Source: Salipiger sp. H15
GTDB lineage: Bacteria; Pseudomonadota; Alphaproteobacteria; Rhodobacterales; Rhodobacteraceae
Assembly: GCF_040409955.1 (NCBI RefSeq)
Contig: NZ_CP123385.1
Location: 851,501 to 915,500 of the forward strand
Reading direction: 5' to 3'
Length of the DNA stretch: 64,000 bases
The notes under the pieces are model-generated. The model saw only the letters and a list, made by a program, of their open reading frames with translations, was not told the origin of the DNA and ran no database searches. The position numbers and the translations under genes are program-made. How positions within the stretch are numbered: position 1 is the stretch's first letter; each line of letters begins with the position of its first letter. Of this stretch, positions 1 to 64,000 are shown one piece after another.

Positions 1-489
1 GTCGGCGGCAAGCCGGGCCGCGGCCTCGCTGGCGACATCCCCCGACAGCGCCTCGTCCGCCGCCTGGCGGTTGGCCATCTCGGCGGCGGGCGCGAAGACG
101 CCGTCAAGGCCGAGCTTGGTCTTCAAGGTTCCGTAGGAGAACTTGAACATGCCCGTGCCGCTCGTGCCGGCGATCGCGGTCAGCACGTCGCCGTTCTCGG
201 GATACCGGCCTTCAAGGCCGTAGCCGAGCGTCGAGAACTTGGTCAGCAGGTTGGCATTGAGCCAGGCGACGATCGCCTGCCTGACGCGCTCCGCCGTCCA
301 GGCGCGCCGCGTCGTCGCGGCGCCGGCCTCGGCCTCGCCCTGCGGGACCGTGAGCAGGTCCGCCTTCTGCACCACGTCGTTGTAGACATAGGTGAACGCG
401 TCATTGACCTGCGCCTCGAGGTTTTCCTTGGTCGCAACCTTGGGATCGCTCCCGGTGGTCGAGAGCGAGATGGTAGGCGGTAGAGCCAT
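1..489 (-). CDS. Phage tail-fibre or distal tail structural protein, N-terminal part (cut by window edge)
   Basis: The reading frame opens at ATG 489 and runs off the left edge, giving 163 residues of a longer protein that begins MALPPTISLSTTGSDPK. It is rich in Ala, Thr and Gly and has no cysteine or recognisable enzymatic motif, as expected for a tail-fibre or receptor-binding structural protein. It starts 12 bases after the stop of the tail-tip gene in the same direction, the usual position for a fibre gene in lambdoid siphophages. A purine-rich GAGAGGC lies just upstream of the ATG. The function is inferred from position; no domain is recognised. Confidence 0.6.
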   Translation of the reverse strand, partial: MALPPTISLSTTGSDPKVATKENLEAQVNDAFTYVYNDVVQKADLLTVPQGEAEAGAATTRRAWTAERVRQAIVAWLNANLLTKFSTLGYGLEGRYPENGDVLTAIAGTSGTGMFKFSYGTLKTKLGLDGVFAPAAEMANRQAADEALSGDVASEAAARLAAD

Positions 490-500
490 GATGGAGCCTC

Positions 501-3116
501 TCAGGTGATCGTGAAGGTGCCGAGCGCGGTCGGCGTGCCGTTGGCGCCGCTCGCGGTGTAGGGAACCAGCCAGAACCGTCCCTCACCGGCCGGGAGGGCG
601 TCGGGGGTCTGCGCCACCACCGAGAAGGTGTTGACGCTCAGGAGCTGGTTCGTCGCCGCGACGAGGCGCAGCGTGGCCGGGCTGGTGGGCGCGGTGACGG
701 TCGAGACCTTCCTGCCGGTGCTGGTGAAGAGATCGCCGGAAACCACCGTGTCGCCGACGAGCTGGCAGGCCGCCGCGCCTGCCCCGGAGATCGCCGTGAC
801 ATGCGCCGAGAGCCGGTACTGCGCCCCGGCGACCAGCGCGCCGGAGGCCTGCCCGAGCGTGCCGCCCGAGGACGCGCCGTCGTGAGAGGCGACACCGCCC
901 GCGATGCTCCAGCCGCCCCCGAGCATCCAGCCCGAGCCGTCCGCGAAGTCGCCGTTGCTGACGAGATCGACCGCCTCCGGATCGCCGAAGACGATCGAGA
1001 AGGCCGCGTCCGGCGCAACCGGGATGTCTTTGCCCACCTGCACCGCATCGTTGAACACGCCGCCCACCGGGGCCCGGTAGAGCCGCATGCCGGCGAGGTA
1101 GCCGTCAGACGGCGCGGTCCCGCTGACCTGTAGCCGCGCCGGGCCTGCGGACGCGCTCACGCCGCTCGCCTGCAGCCCCGCCCCGACGCCAAGCGCATAG
1201 GCCCAGAAACCCTCGTCCGAGAAGCCCACGGGCAGCGCGCGGAAGTCGTAGGACGCCCCAAACTCCACGGGACCGAAGGTGCCCTCGATCTTGCCGGAGG
1301 CCGAGAGCACATCCGGCGCCCGGTTCGGCAAGGGCGTGTAATCGGCATCGGCGCCGAGCTTGAACTGCAGTTCATAGTGGTCGATCGGCACGTTGCTGAC
1401 CGGCGTGAAGCTGTAGCGCAGCATCAGAACCACCGAGCCGCCGCTGTCGACCTCGACCGGCTCGACCACCAGGTCCGAGATCGCGGCAGGGCCCTCGTAA
1501 CTCATCGAGAGGTCGGCGGTGGCGATCTGCTTTTCGTCCGAGGCAGGGGTCCAGTCATAGATCGCCGAGGATTCCTCGGCCAGCGTGACCGGCACGCGGA
1601 GCGCGACCCCGCCCTCTTCGGCAAGCCATATCGCGGGCGATGCCCCCTGGGCGCGCCAAGTCCCGTTCATGCGCGTCAGCGGCGCCGCGAAATCCGTGGC
1701 GACGATCGAGCCCGGAACAACCACCATTCCGCTCGGCGGGAACGTGCAGCTGAGCCGCTTCTGCGCCCCGAGACGCAGCGCCTCGATCTTCGCGATCCGC
1801 TGCGCCTGCGTCGGCGAGTTGCAGAACGAGATCGTGGTCTCGTTGACATTGTCATCGTTGACCTGTGCGGGCCCGCCGGGGATCGGCCAGAGGGGCGTCT
1901 CGGCGTCCTCGAAGTTACGCTCGGCGCTGACGTAGCCCACCTTGAGAGCTGCCGCGAGATTTCGGCTCGGCTGGTCCACCTCGAAGCTGACGCTGTCGCC
2001 GACGATGTCATGCGCCGTATAGACCGGCGCCTCCCAGGCCCCCGGCGCATAGCCGAGCTGCCCGCCCATCCGGATGATCCGCCCGGCGCCGGCATCCGCG
2101 ATCGGCTGCACGAGTCCCGAGAGCTCCCCACCGCTCCAGTTGATGAAGCCCCCCACGGCGTAGCGCGGCTCATAAACGTCCGCCCCGGCCGCCAGGGTGG
2201 CGTAGTGGCAGATCACCGGTTCGTCCGCGACATCCGCCCCGTCGATGAAGGTCTCGAGCAGCAGCTGGCTGCGTTTGTACCGCCGGAGCGGGTTTTGCGT
2301 CAGCGCATCCAGCAAGCAAAGGCTCTGGTTCGCCGAGAAGGTCCAGGTCGCGGGATTGTCGGGGTCCTGTGCGACATCCCGAGGATCCCACACCTGCGAG
2401 TAGTCCATCTGAACCTCGACGGTCGGCGGCACGTTTCGCCAGCGCTTGGCCTGCTTCCCCGCGCTGCCCGCCCGGAACTTCACCCAGAGCACGGTCATCC
2501 CGCGCCAGGCGTCGGACGTCAGGAAGAGCGACGGAAAATTGTCGGTCACGTAGGCAGGTGGCGCGACCTGGTCACCAAGGCCGAGCCAGGCGCTGATGAA
2601 GGTGCCGTCGTCGTCATCCTCAAACTTGTAGAAGCCCTCGGGGTGAAGGACCGCGCCATCCTGATCCTCGAAGTCGAAGAACGAGCCCCGCACCACTGAA
2701 CACTCCTTGCCGTCGATGAACACAGTGAGGTTGGTTCCGGCGCTCGGCCGGCTGTTCAGCAGTAGGCAACCGATCAGGACGTTGCCGCTCACCCGCCAGG
2801 GGATCGGGCTCGGGGTCATTCGATAGTGGCCGTAGACGTAGCGTTTCGTCGGCCGACTGTCGGGTAGCTGGAACTCCCGCTTGATCTTCGGCGCGGAAAC
2901 CTTCGAAGAGCTCAGGCTGTTGACCGCCGCCGTGAGCAGCATCGACGCGCCGATCTGCAGCGCCGCGGCGGCGACCACGCCGTAGGTTGCGCTCACCGCC
3001 CCCCAGAAGCTCACACCGCTCTGGATCAGGGCATAGGTGACGGGATCGGCCTCGGCGCGCTCCGCGCCAGCCGTGAACGCCACGATCGCCGTGGACGCCA
3101 GGAGCCATTTACGCAT
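501..3116 (-). CDS. Phage tail-tip / host-specificity protein (lambda J-like)
   Basis: 871 residues, in the place of lambda gpJ: after the three small tail-tip assembly genes and before the fibre. Such proteins form the central tip that contacts the receptor. The N-terminus looks like a Sec signal peptide (MRKWLLASTAIVAFTAG, possible cleavage after AEA) followed by a second hydrophobic stretch around residues 35-65, which is odd for a virion protein. The middle contains a baseplate-hub-like region, and around residues 550-640 there is a fibronectin-III-like segment (VPIDHYELQFK, YDFRALPVG). The C-terminal 200 residues are beta-rich and probably carbohydrate-binding. The start overlaps the stop of the upstream gene by 8 bases. 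Confidence 0.75.
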   Translation of the reverse strand: MRKWLLASTAIVAFTAGAERAEADPVTYALIQSGVSFWGAVSATYGVVAAAALQIGASMLLTAAVNSLSSSKVSAPKIKREFQLPDSRPTKRYVYGHYRMTPSPIPWRVSGNVLIGCLLLNSRPSAGTNLTVFIDGKECSVVRGSFFDFEDQDGAVLHPEGFYKFEDDDDGTFISAWLGLGDQVAPPAYVTDNFPSLFLTSDAWRGMTVLWVKFRAGSAGKQAKRWRNVPPTVEVQMDYSQVWDPRDVAQDPDNPATWTFSANQSLCLLDALTQNPLRRYKRSQLLLETFIDGADVADEPVICHYATLAAGADVYEPRYAVGGFINWSGGELSGLVQPIADAGAGRIIRMGGQLGYAPGAWEAPVYTAHDIVGDSVSFEVDQPSRNLAAALKVGYVSAERNFEDAETPLWPIPGGPAQVNDDNVNETTISFCNSPTQAQRIAKIEALRLGAQKRLSCTFPPSGMVVVPGSIVATDFAAPLTRMNGTWRAQGASPAIWLAEEGGVALRVPVTLAEESSAIYDWTPASDEKQIATADLSMSYEGPAAISDLVVEPVEVDSGGSVVLMLRYSFTPVSNVPIDHYELQFKLGADADYTPLPNRAPDVLSASGKIEGTFGPVEFGASYDFRALPVGFSDEGFWAYALGVGAGLQASGVSASAGPARLQVSGTAPSDGYLAGMRLYRAPVGGVFNDAVQVGKDIPVAPDAAFSIVFGDPEAVDLVSNGDFADGSGWMLGGGWSIAGGVASHDGASSGGTLGQASGALVAGAQYRLSAHVTAISGAGAAACQLVGDTVVSGDLFTSTGRKVSTVTAPTSPATLRLVAATNQLLSVNTFSVVAQTPDALPAGEGRFWLVPYTASGANGTPTALGTFTIT

Positions 3117-3507
3117 TCCAGGACCTCAGGACCGACGGCACCGCGATGGTGCCGGCCGGGCTCTTTGCCTGCCACGCCGTGCCCGTTCCGAGCGCCAGCG
3201 CGTGGCGGCCATTGTTGAGTTGAACGACGCCGAGTTCTCCCGGCAGACCGGAACCCGGCGTCAGGTGGTAACGCTCCGCCAGATGCTCGCACATCGGCAG
3301 GAACCCTCCGAAGGACGCGATCATGCGCCTCGCCCCTCCGAAGCTCTGGTAGGTGCCGCGCAGGCACGCCATCGGATCGATGCTATGCAGAGCGAGGAAG
3401 GCGTTGCAGGCCGAGGTGCAGCAGTCGGCCGATCCCCAGACCCACGGCCCGCTCATGTGCTCGAGCGCCGCCCCCAGGGCCGCGCGAGAGGTGATCACTG
3501 AGGCCAT
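3109..3507 (-). CDS. Small tail-tip assembly protein, DUF6950/NlpC-like
   Basis: 132 residues. The segment WGSADCCTSACNAF near residues 24-37 has the W-G-x-x-DC arrangement of phage DUF6950 proteins, which resemble NlpC/P60 cysteine peptidases and sit in the position of lambda gpK. The Cys-Asp pair would be catalytic if the protein is an enzyme; the later region PGELGVVQL resembles the second strand of that fold. It overlaps both neighbours (12 bases with the upstream gene, 8 with the tail tip), so translation is probably coupled. The likely role is tail-tip assembly or local peptidoglycan cleavage during infection. The family call is from motif and context. Confidence 0.65.
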   Translation of the reverse strand: MASVITSRAALGAALEHMSGPWVWGSADCCTSACNAFLALHSIDPMACLRGTYQSFGGARRMIASFGGFLPMCEHLAERYHLTPGSGLPGELGVVQLNNGRHALALGTGTAWQAKSPAGTIAVPSVLRSWNA

Positions 3508-4079
3508 CGCAGCGTGGAGCCTTCCCGGTAGGCCTGCAGGATCAGGCGCCCCGCGGTGTCGCCGGGGAAGCGCCGCTTCTGGTCCTCGTCGCTATGATAG
3601 ACGCCGGCAGCGCTGCGCTGCGACGGTCCCGGCGTGATCGAGATCGACACGCCCCTGACCGTGATATTGTCGCTCTCGCGCTTTAGGGTGTCCTTCTTCG
3701 CATCCATGGTCCCGACGAAGATCGGGATCGGCGCGCCGACGAGCGTGTTGCCGTCCCGCTCGGTCACCGCGCCGAAGTAGATGATCGCGTCCCGCCCCCG
3801 AATGTCGTCGTCGAGGTAGTCGTTCAGCTTGTCCCCGAGACCCATCAGGCCAACGGTCGCATCGCTGGATGCGAGCCCCATGGCTTCGTCCGGCAGGCCG
3901 ATCTTTCCGAAGTCCCCGACGCCGCGCCAGGATTGCCCGCCGTAGGAGATCAGGCCCAGGTTGCTATGGGCGTAGACGGGCGCATCCGGCCAATCGAGAT
4001 AGACCAGGACCACCGGGAAGAAGGCGCGCCCCGAGATCGCCGCGAGCGTTGCAGGGTCGATGTCACGAACTACCGCCAA
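3495..4079 (-). CDS. Phage minor tail / tail-tip assembly protein
   Basis: 194 residues beginning MAVVRDIDPATLAAISG. The features FFPVVLVYLDWPDAPVY, followed by GGQSWRGVGDFG, are typical of roseobacter and rhizobial phage tail proteins encoded between the distal-tail protein and the NlpC-like protein, in the place of lambda gpL. No enzymatic motif is visible. The gene overlaps its upstream neighbour by 10 bases and its downstream neighbour by 13, so the tail-tip genes form one tightly coupled block. The exact role (a baseplate hub component) is inferred from order. Confidence 0.6.
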   Translation of the reverse strand: MAVVRDIDPATLAAISGRAFFPVVLVYLDWPDAPVYAHSNLGLISYGGQSWRGVGDFGKIGLPDEAMGLASSDATVGLMGLGDKLNDYLDDDIRGRDAIIYFGAVTERDGNTLVGAPIPIFVGTMDAKKDTLKRESDNITVRGVSISITPGPSQRSAAGVYHSDEDQKRRFPGDTAGRLILQAYREGSTLRWPQ

Positions 4080-4837
4080 GGGTTCACCTCCACGAAGCCA
4101 CCGTCGCCGACCTCATCCTCGAAGACCTCGCGGAATTCCCAGCTGTAGGTCCAATCCGCAATCCCGGGCTGCATCGACTGCGGGATGCTGACCGGTCGGA
4201 AGACGCCCGTGTCCCGCGACTGGAGGTTCACCCGGACATCCGTCATCGGGCTCGGCGCATCGTGAAGACGGACCACCGCCACACCTGCCGCGTTCGAATA
4301 GGCTGGCGCGAGAACCCGGTAGGTCATACCCACCGCATCGCCATCGTCCGCGAAGAGCGTGACGAACTCCGACGGCTTCGCCACGAGCGCGTTGGCAGGC
4401 ACCCCGGTAACGGTGATGATCGGCCAGCCCGCAGCATCGGTCCCGGTGGTGCAGGTCAGGCGCGTGCCGGTATCCCAGAGCATCTCGGCGCCGCCTGCGG
4501 CCCAGTCGAGCTCTGCACCTTCCGTTTCCCACTCAAGGCGGGTCAGCTGCAGAAGATTGGACGCCAGCCCACCGCGCGGATTGATCCTGCAGCTGTAGAG
4601 GCGGACACAATGCTGACCGCCCTTCAGAAGCTCGATCAGGCTCTCGACGTATCCCGCCCCCATCCGGTTCTTGCCAAGCGCCGCGACATCGAGCTTCGCG
4701 ATCCTGCGCCGGCGCTGAGCTGCCGAGAGGTAGTCGGCCCCCGTGATCAATGACCGGCTCTGCTCGATCGGATCAAGCAAGGTCCACATCCAACCGTGCA
4801 GCGAAACCGGTGGCCAGGCATAGACATTGACGCTCAT
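4070..4837 (-). CDS. Phage distal tail / minor tail protein
   Basis: 255 residues beginning MSVNVYAWPPVSLHGWMWTL. It lies immediately after the tape measure gene, where siphophages encode the distal tail protein that joins the tube to the tip. It is a beta-rich, tryptophan-rich protein with no catalytic motif. The C-terminus (DWTYSWEFREVFED) looks like the conserved end of minor tail proteins that recognise phage DNA or the tube end. It overlaps the tape measure stop by 4 bases (ATGA type) and the next gene by 10. Identification is by gene order and general character. Confidence 0.55.
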   Translation of the reverse strand: MSVNVYAWPPVSLHGWMWTLLDPIEQSRSLITGADYLSAAQRRRRIAKLDVAALGKNRMGAGYVESLIELLKGGQHCVRLYSCRINPRGGLASNLLQLTRLEWETEGAELDWAAGGAEMLWDTGTRLTCTTGTDAAGWPIITVTGVPANALVAKPSEFVTLFADDGDAVGMTYRVLAPAYSNAAGVAVVRLHDAPSPMTDVRVNLQSRDTGVFRPVSIPQSMQPGIADWTYSWEFREVFEDEVGDGGFVEVNPWR

Positions 4838-7107
4838 CGCAGCGGGCTCTCGGCATTGGAGGCATAGACGGCGCGCACGGCATCGGCCGCGAGCTGCCCG
4901 CGGCGCTCTTCGATCGCCCGCGAAATCTGCTCGGCGACACCCATCTGGGCGCCCCGCGCGTCGATGTTGACGGCTTGATGCACCGTGGTCGATTTCCCCG
5001 AGCCCACCTGCGCGCGGACGCCAAGCTTGCCGTCAGAGCCGCGACGGAGCGGCAGGATTGCCTCGTCGTCGAGCCCCTCGCCCAGCACCCCTGTCCGCCC
5101 GTCCCCCATGGGGAAATAGGTCGCGCTGTCGAAGACCCCGCCCTTGGCGAAGGGCACGACCTGGCCGCCGCCGAACGCATTGCCTTTCGCGTTGGCGAGC
5201 AATCCGCCAAGCCAGCCGAAGACACCGCCCCCACTGATCCCTGCGAGGCTGCTCAGCCCGCTCGAAATCTGCGCCTGAGCGATCTGCGCCACGAGGTTCA
5301 GAAGCGCTTCCTTAGCCGTCATCGACCCGTCGATGATCGAGCCGAAGAGGTCGGTCATTGCATCCTTCCCAAGCTCCGCCTGATCCTGCAGCCTCTCCAG
5401 GCGATCCGCGTTCTCGTCGGCCGCAAGGGCCGCGTTCATGTAGGCCATCGCCTGCTGCTCGATCTGCCGTGTCAGCTCCGGCGTGATCTCGGCACCGGAT
5501 TTCTGTGCCGCCGCCAGCAGCTCGGCCCGCTTGCGCGCGAACTCCATCGCATCACCGAGCTCCGTGCCGTACTGCGCCGCGACCAGCAGCGAGGCCGACT
5601 CCGCCTCGAGGCGCGCGATTTCCTCGCGGGTTCCCTCGAGCGCGGTTTCCCAATCGCTTTTCTTCTCGCCGCCGCCGGACTTGCCCTTGGGTGCTTCTGG
5701 AACGCCGAAGCTGAAATCGACACTCGGAAGTTGCGGGCGCGGCGAGGACGTCGGCGCGTGCTCTCCCGGAGGCAATTGGAAATCGACCGGTCCTTCCGGC
5801 GCCTGCGTCATGCCGGGCGATCCGCCGGGAAGGTTCCGGCGAAGCTCGGCCGCACGGCTTGTTGCCTCTCCCAGCGATCTCGCCAAGCCGCCGATCTGCC
5901 CGATGACCGTCGAGAACGTGCCGCGGTCGATCTCCTCGATTTCCGCAAGCGCCTCGGACGCCTTCGTCGTGGCCTCGCGCATCCCGGTCTCGAAGTCGGA
6001 CGCGCTCACCGTCCCATCCCGGAGGCCCTGGTCGAGCTCGAGCATCTGGTCGCGCGCCTCCATGATCGCTGCGGCGGCATCCGCGTAACCGAGCGCTTTT
6101 AGCGCAACGACCGCCTGGTCGAGCGACGGACGCAGCCGTGCTGCCTCCTCCCCGAGCCGACCATATTCGGCACTCAGCGCGCCCAGGCTCTCGGCCTGCG
6201 CGTCCGTCATCGCGGTGAGATCGGAGAGGCCATCGTAGATTTCATCCCCGAGCACCGCGCGGCCCTGCGCCTCGTCCGGGAAGATTTCCTTGAGCCGGGT
6301 CTCGACCATGTCGAAGGGGATGTCGGCAAGCGCGACCGCGAGACCCTTCGCCCAGGTCGACGCCTTGTCCATCATGCGCGAGAACTCGGCGTCGATCCGC
6401 TGCGCCTTGGCCACCAGCTCGGCATCCATGACGAGGCCCATCTCCTTGGCCTGATCCATCATCAGGCGAATGCCGGTCTCACCCTTTCCCAGCAGCTCGA
6501 CAAAGCGCTCGCCGCCCGTCCCGCCAAAGACCTCGTCGGCGACCCTGATCTGCCCGGCGCGGTCGAGGTCTTCCATGCGCCCGATGATCTCGAGCAGGAG
6601 CTCCTCGGGCTTCTCGAGCTGGCGCTGCAGGTCCGCCGCGCTGAGCCCGAGGCGCGCGAAGGCATCGGCGGCGGAGCCCTTGCCGGTCACGATGAACTCG
6701 TCGGCGCGCAGGCTGAGTTCCTTCATTCCATCGACGAGGGCATCGACCGGGATACGCGACTGGCTTGCGACATAGCTCAGCTGCTGGAAGGCCTCGACGC
6801 CGAGACCGGAGCGCCGCGCCTCGTCGCCGATCTGCGAGATCGCGCGAACGCCCTCACGCACGTTGCTCGTGAGCACACCGACCGCGGTTGCAGCAGCACC
6901 GGCGACGAAGGCCTTCGTCAGGTTGCCAACGCTGGCGGCCGCCTTGCTGAGGTTGCTGTCCATGTCCCGCGCCATCTTCGACGTGTTCTGGCCGGCATCG
7001 CGCTGAAGCCGTGCGATGAGCTTGTTGTTCCGGTCCATGGCGCGGGCGAAATCCTTGTCCCGCGCCTGCAGGAGGATCGTGATGCGCTCGAGTTCTTCGT
7101 CAGCCAT
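4834..7107 (-). CDS. Tail length tape measure protein
   Basis: 757 residues. The N-terminal part (residues 1-75) is predicted coiled coil, followed by a hydrophobic alanine-rich segment (about 75-100). A long helical central region with a Gly/Pro-rich break near residues 420-470 leads to a C-terminal region like the lambda tape measure C-terminus: DLFGSIIDGSMTAKEALL, then glycine-rich hydrophobic segments, then FAKGGVFDSATYFPMGDG. Tape measure proteins set tail length and help eject DNA. At about 1.5 angstrom per residue, a tail of roughly 110 nm would be expected. The ATG overlaps the stop of the tail chaperone extension (TGA at 7100..7102). Confidence 0.85.
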   Translation of the reverse strand: MADEELERITILLQARDKDFARAMDRNNKLIARLQRDAGQNTSKMARDMDSNLSKAAASVGNLTKAFVAGAAATAVGVLTSNVREGVRAISQIGDEARRSGLGVEAFQQLSYVASQSRIPVDALVDGMKELSLRADEFIVTGKGSAADAFARLGLSAADLQRQLEKPEELLLEIIGRMEDLDRAGQIRVADEVFGGTGGERFVELLGKGETGIRLMMDQAKEMGLVMDAELVAKAQRIDAEFSRMMDKASTWAKGLAVALADIPFDMVETRLKEIFPDEAQGRAVLGDEIYDGLSDLTAMTDAQAESLGALSAEYGRLGEEAARLRPSLDQAVVALKALGYADAAAAIMEARDQMLELDQGLRDGTVSASDFETGMREATTKASEALAEIEEIDRGTFSTVIGQIGGLARSLGEATSRAAELRRNLPGGSPGMTQAPEGPVDFQLPPGEHAPTSSPRPQLPSVDFSFGVPEAPKGKSGGGEKKSDWETALEGTREEIARLEAESASLLVAAQYGTELGDAMEFARKRAELLAAAQKSGAEITPELTRQIEQQAMAYMNAALAADENADRLERLQDQAELGKDAMTDLFGSIIDGSMTAKEALLNLVAQIAQAQISSGLSSLAGISGGGVFGWLGGLLANAKGNAFGGGQVVPFAKGGVFDSATYFPMGDGRTGVLGEGLDDEAILPLRRGSDGKLGVRAQVGSGKSTTVHQAVNIDARGAQMGVAEQISRAIEERRGQLAADAVRAVYASNAESPLR

Positions 7108-7332
7108 ACCGCTTCACCAGTTCCTCGTATTCATCCACGCTCGGCGGCGCGACCTCCCCGGACGCATCCTGCTGTGCCTGGTTCCATGCCTCGATCAGAA
7201 GGGAGGTTTCCTGCGGCGTCAGGCCCCGGACTTCCGCCGGAAGACGGCCCATCACACCGCAGATGTTCAGAACCCGCTCCCGGGCGCCGTAGTGGGTTCG
7301 GGGCCGCTCTGTGCCCCGGGCGATCCAGCCTC
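7100..7332 (-). CDS. Tail assembly chaperone C-terminal extension (T part), reached by -1 frameshift
   Basis: This open frame has no start of its own. It continues from the A9 run in the preceding gene in the -1 frame: ...KKKRGWIARG, then a helical domain with GRLPAEVRGLTPQE and ending VDEYEELVKRYG. The GRLPAEV-x4-TPQE segment resembles tail assembly chaperones of gene-transfer-agent and roseobacter phage type. The stop codon lies within the overlap with the tape measure ATG. In lambda, gpG and gpGT are made from the same arrangement and bind the tape measure before tube assembly. The frame relation and slippery run are seen directly; that frameshifting occurs is inferred. Confidence 0.75.
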
Positions 7333-7674
7333 TTTTTTTTTGTCCGCCTCGAGGACGGCGGGAATGAATGCCACCCCCAGAACCCGCTGCGCGATCTGGC
7401 GCAGCCGCATGTTCTCCGACGGCGGCAGGTCCGCGACGATCTCGTCGGCGGCGCGGTCGGACATGCCACCGCCCACCAGCGCGAGCGCGACCAGGTCGCG
7501 CACGTGCCGCACCTGCGGCCCGCGCGATACCTTGCCGAAAAGCTGATCCCAGAGTTCGAAGATGCCGAGATCGTGCTCCGCCTCGAAGCGCTCGATCTCG
7601 CCATTCCTGAGGACGAGACGGCGGAGCTTGCCGCCGACCTCCTCTTCGTAGACGCCGCTCTTCGCGATCGCCAT
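7267..7674 (-). CDS. Tail assembly chaperone (lambda G-like)
   Basis: 135 residues beginning MAIAKSGVYEEEVGGKLRRL. It lies between the major tail protein and the tape measure, the invariant site of the G/GT chaperone pair. The short conserved N-terminal sheet followed by helices (RHVRDLVALALVGGG, SENMRLRQIAQRV) fits the family. At residues about 111-113 the codons AAA AAA AAA make a slippery run; reading through in the same frame gives only a 22-residue Gly/Pro-rich tail, while a -1 shift adds the conserved C-terminal domain. The ATG overlaps the stop of the major tail gene by one base. Confidence 0.75.
   Translation of the reverse strand: MAIAKSGVYEEEVGGKLRRLVLRNGEIERFEAEHDLGIFELWDQLFGKVSRGPQVRHVRDLVALALVGGGMSDRAADEIVADLPPSENMRLRQIAQRVLGVAFIPAVLEADKKKEAGSPGAQSGPEPTTAPGSGF
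7333..7341 (-). promoter_or_regulatory. Slippery A9 run, probable programmed -1 frameshift site
   Basis: Nine consecutive A residues on the coding (minus) strand, read AAA AAA AAA in the frame of the tail chaperone gene. A -1 shift here joins the upstream frame to the open frame ending at 7100. It is the longest A run in the late operon and occurs in an otherwise GC-rich gene. Homopolymeric A runs are efficient slip sites for ribosomes, and also for polymerases, so transcriptional slippage is an alternative route to the same product. Confidence 0.75.
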
Positions 7675-8108
7675 CAGACTGCCACCTCGGGCGTGAAGGT
7701 CACCACGCCGGTCGAAGCCGCGGTCAGGCTGAAGGTCACGCCGCCGGACTGGTCCCCGCCGAAATCGCCTGACTGGATGAAGAACGATCCCGCGAAAGTC
7801 CCGAAGTTCGGCACGATGATCTCGGCATCAACCACCGGCGGGCTCGACATCGCAACCGATGCGAGGCGCGCCTCGGCGTTGTCCTTCTTGGAGATGCCGT
7901 TGCCCGAGAGCGAAACCCGCTTCACCCCGTCGAGCACCTCGGTCCAGAGCGCGCCGTTCGGCGCGGTGCAATCGGCGGTGGTGACGTCGATCTCTTCGTT
8001 GTTGATGGTGAGCGTCTTCGTGGTGAGCGCGCAGAGCGTCTCGAAGGTCGGCGATTCCTGCCCGTTGCTGAGCTTGATGAGGAGCGTGCGCCCCTTCTGT
8101 TTTGCCAT
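7674..8108 (-). CDS. Major tail (tube) protein
   Basis: 144 residues beginning MAKQKGRTLLIKLSNGQES. The pattern of a short basic start, then TFETLCALTTKTLTINNEEIDVTTADC, is typical of siphophage major tail tube proteins of the phi13/TP901-1 type, which form the beta-barrel tube ring. A longer frame continues upstream to 8264, but the ATG at 8108 has an AGGAGG-like GGAGGCC and matches family length, so it was chosen. It sits between the tail completion protein and the tail chaperone. It should be the most abundant tail product. Confidence 0.75.
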   Translation of the reverse strand: MAKQKGRTLLIKLSNGQESPTFETLCALTTKTLTINNEEIDVTTADCTAPNGALWTEVLDGVKRVSLSGNGISKKDNAEARLASVAMSSPPVVDAEIIVPNFGTFAGSFFIQSGDFGGDQSGGVTFSLTAASTGVVTFTPEVAV

Positions 8109-8164
8109 GATGGCCTCCTGTGTTGGGAGATGGGCAGCCGCCCGGATCGCCTTGCCGAAGGGCG

Positions 8165-8578
8165 TTACGTGGCAACCGCGACAGCCGCCTCGAAGGCCAC
8201 GGTCGCGGTGTAGGTGTCGCCGGCCGAGGACCGGCTCACGGCATGGGTGAGATAGTCGCACCAATCGAGGGTGTAGCCGTCGAGCGCGAGCTCGGCGTCA
8301 TCGAGCGCCATGCGAACGGCATGGGCGATCTGCAGCGCCTCGACGCGGGCGGAGACGGGGCGCGAGTGACACTCCACCGAGAAGATGATCGAGTCGTCGG
8401 TGTAACAGCCGATCCGGTCCGCGCTGGCGTCCTGCCGGCCGAGATGGATGTAGGGAAACACGACATCATCCTGCGGCTCGACGAAGACGCGCCCCGAGAC
8501 CAGCGCCGCGACATCGGCGTCGGCCAGCAAGGCGAGCACCACGGCATCCTGAAGCGCAAGAACCGGACCGTCAGCCAC
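8165..8578 (-). CDS. Tail completion protein, DUF3168 family
   Basis: 137 residues beginning MADGPVLALQDAVVLALLADAD. The N-terminal helix plus VFVEPQDDVVFPYIHLG and the strand TYTATVAFEAAVAV fit DUF3168 proteins, which cap the tail tube and join it to the head (like lambda gpU or HK97 gp10 neighbours). It lies between the HK97 gp10-like gene, which it overlaps by 8 bases, and the major tail protein. No catalytic residues are expected. Confidence 0.75.
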   Translation of the reverse strand: MADGPVLALQDAVVLALLADADVAALVSGRVFVEPQDDVVFPYIHLGRQDASADRIGCYTDDSIIFSVECHSRPVSARVEALQIAHAVRMALDDAELALDGYTLDWCDYLTHAVSRSSAGDTYTATVAFEAAVAVAT

Positions 8579-8930
8579 TGAAGCTCTCCTTCACCGCCTT
8601 GTTGACCGCCCGCCTGACCCGCGCGCCGTGCTTCTTCCGCAGCACCTTAAGGGCCGGATTGACGAATGGTCGCGGGCCCCGATCGCCCTCGATGACCTTG
8701 GACTTCGGCCCGAAGTCCACCAGGTAGCTGCCATCGGGGTTCTGCGTGCCGGTGATCTTGTCGCGCTCGCGGCCGTCTTTCTCGACGTCGGCCCCCATCG
8801 GGATCAGCACCTTCGCAGTGCGCACGAGCTCCTCGCCGCTCTTGCGGTTGGCCGCGTCGACCTGATCCTTGACCCGGCGCTCCAGTTTCGAGAGCTTCCG
8901 CATCACCTTGTCAGCACCAATCACGGTCAT
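8571..8930 (-). CDS. HK97 gp10-like head-tail adaptor
   Basis: 119 residues from ATG 8930 (MTVIGADKVMRKLSKLERRV). The charged N-terminal helix, RTAKVLIPMGADVEKDG and the end RPFVNPALKVLRKKHGARV are hallmarks of the HK97 gp10 family, a tail-side component of the neck. The open frame continues upstream to 9140, but the upstream part overlaps the coding region of the next gene and has no family character. It is followed with an 8-base overlap by the DUF3168 gene. Confidence 0.8.
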   Translation of the reverse strand: MTVIGADKVMRKLSKLERRVKDQVDAANRKSGEELVRTAKVLIPMGADVEKDGRERDKITGTQNPDGSYLVDFGPKSKVIEGDRGPRPFVNPALKVLRKKHGARVRRAVNKAVKESFSG

Positions 8931-8931
8931 C

Positions 8932-9303
8932 TCAGGCCTCCCAATCCGGGGCATTGACCCACTCTTCACAGGTGAGCTCGAGGACATCGGCCCGCGCCTG
9001 CGACCGTGCGGGCGTGCTGCGGATTTTCCAGACCGCACCCCGCCCGACGAGCCGGTCAGCGGCAGTGACCTGGCGCGCGAGCGGCCCGTCCTTGATGCGC
9101 ACCACGGCCCGTCGCACCGCCTCATCGCGCCCTGCAACAAGGCTTTCGCTGCCCGGCTGCTCGGCGAAATCGGCCCAGAGCTGCAGCGCCACGCCGGGCT
9201 CGACCTCGAGGTTCGCCCAGCCGGTCACCACCACGCCAGGGCGCGGAGTTCCTTTTGCCTTGCGCTGGACCGTGATGCGATCACTCAGGCGCCCACCCGC
9301 CAC
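8932..9303 (-). CDS. Head closure / head-tail joining protein (SPP1 gp16-like)
   Basis: 123 residues if started at GTG 9303, one base after the stop of the connector gene. The sequence GGRLSDRITVQRKAKGTPRPG, with the later WADFAEQPGSES and WKIRSTPARSQAR, is characteristic of phage head closure proteins, short beta barrels that seal the portal channel. The frame extends upstream to 9450 without a credible family match, so GTG is preferred; no ATG is available nearby. The gene order connector, closure, gp10, completion protein is the canonical neck block. Confidence 0.7.
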   Translation of the reverse strand: MAGGRLSDRITVQRKAKGTPRPGVVVTGWANLEVEPGVALQLWADFAEQPGSESLVAGRDEAVRRAVVRIKDGPLARQVTAADRLVGRGAVWKIRSTPARSQARADVLELTCEEWVNAPDWEA

Positions 9304-9304
9304 G

Positions 9305-9877
9305 TCAGCACCCCGCCGACACGTTCGGCCGCACGTACCGCGCCTGCCGGATGAGACGCTGCACGCTGAAGGACGCGCGCGGGGTCTGGATGTCGCCCGA
9401 GACACTGATGTCGGCCTCCCGCCATTCCCGCGCCAGGGCGACGACCGCACGCCAGAGATTGCGCGGAAAGACCCCGCCGATCTCGGCCTGGATGCGCAGG
9501 GTCCGACCCGCTTCGTTCGCCGCCCACCGCTCCGGCAGGAGCAGCTGCGGCTCGTCCTCGCCCTGCACCAGCATCACGCCGTCAAGCGCCTGGTCGACCC
9601 ACGCCCCGCTGTAGTCGGTCACCGCGAGCGCCGAGATCGACGTCACGGGACAGCAGGGAAACCACCAGCGCCGCCAGCCGTAGAGCGGGTAAGTGAATTC
9701 GTAGAGGCCGGGCGCCGGGGGAATGTTCGCCGCCGTGGTGACCACGTCCTGCGCAGCGCCGAGCAGCAGCTCGATCGAGCTGCGCTCGGCCGCGTCCGGC
9801 ATCTCGCCATGCACGGCATTGATGAACTGATCAACGCTCACCACGGGCGTGATGTCGTCTTCCCCGATATAGCGCAT
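9305..9877 (-). CDS. Head-tail connector protein (HK97 gp6-like)
   Basis: 190 residues beginning MRYIGEDDITPVVSVDQFINAV. Such proteins are mostly helical and form the ring below the portal. The segment SIELLLGAAQDVVTTAANIP, and the later LPERWAANEAGRTLRIQAEIGG, match connector proteins that combine a helical N-terminus with a small beta domain. At 190 residues it is longer than the minimal gp6 (about 100), as is usual for alphaproteobacterial phages. A 15-base gap separates it from the preceding small gene. Confidence 0.7.
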   Translation of the reverse strand: MRYIGEDDITPVVSVDQFINAVHGEMPDAAERSSIELLLGAAQDVVTTAANIPPAPGLYEFTYPLYGWRRWWFPCCPVTSISALAVTDYSGAWVDQALDGVMLVQGEDEPQLLLPERWAANEAGRTLRIQAEIGGVFPRNLWRAVVALAREWREADISVSGDIQTPRASFSVQRLIRQARYVRPNVSAGC

Positions 9878-9892
9878 GCGCCCGGCCCTCTC

Positions 9893-10192
9893 TTACTTGC
9901 GGCCCTTGCCCTGGACGGGCGGAGCGCCTGCATCGGCAGCGGTATCGGTCTGTGAGCCCGCGCCTTCGCCCGCCTTGGGCTCGCCGCCCTCTTCACCCTG
10001 ACCGCCCTGGGACGCGCCGGGCTCATCACCGCCCACCTGCGCCGCCACGTCGGCGGGCAGCTCGGGCATCGGTGCATTCGGGTCGCGCGCGATCCCCGCT
10101 GCGATCAGCTTGTCCGCGTGATCGTCGGGGAAACCGGCCGTCTCACCACGCTGGTACATCAGGTGGGTCCGGTTGAACTTCACCACCTTCAT
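9893..10192 (-). CDS. Small phage head-region protein, unknown function
   Basis: 99 residues. The N-terminal 45 residues (MKVVKFNRTHLMYQRGETAGF) look folded and resemble short ORFs that often sit between capsid and connector genes in siphophages. The C-terminal half is low-complexity, rich in Gly, Glu, Ala and Pro, and probably disordered. Its ATG overlaps the stop of the upstream gene (ATGA). No enzymatic motif is seen. It could be a minor head or decoration-associated protein; no firm function can be assigned. Confidence 0.55.
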   Translation of the reverse strand: MKVVKFNRTHLMYQRGETAGFPDDHADKLIAAGIARDPNAPMPELPADVAAQVGGDEPGASQGGQGEEGGEPKAGEGAGSQTDTAADAGAPPVQGKGRK

Positions 10193-10644
10193 TGCGGCAG
10201 ACGGTCCATGCCGCCGCAGACCAGCACGGCCGAAAGCGCTGCGGTGTCGGTGCCGCTGGCGCTGAGATCGGGCGTGTAGCCGAGACGGACGTAGCGACCG
10301 CAGGCGCGGAGCTTCACGTCGATCTCGAGGCAGCCGGTGACGGTGCCGCCGCCGGTCGGGCCGGTCGCCGCGACCACGGTCTCGGTCACCAGCGTGATAG
10401 CGTCCGACAGGTCGCTCTCTTCGCCCTCTTCGACGGTATACGCGACGCTCAGCGTCTCGCCCGCGGCGAGGGTGGCGGTGAACGGGATCGCGAGCACGCC
10501 GGACTGCGGCATGCCGATCTCGGCGCGGTCGACGATGGCGCCCGCCACCGCGGTTGCGTCCCCGGCACCGCCCGCGGTCACCGCGGCGTTGCCGGCGGCG
10601 CGCAGCACTTTCATAAGCGCGCCGATGTCCTTCATTTGCATCAT
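10189..10644 (-). CDS. Phage head-region protein, possibly decoration protein
   Basis: 151 residues from ATG 10644 (MMQMKDIGALMKVLRAAG); a TTG five codons upstream is a possible but weaker start, and GAGG lies upstream of the ATG. After a short helix, the rest is beta-rich and Ala/Thr/Val-rich (GVLAIPFTATLAAGETLSVAYTV), as in capsid decoration or fibre-like proteins. It lies directly after the major capsid gene with a 65-base gap. The decoration role is an inference from position and composition. Confidence 0.5.
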   Translation of the reverse strand: MMQMKDIGALMKVLRAAGNAAVTAGGAGDATAVAGAIVDRAEIGMPQSGVLAIPFTATLAAGETLSVAYTVEEGEESDLSDAITLVTETVVAATGPTGGGTVTGCLEIDVKLRACGRYVRLGYTPDLSASGTDTAALSAVLVCGGMDRLPQ

Positions 10645-10709
10645 GGGATCAGTCCTCAAAAGGATGTGGAGACGGGCGCGAACGCCCGCCCTTTGATCAT
10701 CGTCGGGAG

Positions 10710-12029
10710 TTACTGGTCAGCCCAGGTCACGCCGGTCATCACGGCGACCGCCGGCAGATGGCGCAGGCCGAGATCGTGCTGCATGATCATGCGCATCAGC
10801 GTCTCGTCGCGGCTGAAGGACGACTGCAGCTGGCCGTTGTCGTCACGGTAGGCCGCCTGGTCGGACATCGCGATGGTGATGCCCATGTGCTCGCCGATGA
10901 CGACGTGCATCGGGTGCACCAGCATGATCTCCGACTCGTTGCCGCCCGCGCCGAGATTGGACGGCATCTCGGTGGTGACATGCACCGGCTTGCGGCGCAG
11001 CTGCCCGCCCGCCATCTCGGGGAACGCCTTGTTGCCGTTGCCGTCGACGAGGTTGGTCAGGAACATCGCGGTGCGCGGCGACATGATCCAATGCGCGCCC
11101 ATGTAGGGAACGTTGGCATTGGCCAGCGCCAGCTCCATGCGGCCGAGGTTGCTGTTGACCGCCTGCACGGTCGCGCCACCGGTCATCGCGAGGATGTTGG
11201 TCGCGGCCGCGGCAGTGCCGAGCAGCTGGAAGCGCAGACCTTTCGGCGCGAACTCGGTGCCCTGGCCGCGCAGGAAGTAGCGGTCCTGGATCTGCGCCGC
11301 ATCCGCGATCGCGTCATCCCGCACCATACGATCGACGGCGGTCGAGGCGGTGCGCAGCAGGTCGTTCGAGATCGGGATGATCCCGCGCATCTTCTTCGCC
11401 GAGAGCTTCATCTGGCCATAGGCGTAGCCGGTCACCGGCGCGTCCGAGACCTCGTCGCCATAGCCGAAGTTCGCACCGCTGGCGCGGCGGTTCTGGGTCA
11501 TGTTGCCATCGGGCATCGGCACGATGCGGGGCCCCATGGCGGTCACGACGCTCGCCGGGCGCAGCAACTCGATCACCTCGGAGCTGACGTCCTCGGGAAC
11601 GAGGAAGCCGCCGGCCGCGGCCGAGGACACGTTCTGCGCCGAGAAGAGCCCGCTTTGGCCGTTCTCCTCCGCGATGACGCGGGCCGTGTGGACGTTGCCG
11701 CCCGCCGCCGCGAGGGTGCGGAGCATGGCGCCGAACTGCAGCCCCTTCTCCTTCGGCTGCGCCGCGGTGGTGCGGGGCGCGTCCGGCTCGGAGCCGGGCT
11801 CGGGCACCGCCGCCGAGGCGCTCGCCGCTTCGACCTCCTCGGCGCGCTTCACCTGGCGATCCGCCTTGTCGAAGGCAGCCTTGGCCACGTCGAATGCCGC
11901 CTGCGCGCCCTGCACCGCCGCCTCGTCGGCGCTCTCCTGGTCTTCGAGCGCGGTCAGAGCATCGGCCTTGGCCTGCATGTCATCCGCCGCGGCCTTGCGA
12001 GCGCGGCGCAGGTCGTTGATATCGCCCAT
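10710..12029 (-). CDS. Major capsid protein, HK97 family
   Basis: 439 residues from ATG 12029, which has an AGGAG ribosome site; the open frame continues to 12119 without merit. Residues 1-110 form a charged coiled coil, the scaffolding delta domain removed by the prohead protease, followed by an Ala/Pro/Glu linker. The mature part begins near residue 120 and shows the HK97 pattern: GGFLVPEDVSSEVIELLRP, then KKMRGIIPISNDLLRTAS, and WIMSPRTAMFLTNLVDGNG. It follows the protease and portal genes as in HK97-type heads. It is on the same operon as all other late genes. Confidence 0.92.
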   Translation of the reverse strand: MGDINDLRRARKAAADDMQAKADALTALEDQESADEAAVQGAQAAFDVAKAAFDKADRQVKRAEEVEAASASAAVPEPGSEPDAPRTTAAQPKEKGLQFGAMLRTLAAAGGNVHTARVIAEENGQSGLFSAQNVSSAAAGGFLVPEDVSSEVIELLRPASVVTAMGPRIVPMPDGNMTQNRRASGANFGYGDEVSDAPVTGYAYGQMKLSAKKMRGIIPISNDLLRTASTAVDRMVRDDAIADAAQIQDRYFLRGQGTEFAPKGLRFQLLGTAAAATNILAMTGGATVQAVNSNLGRMELALANANVPYMGAHWIMSPRTAMFLTNLVDGNGNKAFPEMAGGQLRRKPVHVTTEMPSNLGAGGNESEIMLVHPMHVVIGEHMGITIAMSDQAAYRDDNGQLQSSFSRDETLMRMIMQHDLGLRHLPAVAVMTGVTWADQ

Positions 12030-12148
12030 GTTCAGTTCTCCTGTCTGGTGGGCACCGCGCGATCCGCGCAGCAGAAAGACCCCGCCGCGCACCGGCAGGG
12101 CAGTCTCAGGCCGCGGCACGCGCCGAGGCCGGATTTCGGAAAGTCAGG

Positions 12149-13075
12149 TCAGCTCGCGAGCCGGGCTGCCGCTGCGGCGGCGAGTGCCTGCGCCCGCGCG
12201 CCACGTCCGGCCGGCCGGGTCGGGCGCGGCGCGTAGGCAGCGCCGATGCGATCCCAGAAGGCGCGCAACGTCTCGAGACGATCCACGAGGCCGCGAGACC
12301 GGGCATCCTCGCCCCAGAAGATCGCGCCGCCGTCGGCGGGATCGTCGGTCACCGAAAGCCGCTCGGGCAGCTCGGCGAGCGGGATGCCCCGCCCGGCCGA
12401 CACGGCGGCGTGGAAGTCCGCCTCCATCGCGTCGAGACCACGCAGGATTTCGGTGCGGCCCTCGTCGCTCGACGGGTCAGGGCGCTTCGCGCGGGCGTTC
12501 GACGAGGTGATGATGAAGGTCTGCTCACCGAAGAGGCCCGGCTGCATCGGCGCGGCGTCAATCCGCATGCAGCCGATCGAGCCCACGATGCTGCCCGGGG
12601 TCAGCGAGATGTCGGTCGCCTGACTGGCGATGTGATAGCAGGCCGAGGCCGAGAGCGGATGGACCAGTGCATGCACGGGCTTGACTGCCTTCGCGGCCGC
12701 GACGGCCGCCGCCGCCCCGGCGATCCCGAGGACATAGCCGCCCGGGGAGTCGCAGAGCAGAACGATCGCCGCGACATCCTCGTTCGCCGCCAGCTCTTCC
12801 ATGGTCGCCTCGAGGCCATGATAGGTCGACCAGCCGAGCCAACGCTCGAGCAGGAACTGGTTCGGCGTCAGCAGGCCGCGCAGCGGCACGATCGCCACGT
12901 TGCGGCTGATCGCATAGCGCTCGCCCGGCTCGAGGCGGACCGACAGCGCGGTCTCGACTGCTTGCGGCGCCCCCTCTCCGCCCGGCATGGCCATCTGCAG
13001 GAGCGGCGCGCCGTGGGTCCGCGAGAGCGCAAGCGGCGTGCAGGCGAAGAGGCTCGCAACGGTCTGAACGGTCAT
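12149..13075 (-). CDS. Prohead protease, S49/ClpP-like (SppA family)
   Basis: 308 residues. The S49 pattern is clear: IVLLCDSPGGYVLGIAGAA, then PLSASACYHIASQA, where the Ser of SACYHIA is the expected nucleophile, and SIVGSIG. The lysine partner probably lies in the segment NARAKRPDPSSDEGR. These phage enzymes cleave the scaffold domain of the capsid protein during head maturation. The C-terminal 40 residues are Ala/Arg-rich and possibly a scaffold-like tail. The ATG overlaps the portal stop (ATGA), and a 119-base gap precedes the capsid gene. Confidence 0.85.
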   Translation of the reverse strand: MTVQTVASLFACTPLALSRTHGAPLLQMAMPGGEGAPQAVETALSVRLEPGERYAISRNVAIVPLRGLLTPNQFLLERWLGWSTYHGLEATMEELAANEDVAAIVLLCDSPGGYVLGIAGAAAAVAAAKAVKPVHALVHPLSASACYHIASQATDISLTPGSIVGSIGCMRIDAAPMQPGLFGEQTFIITSSNARAKRPDPSSDEGRTEILRGLDAMEADFHAAVSAGRGIPLAELPERLSVTDDPADGGAIFWGEDARSRGLVDRLETLRAFWDRIGAAYAPRPTRPAGRGARAQALAAAAAARLAS

Positions 13076-14349
13076 TCGTCGTCTCCTTCGGGTGCAGGAC
13101 GCGCCGGCTCCGCGCGCGTCATGTTGGGGGCCGGGTTGAGCTGCGCGCCCTCATCGACCGGCGCGAGACCAAGCTTCGTGCGCGCCTCGTTCGGCCGCAT
13201 GAAGGGCCCGCCGACCGCGCGGTTCAGCGCCTCGTATTGCTCCTTCACCGTCGGCTGCAGCAGCGCGCCGAAGTCATGGCGCAGGAAGAGACCCGCCTCG
13301 CGCTCGGCGCGGGTCAGCAGCGCCACGTCGAGTTGCGCCTCGACCAGCGCCGACCAGTGCAGCAGGCAGTCGGTCAGGTAGTCGATGGCCTGCTGCTCGC
13401 CATTGGCCTTCACGCCGTACTCGAGCATCTGAAGCTTGCTCGGCGGCATGCGGTAGATGCCTGCGATCATCTCGCGATCGAACTTGCGGCTGGACAGCAG
13501 TTCCTGATCGGCGGCCGAGATGTCGAGCGCCTTCACGTCCTCGTCGGGGTTGGTGACGATCCAGCCGTCTCCCGAGGGATCGGTCATCGTGCCCTTGATG
13601 CGGCGGGCGTTGCGGGTGCGCTGCTCCTCGCTCTCGTAGTTGTCGCCGAGCTTGATCACGCCCTTGGTGGTGCCGCCGGCAGCGTTGCGCGCCGCGGCGC
13701 GCTGGCCAGCGAGCGCAATCCCGACGCTCTCGGCCGCGACATGGATCGGGCTGCGCCCGGTCCAGCCATCTTCGGCCATGTAGCGCAGGTGCACCATCGC
13801 CCGGGCGGGAACGCGGCGCTGTACCCCTGCCCCGTCCTCGAACTGGTAGAAGCGCTCGAGCCCGTCGCGCAGGATGGCCACCGAGCCCTGGCGCACGATG
13901 TCGAGCCGCATGAGCTCGCCGCCCCCGTCACGCGGCCCGTAGATGTGACCGTTGCCGCGCAGCGCGTAGGCGTAGACGGCGGCAAAGCGCACCAGGCGCG
14001 CCGGAACACCGGGAGCGGCCTCGCCGTTCAGCAGCTCGGCCACGGCGTGCTGGCGCACCCGCACATCCTGCCCGTCAGCTCGTCGCTGCCAGAGCTTCAG
14101 GGGCACCTTGGCGAGATCGCCTGCGATATTGTTGCAGCAGGCGAAGACGGTGCCGTGATGGACCGCGGACTCTGGCGTCACGCGCGGCAGGCCGCGGACG
14201 GATGCGGACGGGCCGAGCGAGCCCCAGCCCACGGCCAGCAGCCCCTCGTTCCCGCCCGACACCACCGCCGGCGCCGAGATTGGCGGCTCGACGCGCGCGG
14301 CAGCCGCGGCCCCGCCAGCCCGGGAGATGTGCAGTCCGAAGAGCTTCAT
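13072..14349 (-). CDS. Portal protein, HK97 family
   Basis: 425 residues. Portal proteins form the dodecameric DNA gate at one capsid vertex. The family pattern is seen: VHHGTVFACCNNIAGDLAKVPLK, then HGNGHIYG-like GNGHIYGPRDGG, the segment GWTGRSPIHVAAESVGIAL, and the C-terminal LDVALLTRAEREAGLFLRHD. It overlaps TerL upstream and the protease downstream by ATGA junctions, so stoichiometry is probably set by coupling. Length is typical for the family (about 400). Confidence 0.92.
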   Translation of the reverse strand: MKLFGLHISRAGGAAAAARVEPPISAPAVVSGGNEGLLAVGWGSLGPSASVRGLPRVTPESAVHHGTVFACCNNIAGDLAKVPLKLWQRRADGQDVRVRQHAVAELLNGEAAPGVPARLVRFAAVYAYALRGNGHIYGPRDGGGELMRLDIVRQGSVAILRDGLERFYQFEDGAGVQRRVPARAMVHLRYMAEDGWTGRSPIHVAAESVGIALAGQRAAARNAAGGTTKGVIKLGDNYESEEQRTRNARRIKGTMTDPSGDGWIVTNPDEDVKALDISAADQELLSSRKFDREMIAGIYRMPPSKLQMLEYGVKANGEQQAIDYLTDCLLHWSALVEAQLDVALLTRAEREAGLFLRHDFGALLQPTVKEQYEALNRAVGGPFMRPNEARTKLGLAPVDEGAQLNPAPNMTRAEPARPAPEGDDE

Positions 14350-16013
14350 ACGATCACCACGTCCCTTGCCTTGCGTTTCTCTTCGCCAACCTCGGCGCGG
14401 CCCACCGCCATGATCGCGGCGACGGCCGGGTCGATCCGGCCGGTGGCCTTCTTCTTGTTCGGTTTCACGTTCTCGGCCGCGTCCTGGTCGAGGATCACGT
14501 TGCCCACCGCCCAGGCGAGCAGCGGGTTGCCATTGTGGCGCAGCCGGTTCTGGATGACCGCGCGCTCGAAGCGCTTGGTGGCCGGCGACATGCTGGCATA
14601 GCCCTGGCCAAACTCGAGGAGCGGGAAGCGCATCTTGTCGAGCTCGCCCGCCACGTACTTCATGCCCCAGCGGTCATAGGCGACCTCCTGGAGATCGAAG
14701 CGCGCCCTGATCCATTTCATCCGCTCGATGACCTGGTCCTCGTCGATCACCCCGCCCCGGTGCACCTCGAGCCAGCCATCGTCGCGCCAGGCGACATAGT
14801 CCCGGTTCTCCGACTGCGCCCGCGCCACGAAGCCCTTCGGGCCCTCCGCGATGAACGCGAAGCACAGCAGGTAGATCACCCCGTCGACCGGCACGGCGAC
14901 GACGATCGAGGTGAGGTCTGTAGTCCGGCTGAGGTCGAGGCCGACCCAAGCCTTGCGCCCGAAGAGCTGCTCGAGCTTGAACGGTGCCGTGGCCATGCCG
15001 CCATCCCAGACGTCCCGGGCAATCCAGCTCTGCTCGCCCTCGGTCCAGAGGTTGAGGTGCAGGCGCCGGAAGTTCGGCATCTTGCCGCGGATCGCCTGCG
15101 CCTCGTCATGGATGCGCCGGAAGTCCGCCTCGGTGAAGGCCACCCCGAGGTTCGGGTTCGCCATGGCCCAGGTGGCCGGGTCCGAAGGGTCAGCATCCTC
15201 GGGCGGCTCAGCCACGAACCCGAAGAAGCTGTCGTCGCGCACATCGCCGCGCATCACCCGCTCGGCATAGCCGCGAATTTCCCCGCAGAGGCTCGCCCTG
15301 TCGGCGCCGGCCGTGGTGATCGCCCAGTCGATCGGCTGCGAGCGCGCGATCATCGAGTTGGTCACCACGTCGGCCAGCTCTCGGTCCGTCCAGCGGTGCA
15401 CCTCGTCGCGGGCCGCAAAATGCGGGTTGATCCCGTCGGCGCTGTTCCCGTCGCGGCTCAGCGCCGCGATGTAACCATTGGTGCGCGGCGACTGGATCTG
15501 CGTCTTGTAGACGTCGAGCAGCTGCGAGAGCGCTGAAGACCCGCGGATCATCCGCTTGATCTCGTTGAAGAGCAGCCCCGCCTGATCTCGTGTCGTCGCG
15601 GCGCAATAGCCCTGCGGCGCCCCCTCTCCGTCAAAGAGCTGGGTGTAGAGCATCGGCACCGCCGTGTCGGTGGTCTTGCCGTTCTTCTTCGCCACCTGGT
15701 GGTAGGTTGAGCGGAACCGCCGCAGCCCGGTCTCGGCGTGCTTCCAGCCGAAGACCGAGCCGTGCCGGAAGACTTGCCAGGGCTGCAACGTCAGCGCCGC
15801 CCCGGCCATGGACCCGGTGGTATGCCGCAGCACGCTCGCGAAGCGGATCACCATGTCCGCCGCTCCGGTGTCGAAGACGAGGCCACGATCGGCGCCGGTC
15901 TCGAGGTCTAGCAGGTGACGCTCGCAGGCCATCCGGACCAGCGGTCCGGCGAGCACCTGGTCCTCGATCACGTCGAGGGCGTACCGGCTCACCGGGTGGT
16001 CAATTGCCTCCAC
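14346..16013 (-). CDS. Terminase large subunit (ATPase/nuclease)
   Basis: 555 residues from GTG 16013, which overlaps the small-subunit stop by 14 bases; the frame continues to 16073 but that part overlaps TerS. The packaging ATPase shows Walker A as KKNGKT near residue 100 and Walker B as FAARDEVHRW near 195. The nuclease part begins WVGLDLSRTTDLTSIV around residue 345, with the first acidic residue in LDLS. This is the P27/HK97-type terminase found with cos or 3'-cos packaging. It cuts and translocates the phage genome into proheads. Confidence 0.9.
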   Translation of the reverse strand: MEAIDHPVSRYALDVIEDQVLAGPLVRMACERHLLDLETGADRGLVFDTGAADMVIRFASVLRHTTGSMAGAALTLQPWQVFRHGSVFGWKHAETGLRRFRSTYHQVAKKNGKTTDTAVPMLYTQLFDGEGAPQGYCAATTRDQAGLLFNEIKRMIRGSSALSQLLDVYKTQIQSPRTNGYIAALSRDGNSADGINPHFAARDEVHRWTDRELADVVTNSMIARSQPIDWAITTAGADRASLCGEIRGYAERVMRGDVRDDSFFGFVAEPPEDADPSDPATWAMANPNLGVAFTEADFRRIHDEAQAIRGKMPNFRRLHLNLWTEGEQSWIARDVWDGGMATAPFKLEQLFGRKAWVGLDLSRTTDLTSIVVAVPVDGVIYLLCFAFIAEGPKGFVARAQSENRDYVAWRDDGWLEVHRGGVIDEDQVIERMKWIRARFDLQEVAYDRWGMKYVAGELDKMRFPLLEFGQGYASMSPATKRFERAVIQNRLRHNGNPLLAWAVGNVILDQDAAENVKPNKKKATGRIDPAVAAIMAVGRAEVGEEKRKARDVVIV

Positions 16014-16437
16014 GAAGCTGCCGCAGGAGATCGTCGAAGAGATCGCCCTGCGCCCCCGAGCTGAGGCGCGCATCGTCCACCGGCGTCATGCCGAAAAGCG
16101 CGCCGAGCTGGCGCATGTTCGCCAGCGCATCCTGCCGTGCCTGCCAGTTCGCCGTCTTCTTCTGCTGCATGCCGTTGCGCGTCTTGACGGCGTAAGTGCG
16201 GCCCTCGAGCGCGATATTGCTGGTCAGCTCGATGACGTCGGCCACCGCTTCGCAGTAGGCGGCGAAGATGTCCTCGAAGTGCGGCTTGAGCCGGTCGAAC
16301 TTGACCAGCTCGGGCGCGAGACGCTCCCACACCGCCTTGGCGGGCTCGGACATGAGATCGTGCGCCGCGGGAATCGGCTTGGGCATCTCCTCCCGCATCG
16401 GCACCACGTTATCCATGTTCGGCTTCCGCCCCTTCAT
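16000..16437 (-). CDS. Terminase small subunit, P27 family
   Basis: 145 residues beginning MKGRKPNMDNVVPMREEMPKP. The short basic start (KGRKP) and the region AKAVWERLAPELVKFDRLKPHFEDIFAAYCEAV are characteristic of P27-type small subunits, which recognise the packaging site and recruit the large subunit. A strong AGGAGG lies upstream of the ATG. It follows the HNH gene and overlaps TerL. Confidence 0.85.
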   Translation of the reverse strand: MKGRKPNMDNVVPMREEMPKPIPAAHDLMSEPAKAVWERLAPELVKFDRLKPHFEDIFAAYCEAVADVIELTSNIALEGRTYAVKTRNGMQQKKTANWQARQDALANMRQLGALFGMTPVDDARLSSGAQGDLFDDLLRQLRGGN

Positions 16438-16543
16438 GGTCTACCTCCTAATGCCCTGTCAGGTGGGCTTTTTTCTCCAATTTCGTCGGCGCAGAAAGAA
16501 AGGTGGGGGCGTCGGTTTGGGCCCTCCACCCGAGATTTTTGAC

Positions 16544-16927
16544 CTACCCCCGGTCCCCGTGGAAAACCTCGCGGGCCGTCTTCCGGCTGTGGCAGCGATG
16601 GCACAGGGCCTGCCAGTTCGACCGATCCCAAAAGAGCGACCGGTCGCCCTTGTGCGGAACCACGTGGTCGACGTCGGTCGCGGGCTCGACAACGCCGAGC
16701 TCCGCGCAATCGACGCAGCACGGATGCCGCTGAAGGAAGAGCCGCGCCGCCTTCTTCCACCGGGGATCGGCGTAGAGCGCTCGCGCGGCGGCAGCGTGAG
16801 GCGTGGCCTGCGCCGCCGCCTTCTGCCCTGCCCGCTTCCGGTCCTGTTCCGCCTGGTGCTCGGCGCAGCGCGCCTTGCCGATGACCGCTATCTCTTCGCA
16901 GCCGGGCGCAGCGCAGAGCTTACGCAT
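16544..16927 (-). CDS. HNH endonuclease (packaging-associated)
   Basis: 127 residues. The N-terminus has a zinc-knuckle-like pair (LCAAPGC...CAEH) and the C-terminal 60 residues carry the HNH core: CCVDCAELG, then DVDHVVPHKGD with the catalytic His, WDRSNWQALCHRCHSRKT with Asn and His. Phage HNH nucleases in this position, directly before TerS, are needed with terminase for cos-type cleavage in HK97-like phages. This supports cos packaging. It is the first gene of the late operon. Confidence 0.85.
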   Translation of the reverse strand: MRKLCAAPGCEEIAVIGKARCAEHQAEQDRKRAGQKAAAQATPHAAAARALYADPRWKKAARLFLQRHPCCVDCAELGVVEPATDVDHVVPHKGDRSLFWDRSNWQALCHRCHSRKTAREVFHGDRG

Positions 16928-16986
16928 CGCCGTGCCCGGCTGCTGCCTTGGGGAAGAGGTCCATGCCTATGGTCTAGAAACGACAA

Positions 16987-17008
16987 AGCCCCGCACGTTG
17001 GCGGGGCT
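16987..17008 (-). terminator. Hairpin terminator between NusG-like gene and late operon
   Basis: A perfect 8-bp GC-rich stem (AGCCCCGC / GCGGGGCT) with a 6-base loop. Read on the minus strand it is followed by TTTGTCGTTT, a moderate U tract, as in intrinsic terminators. It lies about 110 bases downstream of the promoter at 17122..17151 and about 60 bases upstream of the HNH start, so any transcript into the late genes must read through it. Confidence 0.6.
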
Positions 17009-17121
17009 CGGGGCACAGTGAAGGCGTGTCAGATGTGGCGTCAAACCCATCCTCGCCGCCCACCCGCTCCGGTATCTGTCCCTCTGAGGGAGAGCACTCG
17101 GAGCATAAGGCCTGTTCGGGC

Positions 17122-17151
17122 AACATAGAAATCGCCACGCCGCGCTGTCAA
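17122..17151 (-). promoter_or_regulatory. Putative late promoter (TTGACA, 18-base spacer, TATGTT)
   Basis: On the minus strand, TTGACA (17151..17146) overlaps the TGA stop of the NusG-like gene; after 18 bases comes TATGTT (17127..17122). The -35 matches the sigma70 consensus fully and the -10 in four of six. Transcription would start near 17115 and meet the hairpin at 17008 before reaching the late genes. The leader also holds the palindrome TCCCTCTGAGGGA near 17087. Confidence 0.6.
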
Positions 17152-17813
17152 CTCTCTTTCGCAGCCAGCCCCACGAGCGTGTCGCCCGTGGTGGTGACAG
17201 AGTTCTCCCGACCGAAGAGCTCGAAGCGCACTTTGATGCCGCCCGCGGCGTCGATCTCGACAACCTCGCACTGGAACCCTTCGAGCGGCCCGGTCCGGAA
17301 CATTGCCCGGTCACCGGCACGCACGCGCCGCGCCGCTGCGGCCTTCCGCTTCTGTTCCTGGCGCTCGTCTTCCTGCCGGAGGTCACGCGCGCGCATCTCG
17401 TGCAGCGCGGCCAGACGCTTCGAGCCAAGAACACCCCACCTCCCATCCGACCGGCAGAGCGCGCCGGTGAGGAAGGGCGAGGTCAGGACCCGGTGCGGAA
17501 CCGGCACACCGCCGAAGCGCGCGAAGACATAGCCCGGCAGGTACCGGCGCTCGTATTCTCGGACGTGCCCGCGCACCCTGGTCCGCCGCGAGGTCACCGG
17601 ATGGAAGGCGTAAACGCCCCGCGCCGCCAGCCAGCTCTCTGCCTGCCGCTCCTGCTGCGGGCGGCAGAGAAGCGCATACCAGGCGTTCTCGCCCGGATCG
17701 AAGATGGGGGCCGAGCTGCTCTCGGTTGGGACGGCATCGCCGATCCTAAGGCTGAGGTAGGAACTGACCATTGCGCGCTCTTTCCACTGCTCTTCCGACA
17801 ACGAGATGCTCAT
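17148..17813 (-). CDS. Phage NusG/RfaH-family transcription factor (putative late antiterminator)
   Basis: 221 residues from ATG 17813. An NGN domain is visible at about residues 48-130: NAWYALLCRPQQERQAESWL, then VYAFHPVTSRRTRVRG and RRYLPGYVFARF, the classic NusG core with the W-Y and P-G-Y-V-F signatures. After a charged helical linker (about 135-165) a KOW domain follows: VRAGDRAMFRTGPLEGFQCEV. NusG paralogues bind RNA polymerase and suppress pausing or termination at specific operons. Position is telling: last early gene, its stop overlapping a late-type promoter, followed by a terminator and the late genes, as for lambda Q. The family is clear; the antiterminator role is inferred. Confidence 0.8.
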   Translation of the reverse strand: MSISLSEEQWKERAMVSSYLSLRIGDAVPTESSSAPIFDPGENAWYALLCRPQQERQAESWLAARGVYAFHPVTSRRTRVRGHVREYERRYLPGYVFARFGGVPVPHRVLTSPFLTGALCRSDGRWGVLGSKRLAALHEMRARDLRQEDERQEQKRKAAAARRVRAGDRAMFRTGPLEGFQCEVVEIDAAGGIKVRFELFGRENSVTTTGDTLVGLAAKES

Positions 17814-18400
17814 GCGTTGCCCTCCTGCGCGGCCTCGACATAGCCCAGCACCTTCGCCTCGGTCTCGTCGTACATGGCGAGCCATTCCCCATCACCGTCG
17901 AAGGGCATGAGGCCGCGCGATATGCGATCCCGGACCCGCTCAACTTTCGAGGCGTGCTCGCTGGCGCGCCGCTCGACCGCCGCCTTCTCCCGGAAGCTGC
18001 TCGGCGGGCGCTTCTTTTCGGTCCAGAACTGGTACTCGGCGACCAGCCTGTTCCCAGCCAGCGCCTCGCGCCCGGCCACCGACCGAAACCAGCGCAGCAC
18101 GGCGGGCAACTCGCCGAGCGGACGCGGTTCTCGCGCCTCGGCGTAGCCCTCGAAGCTCGCCAGCTCAGGCCAGAAACACCGGGCCGAGCCCTGCCCCTTT
18201 GCCCGCATGCACTGCTCGAGCACACGCAAGCTCTCGTCCCCGAGGTAGCCCATGCTATCCGCGATCGCGTCGAGGCGCTTCACCTGCTCGGCATCCTCTG
18301 TCCCCTTCGGGAAGCGGAACCCGCGCGCCTGCAGCGGCGCGATCAGGAGCCTGCGCACCCGGTCACGGTTGGTCTCGGTGGTGGTCTGCTCGGTGGTCAT
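17810..18400 (-). CDS. Conserved phage early protein, unknown function
   Basis: 196 residues, beginning with a Thr/Glu-rich stretch then RDRVRRLLIAPLQARGFRFP. It is helical and charged, with no membrane segment, zinc site or nucleotide-binding motif recognised. The region LPAVLRWFRSVAGREALAGN suggests a compact helical domain. It lies between the TTCTGTC repeat region (18485..18569) and the NusG-like gene, whose ATG overlaps its stop (ATGA). In lambda this region holds replication genes, so a replication accessory role is possible but unsupported by motif. Confidence 0.55.
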   Translation of the reverse strand: MTTEQTTTETNRDRVRRLLIAPLQARGFRFPKGTEDAEQVKRLDAIADSMGYLGDESLRVLEQCMRAKGQGSARCFWPELASFEGYAEAREPRPLGELPAVLRWFRSVAGREALAGNRLVAEYQFWTEKKRPPSSFREKAAVERRASEHASKVERVRDRISRGLMPFDGDGEWLAMYDETEAKVLGYVEAAQEGNA

Positions 18401-18484
18401 TGCCAGCCCCTTCTCTCAGCACATCCTGAGTTATCCACAGGTGTCAGCGGTTGGTTTGAGGTCCGAGCGGAAATTTCTTTTCAT

Positions 18485-18569
18485 TTCTGTCTCTTCTCCT
18501 CTCTTAGAGCCGACAGAATGTCCGAAGTTCTGTCACGCTTCCGACCAGTTCTGTCACACGTGACAGAAC
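18485..18569. repeat. Cluster of TTCTGTC(AC) half-sites with a 22-bp palindrome
   Basis: The motif TTCTGTC occurs at 18485..18491 and 18528..18536 (as TTCTGTCAC), its reverse complement GACAGAA at 18512..18518, and a perfect inverted repeat with 10-bp arms (GTTCTGTCAC, AC, GTGACAGAAC) at 18548..18569. The 180-base gap between two early genes is otherwise non-coding. Such a group of iterated sites could be an operator for a regulator of the 18400 gene, or iterons of a replication origin. No U tract follows, so a terminator is unlikely. Confidence 0.6.
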
Positions 18570-18580
18570 CGGTTGTTCTC

Positions 18581-19213
18581 TCATCTCCGGTAATCGGTGG
18601 TCCCGAGGTACTCCATGCCCTCGAGGATGCGGACGGCAGTGCGGTTGCCGTGCGGGTAGGTGTCGAGAAGCCAGCGGTGCAGCATCACGATGTAGCGCGG
18701 GTTCGCGGCGAGGTTCTTGGAGCCAATATCCTCGACGCTCTTGCGCAGCCGGCTGAGCGCCTGGCGCTCCTGATCAGCCGACTTGCGATCCTGATCCTTG
18801 TGCTTCCACTTGAGCGCGTCGAGCGCCACGCCCGTTACAAAGCGGTTCATCAGGCGGATTTCGCCCGTCCCGATGATCCGGCACCGCGTCCAACCGTGGA
18901 GCGGGCTGATCTTCCGGCGCAGGTAGCCCTCCCACCGAGCCAGCGGGATATCCATCATCCACGCCTGACGCTGCGGCTCGGCGGGGATCGTGCCGACTGG
19001 GTCCTGCAGCTGGCACTTGGACCAGAGAGCGAGCGCGAGGCCGATAACCTCCCAGTCCTCGATCTCCTTGCAGGCCTTGAAGAAGTCGCTCTCAAGGAAA
19101 GATGTGTGATGAAGCTTGAAGTAGCTGTGCGTCTCCAGCCGCTCGCCGGCCGGGACCGGATACTCGGGAAGATCGGTGACGTCCGAGACGCGGGTCAGGC
19201 TGAGAGTGTTCAT
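18581..19213 (-). CDS. Phage early protein, possibly replication-related (DUF1376-like start)
   Basis: 210 residues from ATG 19213, with AGGAG 7 bases upstream; a GTG one codon earlier is also possible. The segment SYFKLHHTSFLESDFFKACKE, followed by WEVIGLALALWSKCQLQDP and WEGYLRRKISPLHGW, recalls the DUF1376/YdaU-type N-terminal domain of phage replication-organiser proteins, in which a compact helical domain tolerates slow-changing W and L positions. The C-terminus is helical and basic. The TTCTGTC repeat block lies directly downstream of its stop. The family suggestion is tentative. Confidence 0.5.
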   Translation of the reverse strand: MNTLSLTRVSDVTDLPEYPVPAGERLETHSYFKLHHTSFLESDFFKACKEIEDWEVIGLALALWSKCQLQDPVGTIPAEPQRQAWMMDIPLARWEGYLRRKISPLHGWTRCRIIGTGEIRLMNRFVTGVALDALKWKHKDQDRKSADQERQALSRLRKSVEDIGSKNLAANPRYIVMLHRWLLDTYPHGNRTAVRILEGMEYLGTTDYRR

Positions 19214-19512
19214 CACACGCTCCTTCTCGCATAGGCGCGCGCCCGCAGCTGCCAGTGAGCAGACATCTCGAGCGTGAGCGCGAACTTCGCTTCGCCATAG
19301 GCGGTCTCATCACCCGCGCAGCGCGCCGCTATGAGCTCGCGAGCACGGCCATGCGCCGGCCCGATCTCATCGCCAGGCGCGGCAATGGGAAAGTCCTCGA
19401 GAGCACACCTCAAAGCCTCGACGCTGTCGGCGCAAGCAGTCATGCCGCCGCTGCGCAATGCCAACGCGGTTGCGGCGATCAAGAATGTGGCGCGCGCAGG
19501 TCCATTCATCAT
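19213..19512 (-). CDS. Small phage early protein, unknown function
   Basis: 99 residues. The first 30 residues are hydrophobic with Ala and Leu (FLIAATALALRSGG), possibly a membrane anchor or a signal-like helix; the rest is a charged helical region (FALTLEMSAHWQLRARAYARR). It is coupled on both sides: its ATG overlaps the stop of the CII-like gene (ATGA) and its stop overlaps the next ATG (TGATG). Nothing specific is recognised. Codon use is like its neighbours, so it is likely a real gene. Confidence 0.55.
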   Translation of the reverse strand: MMNGPARATFLIAATALALRSGGMTACADSVEALRCALEDFPIAAPGDEIGPAHGRARELIAARCAGDETAYGEAKFALTLEMSAHWQLRARAYARRSV

Positions 19513-20021
19513 GCCGCCCCACGCTTGGCGGATATGGCGCCGCGCGCGCGCATCAGCGCGGCAACAGCCTCGTCGATCTCACGTTCTGCCTCAGCGACAG
19601 ACTGAACCGAGGCCTTCTCCGCAGCGCGAAAGATTGCCGCCTGTGCCTCGCCGCATTCCCGAGCAACATCACCGCACTGGGCAAAGATGGAGGTGACGTT
19701 TCCCTGCATCTCGACTGGCCGGAAAACACCACCGGCCAGCCCCGCAAAATGCTGCGCCAGCGGAATGGCGGCCGCCGGGCAGTCCATCGCCAAGCGGTGC
19801 AGGTAATTCACCCCGAGCCCGCCGGGGCGGTCCTCGTTGTCCTCCATCCCGTAGGAGAGGGTCGAGCCGCGGATACCGAGCAAGGCCGCGACATCCTGAT
19901 GACGCTTGCCAGTTGCCTCGACCGCCTCGCAGACCGCGTTCTGGATCGTGCCGTAGCGCTGGGGTCTCATGTGAAGGGCCTCGTTTTCGTTTAGCTGGAG
20001 TGACTTGATGGCTTGCGTCAT
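19509..20021 (-). CDS. Phage DNA-binding regulator (CII-like, CP76 family candidate)
   Basis: 170 residues from ATG 20021; a TTG two codons earlier is less likely. A helix-turn-helix is visible around residues 28-55: AVCEAVEATGKRHQDVAALLGIRGSTLSYGM. The following VNYLHRLAMDCPAAAIPLAQHFA fits phage regulatory proteins of the CII/CP76 type, in which the second half gives oligomerisation. It is the second gene after the Cro-like candidate in the rightward-type early operon, exactly where lambda has cII. It may activate the integrase or repressor promoters. The HTH is fairly clear; the CII role is inferred. Confidence 0.6.
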   Translation of the reverse strand: MTQAIKSLQLNENEALHMRPQRYGTIQNAVCEAVEATGKRHQDVAALLGIRGSTLSYGMEDNEDRPGGLGVNYLHRLAMDCPAAAIPLAQHFAGLAGGVFRPVEMQGNVTSIFAQCGDVARECGEAQAAIFRAAEKASVQSVAEAEREIDEAVAALMRARGAISAKRGAA

Positions 20022-20044
20022 GCTCAAGACATGAAAAATCGTGC

Positions 20045-20266
20045 CTATTCAGAAGCGAATTCTGGCTTGGAATCCTCGGGCCAATTTTCATCAAACCAGC
20101 GCATGGCGTCAGTGAAGCGGCGGACTGTGATGTCCGCGCCAGACCTCAGGGCCGCCAACTTTTTGCTGTCCCCAAAAACTCGATGTGAGACGGTGCTGTC
20201 GTGATCGACCCTAGCAGCTCTTTTATAGGCGTCTGCACGAGCCAGAAGGTGATCTATAGTCTGCAT
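20045..20266 (-). CDS. Small Cro-like early regulator candidate
   Basis: 73 residues beginning MQTIDHLLARADAYKRAARVDH. The region DSTVSHRVFGDSKKLAALRSGADITVRRF could form a helix-turn-helix, and the end MRWFDENWPE is a recurrent feature of small proteins divergently transcribed from repressor genes in alphaproteobacterial prophages. It is the first gene of the early operon opposite cI, as for lambda cro. The promoter at 20274..20302 would start transcription at or next to its ATG, so the message may be leaderless. The regulatory role is inferred from position. Confidence 0.6.
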   Translation of the reverse strand: MQTIDHLLARADAYKRAARVDHDSTVSHRVFGDSKKLAALRSGADITVRRFTDAMRWFDENWPEDSKPEFASE

Positions 20267-20273
20267 GGGCCGC

Positions 20274-20302
20274 AGTATGCGGTTATTTTACCGCCTCGTC
20301 AA
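20274..20302 (-). promoter_or_regulatory. PR-like early promoter with operator in the spacer
   Basis: On the minus strand TTGACG (20302..20297), a 17-base spacer and CATACT (20279..20274) form a good sigma70-type promoter pointing to the Cro-like gene. The spacer contains the 16-bp operator at 20279..20294. Only 7 bases separate the -10 from the ATG at 20266, so the transcript would begin at or immediately next to the start codon. Confidence 0.7.
20279..20294. promoter_or_regulatory. Repressor operator O1
   Basis: GCGGTTATTTTACCGC, a 16-bp near-palindrome inside the spacer of the PR-like promoter. It shares the pattern GCGGTnATnTTACCGC with the sites at 20302, 22068 and 22098. Binding here would block transcription of the early operon. 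Confidence 0.7.
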
Positions 20303-20317
20303 CGGTCATCTTACCGC
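20302..20317. promoter_or_regulatory. Repressor operator O2
   Basis: ACGGTCATCTTACCGC, a 16-bp near-palindrome that begins within the -35 of the PR-like promoter and lies 23 bp (about two helical turns) from O1, centre to centre. Spacing of this kind suits cooperative binding of repressor dimers. Confidence 0.65.
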
Positions 20318-20336
20318 TCTACTGGCGAGGAAACGT

Positions 20337-20353
20337 GCGGTAATTTCGACCGC
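20337..20353. promoter_or_regulatory. Repressor operator O3 abutting the cI start
   Basis: GCGGTAATTTCGACCGC, a 17-bp variant of the same palindrome with one extra base in the right half. It ends directly before the ATG of the repressor gene at 20354, so binding would hinder transcription or translation start of cI, consistent with autoregulation. The extra base predicts weaker binding than O1 and O2. Confidence 0.6.
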
Positions 20354-21002
20354 ATGGACATGGGCGAAATTCTCTCTCGCATTTCTGCGAAGTCGAAGGA
20401 GAAAGGTCTTTCCGAGCAAGGGCTCGCGAAAGCCGCAGGCCTTTCTAAAGACGGCATCCGAAACTGGAGACGCCGACACGAGGCTGGCGAGGAAAACGCT
20501 GGGGCGAACGTTAGTTCGATTAGCAAAGTAGCTGCGACACTTGGAGTATCGGAGCTTTGGCTCTTGCACGGTGTTGGGGAAGAGATGATTCCGACCATTT
20601 CCATTGCGGGAAAGGTCGGCGCCGGCGCTCAAGTTCCAGTCTTTGACGCCTACACCAAGGGAGATGGGCCACAAGTTGAATGCCCTCCCGGCCTGTCACC
20701 GCATGGGGTGGTGGCTGTGGAGGTGGAGGGCGACAGCATGGAACCTGTCTTCAGCTCTGGCGATCTCCTGTTTTACACTCGCCACACGCATGACGGCGTT
20801 CCTGCAGAGGCCATAGGGCATCGCTGTGTGGTCGAGGATGAAAACGGCATGGGGTGGGTCAAAGGTAAGACCAGGCGATGAGCCCGGCGTTTTTCACCTG
20901 ATCTCCCTCAACCCCGGCGCCAACACCATGTGGAATGTGAAGCTAAGGTGGGCCGCTCGAGTACGCCTTCATTGGCCTGCTGACCTTGCGAAAAAGCGAT
21001 AA
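20354..21002 (+). pseudogene. cI: CI/LexA-type prophage repressor, frameshifted near the C-terminus
   Basis: From ATG 20354 a helix-turn-helix (GLSEQGLAKAAGLSKDGIRNW) is followed by an S24 peptidase-like domain with the AG cleavage site (KVGAGAQV) and the nucleophile in VEGDSMEPVF. The frame stops at 20881 after 175 residues (WVKGKTRR). Shifting frame at the AAAGG near 20861..20865 continues with PGDEPGVFHLISLNPGANT, then LRWAARVRLHWPAD, ending at TAA 21002; this is the conserved C-terminus of such repressors. One extra base (or two lost) therefore removes about 45 residues. The full form would have 215. The truncated protein may bind DNA but probably dimerises poorly. Sequencing error is the main alternative. 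Confidence 0.8.
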
Positions 21003-21087
21003 CCTTGGGTACCAAACTGCTCGCAAGACTTGGCCCCGGCGACCACATTAGTGAACTTTGTCATCCATCGATCAAACGGAGAAAACG

Positions 21088-21237
21088 ATGAGCACCGAGA
21101 ACCCCAAAGACAGCCGACCAGAATATGTCGAACAAAAGAACTACACACCATCCACGACAGGTCATCAGAACAACTACCGCCCCGAGACTGGTTCCGGTGA
21201 AAGCAAACCCACCCCTCCGGCACCTTCTGACGATTAA
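21088..21237 (+). CDS. Small hydrophilic protein, 49 aa, unknown function
   Basis: ATG 21088 follows a GGAGAA ribosome site. The product (MSTENPKDSRPEYVEQKNY...) is rich in Pro, Ser, Thr, Asn and Glu and ends TPPAPSDD; it is probably disordered. It lies between the repressor gene and a convergent membrane-protein gene, with which it overlaps by 4 bases, in a lower-GC segment of the prophage. Accessory genes at this site in lambdoid prophages are often expressed in the lysogen. No function is recognised; it may be a partner of the convergent gene. Confidence 0.5.
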   Translation: MSTENPKDSRPEYVEQKNYTPSTTGHQNNYRPETGSGESKPTPPAPSDD

Positions 21238-21884
21238 AGTCTCTCTGCCCGCCGGAGCTCTATCCGAGCTATCTGATCCTTTGGCAAGTAAGTAATCGCA
21301 GCACCGAAGTCTGGGTCAATGACGTTCCCGACTTCGGTCCAATTCCTCTTGCCAGTGGCGTCCAACTTTCCGACTTTGGTGACGTGCATCAGGACGTCAC
21401 CACTCCCGCCGAGCACACATGCACCATTTGGCTCGTTCTTAAATCTGGAAAGGTCGTCGCAGAACATCATTGTTCCATCGGTCAGGCAAACCTTCAGTTG
21501 CCAAACATCAACGCCCTCCCCTACCTCAGATAGTGCGGACCATGCTGAAGGTAGGTCGTCAGACATGCTTACGCCGCTCTTTCGAAGAAGCTTTGTTAAG
21601 CACCGCTTACCCCATTTTCTCCACGCAGCACCCAGAAGAGCTGCAGCCAGGATTGCGAGCGCCGATGCAATTAGAATCCCGATTTCAGCGTGGGTTCGCA
21701 TCAGAACATAAGCAAACATACCCCAGAATCCATAGAAGACGACCCTGAAGGCTTGATCTATGGACTTGTGGTGCTCTCGGTTCCCGACATGCGCGATGAA
21801 GTATCCAGCATACCCCGATGCCAAGGTCAGGATCGTTGTCCAAGGCGCACTGAGCGTAGACGTGATATTCTCGATGTTCTCCAC
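21234..21884 (-). CDS. Membrane protein with cytoplasmic domain, possible lysogenic accessory (defence/exclusion) gene
   Basis: 216 residues starting at GTG 21884. Two or three membrane segments are visible in the first 90 residues (WTTILTLASGYAGYFIA; AFRVVFYGFWGMFAYVLM; IGILIASALAILAAALLGAA), then a soluble domain of about 120 residues with VWQLKVCLTDGTMMFCDD and GGSGDVLMHVTKVGK, a beta-rich architecture. Base composition is lower in GC and codon use differs from the phage structural genes, so it looks like a moron. The location next to cI suggests expression in the lysogen. It could act in superinfection exclusion or host interaction. No named family is claimed. Confidence 0.55.
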   Translation of the reverse strand: MENIENITSTLSAPWTTILTLASGYAGYFIAHVGNREHHKSIDQAFRVVFYGFWGMFAYVLMRTHAEIGILIASALAILAAALLGAAWRKWGKRCLTKLLRKSGVSMSDDLPSAWSALSEVGEGVDVWQLKVCLTDGTMMFCDDLSRFKNEPNGACVLGGSGDVLMHVTKVGKLDATGKRNWTEVGNVIDPDFGAAITYLPKDQIARIELRRAERL

Positions 21885-22067
21885 TCGCGGTCTCCTGCTA
21901 AAGCCCGAAAATCTCGCATGAAGGTCGCTTCGTGAGACGCCGCTCTCTGGATGTCCAAGACATCGTCAGCACCTCCAGTCACGCCACGTTGAGGCTAGGA
22001 CTGCGCACAATCGGCTTTGATTTGGCAAGAGCAGATTAGCATAGGTGACCCCTGCAGGAAACTCTTT

Positions 22068-22083
22068 GCGGTAAAAAAACCGC
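22068..22083. promoter_or_regulatory. Repressor operator OL1-like site
   Basis: GCGGTAAAAAAACCGC, a 16-bp palindrome-like site with the same half-site (GCGGT) as the operators next to cI. It lies 30 bp, about three helical turns, upstream of the second site at 22098. Confidence 0.65.
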
Positions 22084-22091
22084 ACATGCAG

Positions 22092-22120
22092 TTGACGGCG
22101 GTAATATTACCGCTTATCTT
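22092..22120 (+). promoter_or_regulatory. PL-like promoter of the plus-strand early operon
   Basis: TTGACG (22092..22097), a 17-base spacer, and TATCTT (22115..22120). The spacer is almost entirely the operator at 22098..22113. The start would be near 22127, about 53 bases before the first gene of the operon (22180). The -35 and the operator placement are the same as at the PR-like promoter. Confidence 0.7.
22098..22113. promoter_or_regulatory. Repressor operator, perfect 16-bp palindrome
   Basis: GCGGTAATATTACCGC, a perfect palindrome and the best version of the operator family seen in this window. It occupies the spacer of the PL-like promoter, so a bound repressor would exclude RNA polymerase. 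Confidence 0.75.
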
Positions 22121-22179
22121 TCCCGCTGCACGCCCGAGCGCACAGCGCGTTCCGCGGGCGTCCTACCGGGAGAAGCTAA

Positions 22180-22383
22180 ATGAAACACCCTGACAACGTC
22201 ATCTATATGCCCTGCTACCGACTCCCTCAGGGCCACGCTCGTGAAGCGGAACTCGCCGCTGCGCTGGAACGGGCCCGCCCCGCGATCATTGCCGCCTGCG
22301 CTCGTGCCAAGGGCTTGCGCACCGCGCATCGCACCCGCCTGCTGCAGCAGGCCTTCGGCCCTCAATCGACGGGCACCGCCTGA
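22180..22383 (+). CDS. Small phage early protein, unknown function
   Basis: 67 residues beginning MKHPDNVIYMPCYRLPQGHARE, with GGGAGAAG upstream. The first gene of the plus-strand early operon. The middle is a helical Ala/Arg-rich stretch (REAELAAALERARPAIIAACARAKG). No conserved domain is recognised. Its position after the PL-like promoter suggests early expression on induction. Codon use is normal for the phage. Confidence 0.55.
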   Translation: MKHPDNVIYMPCYRLPQGHAREAELAAALERARPAIIAACARAKGLRTAHRTRLLQQAFGPQSTGTA

Positions 22384-22389
22384 TCCACC

Positions 22390-22535
22390 GTCGGCCCCAT
22401 GGCCGGCGGCATCCAGAAGGGCCCGAAAGAGACCCGGCGCGGAGAGAAGACGAAGCGGACGACGCCACCGCTCACGAACCGCCGAATTTCCTCGGAGGAC
22501 CTCGCCAACTGGATGCCGCCCGCCATGGGACCGAC
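22390..22535. repeat. 27-bp inverted repeat flanking 92 bp of apparently non-coding DNA
   Basis: Arms at 22390..22416 (GTCGGCCCCATGGCCGGCGG...) and 22509..22535 match as inverted repeats at 25 of 27 positions. The 92 bases between them give no convincing gene on either strand. Both strands read M-A-G-G-I-Q at the repeat, because each arm has an ATG. The 268-base gap between the 67-aa gene and the GapR-like gene contains no other feature. The element could be a small mobile or structured-RNA element, or a packaging/replication signal. Confidence 0.6.
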
Positions 22536-22651
22536 CACACCGAATGCCGGGCATGAGGCCCGCATCCCCTCGCCGCGCCCAATCATGGAATCTGCGTATG
22601 CCCCGCGAATGAACGCGGCGAGGGGCCCAGTTTCTTCAACGAGGACCGAGC

Positions 22652-23011
22652 ATGTTGATGCCCCAGGAGAACGATTTTCAGCCCGACGACGTCGGCGCCG
22701 ACATGGCCCGAGCAGCGTCGAAGAAGCACACCCCGATGAAGGAGACCGCCGAGGACGTCGAGGTCAAGAACGGCGCCTACGGCGTCGCCGCGGGCGAGCT
22801 GAAGAGCTTCATCGAGCGCTTCGAGCGCCTCGATCTCGAGAAGAAAGAGATCGCCGACCAGCAGAAGGAGGTGATGGCCGAAGCCAAGGGACGAGGCTAC
22901 GACACCAAGGTGATCCGCAAGATCATCGCCCTGCGCAAGCGCGACAAGGCCGACATTGCCGAGGAAGAAGCGGTGCTCGCGATGTACAAAGCCGCGCTGG
23001 GGATGGACTGA
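22652..23011 (+). CDS. GapR-like nucleoid protein (DUF2312)
   Basis: 119 residues; ATG 22652 with GAGG 8 bases upstream (ATG at 22658 also possible). The C-terminal 80 residues show the DUF2312 pattern: LKSFIERFERLDLEKKEIADQ, then QKEVMAEAKGRGYDTKVIRKI and ALRKRDKADIAEEEAVLAMY. GapR proteins bind overtwisted DNA ahead of replication and transcription and stimulate topoisomerases. The N-terminal 35 residues are extra and charged. Phage copies are known in alphaproteobacterial phages and may act in replication or counter the host protein. Its stop overlaps the next start (TGATG). Confidence 0.8.
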   Translation: MLMPQENDFQPDDVGADMARAASKKHTPMKETAEDVEVKNGAYGVAAGELKSFIERFERLDLEKKEIADQQKEVMAEAKGRGYDTKVIRKIIALRKRDKADIAEEEAVLAMYKAALGMD

Positions 23012-23256
23012 TGCAACACGTCCTTTCCGCACCCATCGCACCGCCGCCCTCCATGGGCGAGCACGCTCACCGCAAGTCGGCCGACCTGCCCCCGCTCAAG
23101 CCGCAAGGCACCGTGCGCCGCGAGCCGATGCTGCCCGAGGGATGGTGGGTCGGCGTTCTGGTCTTCGCGATCATCGTCGTCGGCGGCGTCTCGCTGCTCA
23201 GCTTTGTCCTCTCGCTGTTCGCATCGGCGATCCGCTCCTTTTCGGAGATCTACTGA
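23011..23256 (+). CDS. Small single-span membrane protein
   Basis: 81 residues. Residues 1-45 are Pro/His-rich and hydrophilic (MQHVLSAPIAPPPSMGEHAH...), then WWVGVLVFAIIVVGGVSLLS and a further hydrophobic stretch (FVLSLFASAI) form one long or two short membrane segments near residues 48-75. The gene is fused tightly to its neighbours: start overlaps the GapR-like stop and stop overlaps the methyltransferase ATG. Unknown function; may be a phage inner-membrane accessory. Confidence 0.6.
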   Translation: MQHVLSAPIAPPPSMGEHAHRKSADLPPLKPQGTVRREPMLPEGWWVGVLVFAIIVVGGVSLLSFVLSLFASAIRSFSEIY

Positions 23257-25361
23257 TGCGCGACACCTTCGATTTCCCCGAGCTGCCCGACCGCGCCTTC
23301 ACCGGCCTGCCGCTGATCGTCGACAGCTTCGCCGGCGGCGGCGGGGCCAGCACCGGCATCGAGATGGCGCTCGGCCGCGGGCCCGACATCGCGATCAACC
23401 ACAACCCGGCGGCGCTGGCGCTGCACGCGGCGAACCACCCCGAGACGCTGCACCTCTCCGAGAACGTCTACCGCGTCGATCCGCTGGACCACCTCGCGGG
23501 CAAGCACATCGGCCTCATGTGGTTCAGCCCGGACTGCAAGCACTTCAGCAAGGCCAAGGGTGGCAAGCCCGTGGCGCGCAACATCCGCGATCTCGCGTGG
23601 ATCATCCCCGGCTGGATCGAGCGCATCCAGAAGAGCGGCGGGCGCGTCGACGTCGTGCTGATGGAGAACGTCGAGGAGTTCGCCGGCTGGGGCCCGCTGA
23701 TCGAGACCGAGCGCGGCCTGATGCCCTGCCCCGACCGCAAGGGCGAGACCTTCGCCACCTGGTGCAAGGCCATCCGCAAGCTCGGCGGCAAGATCGAGCG
23801 CCGCGAGCTGCGCGCCTGCGACTATGGCGCGCCGACGATCCGCAAGCGACTCTTCGTCGCCATCCGCTTCGACGGTCAGCGCATCGTCTGGCCTGCGCCG
23901 ACGCACGGCGCGCCGGACTCGCCCGAGGTGATGGCGGGCAAGCTGCTGCCCTGGCGCACCGCGGCGGAATGCATCGACTGGTCGCTGCCCTGCCCGAGCA
24001 TCTTCGACAGCAAGGCCGAAGTCATGGAAAAGCACGGGCTGCGCGCCGTGCGACCGCTGGCCGACAACACGCTCGCCCGTGTCGCCAAGGGGCTGCGCCG
24101 CTACGTGCTGGACGCCGGGCACCCCTACCTCGTGAGCATCGCCCACGGCGACAGCGGCGGCCGCCGGGAATACCCGCTGACCGAGCCGCATGGCGTGGTC
24201 ACCGCGGGCGGCATCTCGCACGCGGTGGTCACGCCCACGCTGATGCGCCAGTTCAAGTGCTCGAGCGCCGCCGACATCGACATGCCTTCGCCCACCATCA
24301 CCGCCGGCGGCGGCGGGAAGACCGCGCTCATCGCTCCTTCGATCGCGAAGTTCATGACCGGCGCCACTGGCAGCGACATCGCCGCCCCGCTCCCCACGGT
24401 CACCGCCAACAGCTACCTCAAGCGCCCGGGTGGCGCGGCACCGCTCGGCATCCTCGCGCCGCTGCTGGCCAGCCTGAAGGGCACCACGCGCCGCATGGGC
24501 CCCGTGCTGCAGCCACACCCCACCATCTGCGCCGAGGGCAACCACAGCGCCATCGTGGCGCCGGTGCTGACCTACGCGCAGCAGGGCGGCCGCTGCCGGT
24601 CGATCGAGGATCCGCACCACACCATCTGCGCGAGCAAGAAAGACCAGAACAGCATGATCGCCGCGACCATGGTGCATGTCGGGAACGGCGAGCGGAAAGG
24701 CCAGGCGCCCCGCGCGCTCGACATCACAGCGCCGCTCAACACCGTCGTGGCGGGAGGCGTGAAGCAATACCCGGTCGCGGCCTTCCTCGCCCAGCAGAAC
24801 AACGACGGGCGCGGCGTTCATCCGGGCCGCCCCGCCGGTGAGCCGCTCTCCACGGTCACCCGCTCCGGCAGCCAACAGACACCCGTCGCCGCATGGCTTG
24901 CGAAATACTACGGCACCGGCGACGGCGCGCCCGCCACCGAACCGATGCACACGATCACCACCAAGGATCGGATCGTGCCGATGCAAGCCGCGCTCGCGGC
25001 CCCACCCTTCGACGACAGCCACGCGCCACGCGCCCGCCAGGTGGCGGAGTTGCTGCGCCAGCACGGGCTCTGGGATGACCGCGAGTTCGTCACCGTCGAG
25101 ATCGGCGGCACGTCCTTCGTCATCGTCGACCTGGGCATGCGGATGCTCACCCCGCGCGAGCTCTTCAACGCTCAGGGCTTCCCGTCCGACTACGTGATCG
25201 AGGGTGTCTGGCACGAGCGCAGCGGCGAGTGGGAATTCGAGTCCTTCCCGAAGGATGTGCAGGTGTCCTGCGTCGGGAACAGCGTCTGCCCGCCGTTGGC
25301 CGAGGCTTTGGTGCGCTCGAACTGCGCGCATCTGATCGAAGCACATGAGGTCGCGGCATGA
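23256..25361 (+). CDS. C5-cytosine DNA methyltransferase with repeated target-recognition region
   Basis: 701 residues. Motif I is FAGGGGASTGIEMALG, motif IV SPDCKHFSKAKGG (PDC in place of the usual PPC, a form seen in phage enzymes), motif VI MENVEEF, motif VIII YGAPTIRKRLF, motif IX TPRELFNAQGFP and motif X VGNSVCPPLAEAL. Between motifs VIII and IX (about residues 310-582) lie eight imperfect repeats of a PTITAGG...AP type. Ordinary Dcm-type enzymes have one target domain and about 400 residues, so this may have several specificities, protecting phage DNA from restriction. It is part of the early operon with GapR and the integrase. Start overlaps the previous stop. Confidence 0.9.
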   Translation: MRDTFDFPELPDRAFTGLPLIVDSFAGGGGASTGIEMALGRGPDIAINHNPAALALHAANHPETLHLSENVYRVDPLDHLAGKHIGLMWFSPDCKHFSKAKGGKPVARNIRDLAWIIPGWIERIQKSGGRVDVVLMENVEEFAGWGPLIETERGLMPCPDRKGETFATWCKAIRKLGGKIERRELRACDYGAPTIRKRLFVAIRFDGQRIVWPAPTHGAPDSPEVMAGKLLPWRTAAECIDWSLPCPSIFDSKAEVMEKHGLRAVRPLADNTLARVAKGLRRYVLDAGHPYLVSIAHGDSGGRREYPLTEPHGVVTAGGISHAVVTPTLMRQFKCSSAADIDMPSPTITAGGGGKTALIAPSIAKFMTGATGSDIAAPLPTVTANSYLKRPGGAAPLGILAPLLASLKGTTRRMGPVLQPHPTICAEGNHSAIVAPVLTYAQQGGRCRSIEDPHHTICASKKDQNSMIAATMVHVGNGERKGQAPRALDITAPLNTVVAGGVKQYPVAAFLAQQNNDGRGVHPGRPAGEPLSTVTRSGSQQTPVAAWLAKYYGTGDGAPATEPMHTITTKDRIVPMQAALAAPPFDDSHAPRARQVAELLRQHGLWDDREFVTVEIGGTSFVIVDLGMRMLTPRELFNAQGFPSDYVIEGVWHERSGEWEFESFPKDVQVSCVGNSVCPPLAEALVRSNCAHLIEAHEVAA

Positions 25362-25714
25362 GTGGCGTCGCCCACCAAATGCCCCGGATTGGGGGGACAT
25401 TTTCCAAACCGGGGCAACAGGTAATACAAAAGTGCTGTCTTCAAAAGTTTGCCCTTCGCCTCGGCGCCGGGAAAATTCCGGCAACTTCTTCCGAGGGATC
25501 GTCAGGCGGATCAGCCCACTCACGGACCATGCTCACATTGCGACGAATTCTCGCCGCAATCTACAGACCTCACCCGGCGGTTGCCGAGACTCCCGTGGGC
25601 ATCAACCGGAAAGAAGACGCCGCACCACATAGAGTAGGTGCGCACCTAAGCGCACCGATGGAAAAGCAGGCATTACTCGGCTCGCTCGACTTCGGGCACG
25701 GAATCGAACGATGA
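25358..25714 (+). CDS. Hypothetical phage protein (uncertain)
   Basis: 118 residues if started at ATG 25358, which overlaps the methyltransferase stop (ATGA); its stop at 25712..25714 also overlaps the next ATG (ATGA). An internal ATG at 25529 would give 61 residues. Composition is mixed and no domain is recognised; the first part reads like translated intergenic DNA, with GCCCCGG and CCGGGGC forming a possible hairpin near 25382..25416. The two ATGA overlaps favour a real gene, the unremarkable protein argues against it. Confidence 0.35.
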   Translation: MSGVAHQMPRIGGTFSKPGQQVIQKCCLQKFALRLGAGKIPATSSEGSSGGSAHSRTMLTLRRILAAIYRPHPAVAETPVGINRKEDAAPHRVGAHLSAPMEKQALLGSLDFGHGIER

Positions 25715-25932
25715 CTCTTATCTTCGACAAGTCCGATCTGCCCGGCAGCCCCAGCGTAAGGCGCATGCACTTCGCCGAGGCAGGCAACCTTCCCGGCGGC
25801 GCACTAGGCGTCCGGTTCAAGTGCTCGCGCTGCCAGCACGATTCTGTCTGGTTCGCTGATGAATGGACGGCTGGCGAGAACCGACGCAGGCACCCCTGCC
25901 CGACCTGCGACCCCTCAATCAAATTAACCTAG
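25711..25932 (+). CDS. Small zinc-ribbon-like phage protein
   Basis: 73 residues. Two CxxC pairs (FKCSRCQHDS and HPCPTCDPS) separated by about 26 residues suggest a zinc ribbon. The N-terminus MTLIFDKSDLPGSPSVRRMH is unremarkable. It overlaps the stop of the preceding ORF and is followed 10 bases later by a 54-aa ORF and then the integrase. A DNA-binding or protein-interaction role is plausible, as for many small phage zinc proteins, but not shown. Confidence 0.55.
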   Translation: MTLIFDKSDLPGSPSVRRMHFAEAGNLPGGALGVRFKCSRCQHDSVWFADEWTAGENRRRHPCPTCDPSIKLT

Positions 25933-25942
25933 GAGACCTGAC

Positions 25943-26107
25943 ATGGGACATCGTTTCAGCCTGACGCAGAAGCAAGTGCGCGACCTCATAGCGATGACTC
26001 CGCCGGGGTATGTGCCGAGTTTTACGGTCACCTTTGCACAGTCAAACGATCGCCAGCAGGATGACACCAATAGAGAACCCAATCCGGCGGACCTCATTGA
26101 ACCATGA
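25943..26107 (+). CDS. Small ORF (54 aa) coupled to the integrase
   Basis: ATG 25943 with AGGAGAC upstream. The product MGHRFSLTQKQVRDLIAMTPPG... ends in a charged tail (NREPNPADLIEP). Its stop overlaps the integrase start (ATGA), so the two are translationally coupled. Excisionases often sit here, but no winged-helix pattern is evident in so short a protein; a Xis role is only a suggestion from position. Confidence 0.5.
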   Translation: MGHRFSLTQKQVRDLIAMTPPGYVPSFTVTFAQSNDRQQDDTNREPNPADLIEP

Positions 26108-27156
26108 CCAAGGGAAAAGACCTTCCAAGCTACATCCATCGCCGAAAGCGCGATGGCGTCCTGCTGTTCAGGAAGCGGTACGCCGGAAAGATCGTGGAAA
26201 TCCGTCTTGAGACGCAGTTCTCGGAGGATGAGCCGGTTCCGTTTGCGCTTCACCAAGAGCGCGAACGGTTGCTGAACGCGCCTGCTCCTGTGCGAGGAGG
26301 CCAAGACGTGGCCGCTGCCATACGAGCCTACCGCGCAGCACCAAAATACCAGGACCTGAAGCGCCGGACACGCGACGACTACGAGAAGCATCTTCCCTAT
26401 TTCGAAGAGAAGCTCGGACATCTCTCACCAAGGCAGATCGAGAGGCACCACGTCATCGCCTGGCGCGATGCCTGGGCGAAGAAGAAGAGCCCCCATTTCT
26501 CAAACTACCGCCTGCGCGTTCTTTCGATTGTGATGGAACACGCTAAGGACATTGGCCTGCTGACGAAGGCCGAGGAAAATCCGGCGAAGGGCATCAAGGC
26601 GCTGAAATACGAGAAACAGGACCGGGAACCGTGGCCGGACACCAAGGTCGCTGCGTTCCGCAAGACATATGCCTACGGGACCCGAGAGCGAACACTCTTC
26701 GAGCTATGCCTGGGCACGGGACAGCGCATAGGCGACGTGCTGCGCATGCAGTGGGGGCATATTGTCGACGACACCATTTTGGTGCGGCAGGGGAAGACAG
26801 GCACGCGGCTCGAGATTCCAATTACGCCGAACCTGGCGGCGGCGCTGGCTTCCACTGAGCGAACGAGCCTTTTCATTCTTACGAAAGACATGTCGAAGAC
26901 GAAGCGCCCGGGCCAGTGGGAGTATCGTGGCGCATCAGACGCGATGCGAGCCGCGCGGGAAGCCGTAGGCGCCGAAGCATACGATCTGCACGCGCTACGC
27001 TACACAGCCGCCGTCGAACTCCTCCTCGCGGGTTGCAGCGACGACTTGATCGCGGCGGTCACAGGGCAGAGCGCCGCCATGGTCAGGCACTACACCCGGC
27101 ACGTCCGGCAGCGGGTCCGGGCGCGCGAAGCGCAGGACAGACGGGACCGATTTTAA
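26104..27156 (+). CDS. int: Tyrosine recombinase, phage integrase
   Basis: 350 residues. After an N-terminal arm-binding segment (MTKGKDLPSYIHRRKRDG), a SAM-like core-binding domain spans about residues 65-165. The catalytic domain shows the first Arg in LGTGQRIGDVLRMQW, the HxxR box in LHALRYTAAVEL, and the nucleophilic Tyr in VRHYTRHVRQ. The GH of the third box reads GQS. It catalyses integration and excision at the attachment site, which is expected just downstream; a tRNA-Cys fragment lies 94 bases beyond the stop. It ends the plus-strand early operon. Confidence 0.9.
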   Translation: MTKGKDLPSYIHRRKRDGVLLFRKRYAGKIVEIRLETQFSEDEPVPFALHQERERLLNAPAPVRGGQDVAAAIRAYRAAPKYQDLKRRTRDDYEKHLPYFEEKLGHLSPRQIERHHVIAWRDAWAKKKSPHFSNYRLRVLSIVMEHAKDIGLLTKAEENPAKGIKALKYEKQDREPWPDTKVAAFRKTYAYGTRERTLFELCLGTGQRIGDVLRMQWGHIVDDTILVRQGKTGTRLEIPITPNLAAALASTERTSLFILTKDMSKTKRPGQWEYRGASDAMRAAREAVGAEAYDLHALRYTAAVELLLAGCSDDLIAAVTGQSAAMVRHYTRHVRQRVRAREAQDRRDRF

Positions 27157-27249
27157 CCGGAAATCACCGCCACACATTCCCGCTTTGTTCTTCATTTGTC
27201 CGGGGCTACCACCGCACAAAAAAGATTATATTTTCAGGGGTTTGTTGCT

Positions 27250-27289
27250 GGATTTGCAATCCGCTGCGTCACCACTCCGCCAACTCGCC
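27250..27289 (-). tRNA. tRNA-Cys (GCA), 5' half only, probable prophage attachment site
   Basis: Read on the minus strand from 27289: GGCGAGTTGGCGGAGTGGTG, then the D-arm end and GGATTGCAAATCC, the anticodon stem-loop of tRNA-Cys (anticodon GCA). The match to a tRNA-Cys stops right after the anticodon stem; the bases beyond (AGCAACAAACCCC) do not form a variable loop or T arm. The 3' half is therefore missing here. The break lies 94 bases from the integrase stop, so the anticodon stem-loop is probably the crossover core. The host flank carries the 5' half. Confidence 0.75.
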
Positions 27290-27409
27290 GGGGGTGTGGC
27301 ACTCCATAAGTTCCTTGCGGAGTGCCGTCAAGAAGATAAGCGGAGCCCCGAGCACGGGCGACGCGACGGAGGCGGAGCTCCGCGCCGGACCTGCCCGGAG
27401 CCCCGCGGC

Positions 27410-28312
27410 TCAGCCCATCGCCTTGGGCGCGAGGTAGCCGAAGCGTTCCATGATCGCCGCGCAGTTCTTCTGGATCATCCCCGCGACCTCGGGCGCGAGA
27501 GAGGCCCGCGCGGCCTCGTTCACGTCCTCGCGCATGTGCCCGTTGACCCGATCGAAGGCGTGGAACGTGTCGACCTTGCGCGTGCCCACGACCCGGCCCT
27601 GCGCGTCGGTGATGCGCTCCTTGCTCTGGAGGCACAGGCCCCGCGTCGCGCCGGGCTCCAGCCCGCAGAGCTCGAAGACCTCGTCCACGGTCTTGCGGAA
27701 ATCGACGATCATGTCCTCGAGACGCACCACCTTCAGCGGCAGGCCCCGCGCCTCGAGCCGCAGCAGCGTCTCGCCGAAATAGCGGTAGAGCGGCAGGATC
27801 TGCGATGGGTCGGCGCCGCGCGCCATCATGCTCTCGCAGATGCCGTAGGGGTCGCGCACCAGCCCGACGAAACGCGCGCCGGGATAGATCCGGTCGAGCT
27901 CGGTGGCGAGGCCGATGTTGTAGTTCATCACCTTCACCAGCATCCGCCCGCGCCCGAGCGGGAAGCTCGGGCCCAGTCCCTGCGCCGCCAGCGCGCGCTT
28001 GTAGCGGCGCACCTCGGGCAGGTTGCGATCGGTCGCGCGGGCGAGCTCGCGGGCGATCCAGGCGCGGTCGCGCGGGAGCAGCGGGCCGGGAGCGTGGCGC
28101 GGGTTCAGGATGTCGCCGCTGCGCAGCGCGGTCGGCAGGTAGCCCGCCAGCGTGCGCAGCACCTCGGCGCGCGGCGCCGGCCGCGGGCGCAGCACCTCGT
28201 GCATCTCGCCGTCGGGCCAGACCGTGTCGGGGTGCGAGCGCAGCGCGTTCAGCATCTGGTTGGTGCCGCCGCGCTGCAGGCCGAGAAGGAAGATCGGGGC
28301 CGTGTCGGTCAT
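27410..28312 (-). CDS. Sulfotransferase family protein
   Basis: 300 residues. The PAPS-binding loop is LLGLQRGGTNQMLNAL near residue 10, a P-loop-like segment of the 5'-phosphosulfate motif; the 3'-phosphate motif is RFVGLVRDPYGICESM around residue 150. Such enzymes move sulfate from PAPS to sugars or other acceptors. It follows two glycosyltransferases in the same direction and three bases after the second, so it probably sulfates an exported polysaccharide or its lipid-linked repeat. It is the first chromosomal gene after the prophage end. Confidence 0.8.
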   Translation of the reverse strand: MTDTAPIFLLGLQRGGTNQMLNALRSHPDTVWPDGEMHEVLRPRPAPRAEVLRTLAGYLPTALRSGDILNPRHAPGPLLPRDRAWIARELARATDRNLPEVRRYKRALAAQGLGPSFPLGRGRMLVKVMNYNIGLATELDRIYPGARFVGLVRDPYGICESMMARGADPSQILPLYRYFGETLLRLEARGLPLKVVRLEDMIVDFRKTVDEVFELCGLEPGATRGLCLQSKERITDAQGRVVGTRKVDTFHAFDRVNGHMREDVNEAARASLAPEVAGMIQKNCAAIMERFGYLAPKAMG

Positions 28313-28315
28313 GGA

Positions 28316-29560
28316 TCAGCCCCTCCCCGCCGCGGCGGCGCGCGTGCCGGCGCCAAGCTCGATGTACTGGCCGAGCAGCGCCCGCGCGGTCTGGCGGATG
28401 TCGTAGCTCTCGGCCACGGTGCGCAGCGCGGCCGCACCGAGGCGGGCGCGCAGCTCGGCATCGCCCGCCAGCCGCTCGAGCGCCCCGGCCAGCGCGGCGC
28501 GATCGTCGACGTCGAAGAGCAGCCCGTTCTCGCCGTCGACCATGAAGTCGACCGCCCCGCCGGTCCGCGCCGTGATGCAGGCAAGGCCCGAGGCGCAGGC
28601 CTCGAGCAGCGCGTTCGACAGGCCCTCGCGGGCCGAAGGCAGCACGAAGACATCCACCGCGCGCAAGAGGTTCGGCATGTCCGAGACGTGGCCCAGCATC
28701 CGCACCCCCGGCTGTTCGAGCAGCGCGGCCGCGATCTCGTCCCCCTCGCCGAAGGTCGCCTGGTAGCCCGAGCCCGAGGCGCGGTTGGCCCCGGCGATGG
28801 CGAGCGTCGCCTGCGGGATGCGGGCGCGGATGTCGCGCCAGGCCTCGAGCAGCAGCGGCAGGCGCTTCTGCGCGGCGAGGCGCCCGGCAAACAGGAAGAG
28901 CGGCCCCGAGGGCAACCCGAAGCCAAGGCGCAGCTTGTCCTTCTCGACCTGGCTCCGTGCCGGGAAGAAGCGCGCGCCGTCGACGCCGTTCGGAATGAAG
29001 CGCAGCTTCTCCGCCGGCACGCCGAGGTCGGCCAGCTCGCCCTGGATCTCGCGGCTCACCATCGGGAACCGGTCCACCGCGCGCGCCATGTAGGCGAGCC
29101 GGCGGCGGCCGAGGGGCTTCTGCGCGATGGAGCTCGCCTCGCCGCCGCACATGGGCTTGGCCAGCAGCGGGGCGTCGGTCCAGCGCTTCCCGAGCGCCCC
29201 GGCGAGCGCGGGCGTGAAGAGCGAGTGGCAATGGATCACGTCGGGGTTGAGTTCGCGCACCATGCGCGCCGCCCCGAGGATGAAGCCGACGGCCTTGACC
29301 GGCTTGCGCATGGCGATGCGCCGCACCTTCACGCCGTCGATCGTCTCGGCGGCGGAGAGGCCGGGGTAGCGCCGGGTGAGGATGTAGACCTCGTGCCCCT
29401 GCTCGATCATCAGCCCGGCGAGTTGCGCGACCTGCTTCTCGGCGCCGCCGACGATCGGGTGATAGGACGAGATGATCATGCAGATGCGCAGCGGCCGGGT
29501 CGCGGCAGGATCCGTCAGGCCGGTCGTGCGGGTAAGGGAAGAGGTGCTGCCGGGGGTCAT
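28316..29560 (-). CDS. Glycosyltransferase, GT4 family
   Basis: 414 residues from ATG 29560 (MTPGSTSSLTRTTGL). GT-B fold: N-terminal ICMIISSYHPIVGGAEKQV with the GG loop, and C-terminal nucleotide-binding part with FLFAGRLAAQKRLPLLLEAW and the E-x7-E motif in AREGLSNALLEACASG. Retaining sugar transferases of this family use nucleotide sugars to extend polysaccharides. It overlaps the preceding glycosyltransferase stop (ATGA) and is followed by the sulfotransferase. Acceptor and sugar are unknown. Confidence 0.85.
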   Translation of the reverse strand: MTPGSTSSLTRTTGLTDPAATRPLRICMIISSYHPIVGGAEKQVAQLAGLMIEQGHEVYILTRRYPGLSAAETIDGVKVRRIAMRKPVKAVGFILGAARMVRELNPDVIHCHSLFTPALAGALGKRWTDAPLLAKPMCGGEASSIAQKPLGRRRLAYMARAVDRFPMVSREIQGELADLGVPAEKLRFIPNGVDGARFFPARSQVEKDKLRLGFGLPSGPLFLFAGRLAAQKRLPLLLEAWRDIRARIPQATLAIAGANRASGSGYQATFGEGDEIAAALLEQPGVRMLGHVSDMPNLLRAVDVFVLPSAREGLSNALLEACASGLACITARTGGAVDFMVDGENGLLFDVDDRAALAGALERLAGDAELRARLGAAALRTVAESYDIRQTARALLGQYIELGAGTRAAAAGRG

Positions 29561-30750
29561 TGGCCGCCCTCCGATGCCGGTTCCGCCGTGCCGGCACTGG
29601 GCACCGGCGCCCTGCCCGCGGTGAGCGTCGAGAGAAGCTCGACCCACTTGGCCACCATGGTCTCCTTGTCGAAGAGGGTCACGGCGCGGTGCCGCCCGGC
29701 GGCGGCATAGGGGTCGCGCAGCCCCGGGTCGTGCAGCACGCCCTCGAGCGCCCCGGCCAGCGCCGCGGCATCGCCCGCGGCAACGAGCCGCCCGCTGACA
29801 CCGTCCTCGAGCGCGTCGGAACAGCCGTCCACGTCCGTCGAGATGCAGCAGCAGCCGCTGGCCATGGCCTCGAGCAGGGTGATCGGCAGCCCCTCCCAAT
29901 GCGAGCTGAGGACGTAGATGTCGAAGGCCTGCAGCGCAGCCACCGGGTCGGACTGCCAGCCCAGCATCCGCACCTTGTCCGAAAGACCCGCCGCGGCCAG
30001 CGCCTGCGTCACCTCGCCTTCGAGCCGGCCCTCGCCCGCCATCACGAATTGCACCTGCGGATAGCGCGCGACGAGGCCGCGCAGTGCCTCGATGTAGTCG
30101 AGCGGGGCCTTCTGCGGCTCCATCCGCCCCATCCAGCCGACGACCGGCCGGTCCGGATCGAGCCCCAGCGCCCGGCGCGCCGCGGCCCTGTCCGTGGCCG
30201 GGCGGAAGCGCTCGACGTCCACCCCCGTGCGGATCACGCTGACCCGGTCCGGCGGCATCAGCTTCGCCTTGAGCGTTTCCTGCCGGGCATATTCGGTCAG
30301 GGTCACGACGTGCCCGCCGAAACCGCGGGCGGCAAAGTCGAGCGCCCAGTAGAACGGCGCCTTGGCGCCCTGCACGCGGCGCTGGAACGGCATCGAGGCC
30401 TGCCGGTAGACCACCGGCCGCCCGGTGATCCTGCCGGCGGCGCGGCCGATGAAGCCCGACTTGCTGCCATGGCAGACGATCACGTCGGCCTCGTGCTCGC
30501 GGCTGGCGGTGATGACCCGGCGCAGCACGCGCGCGTCACCGCCGAGATCTATACTGTAGCGCGCCATCTCCACCGGCTCGGCGCCGAGGCCGCGCCGCGC
30601 GAGATCGGCGGCATAGGACTCGGAGTTCTCGGACAGGCACAGCGTGTGCGAGTGCACCCCGATCCGCCGGAGCTCTGTCAGGAGCAGCTTGTTGTAGAGA
30701 GCAATGCCCCCGGTCGACTTCGTCAGGGCTAGCAGACTGAGCTGTCGCAT
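29557..30750 (-). CDS. Glycosyltransferase, GT4 family
   Basis: 397 residues beginning MRQLSLLALTKSTGGIALYN, with the GG loop of GT-B enzymes. The C-terminal domain has VVGWMGRMEPQKAPLDYIEAL and the E-x7-E motif in HWEGLPITLLEAMASG. It is the first gene of a three-gene operon (two glycosyltransferases, sulfotransferase) and probably acts in exopolysaccharide or capsule synthesis. It faces the 568-base region shared with the lyase-like gene. Acceptor unknown. Confidence 0.85.
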   Translation of the reverse strand: MRQLSLLALTKSTGGIALYNKLLLTELRRIGVHSHTLCLSENSESYAADLARRGLGAEPVEMARYSIDLGGDARVLRRVITASREHEADVIVCHGSKSGFIGRAAGRITGRPVVYRQASMPFQRRVQGAKAPFYWALDFAARGFGGHVVTLTEYARQETLKAKLMPPDRVSVIRTGVDVERFRPATDRAAARRALGLDPDRPVVGWMGRMEPQKAPLDYIEALRGLVARYPQVQFVMAGEGRLEGEVTQALAAAGLSDKVRMLGWQSDPVAALQAFDIYVLSSHWEGLPITLLEAMASGCCCISTDVDGCSDALEDGVSGRLVAAGDAAALAGALEGVLHDPGLRDPYAAAGRHRAVTLFDKETMVAKWVELLSTLTAGRAPVPSAGTAEPASEGGQ

Positions 30751-31318
30751 GGGTAATCCACGTTATGAGAAACAAATCGGCTTAAATGTCTTAGATTTCG
30801 AGCCCGGAGATGCCGTGGCATCACCGGATCCCAGCGTCGATTCGGCCGAAATCGACCGTTGCCGCGGGGGCAGCATACGATGCTTGTGGCGATTATGCCG
30901 CAGCACTTCCGCAGCGAACAGTGCAAACCCGAACCGCGCCCATTTTTTGGGCAGCGGCGGCTCGGCGGTTTCCCGCATCTTCGCCCGCGACACAAAGCGT
31001 GTCCATTGTAGATAATTAACTTAACGTTAATGTACAAAACACGTTTGAACTTAACTACCTACGTCCGGCGCGTTCCGACGGCGCGCTCAAGTCCGGACAA
31101 GGTTCCGCCTCATTTCCATTTCCGTATCACACTTTTAACGGGATTTTTTCACCCGAAGGCGGGATTCCGCCCTGCCCAGGTCGGCGGAAAGCCACCCAGT
31201 ACCCCAAGGTAAAGTTGCAGAAGGCATGCGTCCCGAGCGCCGTCCGAGTATCCGGTGGCCACTGCGAAGGAACTACTCACACACAACATAAAGCTAAGTA
31301 CTGGGACTAAGACACACA
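30751..31318. other. Divergent intergenic region with palindromes, no gene seen
   Basis: 568 bases between the glycosyltransferase operon (minus) and the lyase-like gene (plus). It is AT-richer than its surroundings and holds a near-palindrome GTCGATTCGGCCGAAATCGAC at 30836..30856, a hairpin GATGCCGTGGCATC at 30809..30822, and TTAACTTAACGTTAA near 31016. No ORF on either strand looks real. It probably contains both promoters and operator sites; no -35/-10 pair is clear enough to call. Confidence 0.5.
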
Positions 31319-34027
31319 ATGGTGGCAGATAATTCGGAACTTCTTGCGTTTGAGGGAGCGCAAGGATTTGGTGCGAACGCAACAGGTGGTCGAGGTGGTG
31401 AAGTTGTTAAAGTTACAAATCTGAATGACTCCGGGGAAGGTTCGCTTCGCTGGGCTCTGGAAGAGTTGGACCAACCGCGCATTGTCGTTTTCGAGGTCGG
31501 CGGACAAATCGACCTCAAGAGCCAGATTCAAATTAACGGCGACGTTACCGTTGCCGGGCAGACTGCGCCCGGGGGGATCACGGTGACCGGCGGACGTCTC
31601 CGCGTCGTCGAAAGCAACGTGATCATCCGCGGCATGACCGTGCGCCCGGGCGACGATCCCGACGCGCAGAACCCCGACGACCGTGACGGCGTCTCCATCG
31701 GCAAGGCCGGTCAGGTGGTCGAGGACGTCATCCTCGACAGCAACTCGATCAGCTGGTCGATCGACGAGCTCGCCTCGACCTGGGGCGCGCCGAAGAACGT
31801 CACGATCTCGAACAACATCATCGCCGAGGCGCTGAAGGACTCGCTCCACCCCAAGGGCGAGCACAGCATGGGCATGCTGATCGGCGACCACAGCGAGAAC
31901 GTCAGCGTGATCGGCAACCTGCTGGTCAGCAACAAGTTCCGCAACGCGCTGATCAAGGATGACGCCCAGAACGTCGAGTTCATCAACAACGTCATCTACA
32001 ACTACGGCAACGAAGGTCTCGTCGTCGCTGGCGCCTCGACGGTGCACGTGATCGGCAACGTCTTCATCAAGGGCCAGGATTCCAGCGGCCGCGAGGCGAT
32101 CCGCTTCATCGGCACCGACGGCGCGGCCTCCTACTTCGTGTCGGACAACGTCGGCGACGTCGGCGGCGAGAACACCTCCGAGATCGTCTCGAAGTTCGTC
32201 TTCGATCCCGCGACCACCGAGGTTCTCTCCTCGGGCGAAGTGCTCGACTGGATCCTGTCGAACGTCGGCGCCCGCATCGGCGGCGAGCTGAGCGACATCG
32301 ACCAGCGCATCATCGACACGGTGATCAACAACACCGGCGAGATCATCGACTCCCCGGATGACGTGGGCGGCTACGGCAGCTCGACGTCGACCAAGGCGCT
32401 GCTCGACAGCGACGGCGACGGCATCCCCGACGCCTACGAGAAGCTGATCGGCTCGGATGCCAACGTCGCGGACGCCCAGAAGGACGCGGACGGCGACGGC
32501 TACGCCAACATCGAGGACTACATCAACGGCCTGCTCGACGGGTTCGACGATGCGGTCACCGACAGCGGCTCGGCAACCGACACCGGCACCTCCACCGGTG
32601 GCAACACCGCAACCGGCGGCAACGAGACCATCGTGGCCGGGGATGACGCGACCGACTCCACCGGCAACGCGGTCGTCGGCACCGTGATCACCGTCGAGGC
32701 CGAGGATCTCGAGCTGAGCGACGGCTGGGCCGTGAAGGCGCTGAAGGCGGCGTCCGGCGGTACGGTCATCCAGAACGAGAGCGGCGAGAACCAGAGCGCC
32801 TCGCTCGCCTTCGACGGCGACGCCGGCGTCTACGACCTGACCGTGAACTACTTCGACGAGAACGACGGCGTCAGCACGCTTTCCGTGCTCGTCAACGGCG
32901 AGGAAGTGGCCACCTGGGACTGGGATCTCGAGCTGGGAAGCGCGAATGCGAACGCCAGCACCCGCGCCTCGAAGGTGATCGAAGGGCTCGAGCTGCAGAA
33001 GGGTGACGTCGTCACGCTGCAGGGTCAGCACGATGGCAGCGAGCCGCTGCGCATCGACACGATCAGCCTCGAGATGACCGGCGAGCTGACCGGCACCGAC
33101 ACTGGCACCGACGCCGGCGCCGTAATCGACACCGGCAACGTCGGCGCGATCGGCACGACCTTCTCGGTCGAGGCCGAGGATCTCGACCTCTCCGACGGTT
33201 TCGTCGTCAAGAACGTCGGCCCGGCCTCGGGCGGCGCGGTCATCCAGACCGAGACCGGCACCGAGCAGACCGCGAGCTACACCTTCAAGGGGGACGCCGG
33301 GGTCTACAGCCTCAATGTCAACTACTTCGACGAGAACGACGGCGTCAGCTCGCTTTCGGTCCTCGTCAACGGCAAGGAGGTCTCGAGCTGGGACTGGGAC
33401 GAGCAGCTTGGCAGCGCCAACGCCGACAGCAAGACCCTGACCGCGAAGATGATCGAGGGCATCGAGCTCGACGCAGGTGACGTGATCACCCTGCAGGGCG
33501 TGAACGGCGGTCGCGAGCCGCTGCGCATCGACAGCCTCGATCTCGAGATGACCGACGTGATCGGCGGCAGCGATGCCGGCAGCGCGGCGCAGAACTCGGC
33601 CGAGTGGACGATGATCGAAGCCGAGAGCTTCCAGTTCGACTCCAGCGTCAAGAAGGGCTTCGAGGTCACCAGCCTGATGGCGGCGTCCGGCGGCAAGGTG
33701 CTGAGCGCGCTCGGCGCGGCCGAGGCATCGACCACCTTCGAGGGCTCGTCGGGCACCTACGATGTCGGCATCGACTACTTCGACGAGAACGACGGCGTCT
33801 CCTTCCTGGAGCTCCGCGTCAACGGCGAGGTGATCGACTTCTGGCAGTGGGACGCCGACCTCGGCAGCAGCCTCGCCAACAAGTCGACCCTCACCCGTCA
33901 CCTGATCTCGGACGTCGAGATCGAGGCCGGCGACGAGATCGTGCTTGCGGGCTACGGCGACGGCGGCAACGAGCCGATGCGCATCGACGCGCTGGAATTC
34001 ATGCCGAGCGACACGCTGCTCGCCTGA
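31319..34027 (+). CDS. Pectate-lyase-like parallel beta-helix protein with three C-terminal sugar-binding-type repeats
   Basis: 902 residues. Residues 10-290 resemble bacterial pectate lyases: FGANATGGRGGEVVKVTNLND, then GDVTVAGQTAPGGITVTGG and a run of parallel-helix repeats such as NVSVIGNLLVSNKF. Around 350-400 is a calcium-binding dockerin/thrombospondin-like stretch (DSDGDGIPDAYEKL, DADGDGYANIEDYING). Then a Thr/Gly linker and three repeats of about 130 residues (each with a YFDENDGVS core and a WDWD-type strand) follow. No signal peptide is present, so non-Sec export is likely. Ribosome-site sequence before ATG 31319 is absent. It may trim or bind the polysaccharide made by this cluster. 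Confidence 0.75.
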   Translation: MVADNSELLAFEGAQGFGANATGGRGGEVVKVTNLNDSGEGSLRWALEELDQPRIVVFEVGGQIDLKSQIQINGDVTVAGQTAPGGITVTGGRLRVVESNVIIRGMTVRPGDDPDAQNPDDRDGVSIGKAGQVVEDVILDSNSISWSIDELASTWGAPKNVTISNNIIAEALKDSLHPKGEHSMGMLIGDHSENVSVIGNLLVSNKFRNALIKDDAQNVEFINNVIYNYGNEGLVVAGASTVHVIGNVFIKGQDSSGREAIRFIGTDGAASYFVSDNVGDVGGENTSEIVSKFVFDPATTEVLSSGEVLDWILSNVGARIGGELSDIDQRIIDTVINNTGEIIDSPDDVGGYGSSTSTKALLDSDGDGIPDAYEKLIGSDANVADAQKDADGDGYANIEDYINGLLDGFDDAVTDSGSATDTGTSTGGNTATGGNETIVAGDDATDSTGNAVVGTVITVEAEDLELSDGWAVKALKAASGGTVIQNESGENQSASLAFDGDAGVYDLTVNYFDENDGVSTLSVLVNGEEVATWDWDLELGSANANASTRASKVIEGLELQKGDVVTLQGQHDGSEPLRIDTISLEMTGELTGTDTGTDAGAVIDTGNVGAIGTTFSVEAEDLDLSDGFVVKNVGPASGGAVIQTETGTEQTASYTFKGDAGVYSLNVNYFDENDGVSSLSVLVNGKEVSSWDWDEQLGSANADSKTLTAKMIEGIELDAGDVITLQGVNGGREPLRIDSLDLEMTDVIGGSDAGSAAQNSAEWTMIEAESFQFDSSVKKGFEVTSLMAASGGKVLSALGAAEASTTFEGSSGTYDVGIDYFDENDGVSFLELRVNGEVIDFWQWDADLGSSLANKSTLTRHLISDVEIEAGDEIVLAGYGDGGNEPMRIDALEFMPSDTLLA

Positions 34028-34063
34028 TTTCCCGGACCCGTTCCGATCCGAAATACCTTTGCC

Positions 34064-34088
34064 GGGCGGCGCAGCATCTGCGCCGCCC
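34064..34088. terminator. Hairpin between convergent genes (lyase-like and ugd)
   Basis: An 11-bp perfect stem (GGGCGGCGCAG / CTGCGCCGCCC) with a 3-base loop CAT, in the 70-base gap between two convergent stops. There is no clear U tract on either side, so termination may be partial or Rho-assisted. Confidence 0.5.
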
Positions 34089-34097
34089 GCACTCCGT

Positions 34098-35420
34098 TCA
34101 GACCTTGGCGGGATCGCCGCGCCCGACGCTCTCGTAGGCGCTGAAGCCCGCGGCCAGCGCGTCCTCGTAGGTGTAGATGTTGCGCAGGTCGGCCATGCGC
34201 GGGGTCGCCATGGTCTTCGCCAGCGCCTTGAGATCCAGCGCGCGGAACTCGTTCCACTCGGTGAGGATGACCAGAAGGTCGGCCTCTGCCGCGGCCTTGT
34301 AGGGATCTTCCTCCCATGTCACGCCCGGCAGCAGCGCCTCGCCCTCGCGCTTGCCCTGCGGGTCGACCACCGAGACCGAGGCGCCGCCCCCGACCAGCGC
34401 CGGCACGATGGTCAGCGAGGGTGCGTCGCGCATGTCGTCGGTGTTGGGCTTGAAGGTGACCCCGAGCACGGCGACCTTCTTGCCGTTGAAGCTGCCATCG
34501 CAGAGGTCGAGCAGCTTGTCGGTCATCCGCCGCTTGGTCTCCTCGTTCACCTTGATCACCGTCTCGACGATCGAGATCGGCGAGGCGTGTTCCTGGCCGA
34601 TGCGGGCCAGCGCCTTGGTGTCCTTGGGGAAGCACGAGCCGCCGTAGCCGGGTCCGGCGTGCAGGAACTTGTTGCCGATGCGCCCGTCGAGCCCCATGCC
34701 CTTCGAGACGCTCTTCACGTCCGCCCCGACCTTCTCGCAGAGCGCGGCGATTTCGTTGATGAAGGTGATCTTCGTCGCAAGGAAGGCATTGGCAGCGTAC
34801 TTGATCATCTCGGCGCTCTCGAGATCGGTGGTGACGATCGGGAAATCGCGCAGGTAGAGCGGGCGGTAGATGTCTTCCATCACCTTGGTGGCGCGCTCGG
34901 TCTCGACACCGACGACGACGCGGTCGGGCTTCATGAAATCGTCGATCGCCGCGCCCTCGCGCAGGAACTCGGGGTTGGAGGCGACATCGAAGTCGAGCCC
35001 CGGGTTGGCGGCCGCAACCACCTCCTGCACCTTGCGGTTGGTGCCCACCGGCACGGTCGATTTGGTCACCACGACGATGTAGTGATCGGCGGCCCTGGCG
35101 ATCTCTTCCGCCGCCGCCATGACGTAGCTGAGGTCGGCGTGGCCGTCCCCACGCCGGGTCGGCGTGCCAACGGCGATGAACACCGCCTCGGCGCCGTCGA
35201 TCGCAGATTTCAGGTCAAGCGTGAACGAAAGCCGCCCGGCCTCGACGTTCTTCGCCATGAGCGTGTCGAGCCCCGGCTCGTAGATCGGGACCTCGCCGCG
35301 CTCGAGCATCTCGATCTTGCGAGGGTCCTTGTCCACGCAAACCACTTCGTGGCCGAAGTCGGAGAAACAGACGCCGGAGACAAGACCCACGTAGCCGGTG
35401 CCGATAATCGCAATCTTCAT
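34098..35420 (-). CDS. ugd: UDP-glucose 6-dehydrogenase
   Basis: 440 residues. Rossmann start IAIIGTGYVGLVSG, the NAD-binding region with FIAVGTPTRRGDGHADLSY, the catalytic Cys in GPGYGGSCFPKDT, and VLGVTFKPNTDDMRDAPS in the UDP-binding domain. It oxidises UDP-glucose to UDP-glucuronate, feeding polysaccharides with uronic acids. With the UDP-glucuronate epimerase-like gene 3 kb away it would supply both UDP-glucuronate and UDP-galacturonate. Length is standard for the family. Confidence 0.92.
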   Translation of the reverse strand: MKIAIIGTGYVGLVSGVCFSDFGHEVVCVDKDPRKIEMLERGEVPIYEPGLDTLMAKNVEAGRLSFTLDLKSAIDGAEAVFIAVGTPTRRGDGHADLSYVMAAAEEIARAADHYIVVVTKSTVPVGTNRKVQEVVAAANPGLDFDVASNPEFLREGAAIDDFMKPDRVVVGVETERATKVMEDIYRPLYLRDFPIVTTDLESAEMIKYAANAFLATKITFINEIAALCEKVGADVKSVSKGMGLDGRIGNKFLHAGPGYGGSCFPKDTKALARIGQEHASPISIVETVIKVNEETKRRMTDKLLDLCDGSFNGKKVAVLGVTFKPNTDDMRDAPSLTIVPALVGGGASVSVVDPQGKREGEALLPGVTWEEDPYKAAAEADLLVILTEWNEFRALDLKALAKTMATPRMADLRNIYTYEDALAAGFSAYESVGRGDPAKV

Positions 35421-35571
35421 TCCAAAAATCCTCAGAATTAAAACAATACCCGTGGTGTACCGACTCCACGGTACAACTCAAAGCAGATTCACCCCGACGT
35501 GGTCCATTACGGCGCCACGCGGGGCGGATGTGATGCTTGGCAGGCAGCTACCAGCGTATTTCCTGAAATCG

Positions 35572-36549
35572 TCACCGCCGCTTCAATCTGGAGTAGAACG
35601 GCTTGACCAGCGCCCACTCGATCTCGCCAAGGCGCGGATGGCGGGCCTTGAGCAGGCGCCGCCGGTGCAGCATCCGGGTCACCCCGTCGGGCTGGACCGC
35701 GGCGGGCAGCGGCGTGCCGAAGATCTCTTCCAGCATCAGCATCTGCAGGTCGAAGGCGAGGCGGAAGCCGCGGTCGCGGCGCAGCCCGAGCAGCCAGGGC
35801 CAGTCGAGCGCCTCCGCGTCCTCCTGCAGCTGCTGCCGGAGCGGCAGCAGGTAGCGCAGGCTGATCCCCCCGCGCGACAGCCCCGAGTGGTGCAGCATGT
35901 CATGGCTGATGTTGATCAGCAGGCGCAGCGAGGGGTCCGGAATGTAGAGCCGCAGACCGTCCCGCTCGCAGAGGATGCGGCGGCGCTGCCAATCCTCCTC
36001 GGTCAGGAAGCGCGCGATGTCCGATTGCAGGCCGGAATGCAGGTCGAGCGACCCCGCGTAGCCGGCTTTCCAGAAACTTCCCGGCGAATGCGCGTACTCG
36101 GTGTCCTCCAGCCGCTCGAACCCCGCCGCCGCGAAGATCTGCTGGGCATGGGCAACCTCGTCCGGCTCGACCAGCAGGTCGACGTCGATCAGCATGCGGT
36201 AGAATTCGGTGGGATCGTCCTGCAGGGCCATCTCGCTGGCGCCCTTGATCAGCGTCGGCACGATCCCCGCGTCGTTGAGCAGTCGCGTACATTCGGCGAC
36301 CATCGCCCAGAGGCTGGTGTTCCGCACGCAATTGAGGGAGTCCACCTCGCCGAGATAGGCCATGGCCTCGGGCTCGGCGACCGGGGCATCGCCCTGCCGC
36401 AACCGCTGGAACAGGGCGGGCGTGACGAATTCGTCGTTGGCGGTGCTGATCAGGGCCGTCCAATCCGGCACGTGACCGAGGTCACCGCATAGCGCGCGAC
36501 CGAGACTTTCCAGCGGGGAAGAAGCGGCAACGGCTGCTTTCATGTACAT
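35572..36549 (-). CDS. Nucleotidyltransferase-like protein (NTP_transf_5 type)
   Basis: 325 residues from ATG 36549 (MYMKAAVAASS); the frame stays open to 36630. The family pattern of the uncharacterised nucleotidyltransferases linked to peptide-maturation and polysaccharide loci is seen: PTLIKGASEMALQDDPTEFYR followed by MLIDVDLLVEPDEVAHA, in which D-x-D is the likely metal-binding pair. It is encoded next to an HPr-kinase-like gene and a short peptide gene on the same strand. In lasso-type clusters such a protein accompanies an HPr-kinase-like enzyme. Its substrate here is unknown. Confidence 0.65.
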   Translation of the reverse strand: MYMKAAVAASSPLESLGRALCGDLGHVPDWTALISTANDEFVTPALFQRLRQGDAPVAEPEAMAYLGEVDSLNCVRNTSLWAMVAECTRLLNDAGIVPTLIKGASEMALQDDPTEFYRMLIDVDLLVEPDEVAHAQQIFAAAGFERLEDTEYAHSPGSFWKAGYAGSLDLHSGLQSDIARFLTEEDWQRRRILCERDGLRLYIPDPSLRLLINISHDMLHHSGLSRGGISLRYLLPLRQQLQEDAEALDWPWLLGLRRDRGFRLAFDLQMLMLEEIFGTPLPAAVQPDGVTRMLHRRRLLKARHPRLGEIEWALVKPFYSRLKRR

Positions 36550-36679
36550 ATTCCAATTTCTACTAAAATGGCGAAATGCGAACGAAAATTGAACGCGGAT
36601 CTCGAAATCTGCTAAATCACTTAGAAACAATCACTTCCAACTTGAATTCTGATACGGCTCCCGCGCCCGTCCTTATCGA

Positions 36680-37753
36680 TCACCCAGTGCAAAACCGCGA
36701 CACGGCCTCGAGGGCCCGCGGCAAATCCGAATATTCGAGGCGCCCGGCCTCGGCCCCGTCGAGGCATCCGGTCATCGCCTCGAAGACCTCCGGAGACATC
36801 GCCTCCTCGCCCGACCACGCGGCGCCGAGCAACGCCGCGAACGTGACCGAGAGCGTCAGCTCCTCGACCGACGCCGCCCCGTCCTGCCTGCGGTCCAGCT
36901 TGAGGACCCAACCGACGGATTTCCAGCCGACATCGCTCGTCAGGCCGAGGTAACGCACGTTGAGCGCGTCGGGACGCCGGTGTTCGGCCGCCCCTTCTAT
37001 CTCGTCGCGGCGGTGCCCGAGCAGCGCCCACGATCCTTCCTTGAGCGTCACCGGGAACGGCAGCGCCGCCACCTCGCCGGTTCGCGCCAAAAGCACGATG
37101 TCGTCGCTCAGAAGGGCGAAGCCCGCCTCTTCGAGCGCGGTTGCAAGCGTGCTCTTTCCGGCCCCCGCATCACCAAGAAGCAGCAGGCCGCGACCATTCC
37201 TTTCCAGCAGGGCCGCATGCAGCATGATGTGCTGCGTGTGGTCGAAGAGGACCTCGGTCATCTTGATCTTGAGGAGCGGCACCGCCTCGTGCGGAGCAAC
37301 CCAGTCGATATCCTCGCCGCGGCGCGCCATGCCGATCAGGTCGCCGTCACGCTGGACGACGATGTGATCGTCGGCCCGGCGGGGGGCCACGGACAGATGC
37401 GCGAAGCAGGGCATGAGCACCTCGCGCAGGGCCTCGTCCTCGAAGGCGAGACCGATGTGAACGCCGGCCAGTCCGACCGTCTCGGAACACCCGACACGCG
37501 CCGGACCGCTCGTCGTGGCGAGCGGCTCCAGGGCGCCGATGCGGATCAGATCCGAGAGAATGCCGCCGCCTGCGACCGCGGCGGCATCCAGTCGCACAGA
37601 CGCAATACCGAGCTCGAACCCGGCCCACGCCTCGGCCACCGGGGGAGTGGCCGAAAACAGAAGTTCCTTCTCAGGGACCAAGAGAAGGTGCTGACGGTTC
37701 ACTTCCGCCAGCGTGACCCCTGCAGCAGGGAGGACAAAAAGGCTCTCACTCAA
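36680..37753 (-). CDS. HPr kinase/phosphorylase-like protein
   Basis: 357 residues from TTG 37753 (no ATG is available in frame). The P-loop is LLLLGDAGAGKSTLATALEEAG near residue 190, followed by LLSDDIVLLARTG and a GWKSVGWVLKL strand; this is the HprK-type kinase fold without the usual N-terminal DRTGG domain. Similar proteins act in maturation of modified peptides, for example phosphorylating a precursor. Here it lies between a nucleotidyltransferase-like gene and a 70-aa peptide gene. The glutamate and lysine-rich context suggests nothing further. A conventional carbohydrate role is not indicated. Confidence 0.7.
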   Translation of the reverse strand: MSESLFVLPAAGVTLAEVNRQHLLLVPEKELLFSATPPVAEAWAGFELGIASVRLDAAAVAGGGILSDLIRIGALEPLATTSGPARVGCSETVGLAGVHIGLAFEDEALREVLMPCFAHLSVAPRRADDHIVVQRDGDLIGMARRGEDIDWVAPHEAVPLLKIKMTEVLFDHTQHIMLHAALLERNGRGLLLLGDAGAGKSTLATALEEAGFALLSDDIVLLARTGEVAALPFPVTLKEGSWALLGHRRDEIEGAAEHRRPDALNVRYLGLTSDVGWKSVGWVLKLDRRQDGAASVEELTLSVTFAALLGAAWSGEEAMSPEVFEAMTGCLDGAEAGRLEYSDLPRALEAVSRFCTG

Positions 37754-37816
37754 TGAAATACGTCATCTCAAAAGAAGAAAATCAGGAGGATGCGGGACTG
37801 CACCCCCCGGGAGGCA

Positions 37817-38029
37817 TTAGTGCTTGCCGTACTTCTTCTTCATCTTGTGCTTGTGCTTGTGCTTCATGCCGCCCGAACGGAAGATGCCACCGGCATCTGC
37901 CTTCATCGAGGTGGAGAGAAGCGCCGTCACGGCAAGCGGGGTCACCGCTGCGTATTTTCCGGCCTTGCCGAGAAGCTCACGACGGCCGGGGGATTCCAGG
38001 GAATCGCCCTGGGGGGTCTTATCAGTCAT
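37817..38029 (-). CDS. Short Tat-like leader peptide with His/Lys-rich tail (candidate modified-peptide precursor)
   Basis: 70 residues, AGGAG upstream of ATG 38029. The sequence SLESPGRRELLGKAGKYAAV gives RR plus a hydrophobic stretch (TPLAVTALLSTS), like twin-arginine leaders, followed by KADAGGIFRSGG and a C-terminal tail of alternating His and Lys (MKHKHKHKMKKKYGKH). It precedes the HPr-kinase-like and nucleotidyltransferase-like genes in one operon with a strong promoter. Similar short RR-peptides occur near such kinases in proteobacterial polysaccharide loci and are uncharacterised. The mature peptide would be very basic and metal-binding. Function is unknown. Confidence 0.75.
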   Translation of the reverse strand: MTDKTPQGDSLESPGRRELLGKAGKYAAVTPLAVTALLSTSMKADAGGIFRSGGMKHKHKHKMKKKYGKH

Positions 38030-38059
38030 ATTTGAAAACTCCTTTTTCCAATGAGTCGG

Positions 38060-38088
38060 ACTATAGCGTAGCTCCGGAGCCCTGCCAA
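38060..38088 (-). promoter_or_regulatory. Promoter of the peptide operon (TTGGCA, 17-base spacer, TATAGT)
   Basis: On the minus strand TTGGCA (38088..38083), 17 bases, TATAGT (38065..38060), followed about 30 bases later by the ATG of the 70-aa peptide. Both hexamers match the sigma70 consensus in five of six positions, which suggests strong constitutive expression. Confidence 0.7.
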
Positions 38089-38578
38089 TTATCTTTAACA
38101 CTGCGTTAACCGTCACCTCACGGTTGAATTGATCGATGCACAATATTTAGGAGCTTGCGCGACGGCGCCCGACGCGAGAAGCTGTTTGACTTCAGCCGGA
38201 TGTCTTGGCTTTGCGGGAAAATTCAGCCGCGGGCGCCCCGCGAAGCCACGGACGGGATTGCGTAAGTCAGCCAAGGTCTGGTGAACCCCGCTCTGTTACA
38301 CTTTGTCCGCCTCCCCGTCCGGCCCTCCCCACCCCTTCCGCCGCGGCTCGCTCGAATCGGTGATGTCGTGCAACCATGTCGCGTACCGGGCCCGGACCCG
38401 GTGTCCGCGCCCAGTTCCAGTGCGCCCGCGTGGGAAGTCGCCGCTGGAATGAGCCCGGGCCGGCGGAGCTTCGAGCAATGTCCGCCAGGAAGAAGAAAGC
38501 GCTTGCTTTGCAGGCGGGCTGACCACAAGACATTCTATATTGATTTCTCGAATTTATTTCTTTGTTAGGAGTTCATTG
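38089..38578. other. Intergenic region before the epimerase gene
   Basis: 490 bases with no believable gene. The first 100 bases hold the upstream part of the peptide promoter; the middle is GC-rich and contains several open frames that look like shadows. Near the right end TTGCAG (38508..38513), 17 bases and CATTCT (38531..38536) could be the epimerase promoter, followed by TTAGGAG before the ATG at 38579. Confidence 0.45.
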
Positions 38579-39640
38579 ATGCGCACCGCCTTGGTCACTG
38601 GCTCTTCTGGCTTCATCGGGTACCATCTGTGCCAGCGACTGCTTGCCGACGGCTTCCGTGTGGTAGGGATCGACAACCTCTCCGAGTATTACGACGTCAC
38701 GCTCAAGAAGCGCAGGCAGACGATGCTGCTCCAGTCGCCCGGCTTCTCCGTCCTCAACAGCGCCATCGAGACCGAGGGCCTGCTTGACGAGGTCTTCGCC
38801 CGCGAACGCCCCGAGATCGTCGTCCACCTGGCCGCGCAGGCCGGGGTCCGGCACTCGCTCGAGGATCCGCGCAGCTATCTCAACAGCAACATGAAGGGCA
38901 CGTTCGAGCTGCTCGAGGCCGCGCGGGCCTACCCGCCAGAGCACATGCTGCTGGCCTCGACCTCGTCGGTCTACGGGGCGAACACCAAGCTGCCCTACGC
39001 CGAGATCGACCGCACCGACCACCAGATGTCCTTCTACGCGGCGACGAAGAAGGCCACCGAGAGCATGGCGCACAGCTATGCGCATCTCTACGACCTGCCG
39101 GTCACCATGTTCCGCTTCTTCACCGTCTACGGCCCCTGGGGGCGCCCGGACATGGCGCTCTTCAAGTTCACCAAGGCGATCCTGCGCGGCGAGCCGATCG
39201 ACGTCTACAACCACGGTCAGATGATGCGCGACTTCACCTATGTCACCGACCTGGTGCAGGGCATCAGGCTGCTGATCGACGTGGTGCCGCGCCGCCCCGA
39301 GGGCGGCGTCGTGCCGGAGGGAGATTCGCTCTCGCCCGTCGCGCCCTGGCGGGTGATCAACATCGGCAATTCCCGGGCGGTGCCGCTCGGCGACTTCATT
39401 TCCGCCATCGAGCAGGCGACCGGCCTCACCGCGCGGCGCAACCCGATGAGCATGCAGCCCGGCGACGTGCCCGCCACCTGGGCCGATGCCACGCTGCTGC
39501 ACGACCTGACCGGCTACCGGCCGCACACCGGGCTCGCCGAGGGCGTGCAGGCCTTCGTCGACTGGTACCGCGGCTATTACGGCACCAACGACTGGGCCGA
39601 GACGGTCGGCGCGGGCGACCTGCGCCGCCTGTCCGGCTGA
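38579..39640 (+). CDS. UDP-glucuronate 4-epimerase-like NAD-dependent epimerase
   Basis: 353 residues from ATG 38579 with AGGAG upstream. Rossmann start ALVTGSSGFIGYHLCQRLL, the short-chain signature SVYG...SFYAATKKATE with Tyr and Lys, and YGPWGRPDMALFKFTKAIL, which is typical of the UDP-glucuronate/galacturonate epimerase group (LpsL-like). It would convert UDP-glucuronate to UDP-galacturonate using product of the ugd gene, for surface polysaccharide. Oriented away from the peptide module. Confidence 0.8.
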   Translation: MRTALVTGSSGFIGYHLCQRLLADGFRVVGIDNLSEYYDVTLKKRRQTMLLQSPGFSVLNSAIETEGLLDEVFARERPEIVVHLAAQAGVRHSLEDPRSYLNSNMKGTFELLEAARAYPPEHMLLASTSSVYGANTKLPYAEIDRTDHQMSFYAATKKATESMAHSYAHLYDLPVTMFRFFTVYGPWGRPDMALFKFTKAILRGEPIDVYNHGQMMRDFTYVTDLVQGIRLLIDVVPRRPEGGVVPEGDSLSPVAPWRVINIGNSRAVPLGDFISAIEQATGLTARRNPMSMQPGDVPATWADATLLHDLTGYRPHTGLAEGVQAFVDWYRGYYGTNDWAETVGAGDLRRLSG

Positions 39641-39682
39641 CACGGCCGGCCGACCCGGCCGGGCAGCCGCACAGGCGCCGGC

Positions 39683-40090
39683 TCAGCGCAGCACGTGCAC
39701 CGCGCAATGGGCGTGGCGCACCACCACCGCGGCGGTGGAGCCGAGGAGGTAGTCGCTCATCGCCGGCTGGTGCGACGCGATGATGATCAGGTCGCAGCCG
39801 TTCTCCTCGCCGTATTCGAGGATCGAGCGCCCCGAATGCCCCTCGATCACCATGCCGCTGGCGTTCGGCAGCTTCGCCGCCATGTCGTGCAGCTCCGTCT
39901 CGAGCGCGGCGCGGGACTGCGCGAGGTACTCGGGCGGCATGTAGGTGATGGCGTAGCCGGGGATGTGCTCCATGACATGCAGCAGCGTGATCTTCGCATC
40001 GGGCTCCGCCAGCGCCTGGGCGACCTCGATCGACTTCTGCGCCTTGGCGTCACTGTCAAAGGCGATGGGCACGAGAATGTTCTTGTACAT
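39683..40090 (-). CDS. Universal stress protein, UspA family
   Basis: 135 residues from ATG 40090, with AGGAGG upstream. Typical UspA start MYKNILVPIAFDSDAKAQKS and HVMEHIPGYAITYM. The nucleotide-binding region reads CDLIIIASHQPAMSDYLLGST; the first Gly of the classic G-x2-G-x9-GS motif is replaced, so ATP binding may be weakened. Single-domain UspA proteins respond to stress and stasis. It is convergent with the epimerase gene, 42 bases apart. Confidence 0.85.
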   Translation of the reverse strand: MYKNILVPIAFDSDAKAQKSIEVAQALAEPDAKITLLHVMEHIPGYAITYMPPEYLAQSRAALETELHDMAAKLPNASGMVIEGHSGRSILEYGEENGCDLIIIASHQPAMSDYLLGSTAAVVVRHAHCAVHVLR

Positions 40091-40372
40091 GCGAGGCCTC
40101 CTTTCCTGACCTTCGGGCAGCATCTCCCCTTCGAAGGTATAGCGCCTTGATACAAATCATCTCGCGCCGCCCGCGAAGCCAACACATTTCGGGCACATTT
40201 GAGCGCTATTCCTGTTCCCGGGCCGCAAAATGCGCCGCCCTCCCCCGCGGGCCGCATCGGCACGGGGGACGGCCCGGTCACCCCGGCAGACCCGAAAGAA
40301 CGGTCACCTTCGCCCCCACGGAACGGACCAACCGCCGGAGCAACGCCCGCGGTGCTTAGGAGGAGCACGCCC

Positions 40373-41068
40373 ATGCGCTACCTGATTGCTGAAACCACCT
40401 GGAAGATGATGAGCCTCGGCCATGCGCTGAGCGAGACCGGCACGCTGCTGACGCGGTGCGAGGCCGCCGAGGACATCGAGGAATTCCACCGGATCGGCGC
40501 GCATGACCTTCTGGTGATCGAGGCCGCGGTGCTGCGCAGCCAGACCACGCTGACGCGCCTGCGCGAGCTGAACCCCGACGTCCCCATCGCCGTCATCGCG
40601 CGGGAGGGCGACGGCGCGCAGATCGCCGCCTGGCTGATGGCCGGCGCCGACACCGTGCTCTCGGTTGAGACCCGCCCCGACGAGATCATCGCCCGGCTCG
40701 GCGCCGTGGCGCGGCGCGCGCATGGCGTCTCGCGCCCGGTCACCGACTGCGGCCCGCTCCGGTTCGACCTCGACCGGCGGCGGGTGCATTTCGGCGCGAC
40801 GACGCTTTCGCTCTCCCCCAAGCTTTACGAGATCCTCGAGTTCCTCGCCCTCCGCCCCGGCCGGCTCGCCACGCGCGAGACGCTTATGAGCCATGTCTAC
40901 GGCTTCGAAAACGAACCGGCGCCGCGGGTGTTCGACGTCTACATGTGCAACCTGCGCGCCCATCTCGCCCCGGTCGAGGCGGCGCTCTCCATCGACACGG
41001 TGCGCGGCGAGGGCTACCGGCTGCGGGTCTCGGAACGGCGCGGCGCGGCGCGCACCATGGCCGCCTGA
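40373..41068 (+). CDS. Response-regulator-like winged-helix protein with degenerate receiver (CtrA/OmpR type)
   Basis: 231 residues, AGGAGG upstream of ATG 40373. The N-terminal 120 residues follow the receiver fold (MRYLIAETTWKMMSLGHAL, then HDLLVIEAAVLRSQTTL), but the phosphorylated Asp is a Glu in LLVIEAA and the switch Lys is missing. Residues 130-225 form an OmpR/CtrA-like winged helix: LSLSPKLYEILEFLALRPGRL, VYGFENEPAPRVFDVYMCNLRAHL, and DTVRGEGYRL. So it binds DNA but is probably not controlled by phosphorylation. Its target and signal are unknown. Confidence 0.75.
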   Translation: MRYLIAETTWKMMSLGHALSETGTLLTRCEAAEDIEEFHRIGAHDLLVIEAAVLRSQTTLTRLRELNPDVPIAVIAREGDGAQIAAWLMAGADTVLSVETRPDEIIARLGAVARRAHGVSRPVTDCGPLRFDLDRRRVHFGATTLSLSPKLYEILEFLALRPGRLATRETLMSHVYGFENEPAPRVFDVYMCNLRAHLAPVEAALSIDTVRGEGYRLRVSERRGAARTMAA

Positions 41069-41105
41069 TCCGGTCTCGGCCTTGAGCCGCGCGCGGGCGG
41101 CGGCG

Positions 41106-41423
41106 TCAGTAGACCGCCGCCACCTCGTAGAGCACCGGCTCGAAACTGCGGCACAGGTCGTTGAAGCGACGGTTCCACGCCCGCATCTCCGCGCTGCGCA
41201 GCATGGCAAGGAAGTCCTCGCGCCGTTCCCATTGCGAGTAGTTGGCGATCCGGGTCTGGGCGTCGTTCACGTGCAGGCCCGCCCCGACAAACCCCGCCTG
41301 CTTCGAGATGAAGGCGTCATAGGCCTCCTCCAGCGCCTCGAGCAGGTCCTGGCAGGTGCCCGGGCTGGTCTCGAAGGTGGTGATGACCGTCTGGGCGAAG
41401 CTGGGATGGCTGATGGTGGGCAT
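41106..41423 (-). CDS. Antibiotic biosynthesis monooxygenase (ABM) family protein
   Basis: 105 residues, AGGAGG upstream of the ATG. The ABM ferredoxin-like fold is suggested by TVITTFETSPGTCQDLLEALEE, FISKQAGFVGAGLHVNDAQT and NYSQWERREDFLAMLRS. These small proteins act as monooxygenases or as heme-degrading or signalling proteins, often as dimers. No cofactor site is seen. The gene stands alone, convergent with the regulator and divergent from the DUF484 gene. Confidence 0.75.
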   Translation of the reverse strand: MPTISHPSFAQTVITTFETSPGTCQDLLEALEEAYDAFISKQAGFVGAGLHVNDAQTRIANYSQWERREDFLAMLRSAEMRAWNRRFNDLCRSFEPVLYEVAAVY

Positions 41424-41626
41424 GGGATCCTCCTCCTGTGCCCCATCCAGTCTGCCAGAAAACCCCGCGCCCCCAAAGCCTTCCCTTCATCCGGGGGCCG
41501 GACCGACACAAGCTGCGGAAACACGCCGCCCCCCCGAGAAAAGGGGGCGCATTCGTCCTTCGGACCTGATAGTCTGCGCCGCAAAACACCGATCACCGGA
41601 ACAGGCACGGACAGACCGGAACAGGC

Positions 41627-42331
41627 ATGAGCAGTCCCCGTATCGACGAGACGCTGCGCGAGCAGCTGCTCTCTCGCCCCGACATGATTCTCGATGACCG
41701 CGACCTGATGCAGGCGCTCATCGCGTCCAACGAACGCGCGATGGGCTCCAACATCGTGGACCTGCGCGGCATCGCGATGGAACGGCTCGAGTCGCGGCTC
41801 GACCGGCTCGAGGACACGCACCGCAGCGTCATCGCCGCGGCCTACGAGAACCTTGCCGGCACCAACCAGATCCACCGCGCGATCCTGCGGATGCTGGACC
41901 CGGTCGCCTTCGAGCCCTTCCTGCGCGACCTCAACGGCGAGGTTGCCGCGATCCTGCGCGTCGACATCATCCGGCTGGTGCTGGAAACCGGCCACCCGGA
42001 CGACACCCGCGCCGTCAGCAAGCTTGGCGACGTGCTCTCGCTGGCCGAGCCGGGCTTTGTCGCCAGCTACCTGACCGAGCGGGTCGATGCGCCGCTGCGG
42101 CAGGTCACCCTGCGCCAGCTTGGTGCCGGGGACGGCCGCATCTTCGGCCCGCGCGCCGACCTGATCCGCTCCGAGGCCTGCCTCAAGCTCGACTTCGGCC
42201 CGCGCCGCCTGCCCGGCCTGCTGGTCATGGGCTCCGAGGATCCGCAGATGTTCACGCCGCAGCAGGGCACCGACCTCCTCGCCTTCTTCGGCGGGGTGTT
42301 CGAGCGCACCATGCGGCGCTGGCTGTCGTGA
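41627..42331 (+). CDS. DUF484 family protein
   Basis: 234 residues. The start [41 protein letters not shown], and the GAF-like second half with [16 protein letters not shown] are characteristic of DUF484, a GAF-like family whose gene nearly always precedes xerC. Its molecular role is unknown. The stop overlaps the GTG start of xerC (GTGA), so the two are cotranscribed. Confidence 0.85.
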
Positions 42332-43254
42332 GCCTCGCGCTCACCCCCGCCGCGCGCGACGCGCTGCAAGGCTGGCTCGACCACGCGCGCGCGCTGAAGA
42401 ACGCCTCGGAAAACACCATCACCGCCTATCGCGGCGACGTGGCCGAGTTCATCGCCTTCCAGACGATGCACCACGCCGAGCCGCAGGGGCTGAAGCCGCT
42501 GGCCCGGGTGACCACGCCCGACATGCGCGCCTTCATGGCGCATCTGCACGCCGGTGGCGCTGCGCCGCGCTCGATGGCGCGCAAGCTCTCGGCGGTGAAG
42601 AGTTTCTACCGCTGGCTGTCCGAGCGCGAAGGCTTCGAGCCCACCGCCGTGCTCTCGGCCCGCGCGCCGAAGTTCCAGAAGAAGCTGCCCCGCCCGCTCA
42701 CCGAGGACGCCGCCCGCGCGATGATCGACACGGTCGAGCTGCAGGCGACCGAGGGCTGGATCGGCGCGCGCGACGCCGCCGTGGTCACGCTGCTCTACGG
42801 CTGCGGGCTGCGCATCTCCGAGGCGCTGGGGCTGACCGGCGCCGACTGGCCCTTCGCCTCGTCGCTGCGCATCCTCGGCAAGGGCGGCAAGGAGCGGATC
42901 GTGCCGGTGATCCCGGTCGCGCGCCGCGCGGTCGAGACCTACCTGACGCTCTGCCCCTTCGAGATCGAGCCGAAGGCCGCGCTCTTCAGAGGTGCCCGCG
43001 GCGGCAAGCTGAACCCGCGGCTCATCCAGGCGGTGACCGAGAAGGCCCGCATGCAGCTCGGCCTGCCCGCCAGCGCCACGCCCCACGCCATGCGCCACAG
43101 CTTCGCGACGCACCTGCTCTCGGCCGGGGGCGATCTGCGCGCCATCCAGGAGCTGCTGGGCCACGCCTCGCTTTCGACCACCCAGGCCTATACCTCGGTC
43201 GACAGCGTGCACCTGATGAAGGTCTACGAAGCCACGCACCCCAAGGCGGGCTGA
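42328..43254 (+). CDS. xerC: Tyrosine recombinase XerC
   Basis: 308 residues from GTG 42328. The SAM-like domain (residues 1-95) starts with [19 protein letters not shown]; the catalytic domain has the first Arg in [15 protein letters not shown], the HxxR box in [38 protein letters not shown] with His and the nucleophilic Tyr. XerC with XerD resolves chromosome dimers at dif. DUF484-xerC is the standard arrangement. It is distinct from the phage integrase in sequence and location. Confidence 0.92.
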
Positions 43255-43304
43255 GAGCCCAGCCCGCGCTTGCCCCGCCGCGCCCGAGGGCGCAGAACGG
43301 CGGC

Positions 43305-45136
<1,832 letters not shown>

Positions 45137-45197
45137 GTTTCAGGAACAACAGAACGGTTTCTTGACCGCCGGTGCCTGCTTCGGCAGGCACGAACTC

Positions 45198-45235
45198 GCC
45201 CCGCCGGCTCGTCTGCCCGGCGGGGCTTTTTCTTT
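45198..45235 (+). terminator. Intrinsic terminator after ccrM
   Basis: GCCCCGCCGG (45198..45207), a 9-base loop, CCGGCGGGGC (45217..45226), then TTTTTCTTT. A 10-bp GC-rich stem with a U tract 62 bases after the ccrM stop. It faces the convergent cytochrome b561 gene. Confidence 0.9.
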
Positions 45236-45255
45236 GGTTCTCGCGGGGTCCGGCC

Positions 45256-45798
45256 TCAGCGCCGTCCGGCCATCTTCCGAAGCGTGCCGTCGCGCCAGAG
45301 GCTCTCGTGCACGCCGACCATGGCGACATGCCCGGCGATCAGCAGCGCCAGCACCCAGCCGAGCTCGCCGTGCAGCAGGTTCGCAAGCCCCGTGGCCCAG
45401 GCGATCTCGACCTCGCGCGGGGCAAAGATCTCGATGCCGAAGGGCGCGAAGCCGCGCGTGCCGCCCCAGGCGCGCAGCAGGGCGAGGCTGGGGATGGCGA
45501 TCATCAGCGCGTAGAGCAGCGCATGGCCCGCCTTCACCGCCTTGGCGACCAACCCTTGCCCGTGATCCGGGCGCTGCCTGCGGCTCGCCAGCGCCCAGAG
45601 CGCGCGCACGACCACCAGCAGGAAGATCACGAAGCCCACCGGCTGGTGCGTGCCGACGAAGAAGCCGACGAATTCGTTGCGCCCGAAGACCAGCTTCAGC
45701 CCCATGCCGAGGAACTGCCACAGGATCAGCACGGCCATCGACCAGTGCAGCAGGCGCGAGATGGCGCCGTAGCGCGCGGGGCTGTCTAGAAGTTGCAT
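45256..45798 (-). CDS. Cytochrome b561
   Basis: 180 residues with four predicted membrane helices (about 15-35, 50-70, 90-110, 145-170). The heme ligands are likely in SRLLHWSMAVLILWQF, THQPVGFVIFLL, KAGHALLYALMI and AGHVAMVGVHESLW. Prokaryotic b561 proteins pass electrons from quinol at the inner membrane. It starts 20 bases after the stop of the ABC ATPase gene in the same direction, so it appears to belong to the siderophore-uptake operon and might reduce ferric siderophore or its iron. Confidence 0.85.
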   Translation of the reverse strand: MQLLDSPARYGAISRLLHWSMAVLILWQFLGMGLKLVFGRNEFVGFFVGTHQPVGFVIFLLVVVRALWALASRRQRPDHGQGLVAKAVKAGHALLYALMIAIPSLALLRAWGGTRGFAPFGIEIFAPREVEIAWATGLANLLHGELGWVLALLIAGHVAMVGVHESLWRDGTLRKMAGRR

Positions 45799-45818
45799 CG
45801 TTCAATCTCTCCTGAAAA

Positions 45819-46604
45819 TCAGGGCTGCGAGAGCCCGTCGACCATGACCATCACGCGCCCTTCCGAGCAGCGCTCGACACGTGCGTCGATGCCGTAGACC
45901 TGCGACAGGCTCTGCGGCGTCAGCACCTCTCCCGGCGCGCCCGAGGCGCGCAGCGCGCCGCCTTCCAGCAGCACCACCCGGTCGGCCCATTGCGCCGCCA
46001 GCGCCAGATCGTGCAGCACCGCGATCACGATGCGCCCCTCGCGCGCGAGCTTGCGCGCCTCCGACAGCAGCTGGAACTGCCGCGCCAGATCGAGCGCCGA
46101 GGTCGGCTCGTCGAGCAGCAGCAGCTTCGGATCGCGGATCATCGCCTGCGCCAGCCCCACCGCCTGCCGCTGCCCGCCCGAAAGCGCCGCCATCGGTCGC
46201 AGCGCCAGATCCGCCAGCCCGAAGCGCTCGAGCACGCCGAGCGCATGACGCCCCGCCGCCGGGCCGCGCAACGCCCGTCCGGCCAGACCGCCACCCGCGT
46301 TCATCGCCACCATCAGGCTGTCGAGCACGGTGAGCGCCGAGCGGCTCTCGAGGCTCTGCGGCATGAAGCCCACGAGCCGCGCCTGCTCGGCGCGCGGCAG
46401 GGCGTGCAGCGCCTGCCCCTCGAGCAAGATCTCTCCGGTCGCGGGCAGAAGCCCCGCGATGGCGCGCAGCAGCGTGGACTTGCCCGCCGCGTTGGGCCCG
46501 GCGATCACCGCGAATTCGCCCATTGCGAAGGGTGGCAGGCTCAGCCCGTCGATCACCTCGCGCGCACCGCGCACAACGGTCAGATTCCGAATGACGAGGC
46601 TCAT
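45819..46604 (-). CDS. Iron-siderophore ABC transporter, ATP-binding protein
   Basis: 261 residues. Walker A is AGPNAAGKSTLL, the signature LSGGQRQAVGLAQ, Walker B LLLLDEPTSALD, and the H-loop VLHDLALAAQ. It matches the FecE/BtuD-type subunits of iron, heme and cobalamin importers. The start ATG 46604 overlaps the permease stop (ATGA). The C-terminal TPQSLSQVYGIDARVE is common in the FepC group. With the permease and periplasmic protein it forms a three-gene importer. Confidence 0.88.
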   Translation of the reverse strand: MSLVIRNLTVVRGAREVIDGLSLPPFAMGEFAVIAGPNAAGKSTLLRAIAGLLPATGEILLEGQALHALPRAEQARLVGFMPQSLESRSALTVLDSLMVAMNAGGGLAGRALRGPAAGRHALGVLERFGLADLALRPMAALSGGQRQAVGLAQAMIRDPKLLLLDEPTSALDLARQFQLLSEARKLAREGRIVIAVLHDLALAAQWADRVVLLEGGALRASGAPGEVLTPQSLSQVYGIDARVERCSEGRVMVMVDGLSQP

Positions 46605-47644
46605 CGCGCCTCCCTCCGCAGCACGAGGGCAAAGAACACCGGCAGGCCCACGAGCGAGGTCACGATGCCCACCGGCAGCAGGATGCCCGGCACCAGCAGC
46701 TTCGAGGCGACCGAGGCCAGCGACATCAGCAGCGCCCCGGTGAAAAGGCTCGCGGGCAACAGGAAGCGGTGATCCTCGCCCACCGCCATGCGCGCGATAT
46801 GCGGGCCCGCAAGGCCGACGAAGCCGATGACGCCGACCATCGAGACCGAGGCCGCGGCCAGCAGGCTCACCCGCACCAGCGTCCAGCGCCTGAGGTGCGC
46901 GACGTCGAGCCCGAAGCCCCGCGCCTGGTCCGCCCCGAGCCGCAGCGCGGTCAGCCGCCAAGACGCGGCCAGCGAGAACGGCAGGCAGGCGGCCAGCACC
47001 AGCGCCAGCACCGCGATGCCTTCCCAGCGCGCGTTGACGAGGCTGCCCATGGTCCAGAACACCAGCTGCTGCAGCGCGTCGGGCGAGGCGACGAACTGCA
47101 CCAGCGCCAGCAGCGCCGCCGCGGTGAAGTTGACCGCGATGCCGAGCAGGATGACCACTTCGGAGCCGCCGCCGCGCAGCGCCGACGCGAGTTGCAGCAG
47201 CCCCAGCGCCAGCAGCGCGAAGAGGAAGGCGTTGGCCGAGACCGACCAGAGCGCCGGGATGCCCGGGATCGCAAGGCCGAGCACGATCGCCACGCCCGCG
47301 CCGAGCGCCGCCGAGGCTGAGATCCCCAGCGTGAAGGGCTCGGCCAGCGGGTTGTCGAGCACGGTCTGCATCTCGGCCCCCGAAAGCGACAGCGACGCCC
47401 CGACCAGCAGCGCCATGACCGCCACCGGCAGGCGCACTTGCCAGACGATCACCTCCGCCGCCTTCGGCACCTCTCCCACACCGGTCAGCGCGCCCAGCAC
47501 CTGTTCGAGCGGCAGGCCGGACGGCCCCGACACGAGGTCGAGCAGCACCGAGGCCAGCGCCCCCAGCCCCAGCAGCGCCACCAGCAGCACCCGGCGCTGG
47601 CTGCGCCGGGACTGCTCGGCGAGGATCGCCTCGACCGCGGTCAT
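46601..47644 (-). CDS. Iron-siderophore ABC transporter, permease (FecCD family)
   Basis: 347 residues from ATG 47644, with about ten membrane helices. FecCD pattern: RLPVAVMALLVGASLSLSGA and AEMQTVLDNPLAEPFTLGIS, and further on VGVIGFVGLAGPHIARM, which is the interaction region with the ATPase (GLAGPHIARM). One permease gene is seen, so it probably works as a homodimer. The start overlaps the stop of the periplasmic protein gene. Confidence 0.88.
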   Translation of the reverse strand: MTAVEAILAEQSRRSQRRVLLVALLGLGALASVLLDLVSGPSGLPLEQVLGALTGVGEVPKAAEVIVWQVRLPVAVMALLVGASLSLSGAEMQTVLDNPLAEPFTLGISASAALGAGVAIVLGLAIPGIPALWSVSANAFLFALLALGLLQLASALRGGGSEVVILLGIAVNFTAAALLALVQFVASPDALQQLVFWTMGSLVNARWEGIAVLALVLAACLPFSLAASWRLTALRLGADQARGFGLDVAHLRRWTLVRVSLLAAASVSMVGVIGFVGLAGPHIARMAVGEDHRFLLPASLFTGALLMSLASVASKLLVPGILLPVGIVTSLVGLPVFFALVLRREAR

Positions 47645-48765
47645 TCGGCGGGGGTCCAGTAGCTGCCGGTCAGCGCGACCGGCGAGAAGCGCGCCTCGAA
47701 CTCGGCCAGCGTGGCCATCGGGTCGAGATCCGGGAAGAGATCCGGGTGGAAGCGCTTTGCCAGCGCCTCGATCAGCGCGATATGCGCCGGGAAGTCGTTG
47801 AAAAGGTGCCAGATGCCGATCGCCCTGCCCTCCCGCACCGCGCGCAGGTCGGCGAAACCGGGCGTCGCGATCAGTGCCGCGAAGCTCTCCGCCGCGTTGC
47901 CTGCGTCGATCCCCGCGCCCAGCACCAGCCCGCCGCGCGCCGCCATGTGCGCACCGCCGGTGGCGAGGTAGACGTCCGGGTCGGCGGCCAGCAGGTTCTC
48001 GAGCCCGACGTTGCCCATCACCCCCGGAACGCTGTCGCGGCCGATGTTGTAGCCGCCTGCCGCCGCGACGAACTCGTCGAAGACACCCGGCCCGACCGTA
48101 GCGCAGCATCCGTTCGGCGCGGCGTGGACATGGATGAAGACCCGCGGCGGCGCGGGCTGGGTCGCCTTCAGCGTGGCGCGGACGGCATTCAGGTGGCTCT
48201 CGTAGAAATCCGCGAACTCCTCGGCGCGGTCCTCGGCCCCGGTCAGCGCCCCGATGAGCCGAAGGCTCGGCAGCGTGTTCTCGAGCGGCGCGGTGAAGAA
48301 GTCGACGAAGGCCACCGGGATCCCTGCCGCCTGAAGCTGGCGCAGCGGCATCTCCATCTGCGGATCGCGCGCGTCCATCAGGCTCAGCAGCACGAGGTCG
48401 GGCATCAGCGCGATGGTGCTCTCGACCGACAGCAGCCGGTTGCCCGCGCCCACCGGCGCCACGTCGGCCAGCGCCGGGAATTTCGCGAGATAGGCGTCGT
48501 AGGTCGCGGGGTCGAGCCCCTTGTCCTGCCGCCAGCCCGCCAGCAGCGCCACCGGGTCGTCGTGCAGCATCCCCAGCACCGCGAGATGCCGCCCCTCGCC
48601 CAGCACGATGCGCCGCGCCGGCTGCTCCAGCACCACCTCGCGCCCGGCAAGGTCCGTCACCCGGATCTCGGCCTGCGCCGGTACGCCGGAAAGCCCGAGC
48701 AGCGTCAGCACGGCCAGAAGCCAGACAGTCGAGGGGAAACGCGGATGCCTGAGACGCAGCGTCAT
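47641..48765 (-). CDS. Iron-siderophore ABC transporter, periplasmic binding protein
   Basis: 374 residues from ATG 48765. A Sec signal peptide is evident (PSTVWLLAVLTLLGLSGVPAQA, cleavage near residue 32). The mature part has EIRVTDLAGREVVLEQPARR, typical of FecB/BtuF-type binders, and a long helical linker with DRAEEFADFYESHLNAVR. It is the first gene of the importer operon and faces the esterase gene across a short divergent region that contains a TGA-N9-TCA site. It likely binds the ferric form of the siderophore made by the genes to the right. Confidence 0.85.
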   Translation of the reverse strand: MTLRLRHPRFPSTVWLLAVLTLLGLSGVPAQAEIRVTDLAGREVVLEQPARRIVLGEGRHLAVLGMLHDDPVALLAGWRQDKGLDPATYDAYLAKFPALADVAPVGAGNRLLSVESTIALMPDLVLLSLMDARDPQMEMPLRQLQAAGIPVAFVDFFTAPLENTLPSLRLIGALTGAEDRAEEFADFYESHLNAVRATLKATQPAPPRVFIHVHAAPNGCCATVGPGVFDEFVAAAGGYNIGRDSVPGVMGNVGLENLLAADPDVYLATGGAHMAARGGLVLGAGIDAGNAAESFAALIATPGFADLRAVREGRAIGIWHLFNDFPAHIALIEALAKRFHPDLFPDLDPMATLAEFEARFSPVALTGSYWTPAE

Positions 48766-48821
48766 GGGAGTCCTTTCATCGGCACGATCGGCCATTGCAG
48801 CCGGCGCCAAGGGAAATTACT

Positions 48822-48836
48822 TGAGTGGTATTGTCA
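48822..48836. promoter_or_regulatory. Possible RirA iron-responsive box (TGA-N9-TCA)
   Basis: TGAGTGGTATTGTCA matches the TGA-N9-TCA pattern described for RirA operators of alphaproteobacteria. It lies in the 96-base divergent gap between the importer operon and the esterase gene and overlaps a TTGACA on the minus strand (48837..48832), a good -35 for the importer. One short match is weak evidence by itself. Confidence 0.4.
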
Positions 48837-49664
48837 ACTAATAAGCCCGAGAGCGGATGTCATGCGCGACCCTGCCCCGCAGCCCCCGTTGCCGCCGCAT
48901 CGCGGACGGGATGCCACGCTGGAAATCCTAGCAACACCCGTCGCTTCGCATGTGCTGAGCAGCCGCGTCCTGCCGCGCGGGATTTGCGGGCCCGAGCGGG
49001 CGGAGGTGCCCGCAACCCGGCTCTTCCTCGCCGTGCCGAAGGCCGCCGCGCCCGGCGCAGGCTGGCCGATCCTCTACATGCTCGACGGCAACGCCGCCTT
49101 CGACTTCCTGACGCCCGCGCTGCTCGAGATGGTGCCGGGGCTAATCGTCGCCGGGATCGGCTATGACACCGACAAGCAGTTCGCCCGCGCGCACCGGATC
49201 TTCGACTACTCGCCCCCCGTCACCCCGGGCGCCGCGCCGCGTCCCGACCCGCATCACCCCGAGCGCATGGCGGGCGGGGCCGAGCCCTATCTCGCCCGCC
49301 TCACCACCATCATCCGCGCCGAGGTCGAGCGCGGCCTGCCGGTCGATGCCGCGCGGCGCACGCTCTGGGGGCACAGTTTCGGCGGGCTCTTCACGCTCTT
49401 CACCGCGCTGACCCGGCCCGAGAGCTTCGCCCGCTACGCCGCGATCAGCCCCTCGGTCTGGTGGGACGAACCGCTGGTCGCCCGGCTTGTCGCCACGCGC
49501 AGCGTCGCCGCAGGCCGCGCGCGCCCGCTCCATTTCGGCGTCGGCGACAGCGAGAAGCGCACCGGCAGCGCCGGTCCGCAGCCGGACGGACCGCCGCCGC
49601 AGACGATGCGGATGATCGAGCAGCTTCAGGCCGTGCCCGCCGGGCTCGAGATCTCGGCGCAGGT

Positions 49665-53603
<3,939 letters not shown>

Positions 53604-53604
53604 G

Positions 53605-53837
53605 TCAGGCGCCCGCGGACTGGGACGCGACCACGCCCCACCAGCCGGCAAAGGTCTGGTGCTCCCAGATCTCCGACAGGTCCGCCTCCTCGGCGTCGTC
53701 CTGCCAGGCCATGACCAGCGACATCAGCCGCATCGAGTCGAGCCCGAGGTCGAAGAGGTTGGCCTCGGCGGTGACTTCTTCGGGCGCGATCTCCAGCGCC
53801 TCGGCGATGTCGGCGCGCATCTTCTCCTGCGTGAGGC

Positions 53838-53841
<4 letters not shown>
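53605..53841 (-). CDS. Free-standing aryl carrier protein
   Basis: 78 residues. The phosphopantetheine site is [13 protein letters not shown] (Ser in LDSM). The C-terminal [12 protein letters not shown] fits the aryl carrier group, which in enterobactin synthesis is fused to isochorismatase (EntB). Here no isochorismatase domain is present. It lies between the ligase (ATGA overlap) and the NRPS (one-base gap), so the ligase most likely loads it with an aryl acid for transfer to the NRPS. Confidence 0.85.
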
Positions 53842-55466
<1,625 letters not shown>

Positions 55467-55595
55467 GGTCACGTGCCTCCGACGGTTGCCTGACGCGCGC
55501 CGCGAGAGGTGGCGCTGCCGTTGCGCTACCAATCACTACAAAATCAGTCAACTTACAAGACCGTGTATTTCTGTCGGGATTCCCGGTGCCCCGCC

Positions 55596-56012
55596 TCAAC
55601 GGCGGCTGAGGAACACCCCCAGCAGGATCAGCGCCACGCCCGCCAGCTGCATCGGCAGGCTCGCGTCGGCCCCGCGCAGCAGGTCGAGCGCCACGCTTGA
55701 CAGCATCTGCCCGGCCACCAGCAGCCCGCCGGTCAGCGCCGCGCCGAGCCGGGGGATGAGCCAGCTGCCGCTCGCGACAAAGACCACGCCGATCGCGCCG
55801 CCGACCCAGGCGAACCACGGCGCCGTCGCCGCCTCGGCGGGCCAGAGGCTTCCGGCGATCAGCGCGCAGGGCACGAGCACGGCGAAGCCGACGAAATGGT
55901 TCCAGAACGAGGACTGCATCGGCGTCGTTGACAGGGCGAGCCGGCCGTTCAGCTGCCGCGACAGGGTGACCAGCATGCCCGAGAGCAGGCCGAGAAGGAT
56001 GAGCCCGATCAT
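55596..56012 (-). CDS. YdcZ-type (DMT superfamily) small membrane protein
   Basis: 138 residues with four or five membrane helices; the start MIGLILLGLLSGMLVTLSRQ and GGLLVAGQMLSSVALDLLRG are typical of the YdcZ/DUF606 transporter family, in which pairs of half-size proteins form one transporter. A sister gene lies directly upstream, its stop overlapping this ATG. The pair lies between the siderophore synthesis operon and the TonB operon. It could be the siderophore exporter, but this is inference from location. Confidence 0.75.
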   Translation of the reverse strand: MIGLILLGLLSGMLVTLSRQLNGRLALSTTPMQSSFWNHFVGFAVLVPCALIAGSLWPAEAATAPWFAWVGGAIGVVFVASGSWLIPRLGAALTGGLLVAGQMLSSVALDLLRGADASLPMQLAGVALILLGVFLSRR

Positions 56013-56512
56013 TGCCCGGCTCCCCGCGCGAAGATGATGAGCAGCGTTCCCGCGATGATCGCCGCCAGCGCCATGAGGTCGTTCCGGCGCGGCAGCCGCC
56101 GCTCCATCCCCAGCGCGCCGAAGCAGTCGAAGAGCAGCGCCAGCACCACCTGCCCCGCGAGGCCGAGCGCCATGGTCCCGGTCAGCGCCAGCGAAGAATT
56201 CACCACCACCGTCGAGACGACCACGGTGAGCGCGCCGGAGATGCCGCCGAGATAGGCCCAGAGCGGCGCCCGCATCCTTTCGCCGGGACGCGCCGCCGGT
56301 GTCCGGAGCCGCAGCGCCAGCAATAGCACGACGGCCACCACCGAGCCCACGCCATGCGCGGTCAGCGAGGCGAAGATCGGCGTCGTGTGCGCCGCCATCA
56401 TGCCGTTGCTCAGCAGCATCAGCGTCAGCAGCGCGCCAGCGCAGAGCGCCGCGCAGATCTCGAGCGGGTGCGGCGGGCGTACCCCGGGAGAGGAGGACGT
56501 TCGGGCGGCCAT
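56009..56512 (-). CDS. YdcZ-type (DMT superfamily) small membrane protein
   Basis: 167 residues from ATG 56512 (MAARTSSSPGVRPPHPLEI); the frame remains open further upstream. It has five membrane helices (GALLTLMLLSNGMMAAHT, VGSVVAVVLLLALRL, GISGALTVVVSTVVVNSS and others) of the YdcZ/DUF606 family. It pairs with the following gene by a 4-base overlap. AGGACG lies upstream of the ATG on the minus strand, weakly ribosome-site-like. Substrate unknown. Confidence 0.7.
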   Translation of the reverse strand: MAARTSSSPGVRPPHPLEICAALCAGALLTLMLLSNGMMAAHTTPIFASLTAHGVGSVVAVVLLLALRLRTPAARPGERMRAPLWAYLGGISGALTVVVSTVVVNSSLALTGTMALGLAGQVVLALLFDCFGALGMERRLPRRNDLMALAAIIAGTLLIIFARGAGQ

Positions 56513-56746
56513 GGCGTATCCTGCAGGCTGGGGTCTTCGCGACCCTGCATAGCCATCCGGGGGACCATGCGTAAGCTCCCCGGGCCAGAAATTCCGCGCC
56601 TCATACCGTATTGATTTTGTCAGGTATTGAGCATCGCTTGCGTTCGTGACACATAGGGAAAGAATGGAGTCACATCTCCCGTTGCATGCCCGCCGCCGGA
56701 CGACCGGCGGGCCAGCCACCTTAGCCCAAGTCAGGAGACCCAAGTT

Positions 56747-57172
56747 TTGCGTACTCTCCGCATGACACTGCCGCTTCTCTCGCTGCTGCCGCTGCCCCTC
56801 GCCGCCCAGGAGGCGGCCGAGTCCGGGACCCTCTCGCTGGAACTCAACACCACCAAAAGCGTCGAGTCCGGCTGCCAGCTGAGCTTTCTCATCCGCAATG
56901 GCCACGCCACCGACATCGACGCGGCGGTCTACGAGACCGTGCTGCTGAACACCGACGGCCAGGTCGACCGGCTGACGCTCTTCGATTTCGGCGCGCTGCC
57001 CGCGGGCCGCCCGCGCGTGCGGCAGTTCGTCGTTCCGGGCGTCGCCTGCGACGCGCTCGGACAAATTCTCATCAACGGCGCCAACCGCTGCGAGGCGGGC
57101 GGGGCCGAGTCGGACCTCTGCACCAAGGGGCTGGAACTGAAGTCGCGCGGCGACGTGGAGGTGATCGGATGA
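56747..57172 (+). CDS. Small secreted or periplasmic protein of the ExbBD-TonB operon
   Basis: 141 residues from TTG 56747, chosen because AGGAG lies 10 bases upstream; an in-frame ATG at 56762 would remove part of the leader. A Sec signal peptide is evident (LPLLSLLPLPLAAQEA). The mature part has TTKSVESGCQLSFLIRNGHA and two further cysteines (GVACDA, NRCEAGG, DLCTKG) that could form disulfides. The stop overlaps the exbB ATG (ATGA). It likely works with the energising complex in the periplasm. The family is not named with confidence. Confidence 0.6.
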   Translation: MRTLRMTLPLLSLLPLPLAAQEAAESGTLSLELNTTKSVESGCQLSFLIRNGHATDIDAAVYETVLLNTDGQVDRLTLFDFGALPAGRPRVRQFVVPGVACDALGQILINGANRCEAGGAESDLCTKGLELKSRGDVEVIG

Positions 57173-57822
57173 TCGACATGATCCTGGACGGGCTGCGCCG
57201 CATTGCAGACCTCGGCGGGCCGGTGGTGCTGCTGCTGGTCGCCATCTCGCTGCTGACGCTGGCGGTGATCTTCTACAAGCTCTGGCAGTTCTCGGCCTCG
57301 GGCGTCGGCCGCCATGCCGCGCTGCGCGAGGCGGTGAACGCCTGGGATCGCGGCGACCGCACCGGCGCGCGCGAGGCGCTGAACCGCTCGCGCTCCTACC
57401 TGCGCCCGGTGATCGATATGGCCATGTCGGGCCAGACCGATCCGGCGCGGCTCGAGGCCGAGGCGGAGACCCGCTTTGCCCGGCTCGAGAAGGGCTTCCG
57501 ACTGCTCGATTCCGTGTCGCAGCTGGCGCCGCTGCTGGGTCTCTTCGGCACGGTGCTGGGGATGATCTCGGCCTTCCAGTCGCTGCAGGACGCGGGCAGC
57601 CAGGTGGATCCGTCGATCCTCGCCGGTGGCATCTGGGTGGCGCTGCTGACCACCGCGGTCGGCCTTGTCGTCGCCATGCCCACCGCCGTCATCCTCAGCT
57701 GGTTCGAGGCGCGCATGGAATCCGAGCGCGTGCTCGCGGAACGCGCGGTGCACACGATCCTGTCGCCCACCGGCAGCGGTGCGGCACCGGCGCAGGCCGA
57801 GGGTGCCGCGCGCCATGCGTAA
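57169..57822 (+). CDS. exbB: ExbB/TolQ/MotA-type proton channel protein
   Basis: 217 residues with three membrane helices (about 15-40, 115-140, 150-180). GGPVVLLLVAISLLTLAVIFY and the family core LAPLLGLFGTVLGMISAFQSL are diagnostic, and GGIWVALLTTAVGLVVAMP follows. With the two ExbD-like proteins and TonB it transfers the proton-motive force to outer-membrane siderophore receptors. The stop is 8 bases past the next start. Confidence 0.9.
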   Translation: MIDMILDGLRRIADLGGPVVLLLVAISLLTLAVIFYKLWQFSASGVGRHAALREAVNAWDRGDRTGAREALNRSRSYLRPVIDMAMSGQTDPARLEAEAETRFARLEKGFRLLDSVSQLAPLLGLFGTVLGMISAFQSLQDAGSQVDPSILAGGIWVALLTTAVGLVVAMPTAVILSWFEARMESERVLAERAVHTILSPTGSGAAPAQAEGAARHA

Positions 57823-58207
57823 GATCCGCCGGCGGCGGAAGCTGTCGATGACCTCGCTCATCGACGTGATCTTCCTGCTGCTGCTCTTCTTCATGCTGAC
57901 CTCGACCTTCACCCGCTTTGCCGAGGTGGAGCTGGCAGCCGCCGGATCCGGGGCCAAGGCTACGGACGCCCGGCCGCTGTTCCTGCAGCTCGCGCCCGAG
58001 TCCGTGCGGCTCAACGGCGCCGAGCTGACGCTCGAGGATCTGCCCGCGAAGCTGGCCGAGACCCGGGGCGAGGCCGCCGAGGGCGAGGCGCCGCAGCCGC
58101 TCATCGTGGCGCTGCGCGGCGAGGTCAGCGCGCAACGGCTGACGGATCTGCTGGTCGCCCTGCGCGGCGTCAGCGGCTTCCGCGCCACGGTTCTGGGAGC
58201 GTCGTGA
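57815..58207 (+). CDS. exbD: ExbD/TolR-type protein (first copy)
   Basis: 130 residues: a basic start MRKIRRRRKLSMTSLIDVIF, then one membrane helix (LLLLFFMLTSTF) with the family Asp in LIDVIF, and a periplasmic domain (FLQLAPESVRLNGAELTL). The Asp carries protons in the complex. Start overlaps the exbB end by 8 bases; the stop overlaps the next ATG (TGATG). Confidence 0.88.
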   Translation: MRKIRRRRKLSMTSLIDVIFLLLLFFMLTSTFTRFAEVELAAAGSGAKATDARPLFLQLAPESVRLNGAELTLEDLPAKLAETRGEAAEGEAPQPLIVALRGEVSAQRLTDLLVALRGVSGFRATVLGAS

Positions 58208-58593
58208 TGCGCCGCAGGAAACAGAAAACCGAGCGCGAGCCGACGATCGCGCTGATCAACATCGTCTTCCTGATGCTGGTCTTCTTCCTCGTCGCGGGCA
58301 CCATCTCGCGCCCGCTCGACCCGGCGCTGAAGCTGGTGCACACCGCCGATCTCGAGGGCGCCGCCCCGGCCGACGCGCTGGTGGTCAACGCCGACGGCTC
58401 GATGAGCGTGCGCGGCCGGGCCATCGAGCGTCCCGAGGAATTCCTCGAGGCGCTCGGCCCCGAGGCGATGACCCTCGCGCGCATCGTGCCCGATCAGGAT
58501 CTGCCCGCCGCGCGGCTGGTGGAGATCGGCCGCGCCCTGCGTGCCGCCGGGGCCGAGAAGGTGATGATCGTCACCGAAAGGGGGCTCGAATGA
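58207..58593 (+). CDS. ExbD/TolR-type protein (second copy)
   Basis: 128 residues from ATG 58207. The basic start and REPTIALINIVFLMLVFFLVAG give the ExbD membrane helix, but the conserved Asp of LIDV is Asn here (ALINIVF), so this copy may not carry protons. The periplasmic part includes NADGSMSVRGRAIERP. A pair of ExbD-like genes, one without the key Asp, occurs in some TonB systems and may form a mixed complex. Stop overlaps the tonB ATG (ATGA). Confidence 0.8.
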   Translation: MRRRKQKTEREPTIALINIVFLMLVFFLVAGTISRPLDPALKLVHTADLEGAAPADALVVNADGSMSVRGRAIERPEEFLEALGPEAMTLARIVPDQDLPAARLVEIGRALRAAGAEKVMIVTERGLE

Positions 58594-59636
58594 TCGCATC
58601 TTCCCGCAAGGTGAAGCTGGCCGCCGCGGTGCTGGCGCTGTCGGCGCATGGCGGCGCGTTGTTGGCGGTGATGCCGCCGATGATGAAGGCCGAGATGGAA
58701 GGCATGTCGGGCGGCAATGACCTCGCGCTCGGCACAGACTTTGCCGACATGGCGATGGGGACGATCTCGTCCGATCCGGTCGAGGACATGGCCGAGACGC
58801 TCACGCCCGAAACCCCCGCGCCGGTGCAGGCGGTCACGCCCGAGACGGTCACGCCGGTCGCGCCCAGCGTGATCGAGTCCCTGCCCGAGCTGACCGCCGC
58901 CCTGCCGGTGGTGCCGCCGCTCGAGGCCGAGCCGGTGCTGCCGCTCGCCCCGACCGAGCAGGTCCGGCCCGAGGACCAGCCCGAGCCCGAGCTTCTGGAG
59001 GCGCAGCCTCCCGAAGTCGCCGAAACGCCGGAACCCGAGGTCGCGGAGCCGCTCCGGCCCGAGCCCGAAATGCTCGCCGCCGAGGCCCCCGAGGACGCGG
59101 CGATAGAGCCCGAGGAAGAGCCGGAAGAGGTCACCGAGACTGCGCCGGAAGAGTCCCCGCGCCCGAAGCAGCGCAGCCCCGAGCTGGCGCAGCGCCCGCA
59201 GGAACCGGACCCTGCGCCCCAGCCGGAGCGCAAGCCCGAGCCCGAGCCGCGCCAGCAGGCCGCGCGCCCGGCGGGCAATGCCGAGCAGAACGCCACCGCG
59301 GGGGCCGCGACTGGCCGCGCGGGCGGCAGTTCGGCGACGGCGGGCAGCGGCGGGCGCGCCAACGAGGCGGGCAATGCCGCGGTGAGCAACTACCCCGGGC
59401 AGGTGATGCGCAAGCTCTCGCGCGTGCCGCGGCCACGGGTCAACGCGCGCGGCGCGACGGTCATCGCCTTCAGCGTCTCGGGCAGCGGCGGGATCGCCGG
59501 CGTGTCGGTGGCGCAGAGCTCGGGCTCGGCAGCGCTCGACCAGGCGGCGCTCCGCGTGGTGCGCAGCGCCTCGCCCTTCCCCGCGCCTCCGGCCGGGGCG
59601 CAGACAAGCTTCACCGTCCAGATCAAGGGCCGGTAA
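58590..59636 (+). CDS. tonB: TonB family energy transducer
   Basis: 348 residues. N-terminal membrane anchor (VKLAAAVLALSAHGGALLAV), then a very long Pro/Glu-rich spacer (about residues 60-250; many EPE and PEP repeats), and a C-terminal TonB domain: NYPGQVMRKLSRVPRPRVNA, GATVIAFSVSGSGGIAGVSV, and SSGSAALDQAALRVV. The spacer crosses the periplasm to siderophore receptors. A receptor gene is not found in this window. It ends the operon. Confidence 0.9.
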   Translation: MIASSRKVKLAAAVLALSAHGGALLAVMPPMMKAEMEGMSGGNDLALGTDFADMAMGTISSDPVEDMAETLTPETPAPVQAVTPETVTPVAPSVIESLPELTAALPVVPPLEAEPVLPLAPTEQVRPEDQPEPELLEAQPPEVAETPEPEVAEPLRPEPEMLAAEAPEDAAIEPEEEPEEVTETAPEESPRPKQRSPELAQRPQEPDPAPQPERKPEPEPRQQAARPAGNAEQNATAGAATGRAGGSSATAGSGGRANEAGNAAVSNYPGQVMRKLSRVPRPRVNARGATVIAFSVSGSGGIAGVSVAQSSGSAALDQAALRVVRSASPFPAPPAGAQTSFTVQIKGR

Positions 59637-59678
59637 GTCACCGCGCGGCGGGGCGATGCCCGGCCGCGCGCCCTGCGC

Positions 59679-60428
59679 TCAGAGCGCGATCACCTGGCGT
59701 GCCATGGCCAGCGCCAGTGCCTGCTCGGGCGCCACGACGCCCAGCTTGCGGCAGGCGCTGAAGAGGTGCCGGTCGACCTCGTCGGTCGTGAGGAAGAGCC
59801 GCTCGGCGATCTCGTGCACCAAGAGCCCGCTCGCGAGGTAGCTCAGCATGTCCCGCTCGCGCGGGTTCAGCCGCGACCAGGGCGAGGCGCAGATCCAGTC
59901 ATGCGACTCGGCGTCCGCCGGCGGCAGGATCGCCTCGGTGAGCATGGCCGACACCGCCTGGAAGGCGCGCCGCGTCCCGGGGCCGTAAAGATCGTTCGGA
60001 TCGTCGGCGCAGCCGAGCACGATGGTCCGCTCGGTCTCGCCCATGGTCCAGGTCTGGGTGACGAAATAGCGGTAGTCGTAATCGACAAGGCAGCCGTACA
60101 TGTCCCGGCTGTGCCGCGACTGCGCCTTTGCAAGGTTGCAGCGCACGTCGACGAACTGGTGCGGCACGCCGGCCTTGGCCCCGGCGAGCACCGTGTCGAC
60201 CTCGTAGAACCGGGCGTCGTGGTACTGCTGCAGCCACCTCGGGTCCATCGAACTGCGCAGCCAGGCAAGCTCGCGCGTGTCGCGCATGATTGCCCCGCAA
60301 TTCAAGTCCTTGGCACCGATCTTTCGAGAAATTTGCACCGCGGCGTCCCAGACATCCTGCCCCGTTCGTGCTTCGGCAAGGCTGTCGGCGGTGTCGATCA
60401 AGAGCTTCGCAAAACGAGTCGAACTCAT
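59679..60428 (-). CDS. LuxR-family transcriptional regulator with autoinducer-binding-like domain
   Basis: 249 residues from ATG 60428; an upstream ATG in frame exists but has no better ribosome site. Residues 15-170 look like the N-terminal autoinducer-binding domain (RRAFQAVSAMLTEA, and YFVTQTWTMGETERTI), while the C-terminal SRLNPRERDMLSYLASGLLVHEIAERLFLTTDEVDRHL is the LuxR helix-turn-helix, with an unusual recognition helix (TTDEVDRHLFSA). No LuxI synthase is in the window, so it appears to be a solo. It stands between the TonB operon and the sugar operon, convergent with tonB. Confidence 0.75.
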   Translation of the reverse strand: MSSTRFAKLLIDTADSLAEARTGQDVWDAAVQISRKIGAKDLNCGAIMRDTRELAWLRSSMDPRWLQQYHDARFYEVDTVLAGAKAGVPHQFVDVRCNLAKAQSRHSRDMYGCLVDYDYRYFVTQTWTMGETERTIVLGCADDPNDLYGPGTRRAFQAVSAMLTEAILPPADAESHDWICASPWSRLNPRERDMLSYLASGLLVHEIAERLFLTTDEVDRHLFSACRKLGVVAPEQALALAMARQVIAL

Positions 60429-60612
60429 GGCACCCACGTGATTGTTTGCGTATCCCGCGGAGATGTGACCATGGGTAAGCTGCGAAAACCAGCGCGAAAG
60501 CCCGCTTTTGTAAGATTGCATAAGTTGTGGCGAAATTCCGCCGACCGGGCCGCGATGACCGGCGGGAGGGCACCGTCGCCGGTGCCGTTTGCCCGAAAGG
60601 GCTTCTAGCGCC

Positions 60613-61659
60613 TCAGCGGATGCCGAAGGTGAAGGCCATCTCGGCGCGCCGCAGCTCGCCGGGCCGCAGCACCGGGCTTTCCGCGCCCCAGCTTTCGGGC
60701 ATGTTGATCGCGTCGGGCCAGATCTGCGGCTCGAGGCAGATCGCGTCGTGCCTGCGCGCGGCATAGCCACCCTTGGCCGGCACCGAGCCGTCGAGGAAGT
60801 TGCCGGTGTAGACCTGCAGCCCCGGCAGGTTGGTGGTCATCCGCATCAGCCGGCCGCTGATGGCGTCGTGCAGCTCGATCTCGCCGGGGTCGAGGCAGAG
60901 GCAATGGTCGTAGCCGTCAAGCGCGCCGGAGCGCACCGCGGTCAGCGGCAGCCGCCCCTCGCGGAAGTCGAAGGGGCTCGCGCCGACCGGCGCGAAACCG
61001 TTCGGGATGAGCCTCTCGTCCACCGTCAGGTAACGCGAGGCGGGCACCTTCAGCCGGTACTCGAGCGCCGAGCGCGGCCGGTCCGGCAGCGCCGAGAGCC
61101 CGGCGAGCGCGAAGAAGCTGTGGTTGGTCAGCGAGACCAGCGTCGGTGCCTCGGTCTCGGCCTCGTAGGTGATGCTGAGGCAGGGGCCCGCGGGCGTCTC
61201 GCGCAGCGCGTAGATGGCGCGGGCGGTCAGCGCGCCCGGAAAGCCCTGGTCCCCGGCGGGGCTCACCATCTCGAGCGTCACCGAGCAGTCGCCAAGTTCG
61301 GCCACCGCCCAGTTGCGCCGGTCGAACCCGTCGGGGCCGCCGTGCAGCGTGGTCTCGCCCTCGTTCTGCGCCAGCTGGTGCTGCCGCCCGTCGAGGGTGA
61401 ACCGCCCGCCCGCGATGCGGTTCGCGACGCGCCCCACCGAGGCGCCGTAGAACATGCGGTGATCGAGGTATCCCTGCAGGTCGTCGAAGCCGAGCACGAT
61501 GTCGTCCACCCGCCCCGCGCGATCGGGCACGCGCAGCGATTTCAGCGTCGCGCCGAAGGTGAGCACCTCGGCCGAGACTTCGCCCGCGCGCAGCACGATG
61601 CGCTCGACCGGCGTGCTCGATCGAACATGGCCGAAGGGATGGCGCTCAGGGATCGTCAT
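60613..61659 (-). CDS. galM: Galactose mutarotase (aldose 1-epimerase)
   Basis: 348 residues. Family pattern: VLTFGATLKSLRVPDRAGRV, SVGRVANRIAGGRFTLDG, NEGETTLHGGPDGFDRRNW with the catalytic His, and LTNHSFFALAG; the catalytic Glu is in ICLEPQIWPDAINMP. It interconverts the alpha and beta forms of aldoses such as galactose. The start ATG 61659 lies 14 bases inside the dehydrogenase gene end. It ends the sugar operon. Confidence 0.88.
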   Translation of the reverse strand: MTIPERHPFGHVRSSTPVERIVLRAGEVSAEVLTFGATLKSLRVPDRAGRVDDIVLGFDDLQGYLDHRMFYGASVGRVANRIAGGRFTLDGRQHQLAQNEGETTLHGGPDGFDRRNWAVAELGDCSVTLEMVSPAGDQGFPGALTARAIYALRETPAGPCLSITYEAETEAPTLVSLTNHSFFALAGLSALPDRPRSALEYRLKVPASRYLTVDERLIPNGFAPVGASPFDFREGRLPLTAVRSGALDGYDHCLCLDPGEIELHDAISGRLMRMTTNLPGLQVYTGNFLDGSVPAKGGYAARRHDAICLEPQIWPDAINMPESWGAESPVLRPGELRRAEMAFTFGIR

Positions 61660-62581
61660 GGAAGGCCTCGACACGGGACTGGGCGCCCAGCAGGAAGGCA
61701 TCGGCCACCAGCTTCAGCGGCGCAAGGTCGACATCGGACTCGCCCGCCGCGATGAGCTCGGCGAAGCGGGCGTAAAGGCGGCGATACTCGCGGTCCTCGG
61801 CCGAGATCCGCGCCTCGCCGCCGACGAAGAGCTTTGCGCCGCCTTCGCGCAGCAGCACTTCGGGACCATCGGACTCCACGCGGATGTCCCAGGTCTGCGG
61901 GCCGGTCTGGCGCCAGTCGAACTCGGCCGACACGGGCGCGCCCGAGGCGGTCTGCATGTCGAGCCTGGCGGCGATCGGCGCCTGCTTGTTCCCGGGTACC
62001 TCGAGATGCGCCGCGACCGGATGCACCGGCTCGGGCAGGATGCGGGTGAGGATCGAGAGCGCGTTGATGCCCGGATCGAAGACGCCGAGACCGCCCGGCT
62101 GCCAGATCCATTCCTGCCCCGGGTGCCAGTGGCGCACGTCTTCCTTCCAGGTGATAGTGACGCGCTTGATCGTGGCGCCCGCGAGCAGGTCGCGCGCGTC
62201 CTCGACCGCCGCCGCCTCGCGCGAGTGCCAGGTGGCGAAGAGCGTGACGCCCTTGTCGCGCGCCAGCCGGGCGAGCCCCTCGACCTCGGAAACGCTCGCC
62301 CCGGGCGGCTTTTCCAGCATCACGTGCTTGCCCGCGCGGATCGCCGCGACGGCCTGCGCAAAGCGGCCCTGTGGTGGAGTGCAGAGCGAGATCGCCTGCA
62401 GGCCCGGCTCCTTCGCCAGCATCTCGTCCACGTCGTGGTAGGACGGCAAGGTCTCGTGCCCGGCGTGGCGGCTCGCGATGGCGGCAAGGCGCAGCGCGGG
62501 CACCTCCTCGAGCGAGGGCAGGTGCTGGTTGCGCGCAATGGTGCCGAGGCCGACGAGGCCCAGCTGGATCGGATCGCTCAT
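61646..62581 (-). CDS. Gfo/Idh/MocA-family sugar 1-dehydrogenase (L-arabinose/D-galactose type)
   Basis: 311 residues. Rossmann start LGLVGLGTIARNQHLPSLEE and the EKP motif in AGKHVMLEKPPGASVSEVEG; the later KEDVRHWHPGQEWIWQPGGL and GVFDPGINALSI are characteristic of L-arabinose/D-galactose 1-dehydrogenases, which yield the 1,4-lactone with NAD(P). Followed here by the lactonase and a dehydratase, as in the non-phosphorylative pathway of Azospirillum and rhizobia. The start overlaps the lactonase stop (TGATG). Confidence 0.85.
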   Translation of the reverse strand: MSDPIQLGLVGLGTIARNQHLPSLEEVPALRLAAIASRHAGHETLPSYHDVDEMLAKEPGLQAISLCTPPQGRFAQAVAAIRAGKHVMLEKPPGASVSEVEGLARLARDKGVTLFATWHSREAAAVEDARDLLAGATIKRVTITWKEDVRHWHPGQEWIWQPGGLGVFDPGINALSILTRILPEPVHPVAAHLEVPGNKQAPIAARLDMQTASGAPVSAEFDWRQTGPQTWDIRVESDGPEVLLREGGAKLFVGGEARISAEDREYRRLYARFAELIAAGESDVDLAPLKLVADAFLLGAQSRVEAFHDDP

Positions 62582-63456
62582 CAGGCGTCTCCCGTGTCGA
62601 GTTTGAAGGCGGGTTCCGCCTTGCCCTGCCCCGCGCCCGGCTGGGCAAAGAGCGCCCCGGATAGCGGCGCCTCCGCCAGCGCCCCGGCGCCGAGGCCCTG
62701 CGTCGCGCTGGTGCAGTAGAGCGTGGTGAACTCCGGCCCGCCGAAGGCCGGGCAGGTGGCGTGCGGCGCGGCAAGCTCGTGGCGCGCGCCCAGCGTGCCG
62801 TCGGGCGAGACCTCGATCACCGCGCCCGCGCCCCAGAGCGCCACCCAGAGGGTGCCCGCCGCATCTGTGACCGCGCCGTCGGGGCTGAGCCCGGCATGGG
62901 TGAAGTCGACGAAGACCTCGGGCGCATCGGTGGGCCAGCCGGCCTTGTCCAGCGGCACCCGGAAGAGCAGCCGCGCGTCGGTGTCGGCAAAGTAGCCGCA
63001 GCCGCGTCCCTCGTCGAAGCAGAGCGCGTTGGGGATCGAGATGCCGTCGGCAATCTTGCGCAGCTCGCCGCCGAAATAGCGGTAGATCGCCCCAGCGCCC
63101 GGCTCGGCGTTCTTGCCCATGGTGCCGATCCAGAACCCGCCCCAGGGATCGGCCCGCCCGTCGTTCGACCGCGTGGCGGGGTTGTCCGCCTCGAGATCCG
63201 CGAGGTGCCCGAAGTCGCCGGTGCCGACGTCATAGGTCCAGAGCCCGGTCTCCGAGGCGACCAGCAGGTGGTCGTGGTCGATCCAGGCGGCGGCCGAGCA
63301 CATCTCGGTCAGCGGCACGGCGCGGGTGTGGCCGGTGGCCGGGTGGTGCGACAGCAGCCGCTTCCCGGTGATGTCGAACCAGAACAGCTCCTCGCGCAGG
63401 GGGTGCCAGAGCACCCCCTCCCCAAGCTCGCAGATCCTGTGATCGAGCACGTCCAT
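62581..63456 (-). CDS. SMP-30/gluconolactonase family sugar lactonase
   Basis: 291 residues. Family pattern: LGEGVLWHPLREELFWFDI, with the metal-binding Glu in GEG, ATRSNDGRADPWGGFWIGTM, and LSPDGAVTDAAGTLWVALW with the catalytic Asp. It hydrolyses the sugar lactone made by the dehydrogenase. The ATG 63456 overlaps the stop of the dehydratase gene. In the operon it lies between dehydratase and dehydrogenase. Confidence 0.88.
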   Translation of the reverse strand: MDVLDHRICELGEGVLWHPLREELFWFDITGKRLLSHHPATGHTRAVPLTEMCSAAAWIDHDHLLVASETGLWTYDVGTGDFGHLADLEADNPATRSNDGRADPWGGFWIGTMGKNAEPGAGAIYRYFGGELRKIADGISIPNALCFDEGRGCGYFADTDARLLFRVPLDKAGWPTDAPEVFVDFTHAGLSPDGAVTDAAGTLWVALWGAGAVIEVSPDGTLGARHELAAPHATCPAFGGPEFTTLYCTSATQGLGAGALAEAPLSGALFAQPGAGQGKAEPAFKLDTGDA

Positions 63457-64000
63457 CAGTGGCTGTCCTTGCCCACGTCGTTGCCCCGGCAGCCCTTGAG
63501 GAAGTCGAGGTCGGCGCCGGTGTCGGCACCCTCGACATGGCTCTGGTGCAGCCAGGCGTAGCCGGAGCCGGGCAGGTCATGCGTCGGCTTCCAGGCGGCG
63601 AGCCGGGCTTCCAGCTCGGCCTCGGGGATATCGAGGTGCAGGCGGCGGCTCGGCACGTCGAGCTCGATCATGTCGCCGTTCTGCACGACCGCCAGCGGAC
63701 CGCCCGCGGCGGCCTCGGGCGAGGTGTGCAGGATCACCGTGCCATAGGCGGTGCCCGACATGCGCGCATCGGAGATGCGGATCATGTCGGTGATGCCCTT
63801 CTTCAGCACCTTGGGCGGCAGGCCCATGTTGCCGACCTCGGCCATGCCCGGGTAGCCCTTGGGCCCGCAGTTCTTCAGCACCATGATGCAGGTCTCGTCG
63901 ATGTCGAGCGCCTCGTCGTTGATCTTGGCCTTGTAGTCGTCGATGTCCTCGAAGACGACGGCGCGGCCGCGGTGCTGGAGCAGGTGCTCCGATGCCGCCG
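63456..64000 (-). CDS. IlvD/Edd-family dehydratase (L-arabonate dehydratase type), C-terminal part
   Basis: The last 180 residues of a protein that extends beyond the right edge. It ends with LKNCGPKGYPGMAEVGNMGL, PPKVLKKGITDMIRISDARM, and SGTAYGTVILHTSPEAAAGG, all diagnostic of the IlvD/Edd family; RGRAVVFEDIDDYKAKIND precedes. The lactonase and dehydrogenase context points to L-arabonate or D-galactonate dehydration rather than branched-chain amino-acid synthesis. The last codons overlap the lactonase start. Confidence 0.85.
   Translation of the reverse strand, partial: AASEHLLQHRGRAVVFEDIDDYKAKINDEALDIDETCIMVLKNCGPKGYPGMAEVGNMGLPPKVLKKGITDMIRISDARMSGTAYGTVILHTSPEAAAGGPLAVVQNGDMIELDVPSRRLHLDIPEAELEARLAAWKPTHDLPGSGYAWLHQSHVEGADTGADLDFLKGCRGNDVGKDSH

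Follow-up and report, generated by a model that had tools for sequence, protein, structure and literature searches.

The window, as we call the whole 64,000-nt stretch of DNA that was analyzed, corresponds to G000:C2:851501-915500 of a 6.1-Mb genome. Its left part is filled by a prophage, with an integrase gene at 26104-27156 and the early genes on the minus strand. The last gene of the early operon (17148..17813, minus strand) encodes a NusG-like protein of 221 amino acids, in which Pfam, PHROGs, and an AlphaFold2 model place an NGN domain, a long helix, and a KOW domain. The ATG of this gene shares bases with the stop codon of the preceding gene (17810..18400, minus strand), an early gene with no assigned function and with relatives in many loci. 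The late genes follow, also on the minus strand: profile matches identify the first as an HNH endonuclease gene (16544..16927) and the next two as the small (TerS, 16000..16437) and large (TerL, 14346..16073) terminase subunits. Genes for portal, protease, tape measure, tail, and tail fibre proteins (501..14349, minus strand) are presumed to be the remainder of the late operon inside the window, and together with HNH, TerS, and TerL they would constitute a single operon.

The prophage has several further features. Two genes 5' of the NusG-like gene (17810-18400 and 18581-19216, both minus strand) recur at that place in many loci, and searches of Pfam, PHROGs, and NCBIfam at the chosen limits gave no match for their products. 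A perfect inverted repeat, GTTCTGTCACACGTGACAGAAC, with similar half-sites nearby, lies in the intergenic DNA at 18548-18569, upstream of the 17810-18400 gene, and looks like an operator. The early part also contains a DNA methyltransferase-like open reading frame (PHROG 116; 22956-25361, plus strand). Inside the late operon there is a terminator-like hairpin at 12101-12079 (minus strand), which, if real, would require processive read-through.

The preliminary description of this DNA had assigned the last early gene to the NusG family, with NGN and KOW domains, and this assignment was borne out. Pfam NusG (PF02357) matched the NGN domain with an E value of 6.5e-7 and 30.2 bits against a cut-off of 22.2, and the protein matched PHROG 6386 ("transcription antiterminator") with an E value of 3.3e-24. 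The AlphaFold2 model (mean pLDDT of 82, pTM of 0.61) combines an NGN fold with a helix of 32 residues (131-162) and a KOW barrel with strands at 169-215, to which NusG C-terminal domains matched at a TMt of 0.75-0.76. The top Foldseek matches of the model were NusG and RfaH, the closest solved structures; whole-protein TM-scores were low, at 0.2-0.36, and the arrangement of the domains in the model is uncertain. In addition, LFGRE of the protein aligns with IFGRE of Thermotoga NusG. The protein fell below the models for housekeeping NusG (TIGR00922, 20.9 versus a cut-off of 135.7), RfaH (TIGR01955, 38.2 versus 144.5), LoaP (NF033641, 30.2 versus 125), and UpxY (NF033644, 41 versus 100), and no Q-type family matched it in Pfam at an E value of 0.1 or in PHROGs at 0.01. 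PF02357 matches three genes of the genome: two are of phage type and lie on C2, and the third, on C1, scores 92 bits and is presumably the housekeeping NusG. Because the genome has this higher-scoring copy on C1 as well as a second phage-type copy, the prophage gene is a paralogue. Its closest named relatives, among the matches listed, are from Salipiger and Alloyangia (Rhodobacteraceae).

For comparison, we gathered loci from species genomes (14), viral contigs (41), and whole-genome searches (4, one of them the window's own). Our count of 43 distinct loci excludes 15 duplicates with the same first 300 nt and L021, whose contig ends at the gene. The protein alignment A1 holds the query and 39 of 114 protein matches; a second, alignment-based protein search yielded 261 proteins, the additional ones lying outside the comparative set. 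L046, whose leader is nearly that of L045 and L047, was omitted from the alignments, and L054 to L057, which are without this leader, were omitted from the leader alignment.

A sigma-70 consensus scan of positions 16400-18700 gave a single site (shuffled mean of 0.2), with a -35 box, TTGACA (17146..17151, minus strand), that overlaps the TGA stop codon of the NusG-like gene and, after a spacer of 18 nt, a -10 box, TATGTT (17122..17127, minus strand). From the position of the -10 box, transcription is predicted to start at 17115 on the minus strand. In 39 of the 43 distinct loci, the window included, exactly 18 nt separate a TTGAC box from a downstream TAnnnT (38 loci) or TAnnnC (1 locus), and in 35 of these 39 the stop codon falls within the -35 box. 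The recurrence of one spacing in so many distinct loci takes the promoter beyond chance. The four loci without it are the distant L054 to L057. Thus, the TTGACA promoter that had been described as overlapping the stop codon and pointing to the late genes was seen, and promoter-like boxes at this spacing are common to most relatives. Information was highest in the -35 and -10 boxes (2.02 and 1.40 bits per column), followed by the leader (0.88), and the spacer had the lowest value measured (0.22). The same consensus scan found no sigma-70-like promoter on the minus strand in 1-17000; because of this, the late operon is probably transcribed either from the 17151-17122 promoter or by polymerase reading through from the early operon, and either route would cross the leader and the terminator.

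Downstream of the promoter is a conserved leader of about 110 nt, which runs from 9 to 13 nt past the -10 box to the terminator and aligns in 38 sequences. In the window, it occupies 17009..17117 (minus strand) and matches our RNA model, R1, with 103 bits. Helix H1 is formed by GCCU (17108..17111) and GGGC (17058..17061), with 98.7% of its cells paired over the 38 sequences, and closes a P1/P2 hairpin (17066..17104); helix H4 (GGCG/CGCC) carries a covarying hairpin, P3, with a conserved GGUU..ACGC loop (17023..17057; all minus strand). H1, P1, H4, and P3 came from RNAalifold, and P2 and one H4 pair were added by hand. The palindrome near 17087, proposed in the preliminary description as a recognition element, is real (17104-17066), but it is only the first hairpin of this larger conserved RNA.

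In the leader alignment (A4, 38 sequences), 90.7% of 935 base-pair cells form, compared with 74.0% in shuffled alignments and 37 to 48% in slid controls. The covariation score was 0.475, versus 0.198 shuffled and at most 0.113 slid, and cells with both sides changed numbered 149, versus 53 shuffled. A structure derived from the same sequences tends to beat its slid versions, and kin sequences can beat shuffles. Given these caveats, the case for the fold rests on the size of the difference and on the both-side changes. Pairs with both sides changed occur in P3 (five), P1 (five), P2 (four), and H1 (two), with none in H4; in H1, a change of GCC to GAC or GCU is matched by a change of GGC to GUC or AGC on the far strand. 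After realignment to R1, which leans the alignment to the model, 94.3% of cells were paired and H1 paired in all 38 distinct rows. G-U pairs make up 128 of the 935 cells, and this share, together with the nested helices, indicates that the leader would act as RNA rather than as a DNA palindrome. No Rfam (release 15) family matched within the window at its gathering score; against 16900-17200, only isrJ and mir-266 appeared, both under their gathering scores. By its covariation, the leader is a folded RNA, absent from the Rfam release searched. Because the leader covaries as RNA and holds 0.88 bits per column to the spacer's 0.22, the whole folded leader, rather than a single palindrome, is probably the recognition element.

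The leader is followed by an intrinsic-terminator-like hairpin of 9 pairs, 7 of them GC (16986..17009, minus strand; from folding and comparison), with a T-rich tail, TGTCGTTTCT, at 16976..16985 (minus strand). An intrinsic-type hairpin before HNH, TerS, and TerL had been noted earlier and is present at 17009-16986. The T-tracts behind the hairpins are interrupted, in the window as elsewhere. The result that we rely on is from a positioned test, which required a hairpin that starts within 25 nt of the RNA end, reaches -14 kcal/mol or better, and has five or more T among the nine bases that come after it. Such a strong hairpin was found in 28 of 38 loci, compared with 7 of 380 dinucleotide shuffles; looser settings gave 29/38 versus 21/380 and 28/38 versus 29/380. 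Two other tests were set aside for this one, namely, a perfect-stem-only test (24/38, versus 11% of mononucleotide shuffles) and a permissive hairpin test (31/38, versus 44/152 dinucleotide shuffles). L007 and L025 have a terminator-like hairpin only about 40 nt further on, the hairpin of L050 is weaker, and L044 and L047 keep the stem with just three T behind it. Five of the 38 loci (L011, L014, L028, L034, and L053) had no terminator-like hairpin by the tests applied; L053 and others could have a bulged hairpin. Of all the elements, the terminator has the weakest comparative support.

Promoter, leader, and gene are kept together in 39 of the 43 distinct loci, with protein identity falling as low as about 41%; the conserved leader that the preliminary description had suggested looking for in related prophages is therefore present, along with its promoter. 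Of 60 sources, a number that includes the 38 training sequences and duplicates, 55 had one R1 match each, and the five misses were L021, which ends at the gene, and L054 to L057. The window's own genome contains two phage-type NusG-like genes and two R1 sites, each RNA beside one gene. Among family samples, the gene was found in 3 of 295 genomes and the RNA in 3 of 394, and these were the same three genomes; the system is rare (3/295 family genomes). A class-wide search of 385 genomes placed the gene in one, the window's own, and the RNA in two, the window's own and G733. The G733 match (28.6 bits) was discarded as chance: the stretch inspected has no TTGAC promoter-like box, the surrounding frames look bacterial by eye, and the class-wide protein search placed the gene in the window's own genome only.

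A protein-blind scan of viral contigs for the leader pattern gave 68 loci, 19 of them with R1 matches of at least 60 bits. Each of the 19 strong matches has a NusG-like gene upstream of it on its own contig, and 17 are on contigs known from the protein search. On two of these, L119 (contig of L022) and L131 (contig of L019), gene and leader are separated by other DNA. The two new loci, L089 and L103, have the leader directly after the end of the NusG-like gene; for L103, only the last NusG residues are inside the locus and were read by eye. An RNA match in L126 (21.3 bits) was rejected, as it has no NusG-like tblastn match and looks like coding DNA by eye. Searches by tblastn of INPHARED with proteins P0001, P0060, and P0101 gave no match, and P0115 gave two marginal matches (22% and 28% identity) in unannotated records; P0060 had none in PLSDB at 1e-10. 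Because INPHARED gave none or marginal matches and PLSDB none, no isolated phage with the system was found in these collections.

Over 703 pairs of loci, leader identity correlated with NusG identity (r of 0.72) more closely than with blastn coverage of the downstream 2.7 kb (r of 0.31), and the corresponding value for NusG and the downstream DNA was 0.33. L017 and L018 have NusG proteins 92% identical and leaders 98% identical, with no downstream similarity by blastn, and their large terminases match that of the window at 96% and 23%. The window and L002 likewise have NusG at 84%, leader at 92%, and no downstream similarity by blastn. The leader thus occurs before unrelated terminases. A second prophage-like locus of the same genome (G000:C2:74487-75292) has a NusG-like gene (84%) and the leader (92%), followed by late genes in which no DNA similarity was detected. 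The gene and the promoter of L004 and L005 are separated by other DNA, and promoter, leader, and hairpin are intact before HNH. The intervening DNA of L005, a Salipiger thiooxidans prophage, holds at 6046-7864 a pair of genes matching the PADLOC candidate defence system PDC-M07 (A, an AAA ATPase, and B); L004 has small open reading frames without matches at the corresponding place, between its NusG-like gene and late promoter. Since the leader tracks NusG and nearly the same leader precedes unrelated terminases, gene, promoter, and RNA seem to move as a module. In part, the link between leader and NusG could reflect their being neighbours.

The four distant loci differ. In L054, both the promoter and the leader of this type are missing. 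In L055, L056, and L057, the NusG-like gene lies upstream of large-terminase or portal genes and is followed by a different conserved element, GAGGCGGCGAAGANCAACAACAGCCGCACGG (L055:2960-3060, L056:5750-5840, and L057:5573-5670). L055 and L057 have a promoter-like site where the NusG-like gene ends, and L056 has one about 200 nt beyond that point. The element was not found outside these three loci, and three related sequences are too few for covariation; it is possibly a second type of leader RNA. If so, phage NusG proteins would pair with different RNAs. The L144 protein is 42% identical to that of L056, and directly after its gene is a leader-like match (23.3 bits, E value of 1.8e-4 in 61 kb) that looks like a shortened leader of the R1 kind.

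Taken together, the conserved layout and its tie to the NusG-like gene strongly favour a putative late antitermination switch, and we consider it likely that the locus encodes an RNA-guided, NusG-type switch for the phage late genes. In this switch, we infer a working promoter and terminator, protein-RNA binding, antitermination, and processive action. The promoter on the stop codon of the NusG-like gene would make a transcript whose first 110 nt or so fold into the conserved RNA. In the lysogen, transcription would stop at the terminator and yield a short leader transcript. Once the prophage is induced, the NusG-like protein would be made last from the early operon, its NGN domain would bind the clamp of RNA polymerase, and the nascent leader RNA would be bound through KOW or NGN. 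The leader RNA, just behind the polymerase when it is at the terminator, would thus recruit the NusG paralogue, and the NGN domain would keep the elongation complex from pausing and terminating, such that the polymerase reaches the late operon. We put somewhat better than even chances on a broader proposal, that this is an undescribed antitermination ribonucleoprotein by which Rhodobacteraceae phages use a NusG paralogue and its own large folded leader in place of a Q-type regulator, with L055 to L057 using a second leader and with protein and RNA diversifying as cognate pairs.

Other explanations account for parts of this layout. A promoter, a 110-nt structured RNA, and a terminator are exactly what a small-RNA gene would show, with the RNA acting in trans and the NusG-like gene a mere neighbour, and lambda's own leader makes a short RNA. 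However, the close pairing of RNA and NusG-like gene, the position before HNH and terminase that is kept even where DNA is inserted, and the finding of no other sigma-70-like promoter on the minus strand in 1-17000 make this unlikely. The RNA might instead antiterminate alone by touching RNA polymerase, like HK022 put, and leave the NusG-like protein a different or auxiliary role. A folded RNA at the extreme 5' end, directly before a terminator, would suit such a mechanism, but the late genes would then be on in the lysogen, no strong RNA match was found without the gene, and the lone 28.6-bit match has no visible promoter or phage context, so we regard this as quite unlikely. It is improbable that the protein binds promoter DNA and loads on the initiating polymerase in the manner of lambda Q or GafZ. 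Such regulators share the gene position and the promoter-terminator layout, and a GafZ site between -10 and -35 is described for an alphaproteobacterium in the part of PMC11150451 that deals with it; against this, the spacer is conserved far less per column than the leader, and the Pfam and PHROGs matches are of NusG type, with none of Q type.

The two remaining explanations concern the leader itself. As a self-contained attenuator or riboswitch, it would open or close the terminator by alternative pairing, and a conserved GYGYCC before the terminator can indeed pair with GGGU (in the minimum-energy fold of the window) or with GGGC of H1. Both of these alternative helices, the two candidates examined, have 0 both-side-changed cells, and we hold this mechanism to be highly improbable. 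Alternatively, the conserved palindromic DNA might be a packaging (cos or pac) site for HNH and terminase, given that in the window HNH-TerS-TerL follow it immediately and that many loci have HNH or terminase genes downstream of it. Near-identical leaders precede unrelated terminases and track NusG instead, and the G-U pairs and nested helices indicate RNA, so that we give this idea almost no credence.

The structured leader RNA paired with a phage NusG is the important feature of this locus, of which the preliminary description saw only one palindrome. The RNA-guided switch, if correct, would extend phage biology by a late switch of the NusG type and would contribute a structured RNA family absent from the Rfam release searched. 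It would also provide about forty natural pairs of NusG paralogue and structured RNA, most with a promoter-RNA-terminator reporter, in which cognate recognition is directly testable. In the PMC literature, with most subscription journals outside its scope, neither this RNA nor a phage NusG serving as late antiterminator was the subject of any paper that we found. The excerpt of PMC7593976 notes rfaH-like genes on prophages, and the parts of PMC7819879 and PMC8224337 examined contain nothing on phage-borne NusG. PHROG 6386 covers the same protein family as a library annotation only and names neither a leader RNA nor a target.

A close known arrangement of genes is that of lambda Q, pR', and tR', in which the regulator is likewise the last early gene and is followed by promoter, leader, terminator, and late operon. 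Lambda Q is not of the NusG family and is placed on DNA between -35 and -10, whereas the spacer here is without conservation, and we rejected recognition of DNA of the lambda Q type on this ground. The likeness to lambda Q drawn in the preliminary description therefore stands for position and layout (promoter and leader in 39/43 loci, strong hairpin in 28/38) but not for recognition, given the spacer at 0.22 bits per column and a leader that covaries. HK022 put shares a folded leader RNA near the promoter of a phage operon, and it serves early genes and needs no phage protein. RfaH is a NusG paralogue with the same domains that is recruited in a leader through ops, which the source excerpt presents as a non-template DNA element; scored against the 10-nt ops consensus, no leader of the 39 had fewer than 3 mismatches, the best site having 3 in 25 leaders and 4 in the other 14. 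GafZ, which antiterminates the phage-type structural operon of the Caulobacter gene transfer agent, also in an alphaproteobacterium, is proposed to attach to the promoter between -10 and -35 and to work together with host NusA, NusG, and NusE, and this description in the relevant part of PMC11150451 sets it apart from the RNA recognition proposed here. A precedent for the proposed mechanism comes from Bacillus, where LoaP acts with a small hairpin and a NusA-enhanced terminator to give read-through, as outlined in sections of PMC12691694. The dfn and mln leaders of Bacillus velezensis described there share with our locus a NusG paralogue, a leader with recognition RNA and an intrinsic terminator, and read-through of a long operon. 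The C-UNCG-G letters of a LoaP-type hairpin occur in just 2 of our 39 leaders and thus do not identify such a hairpin as a shared element. The LoaP target, as given in those sections, is one small UNCG hairpin before antibiotic operons, whereas the candidate target here is a five-helix, 110-nt RNA at the predicted 5' end of the transcript, before HNH and terminase.
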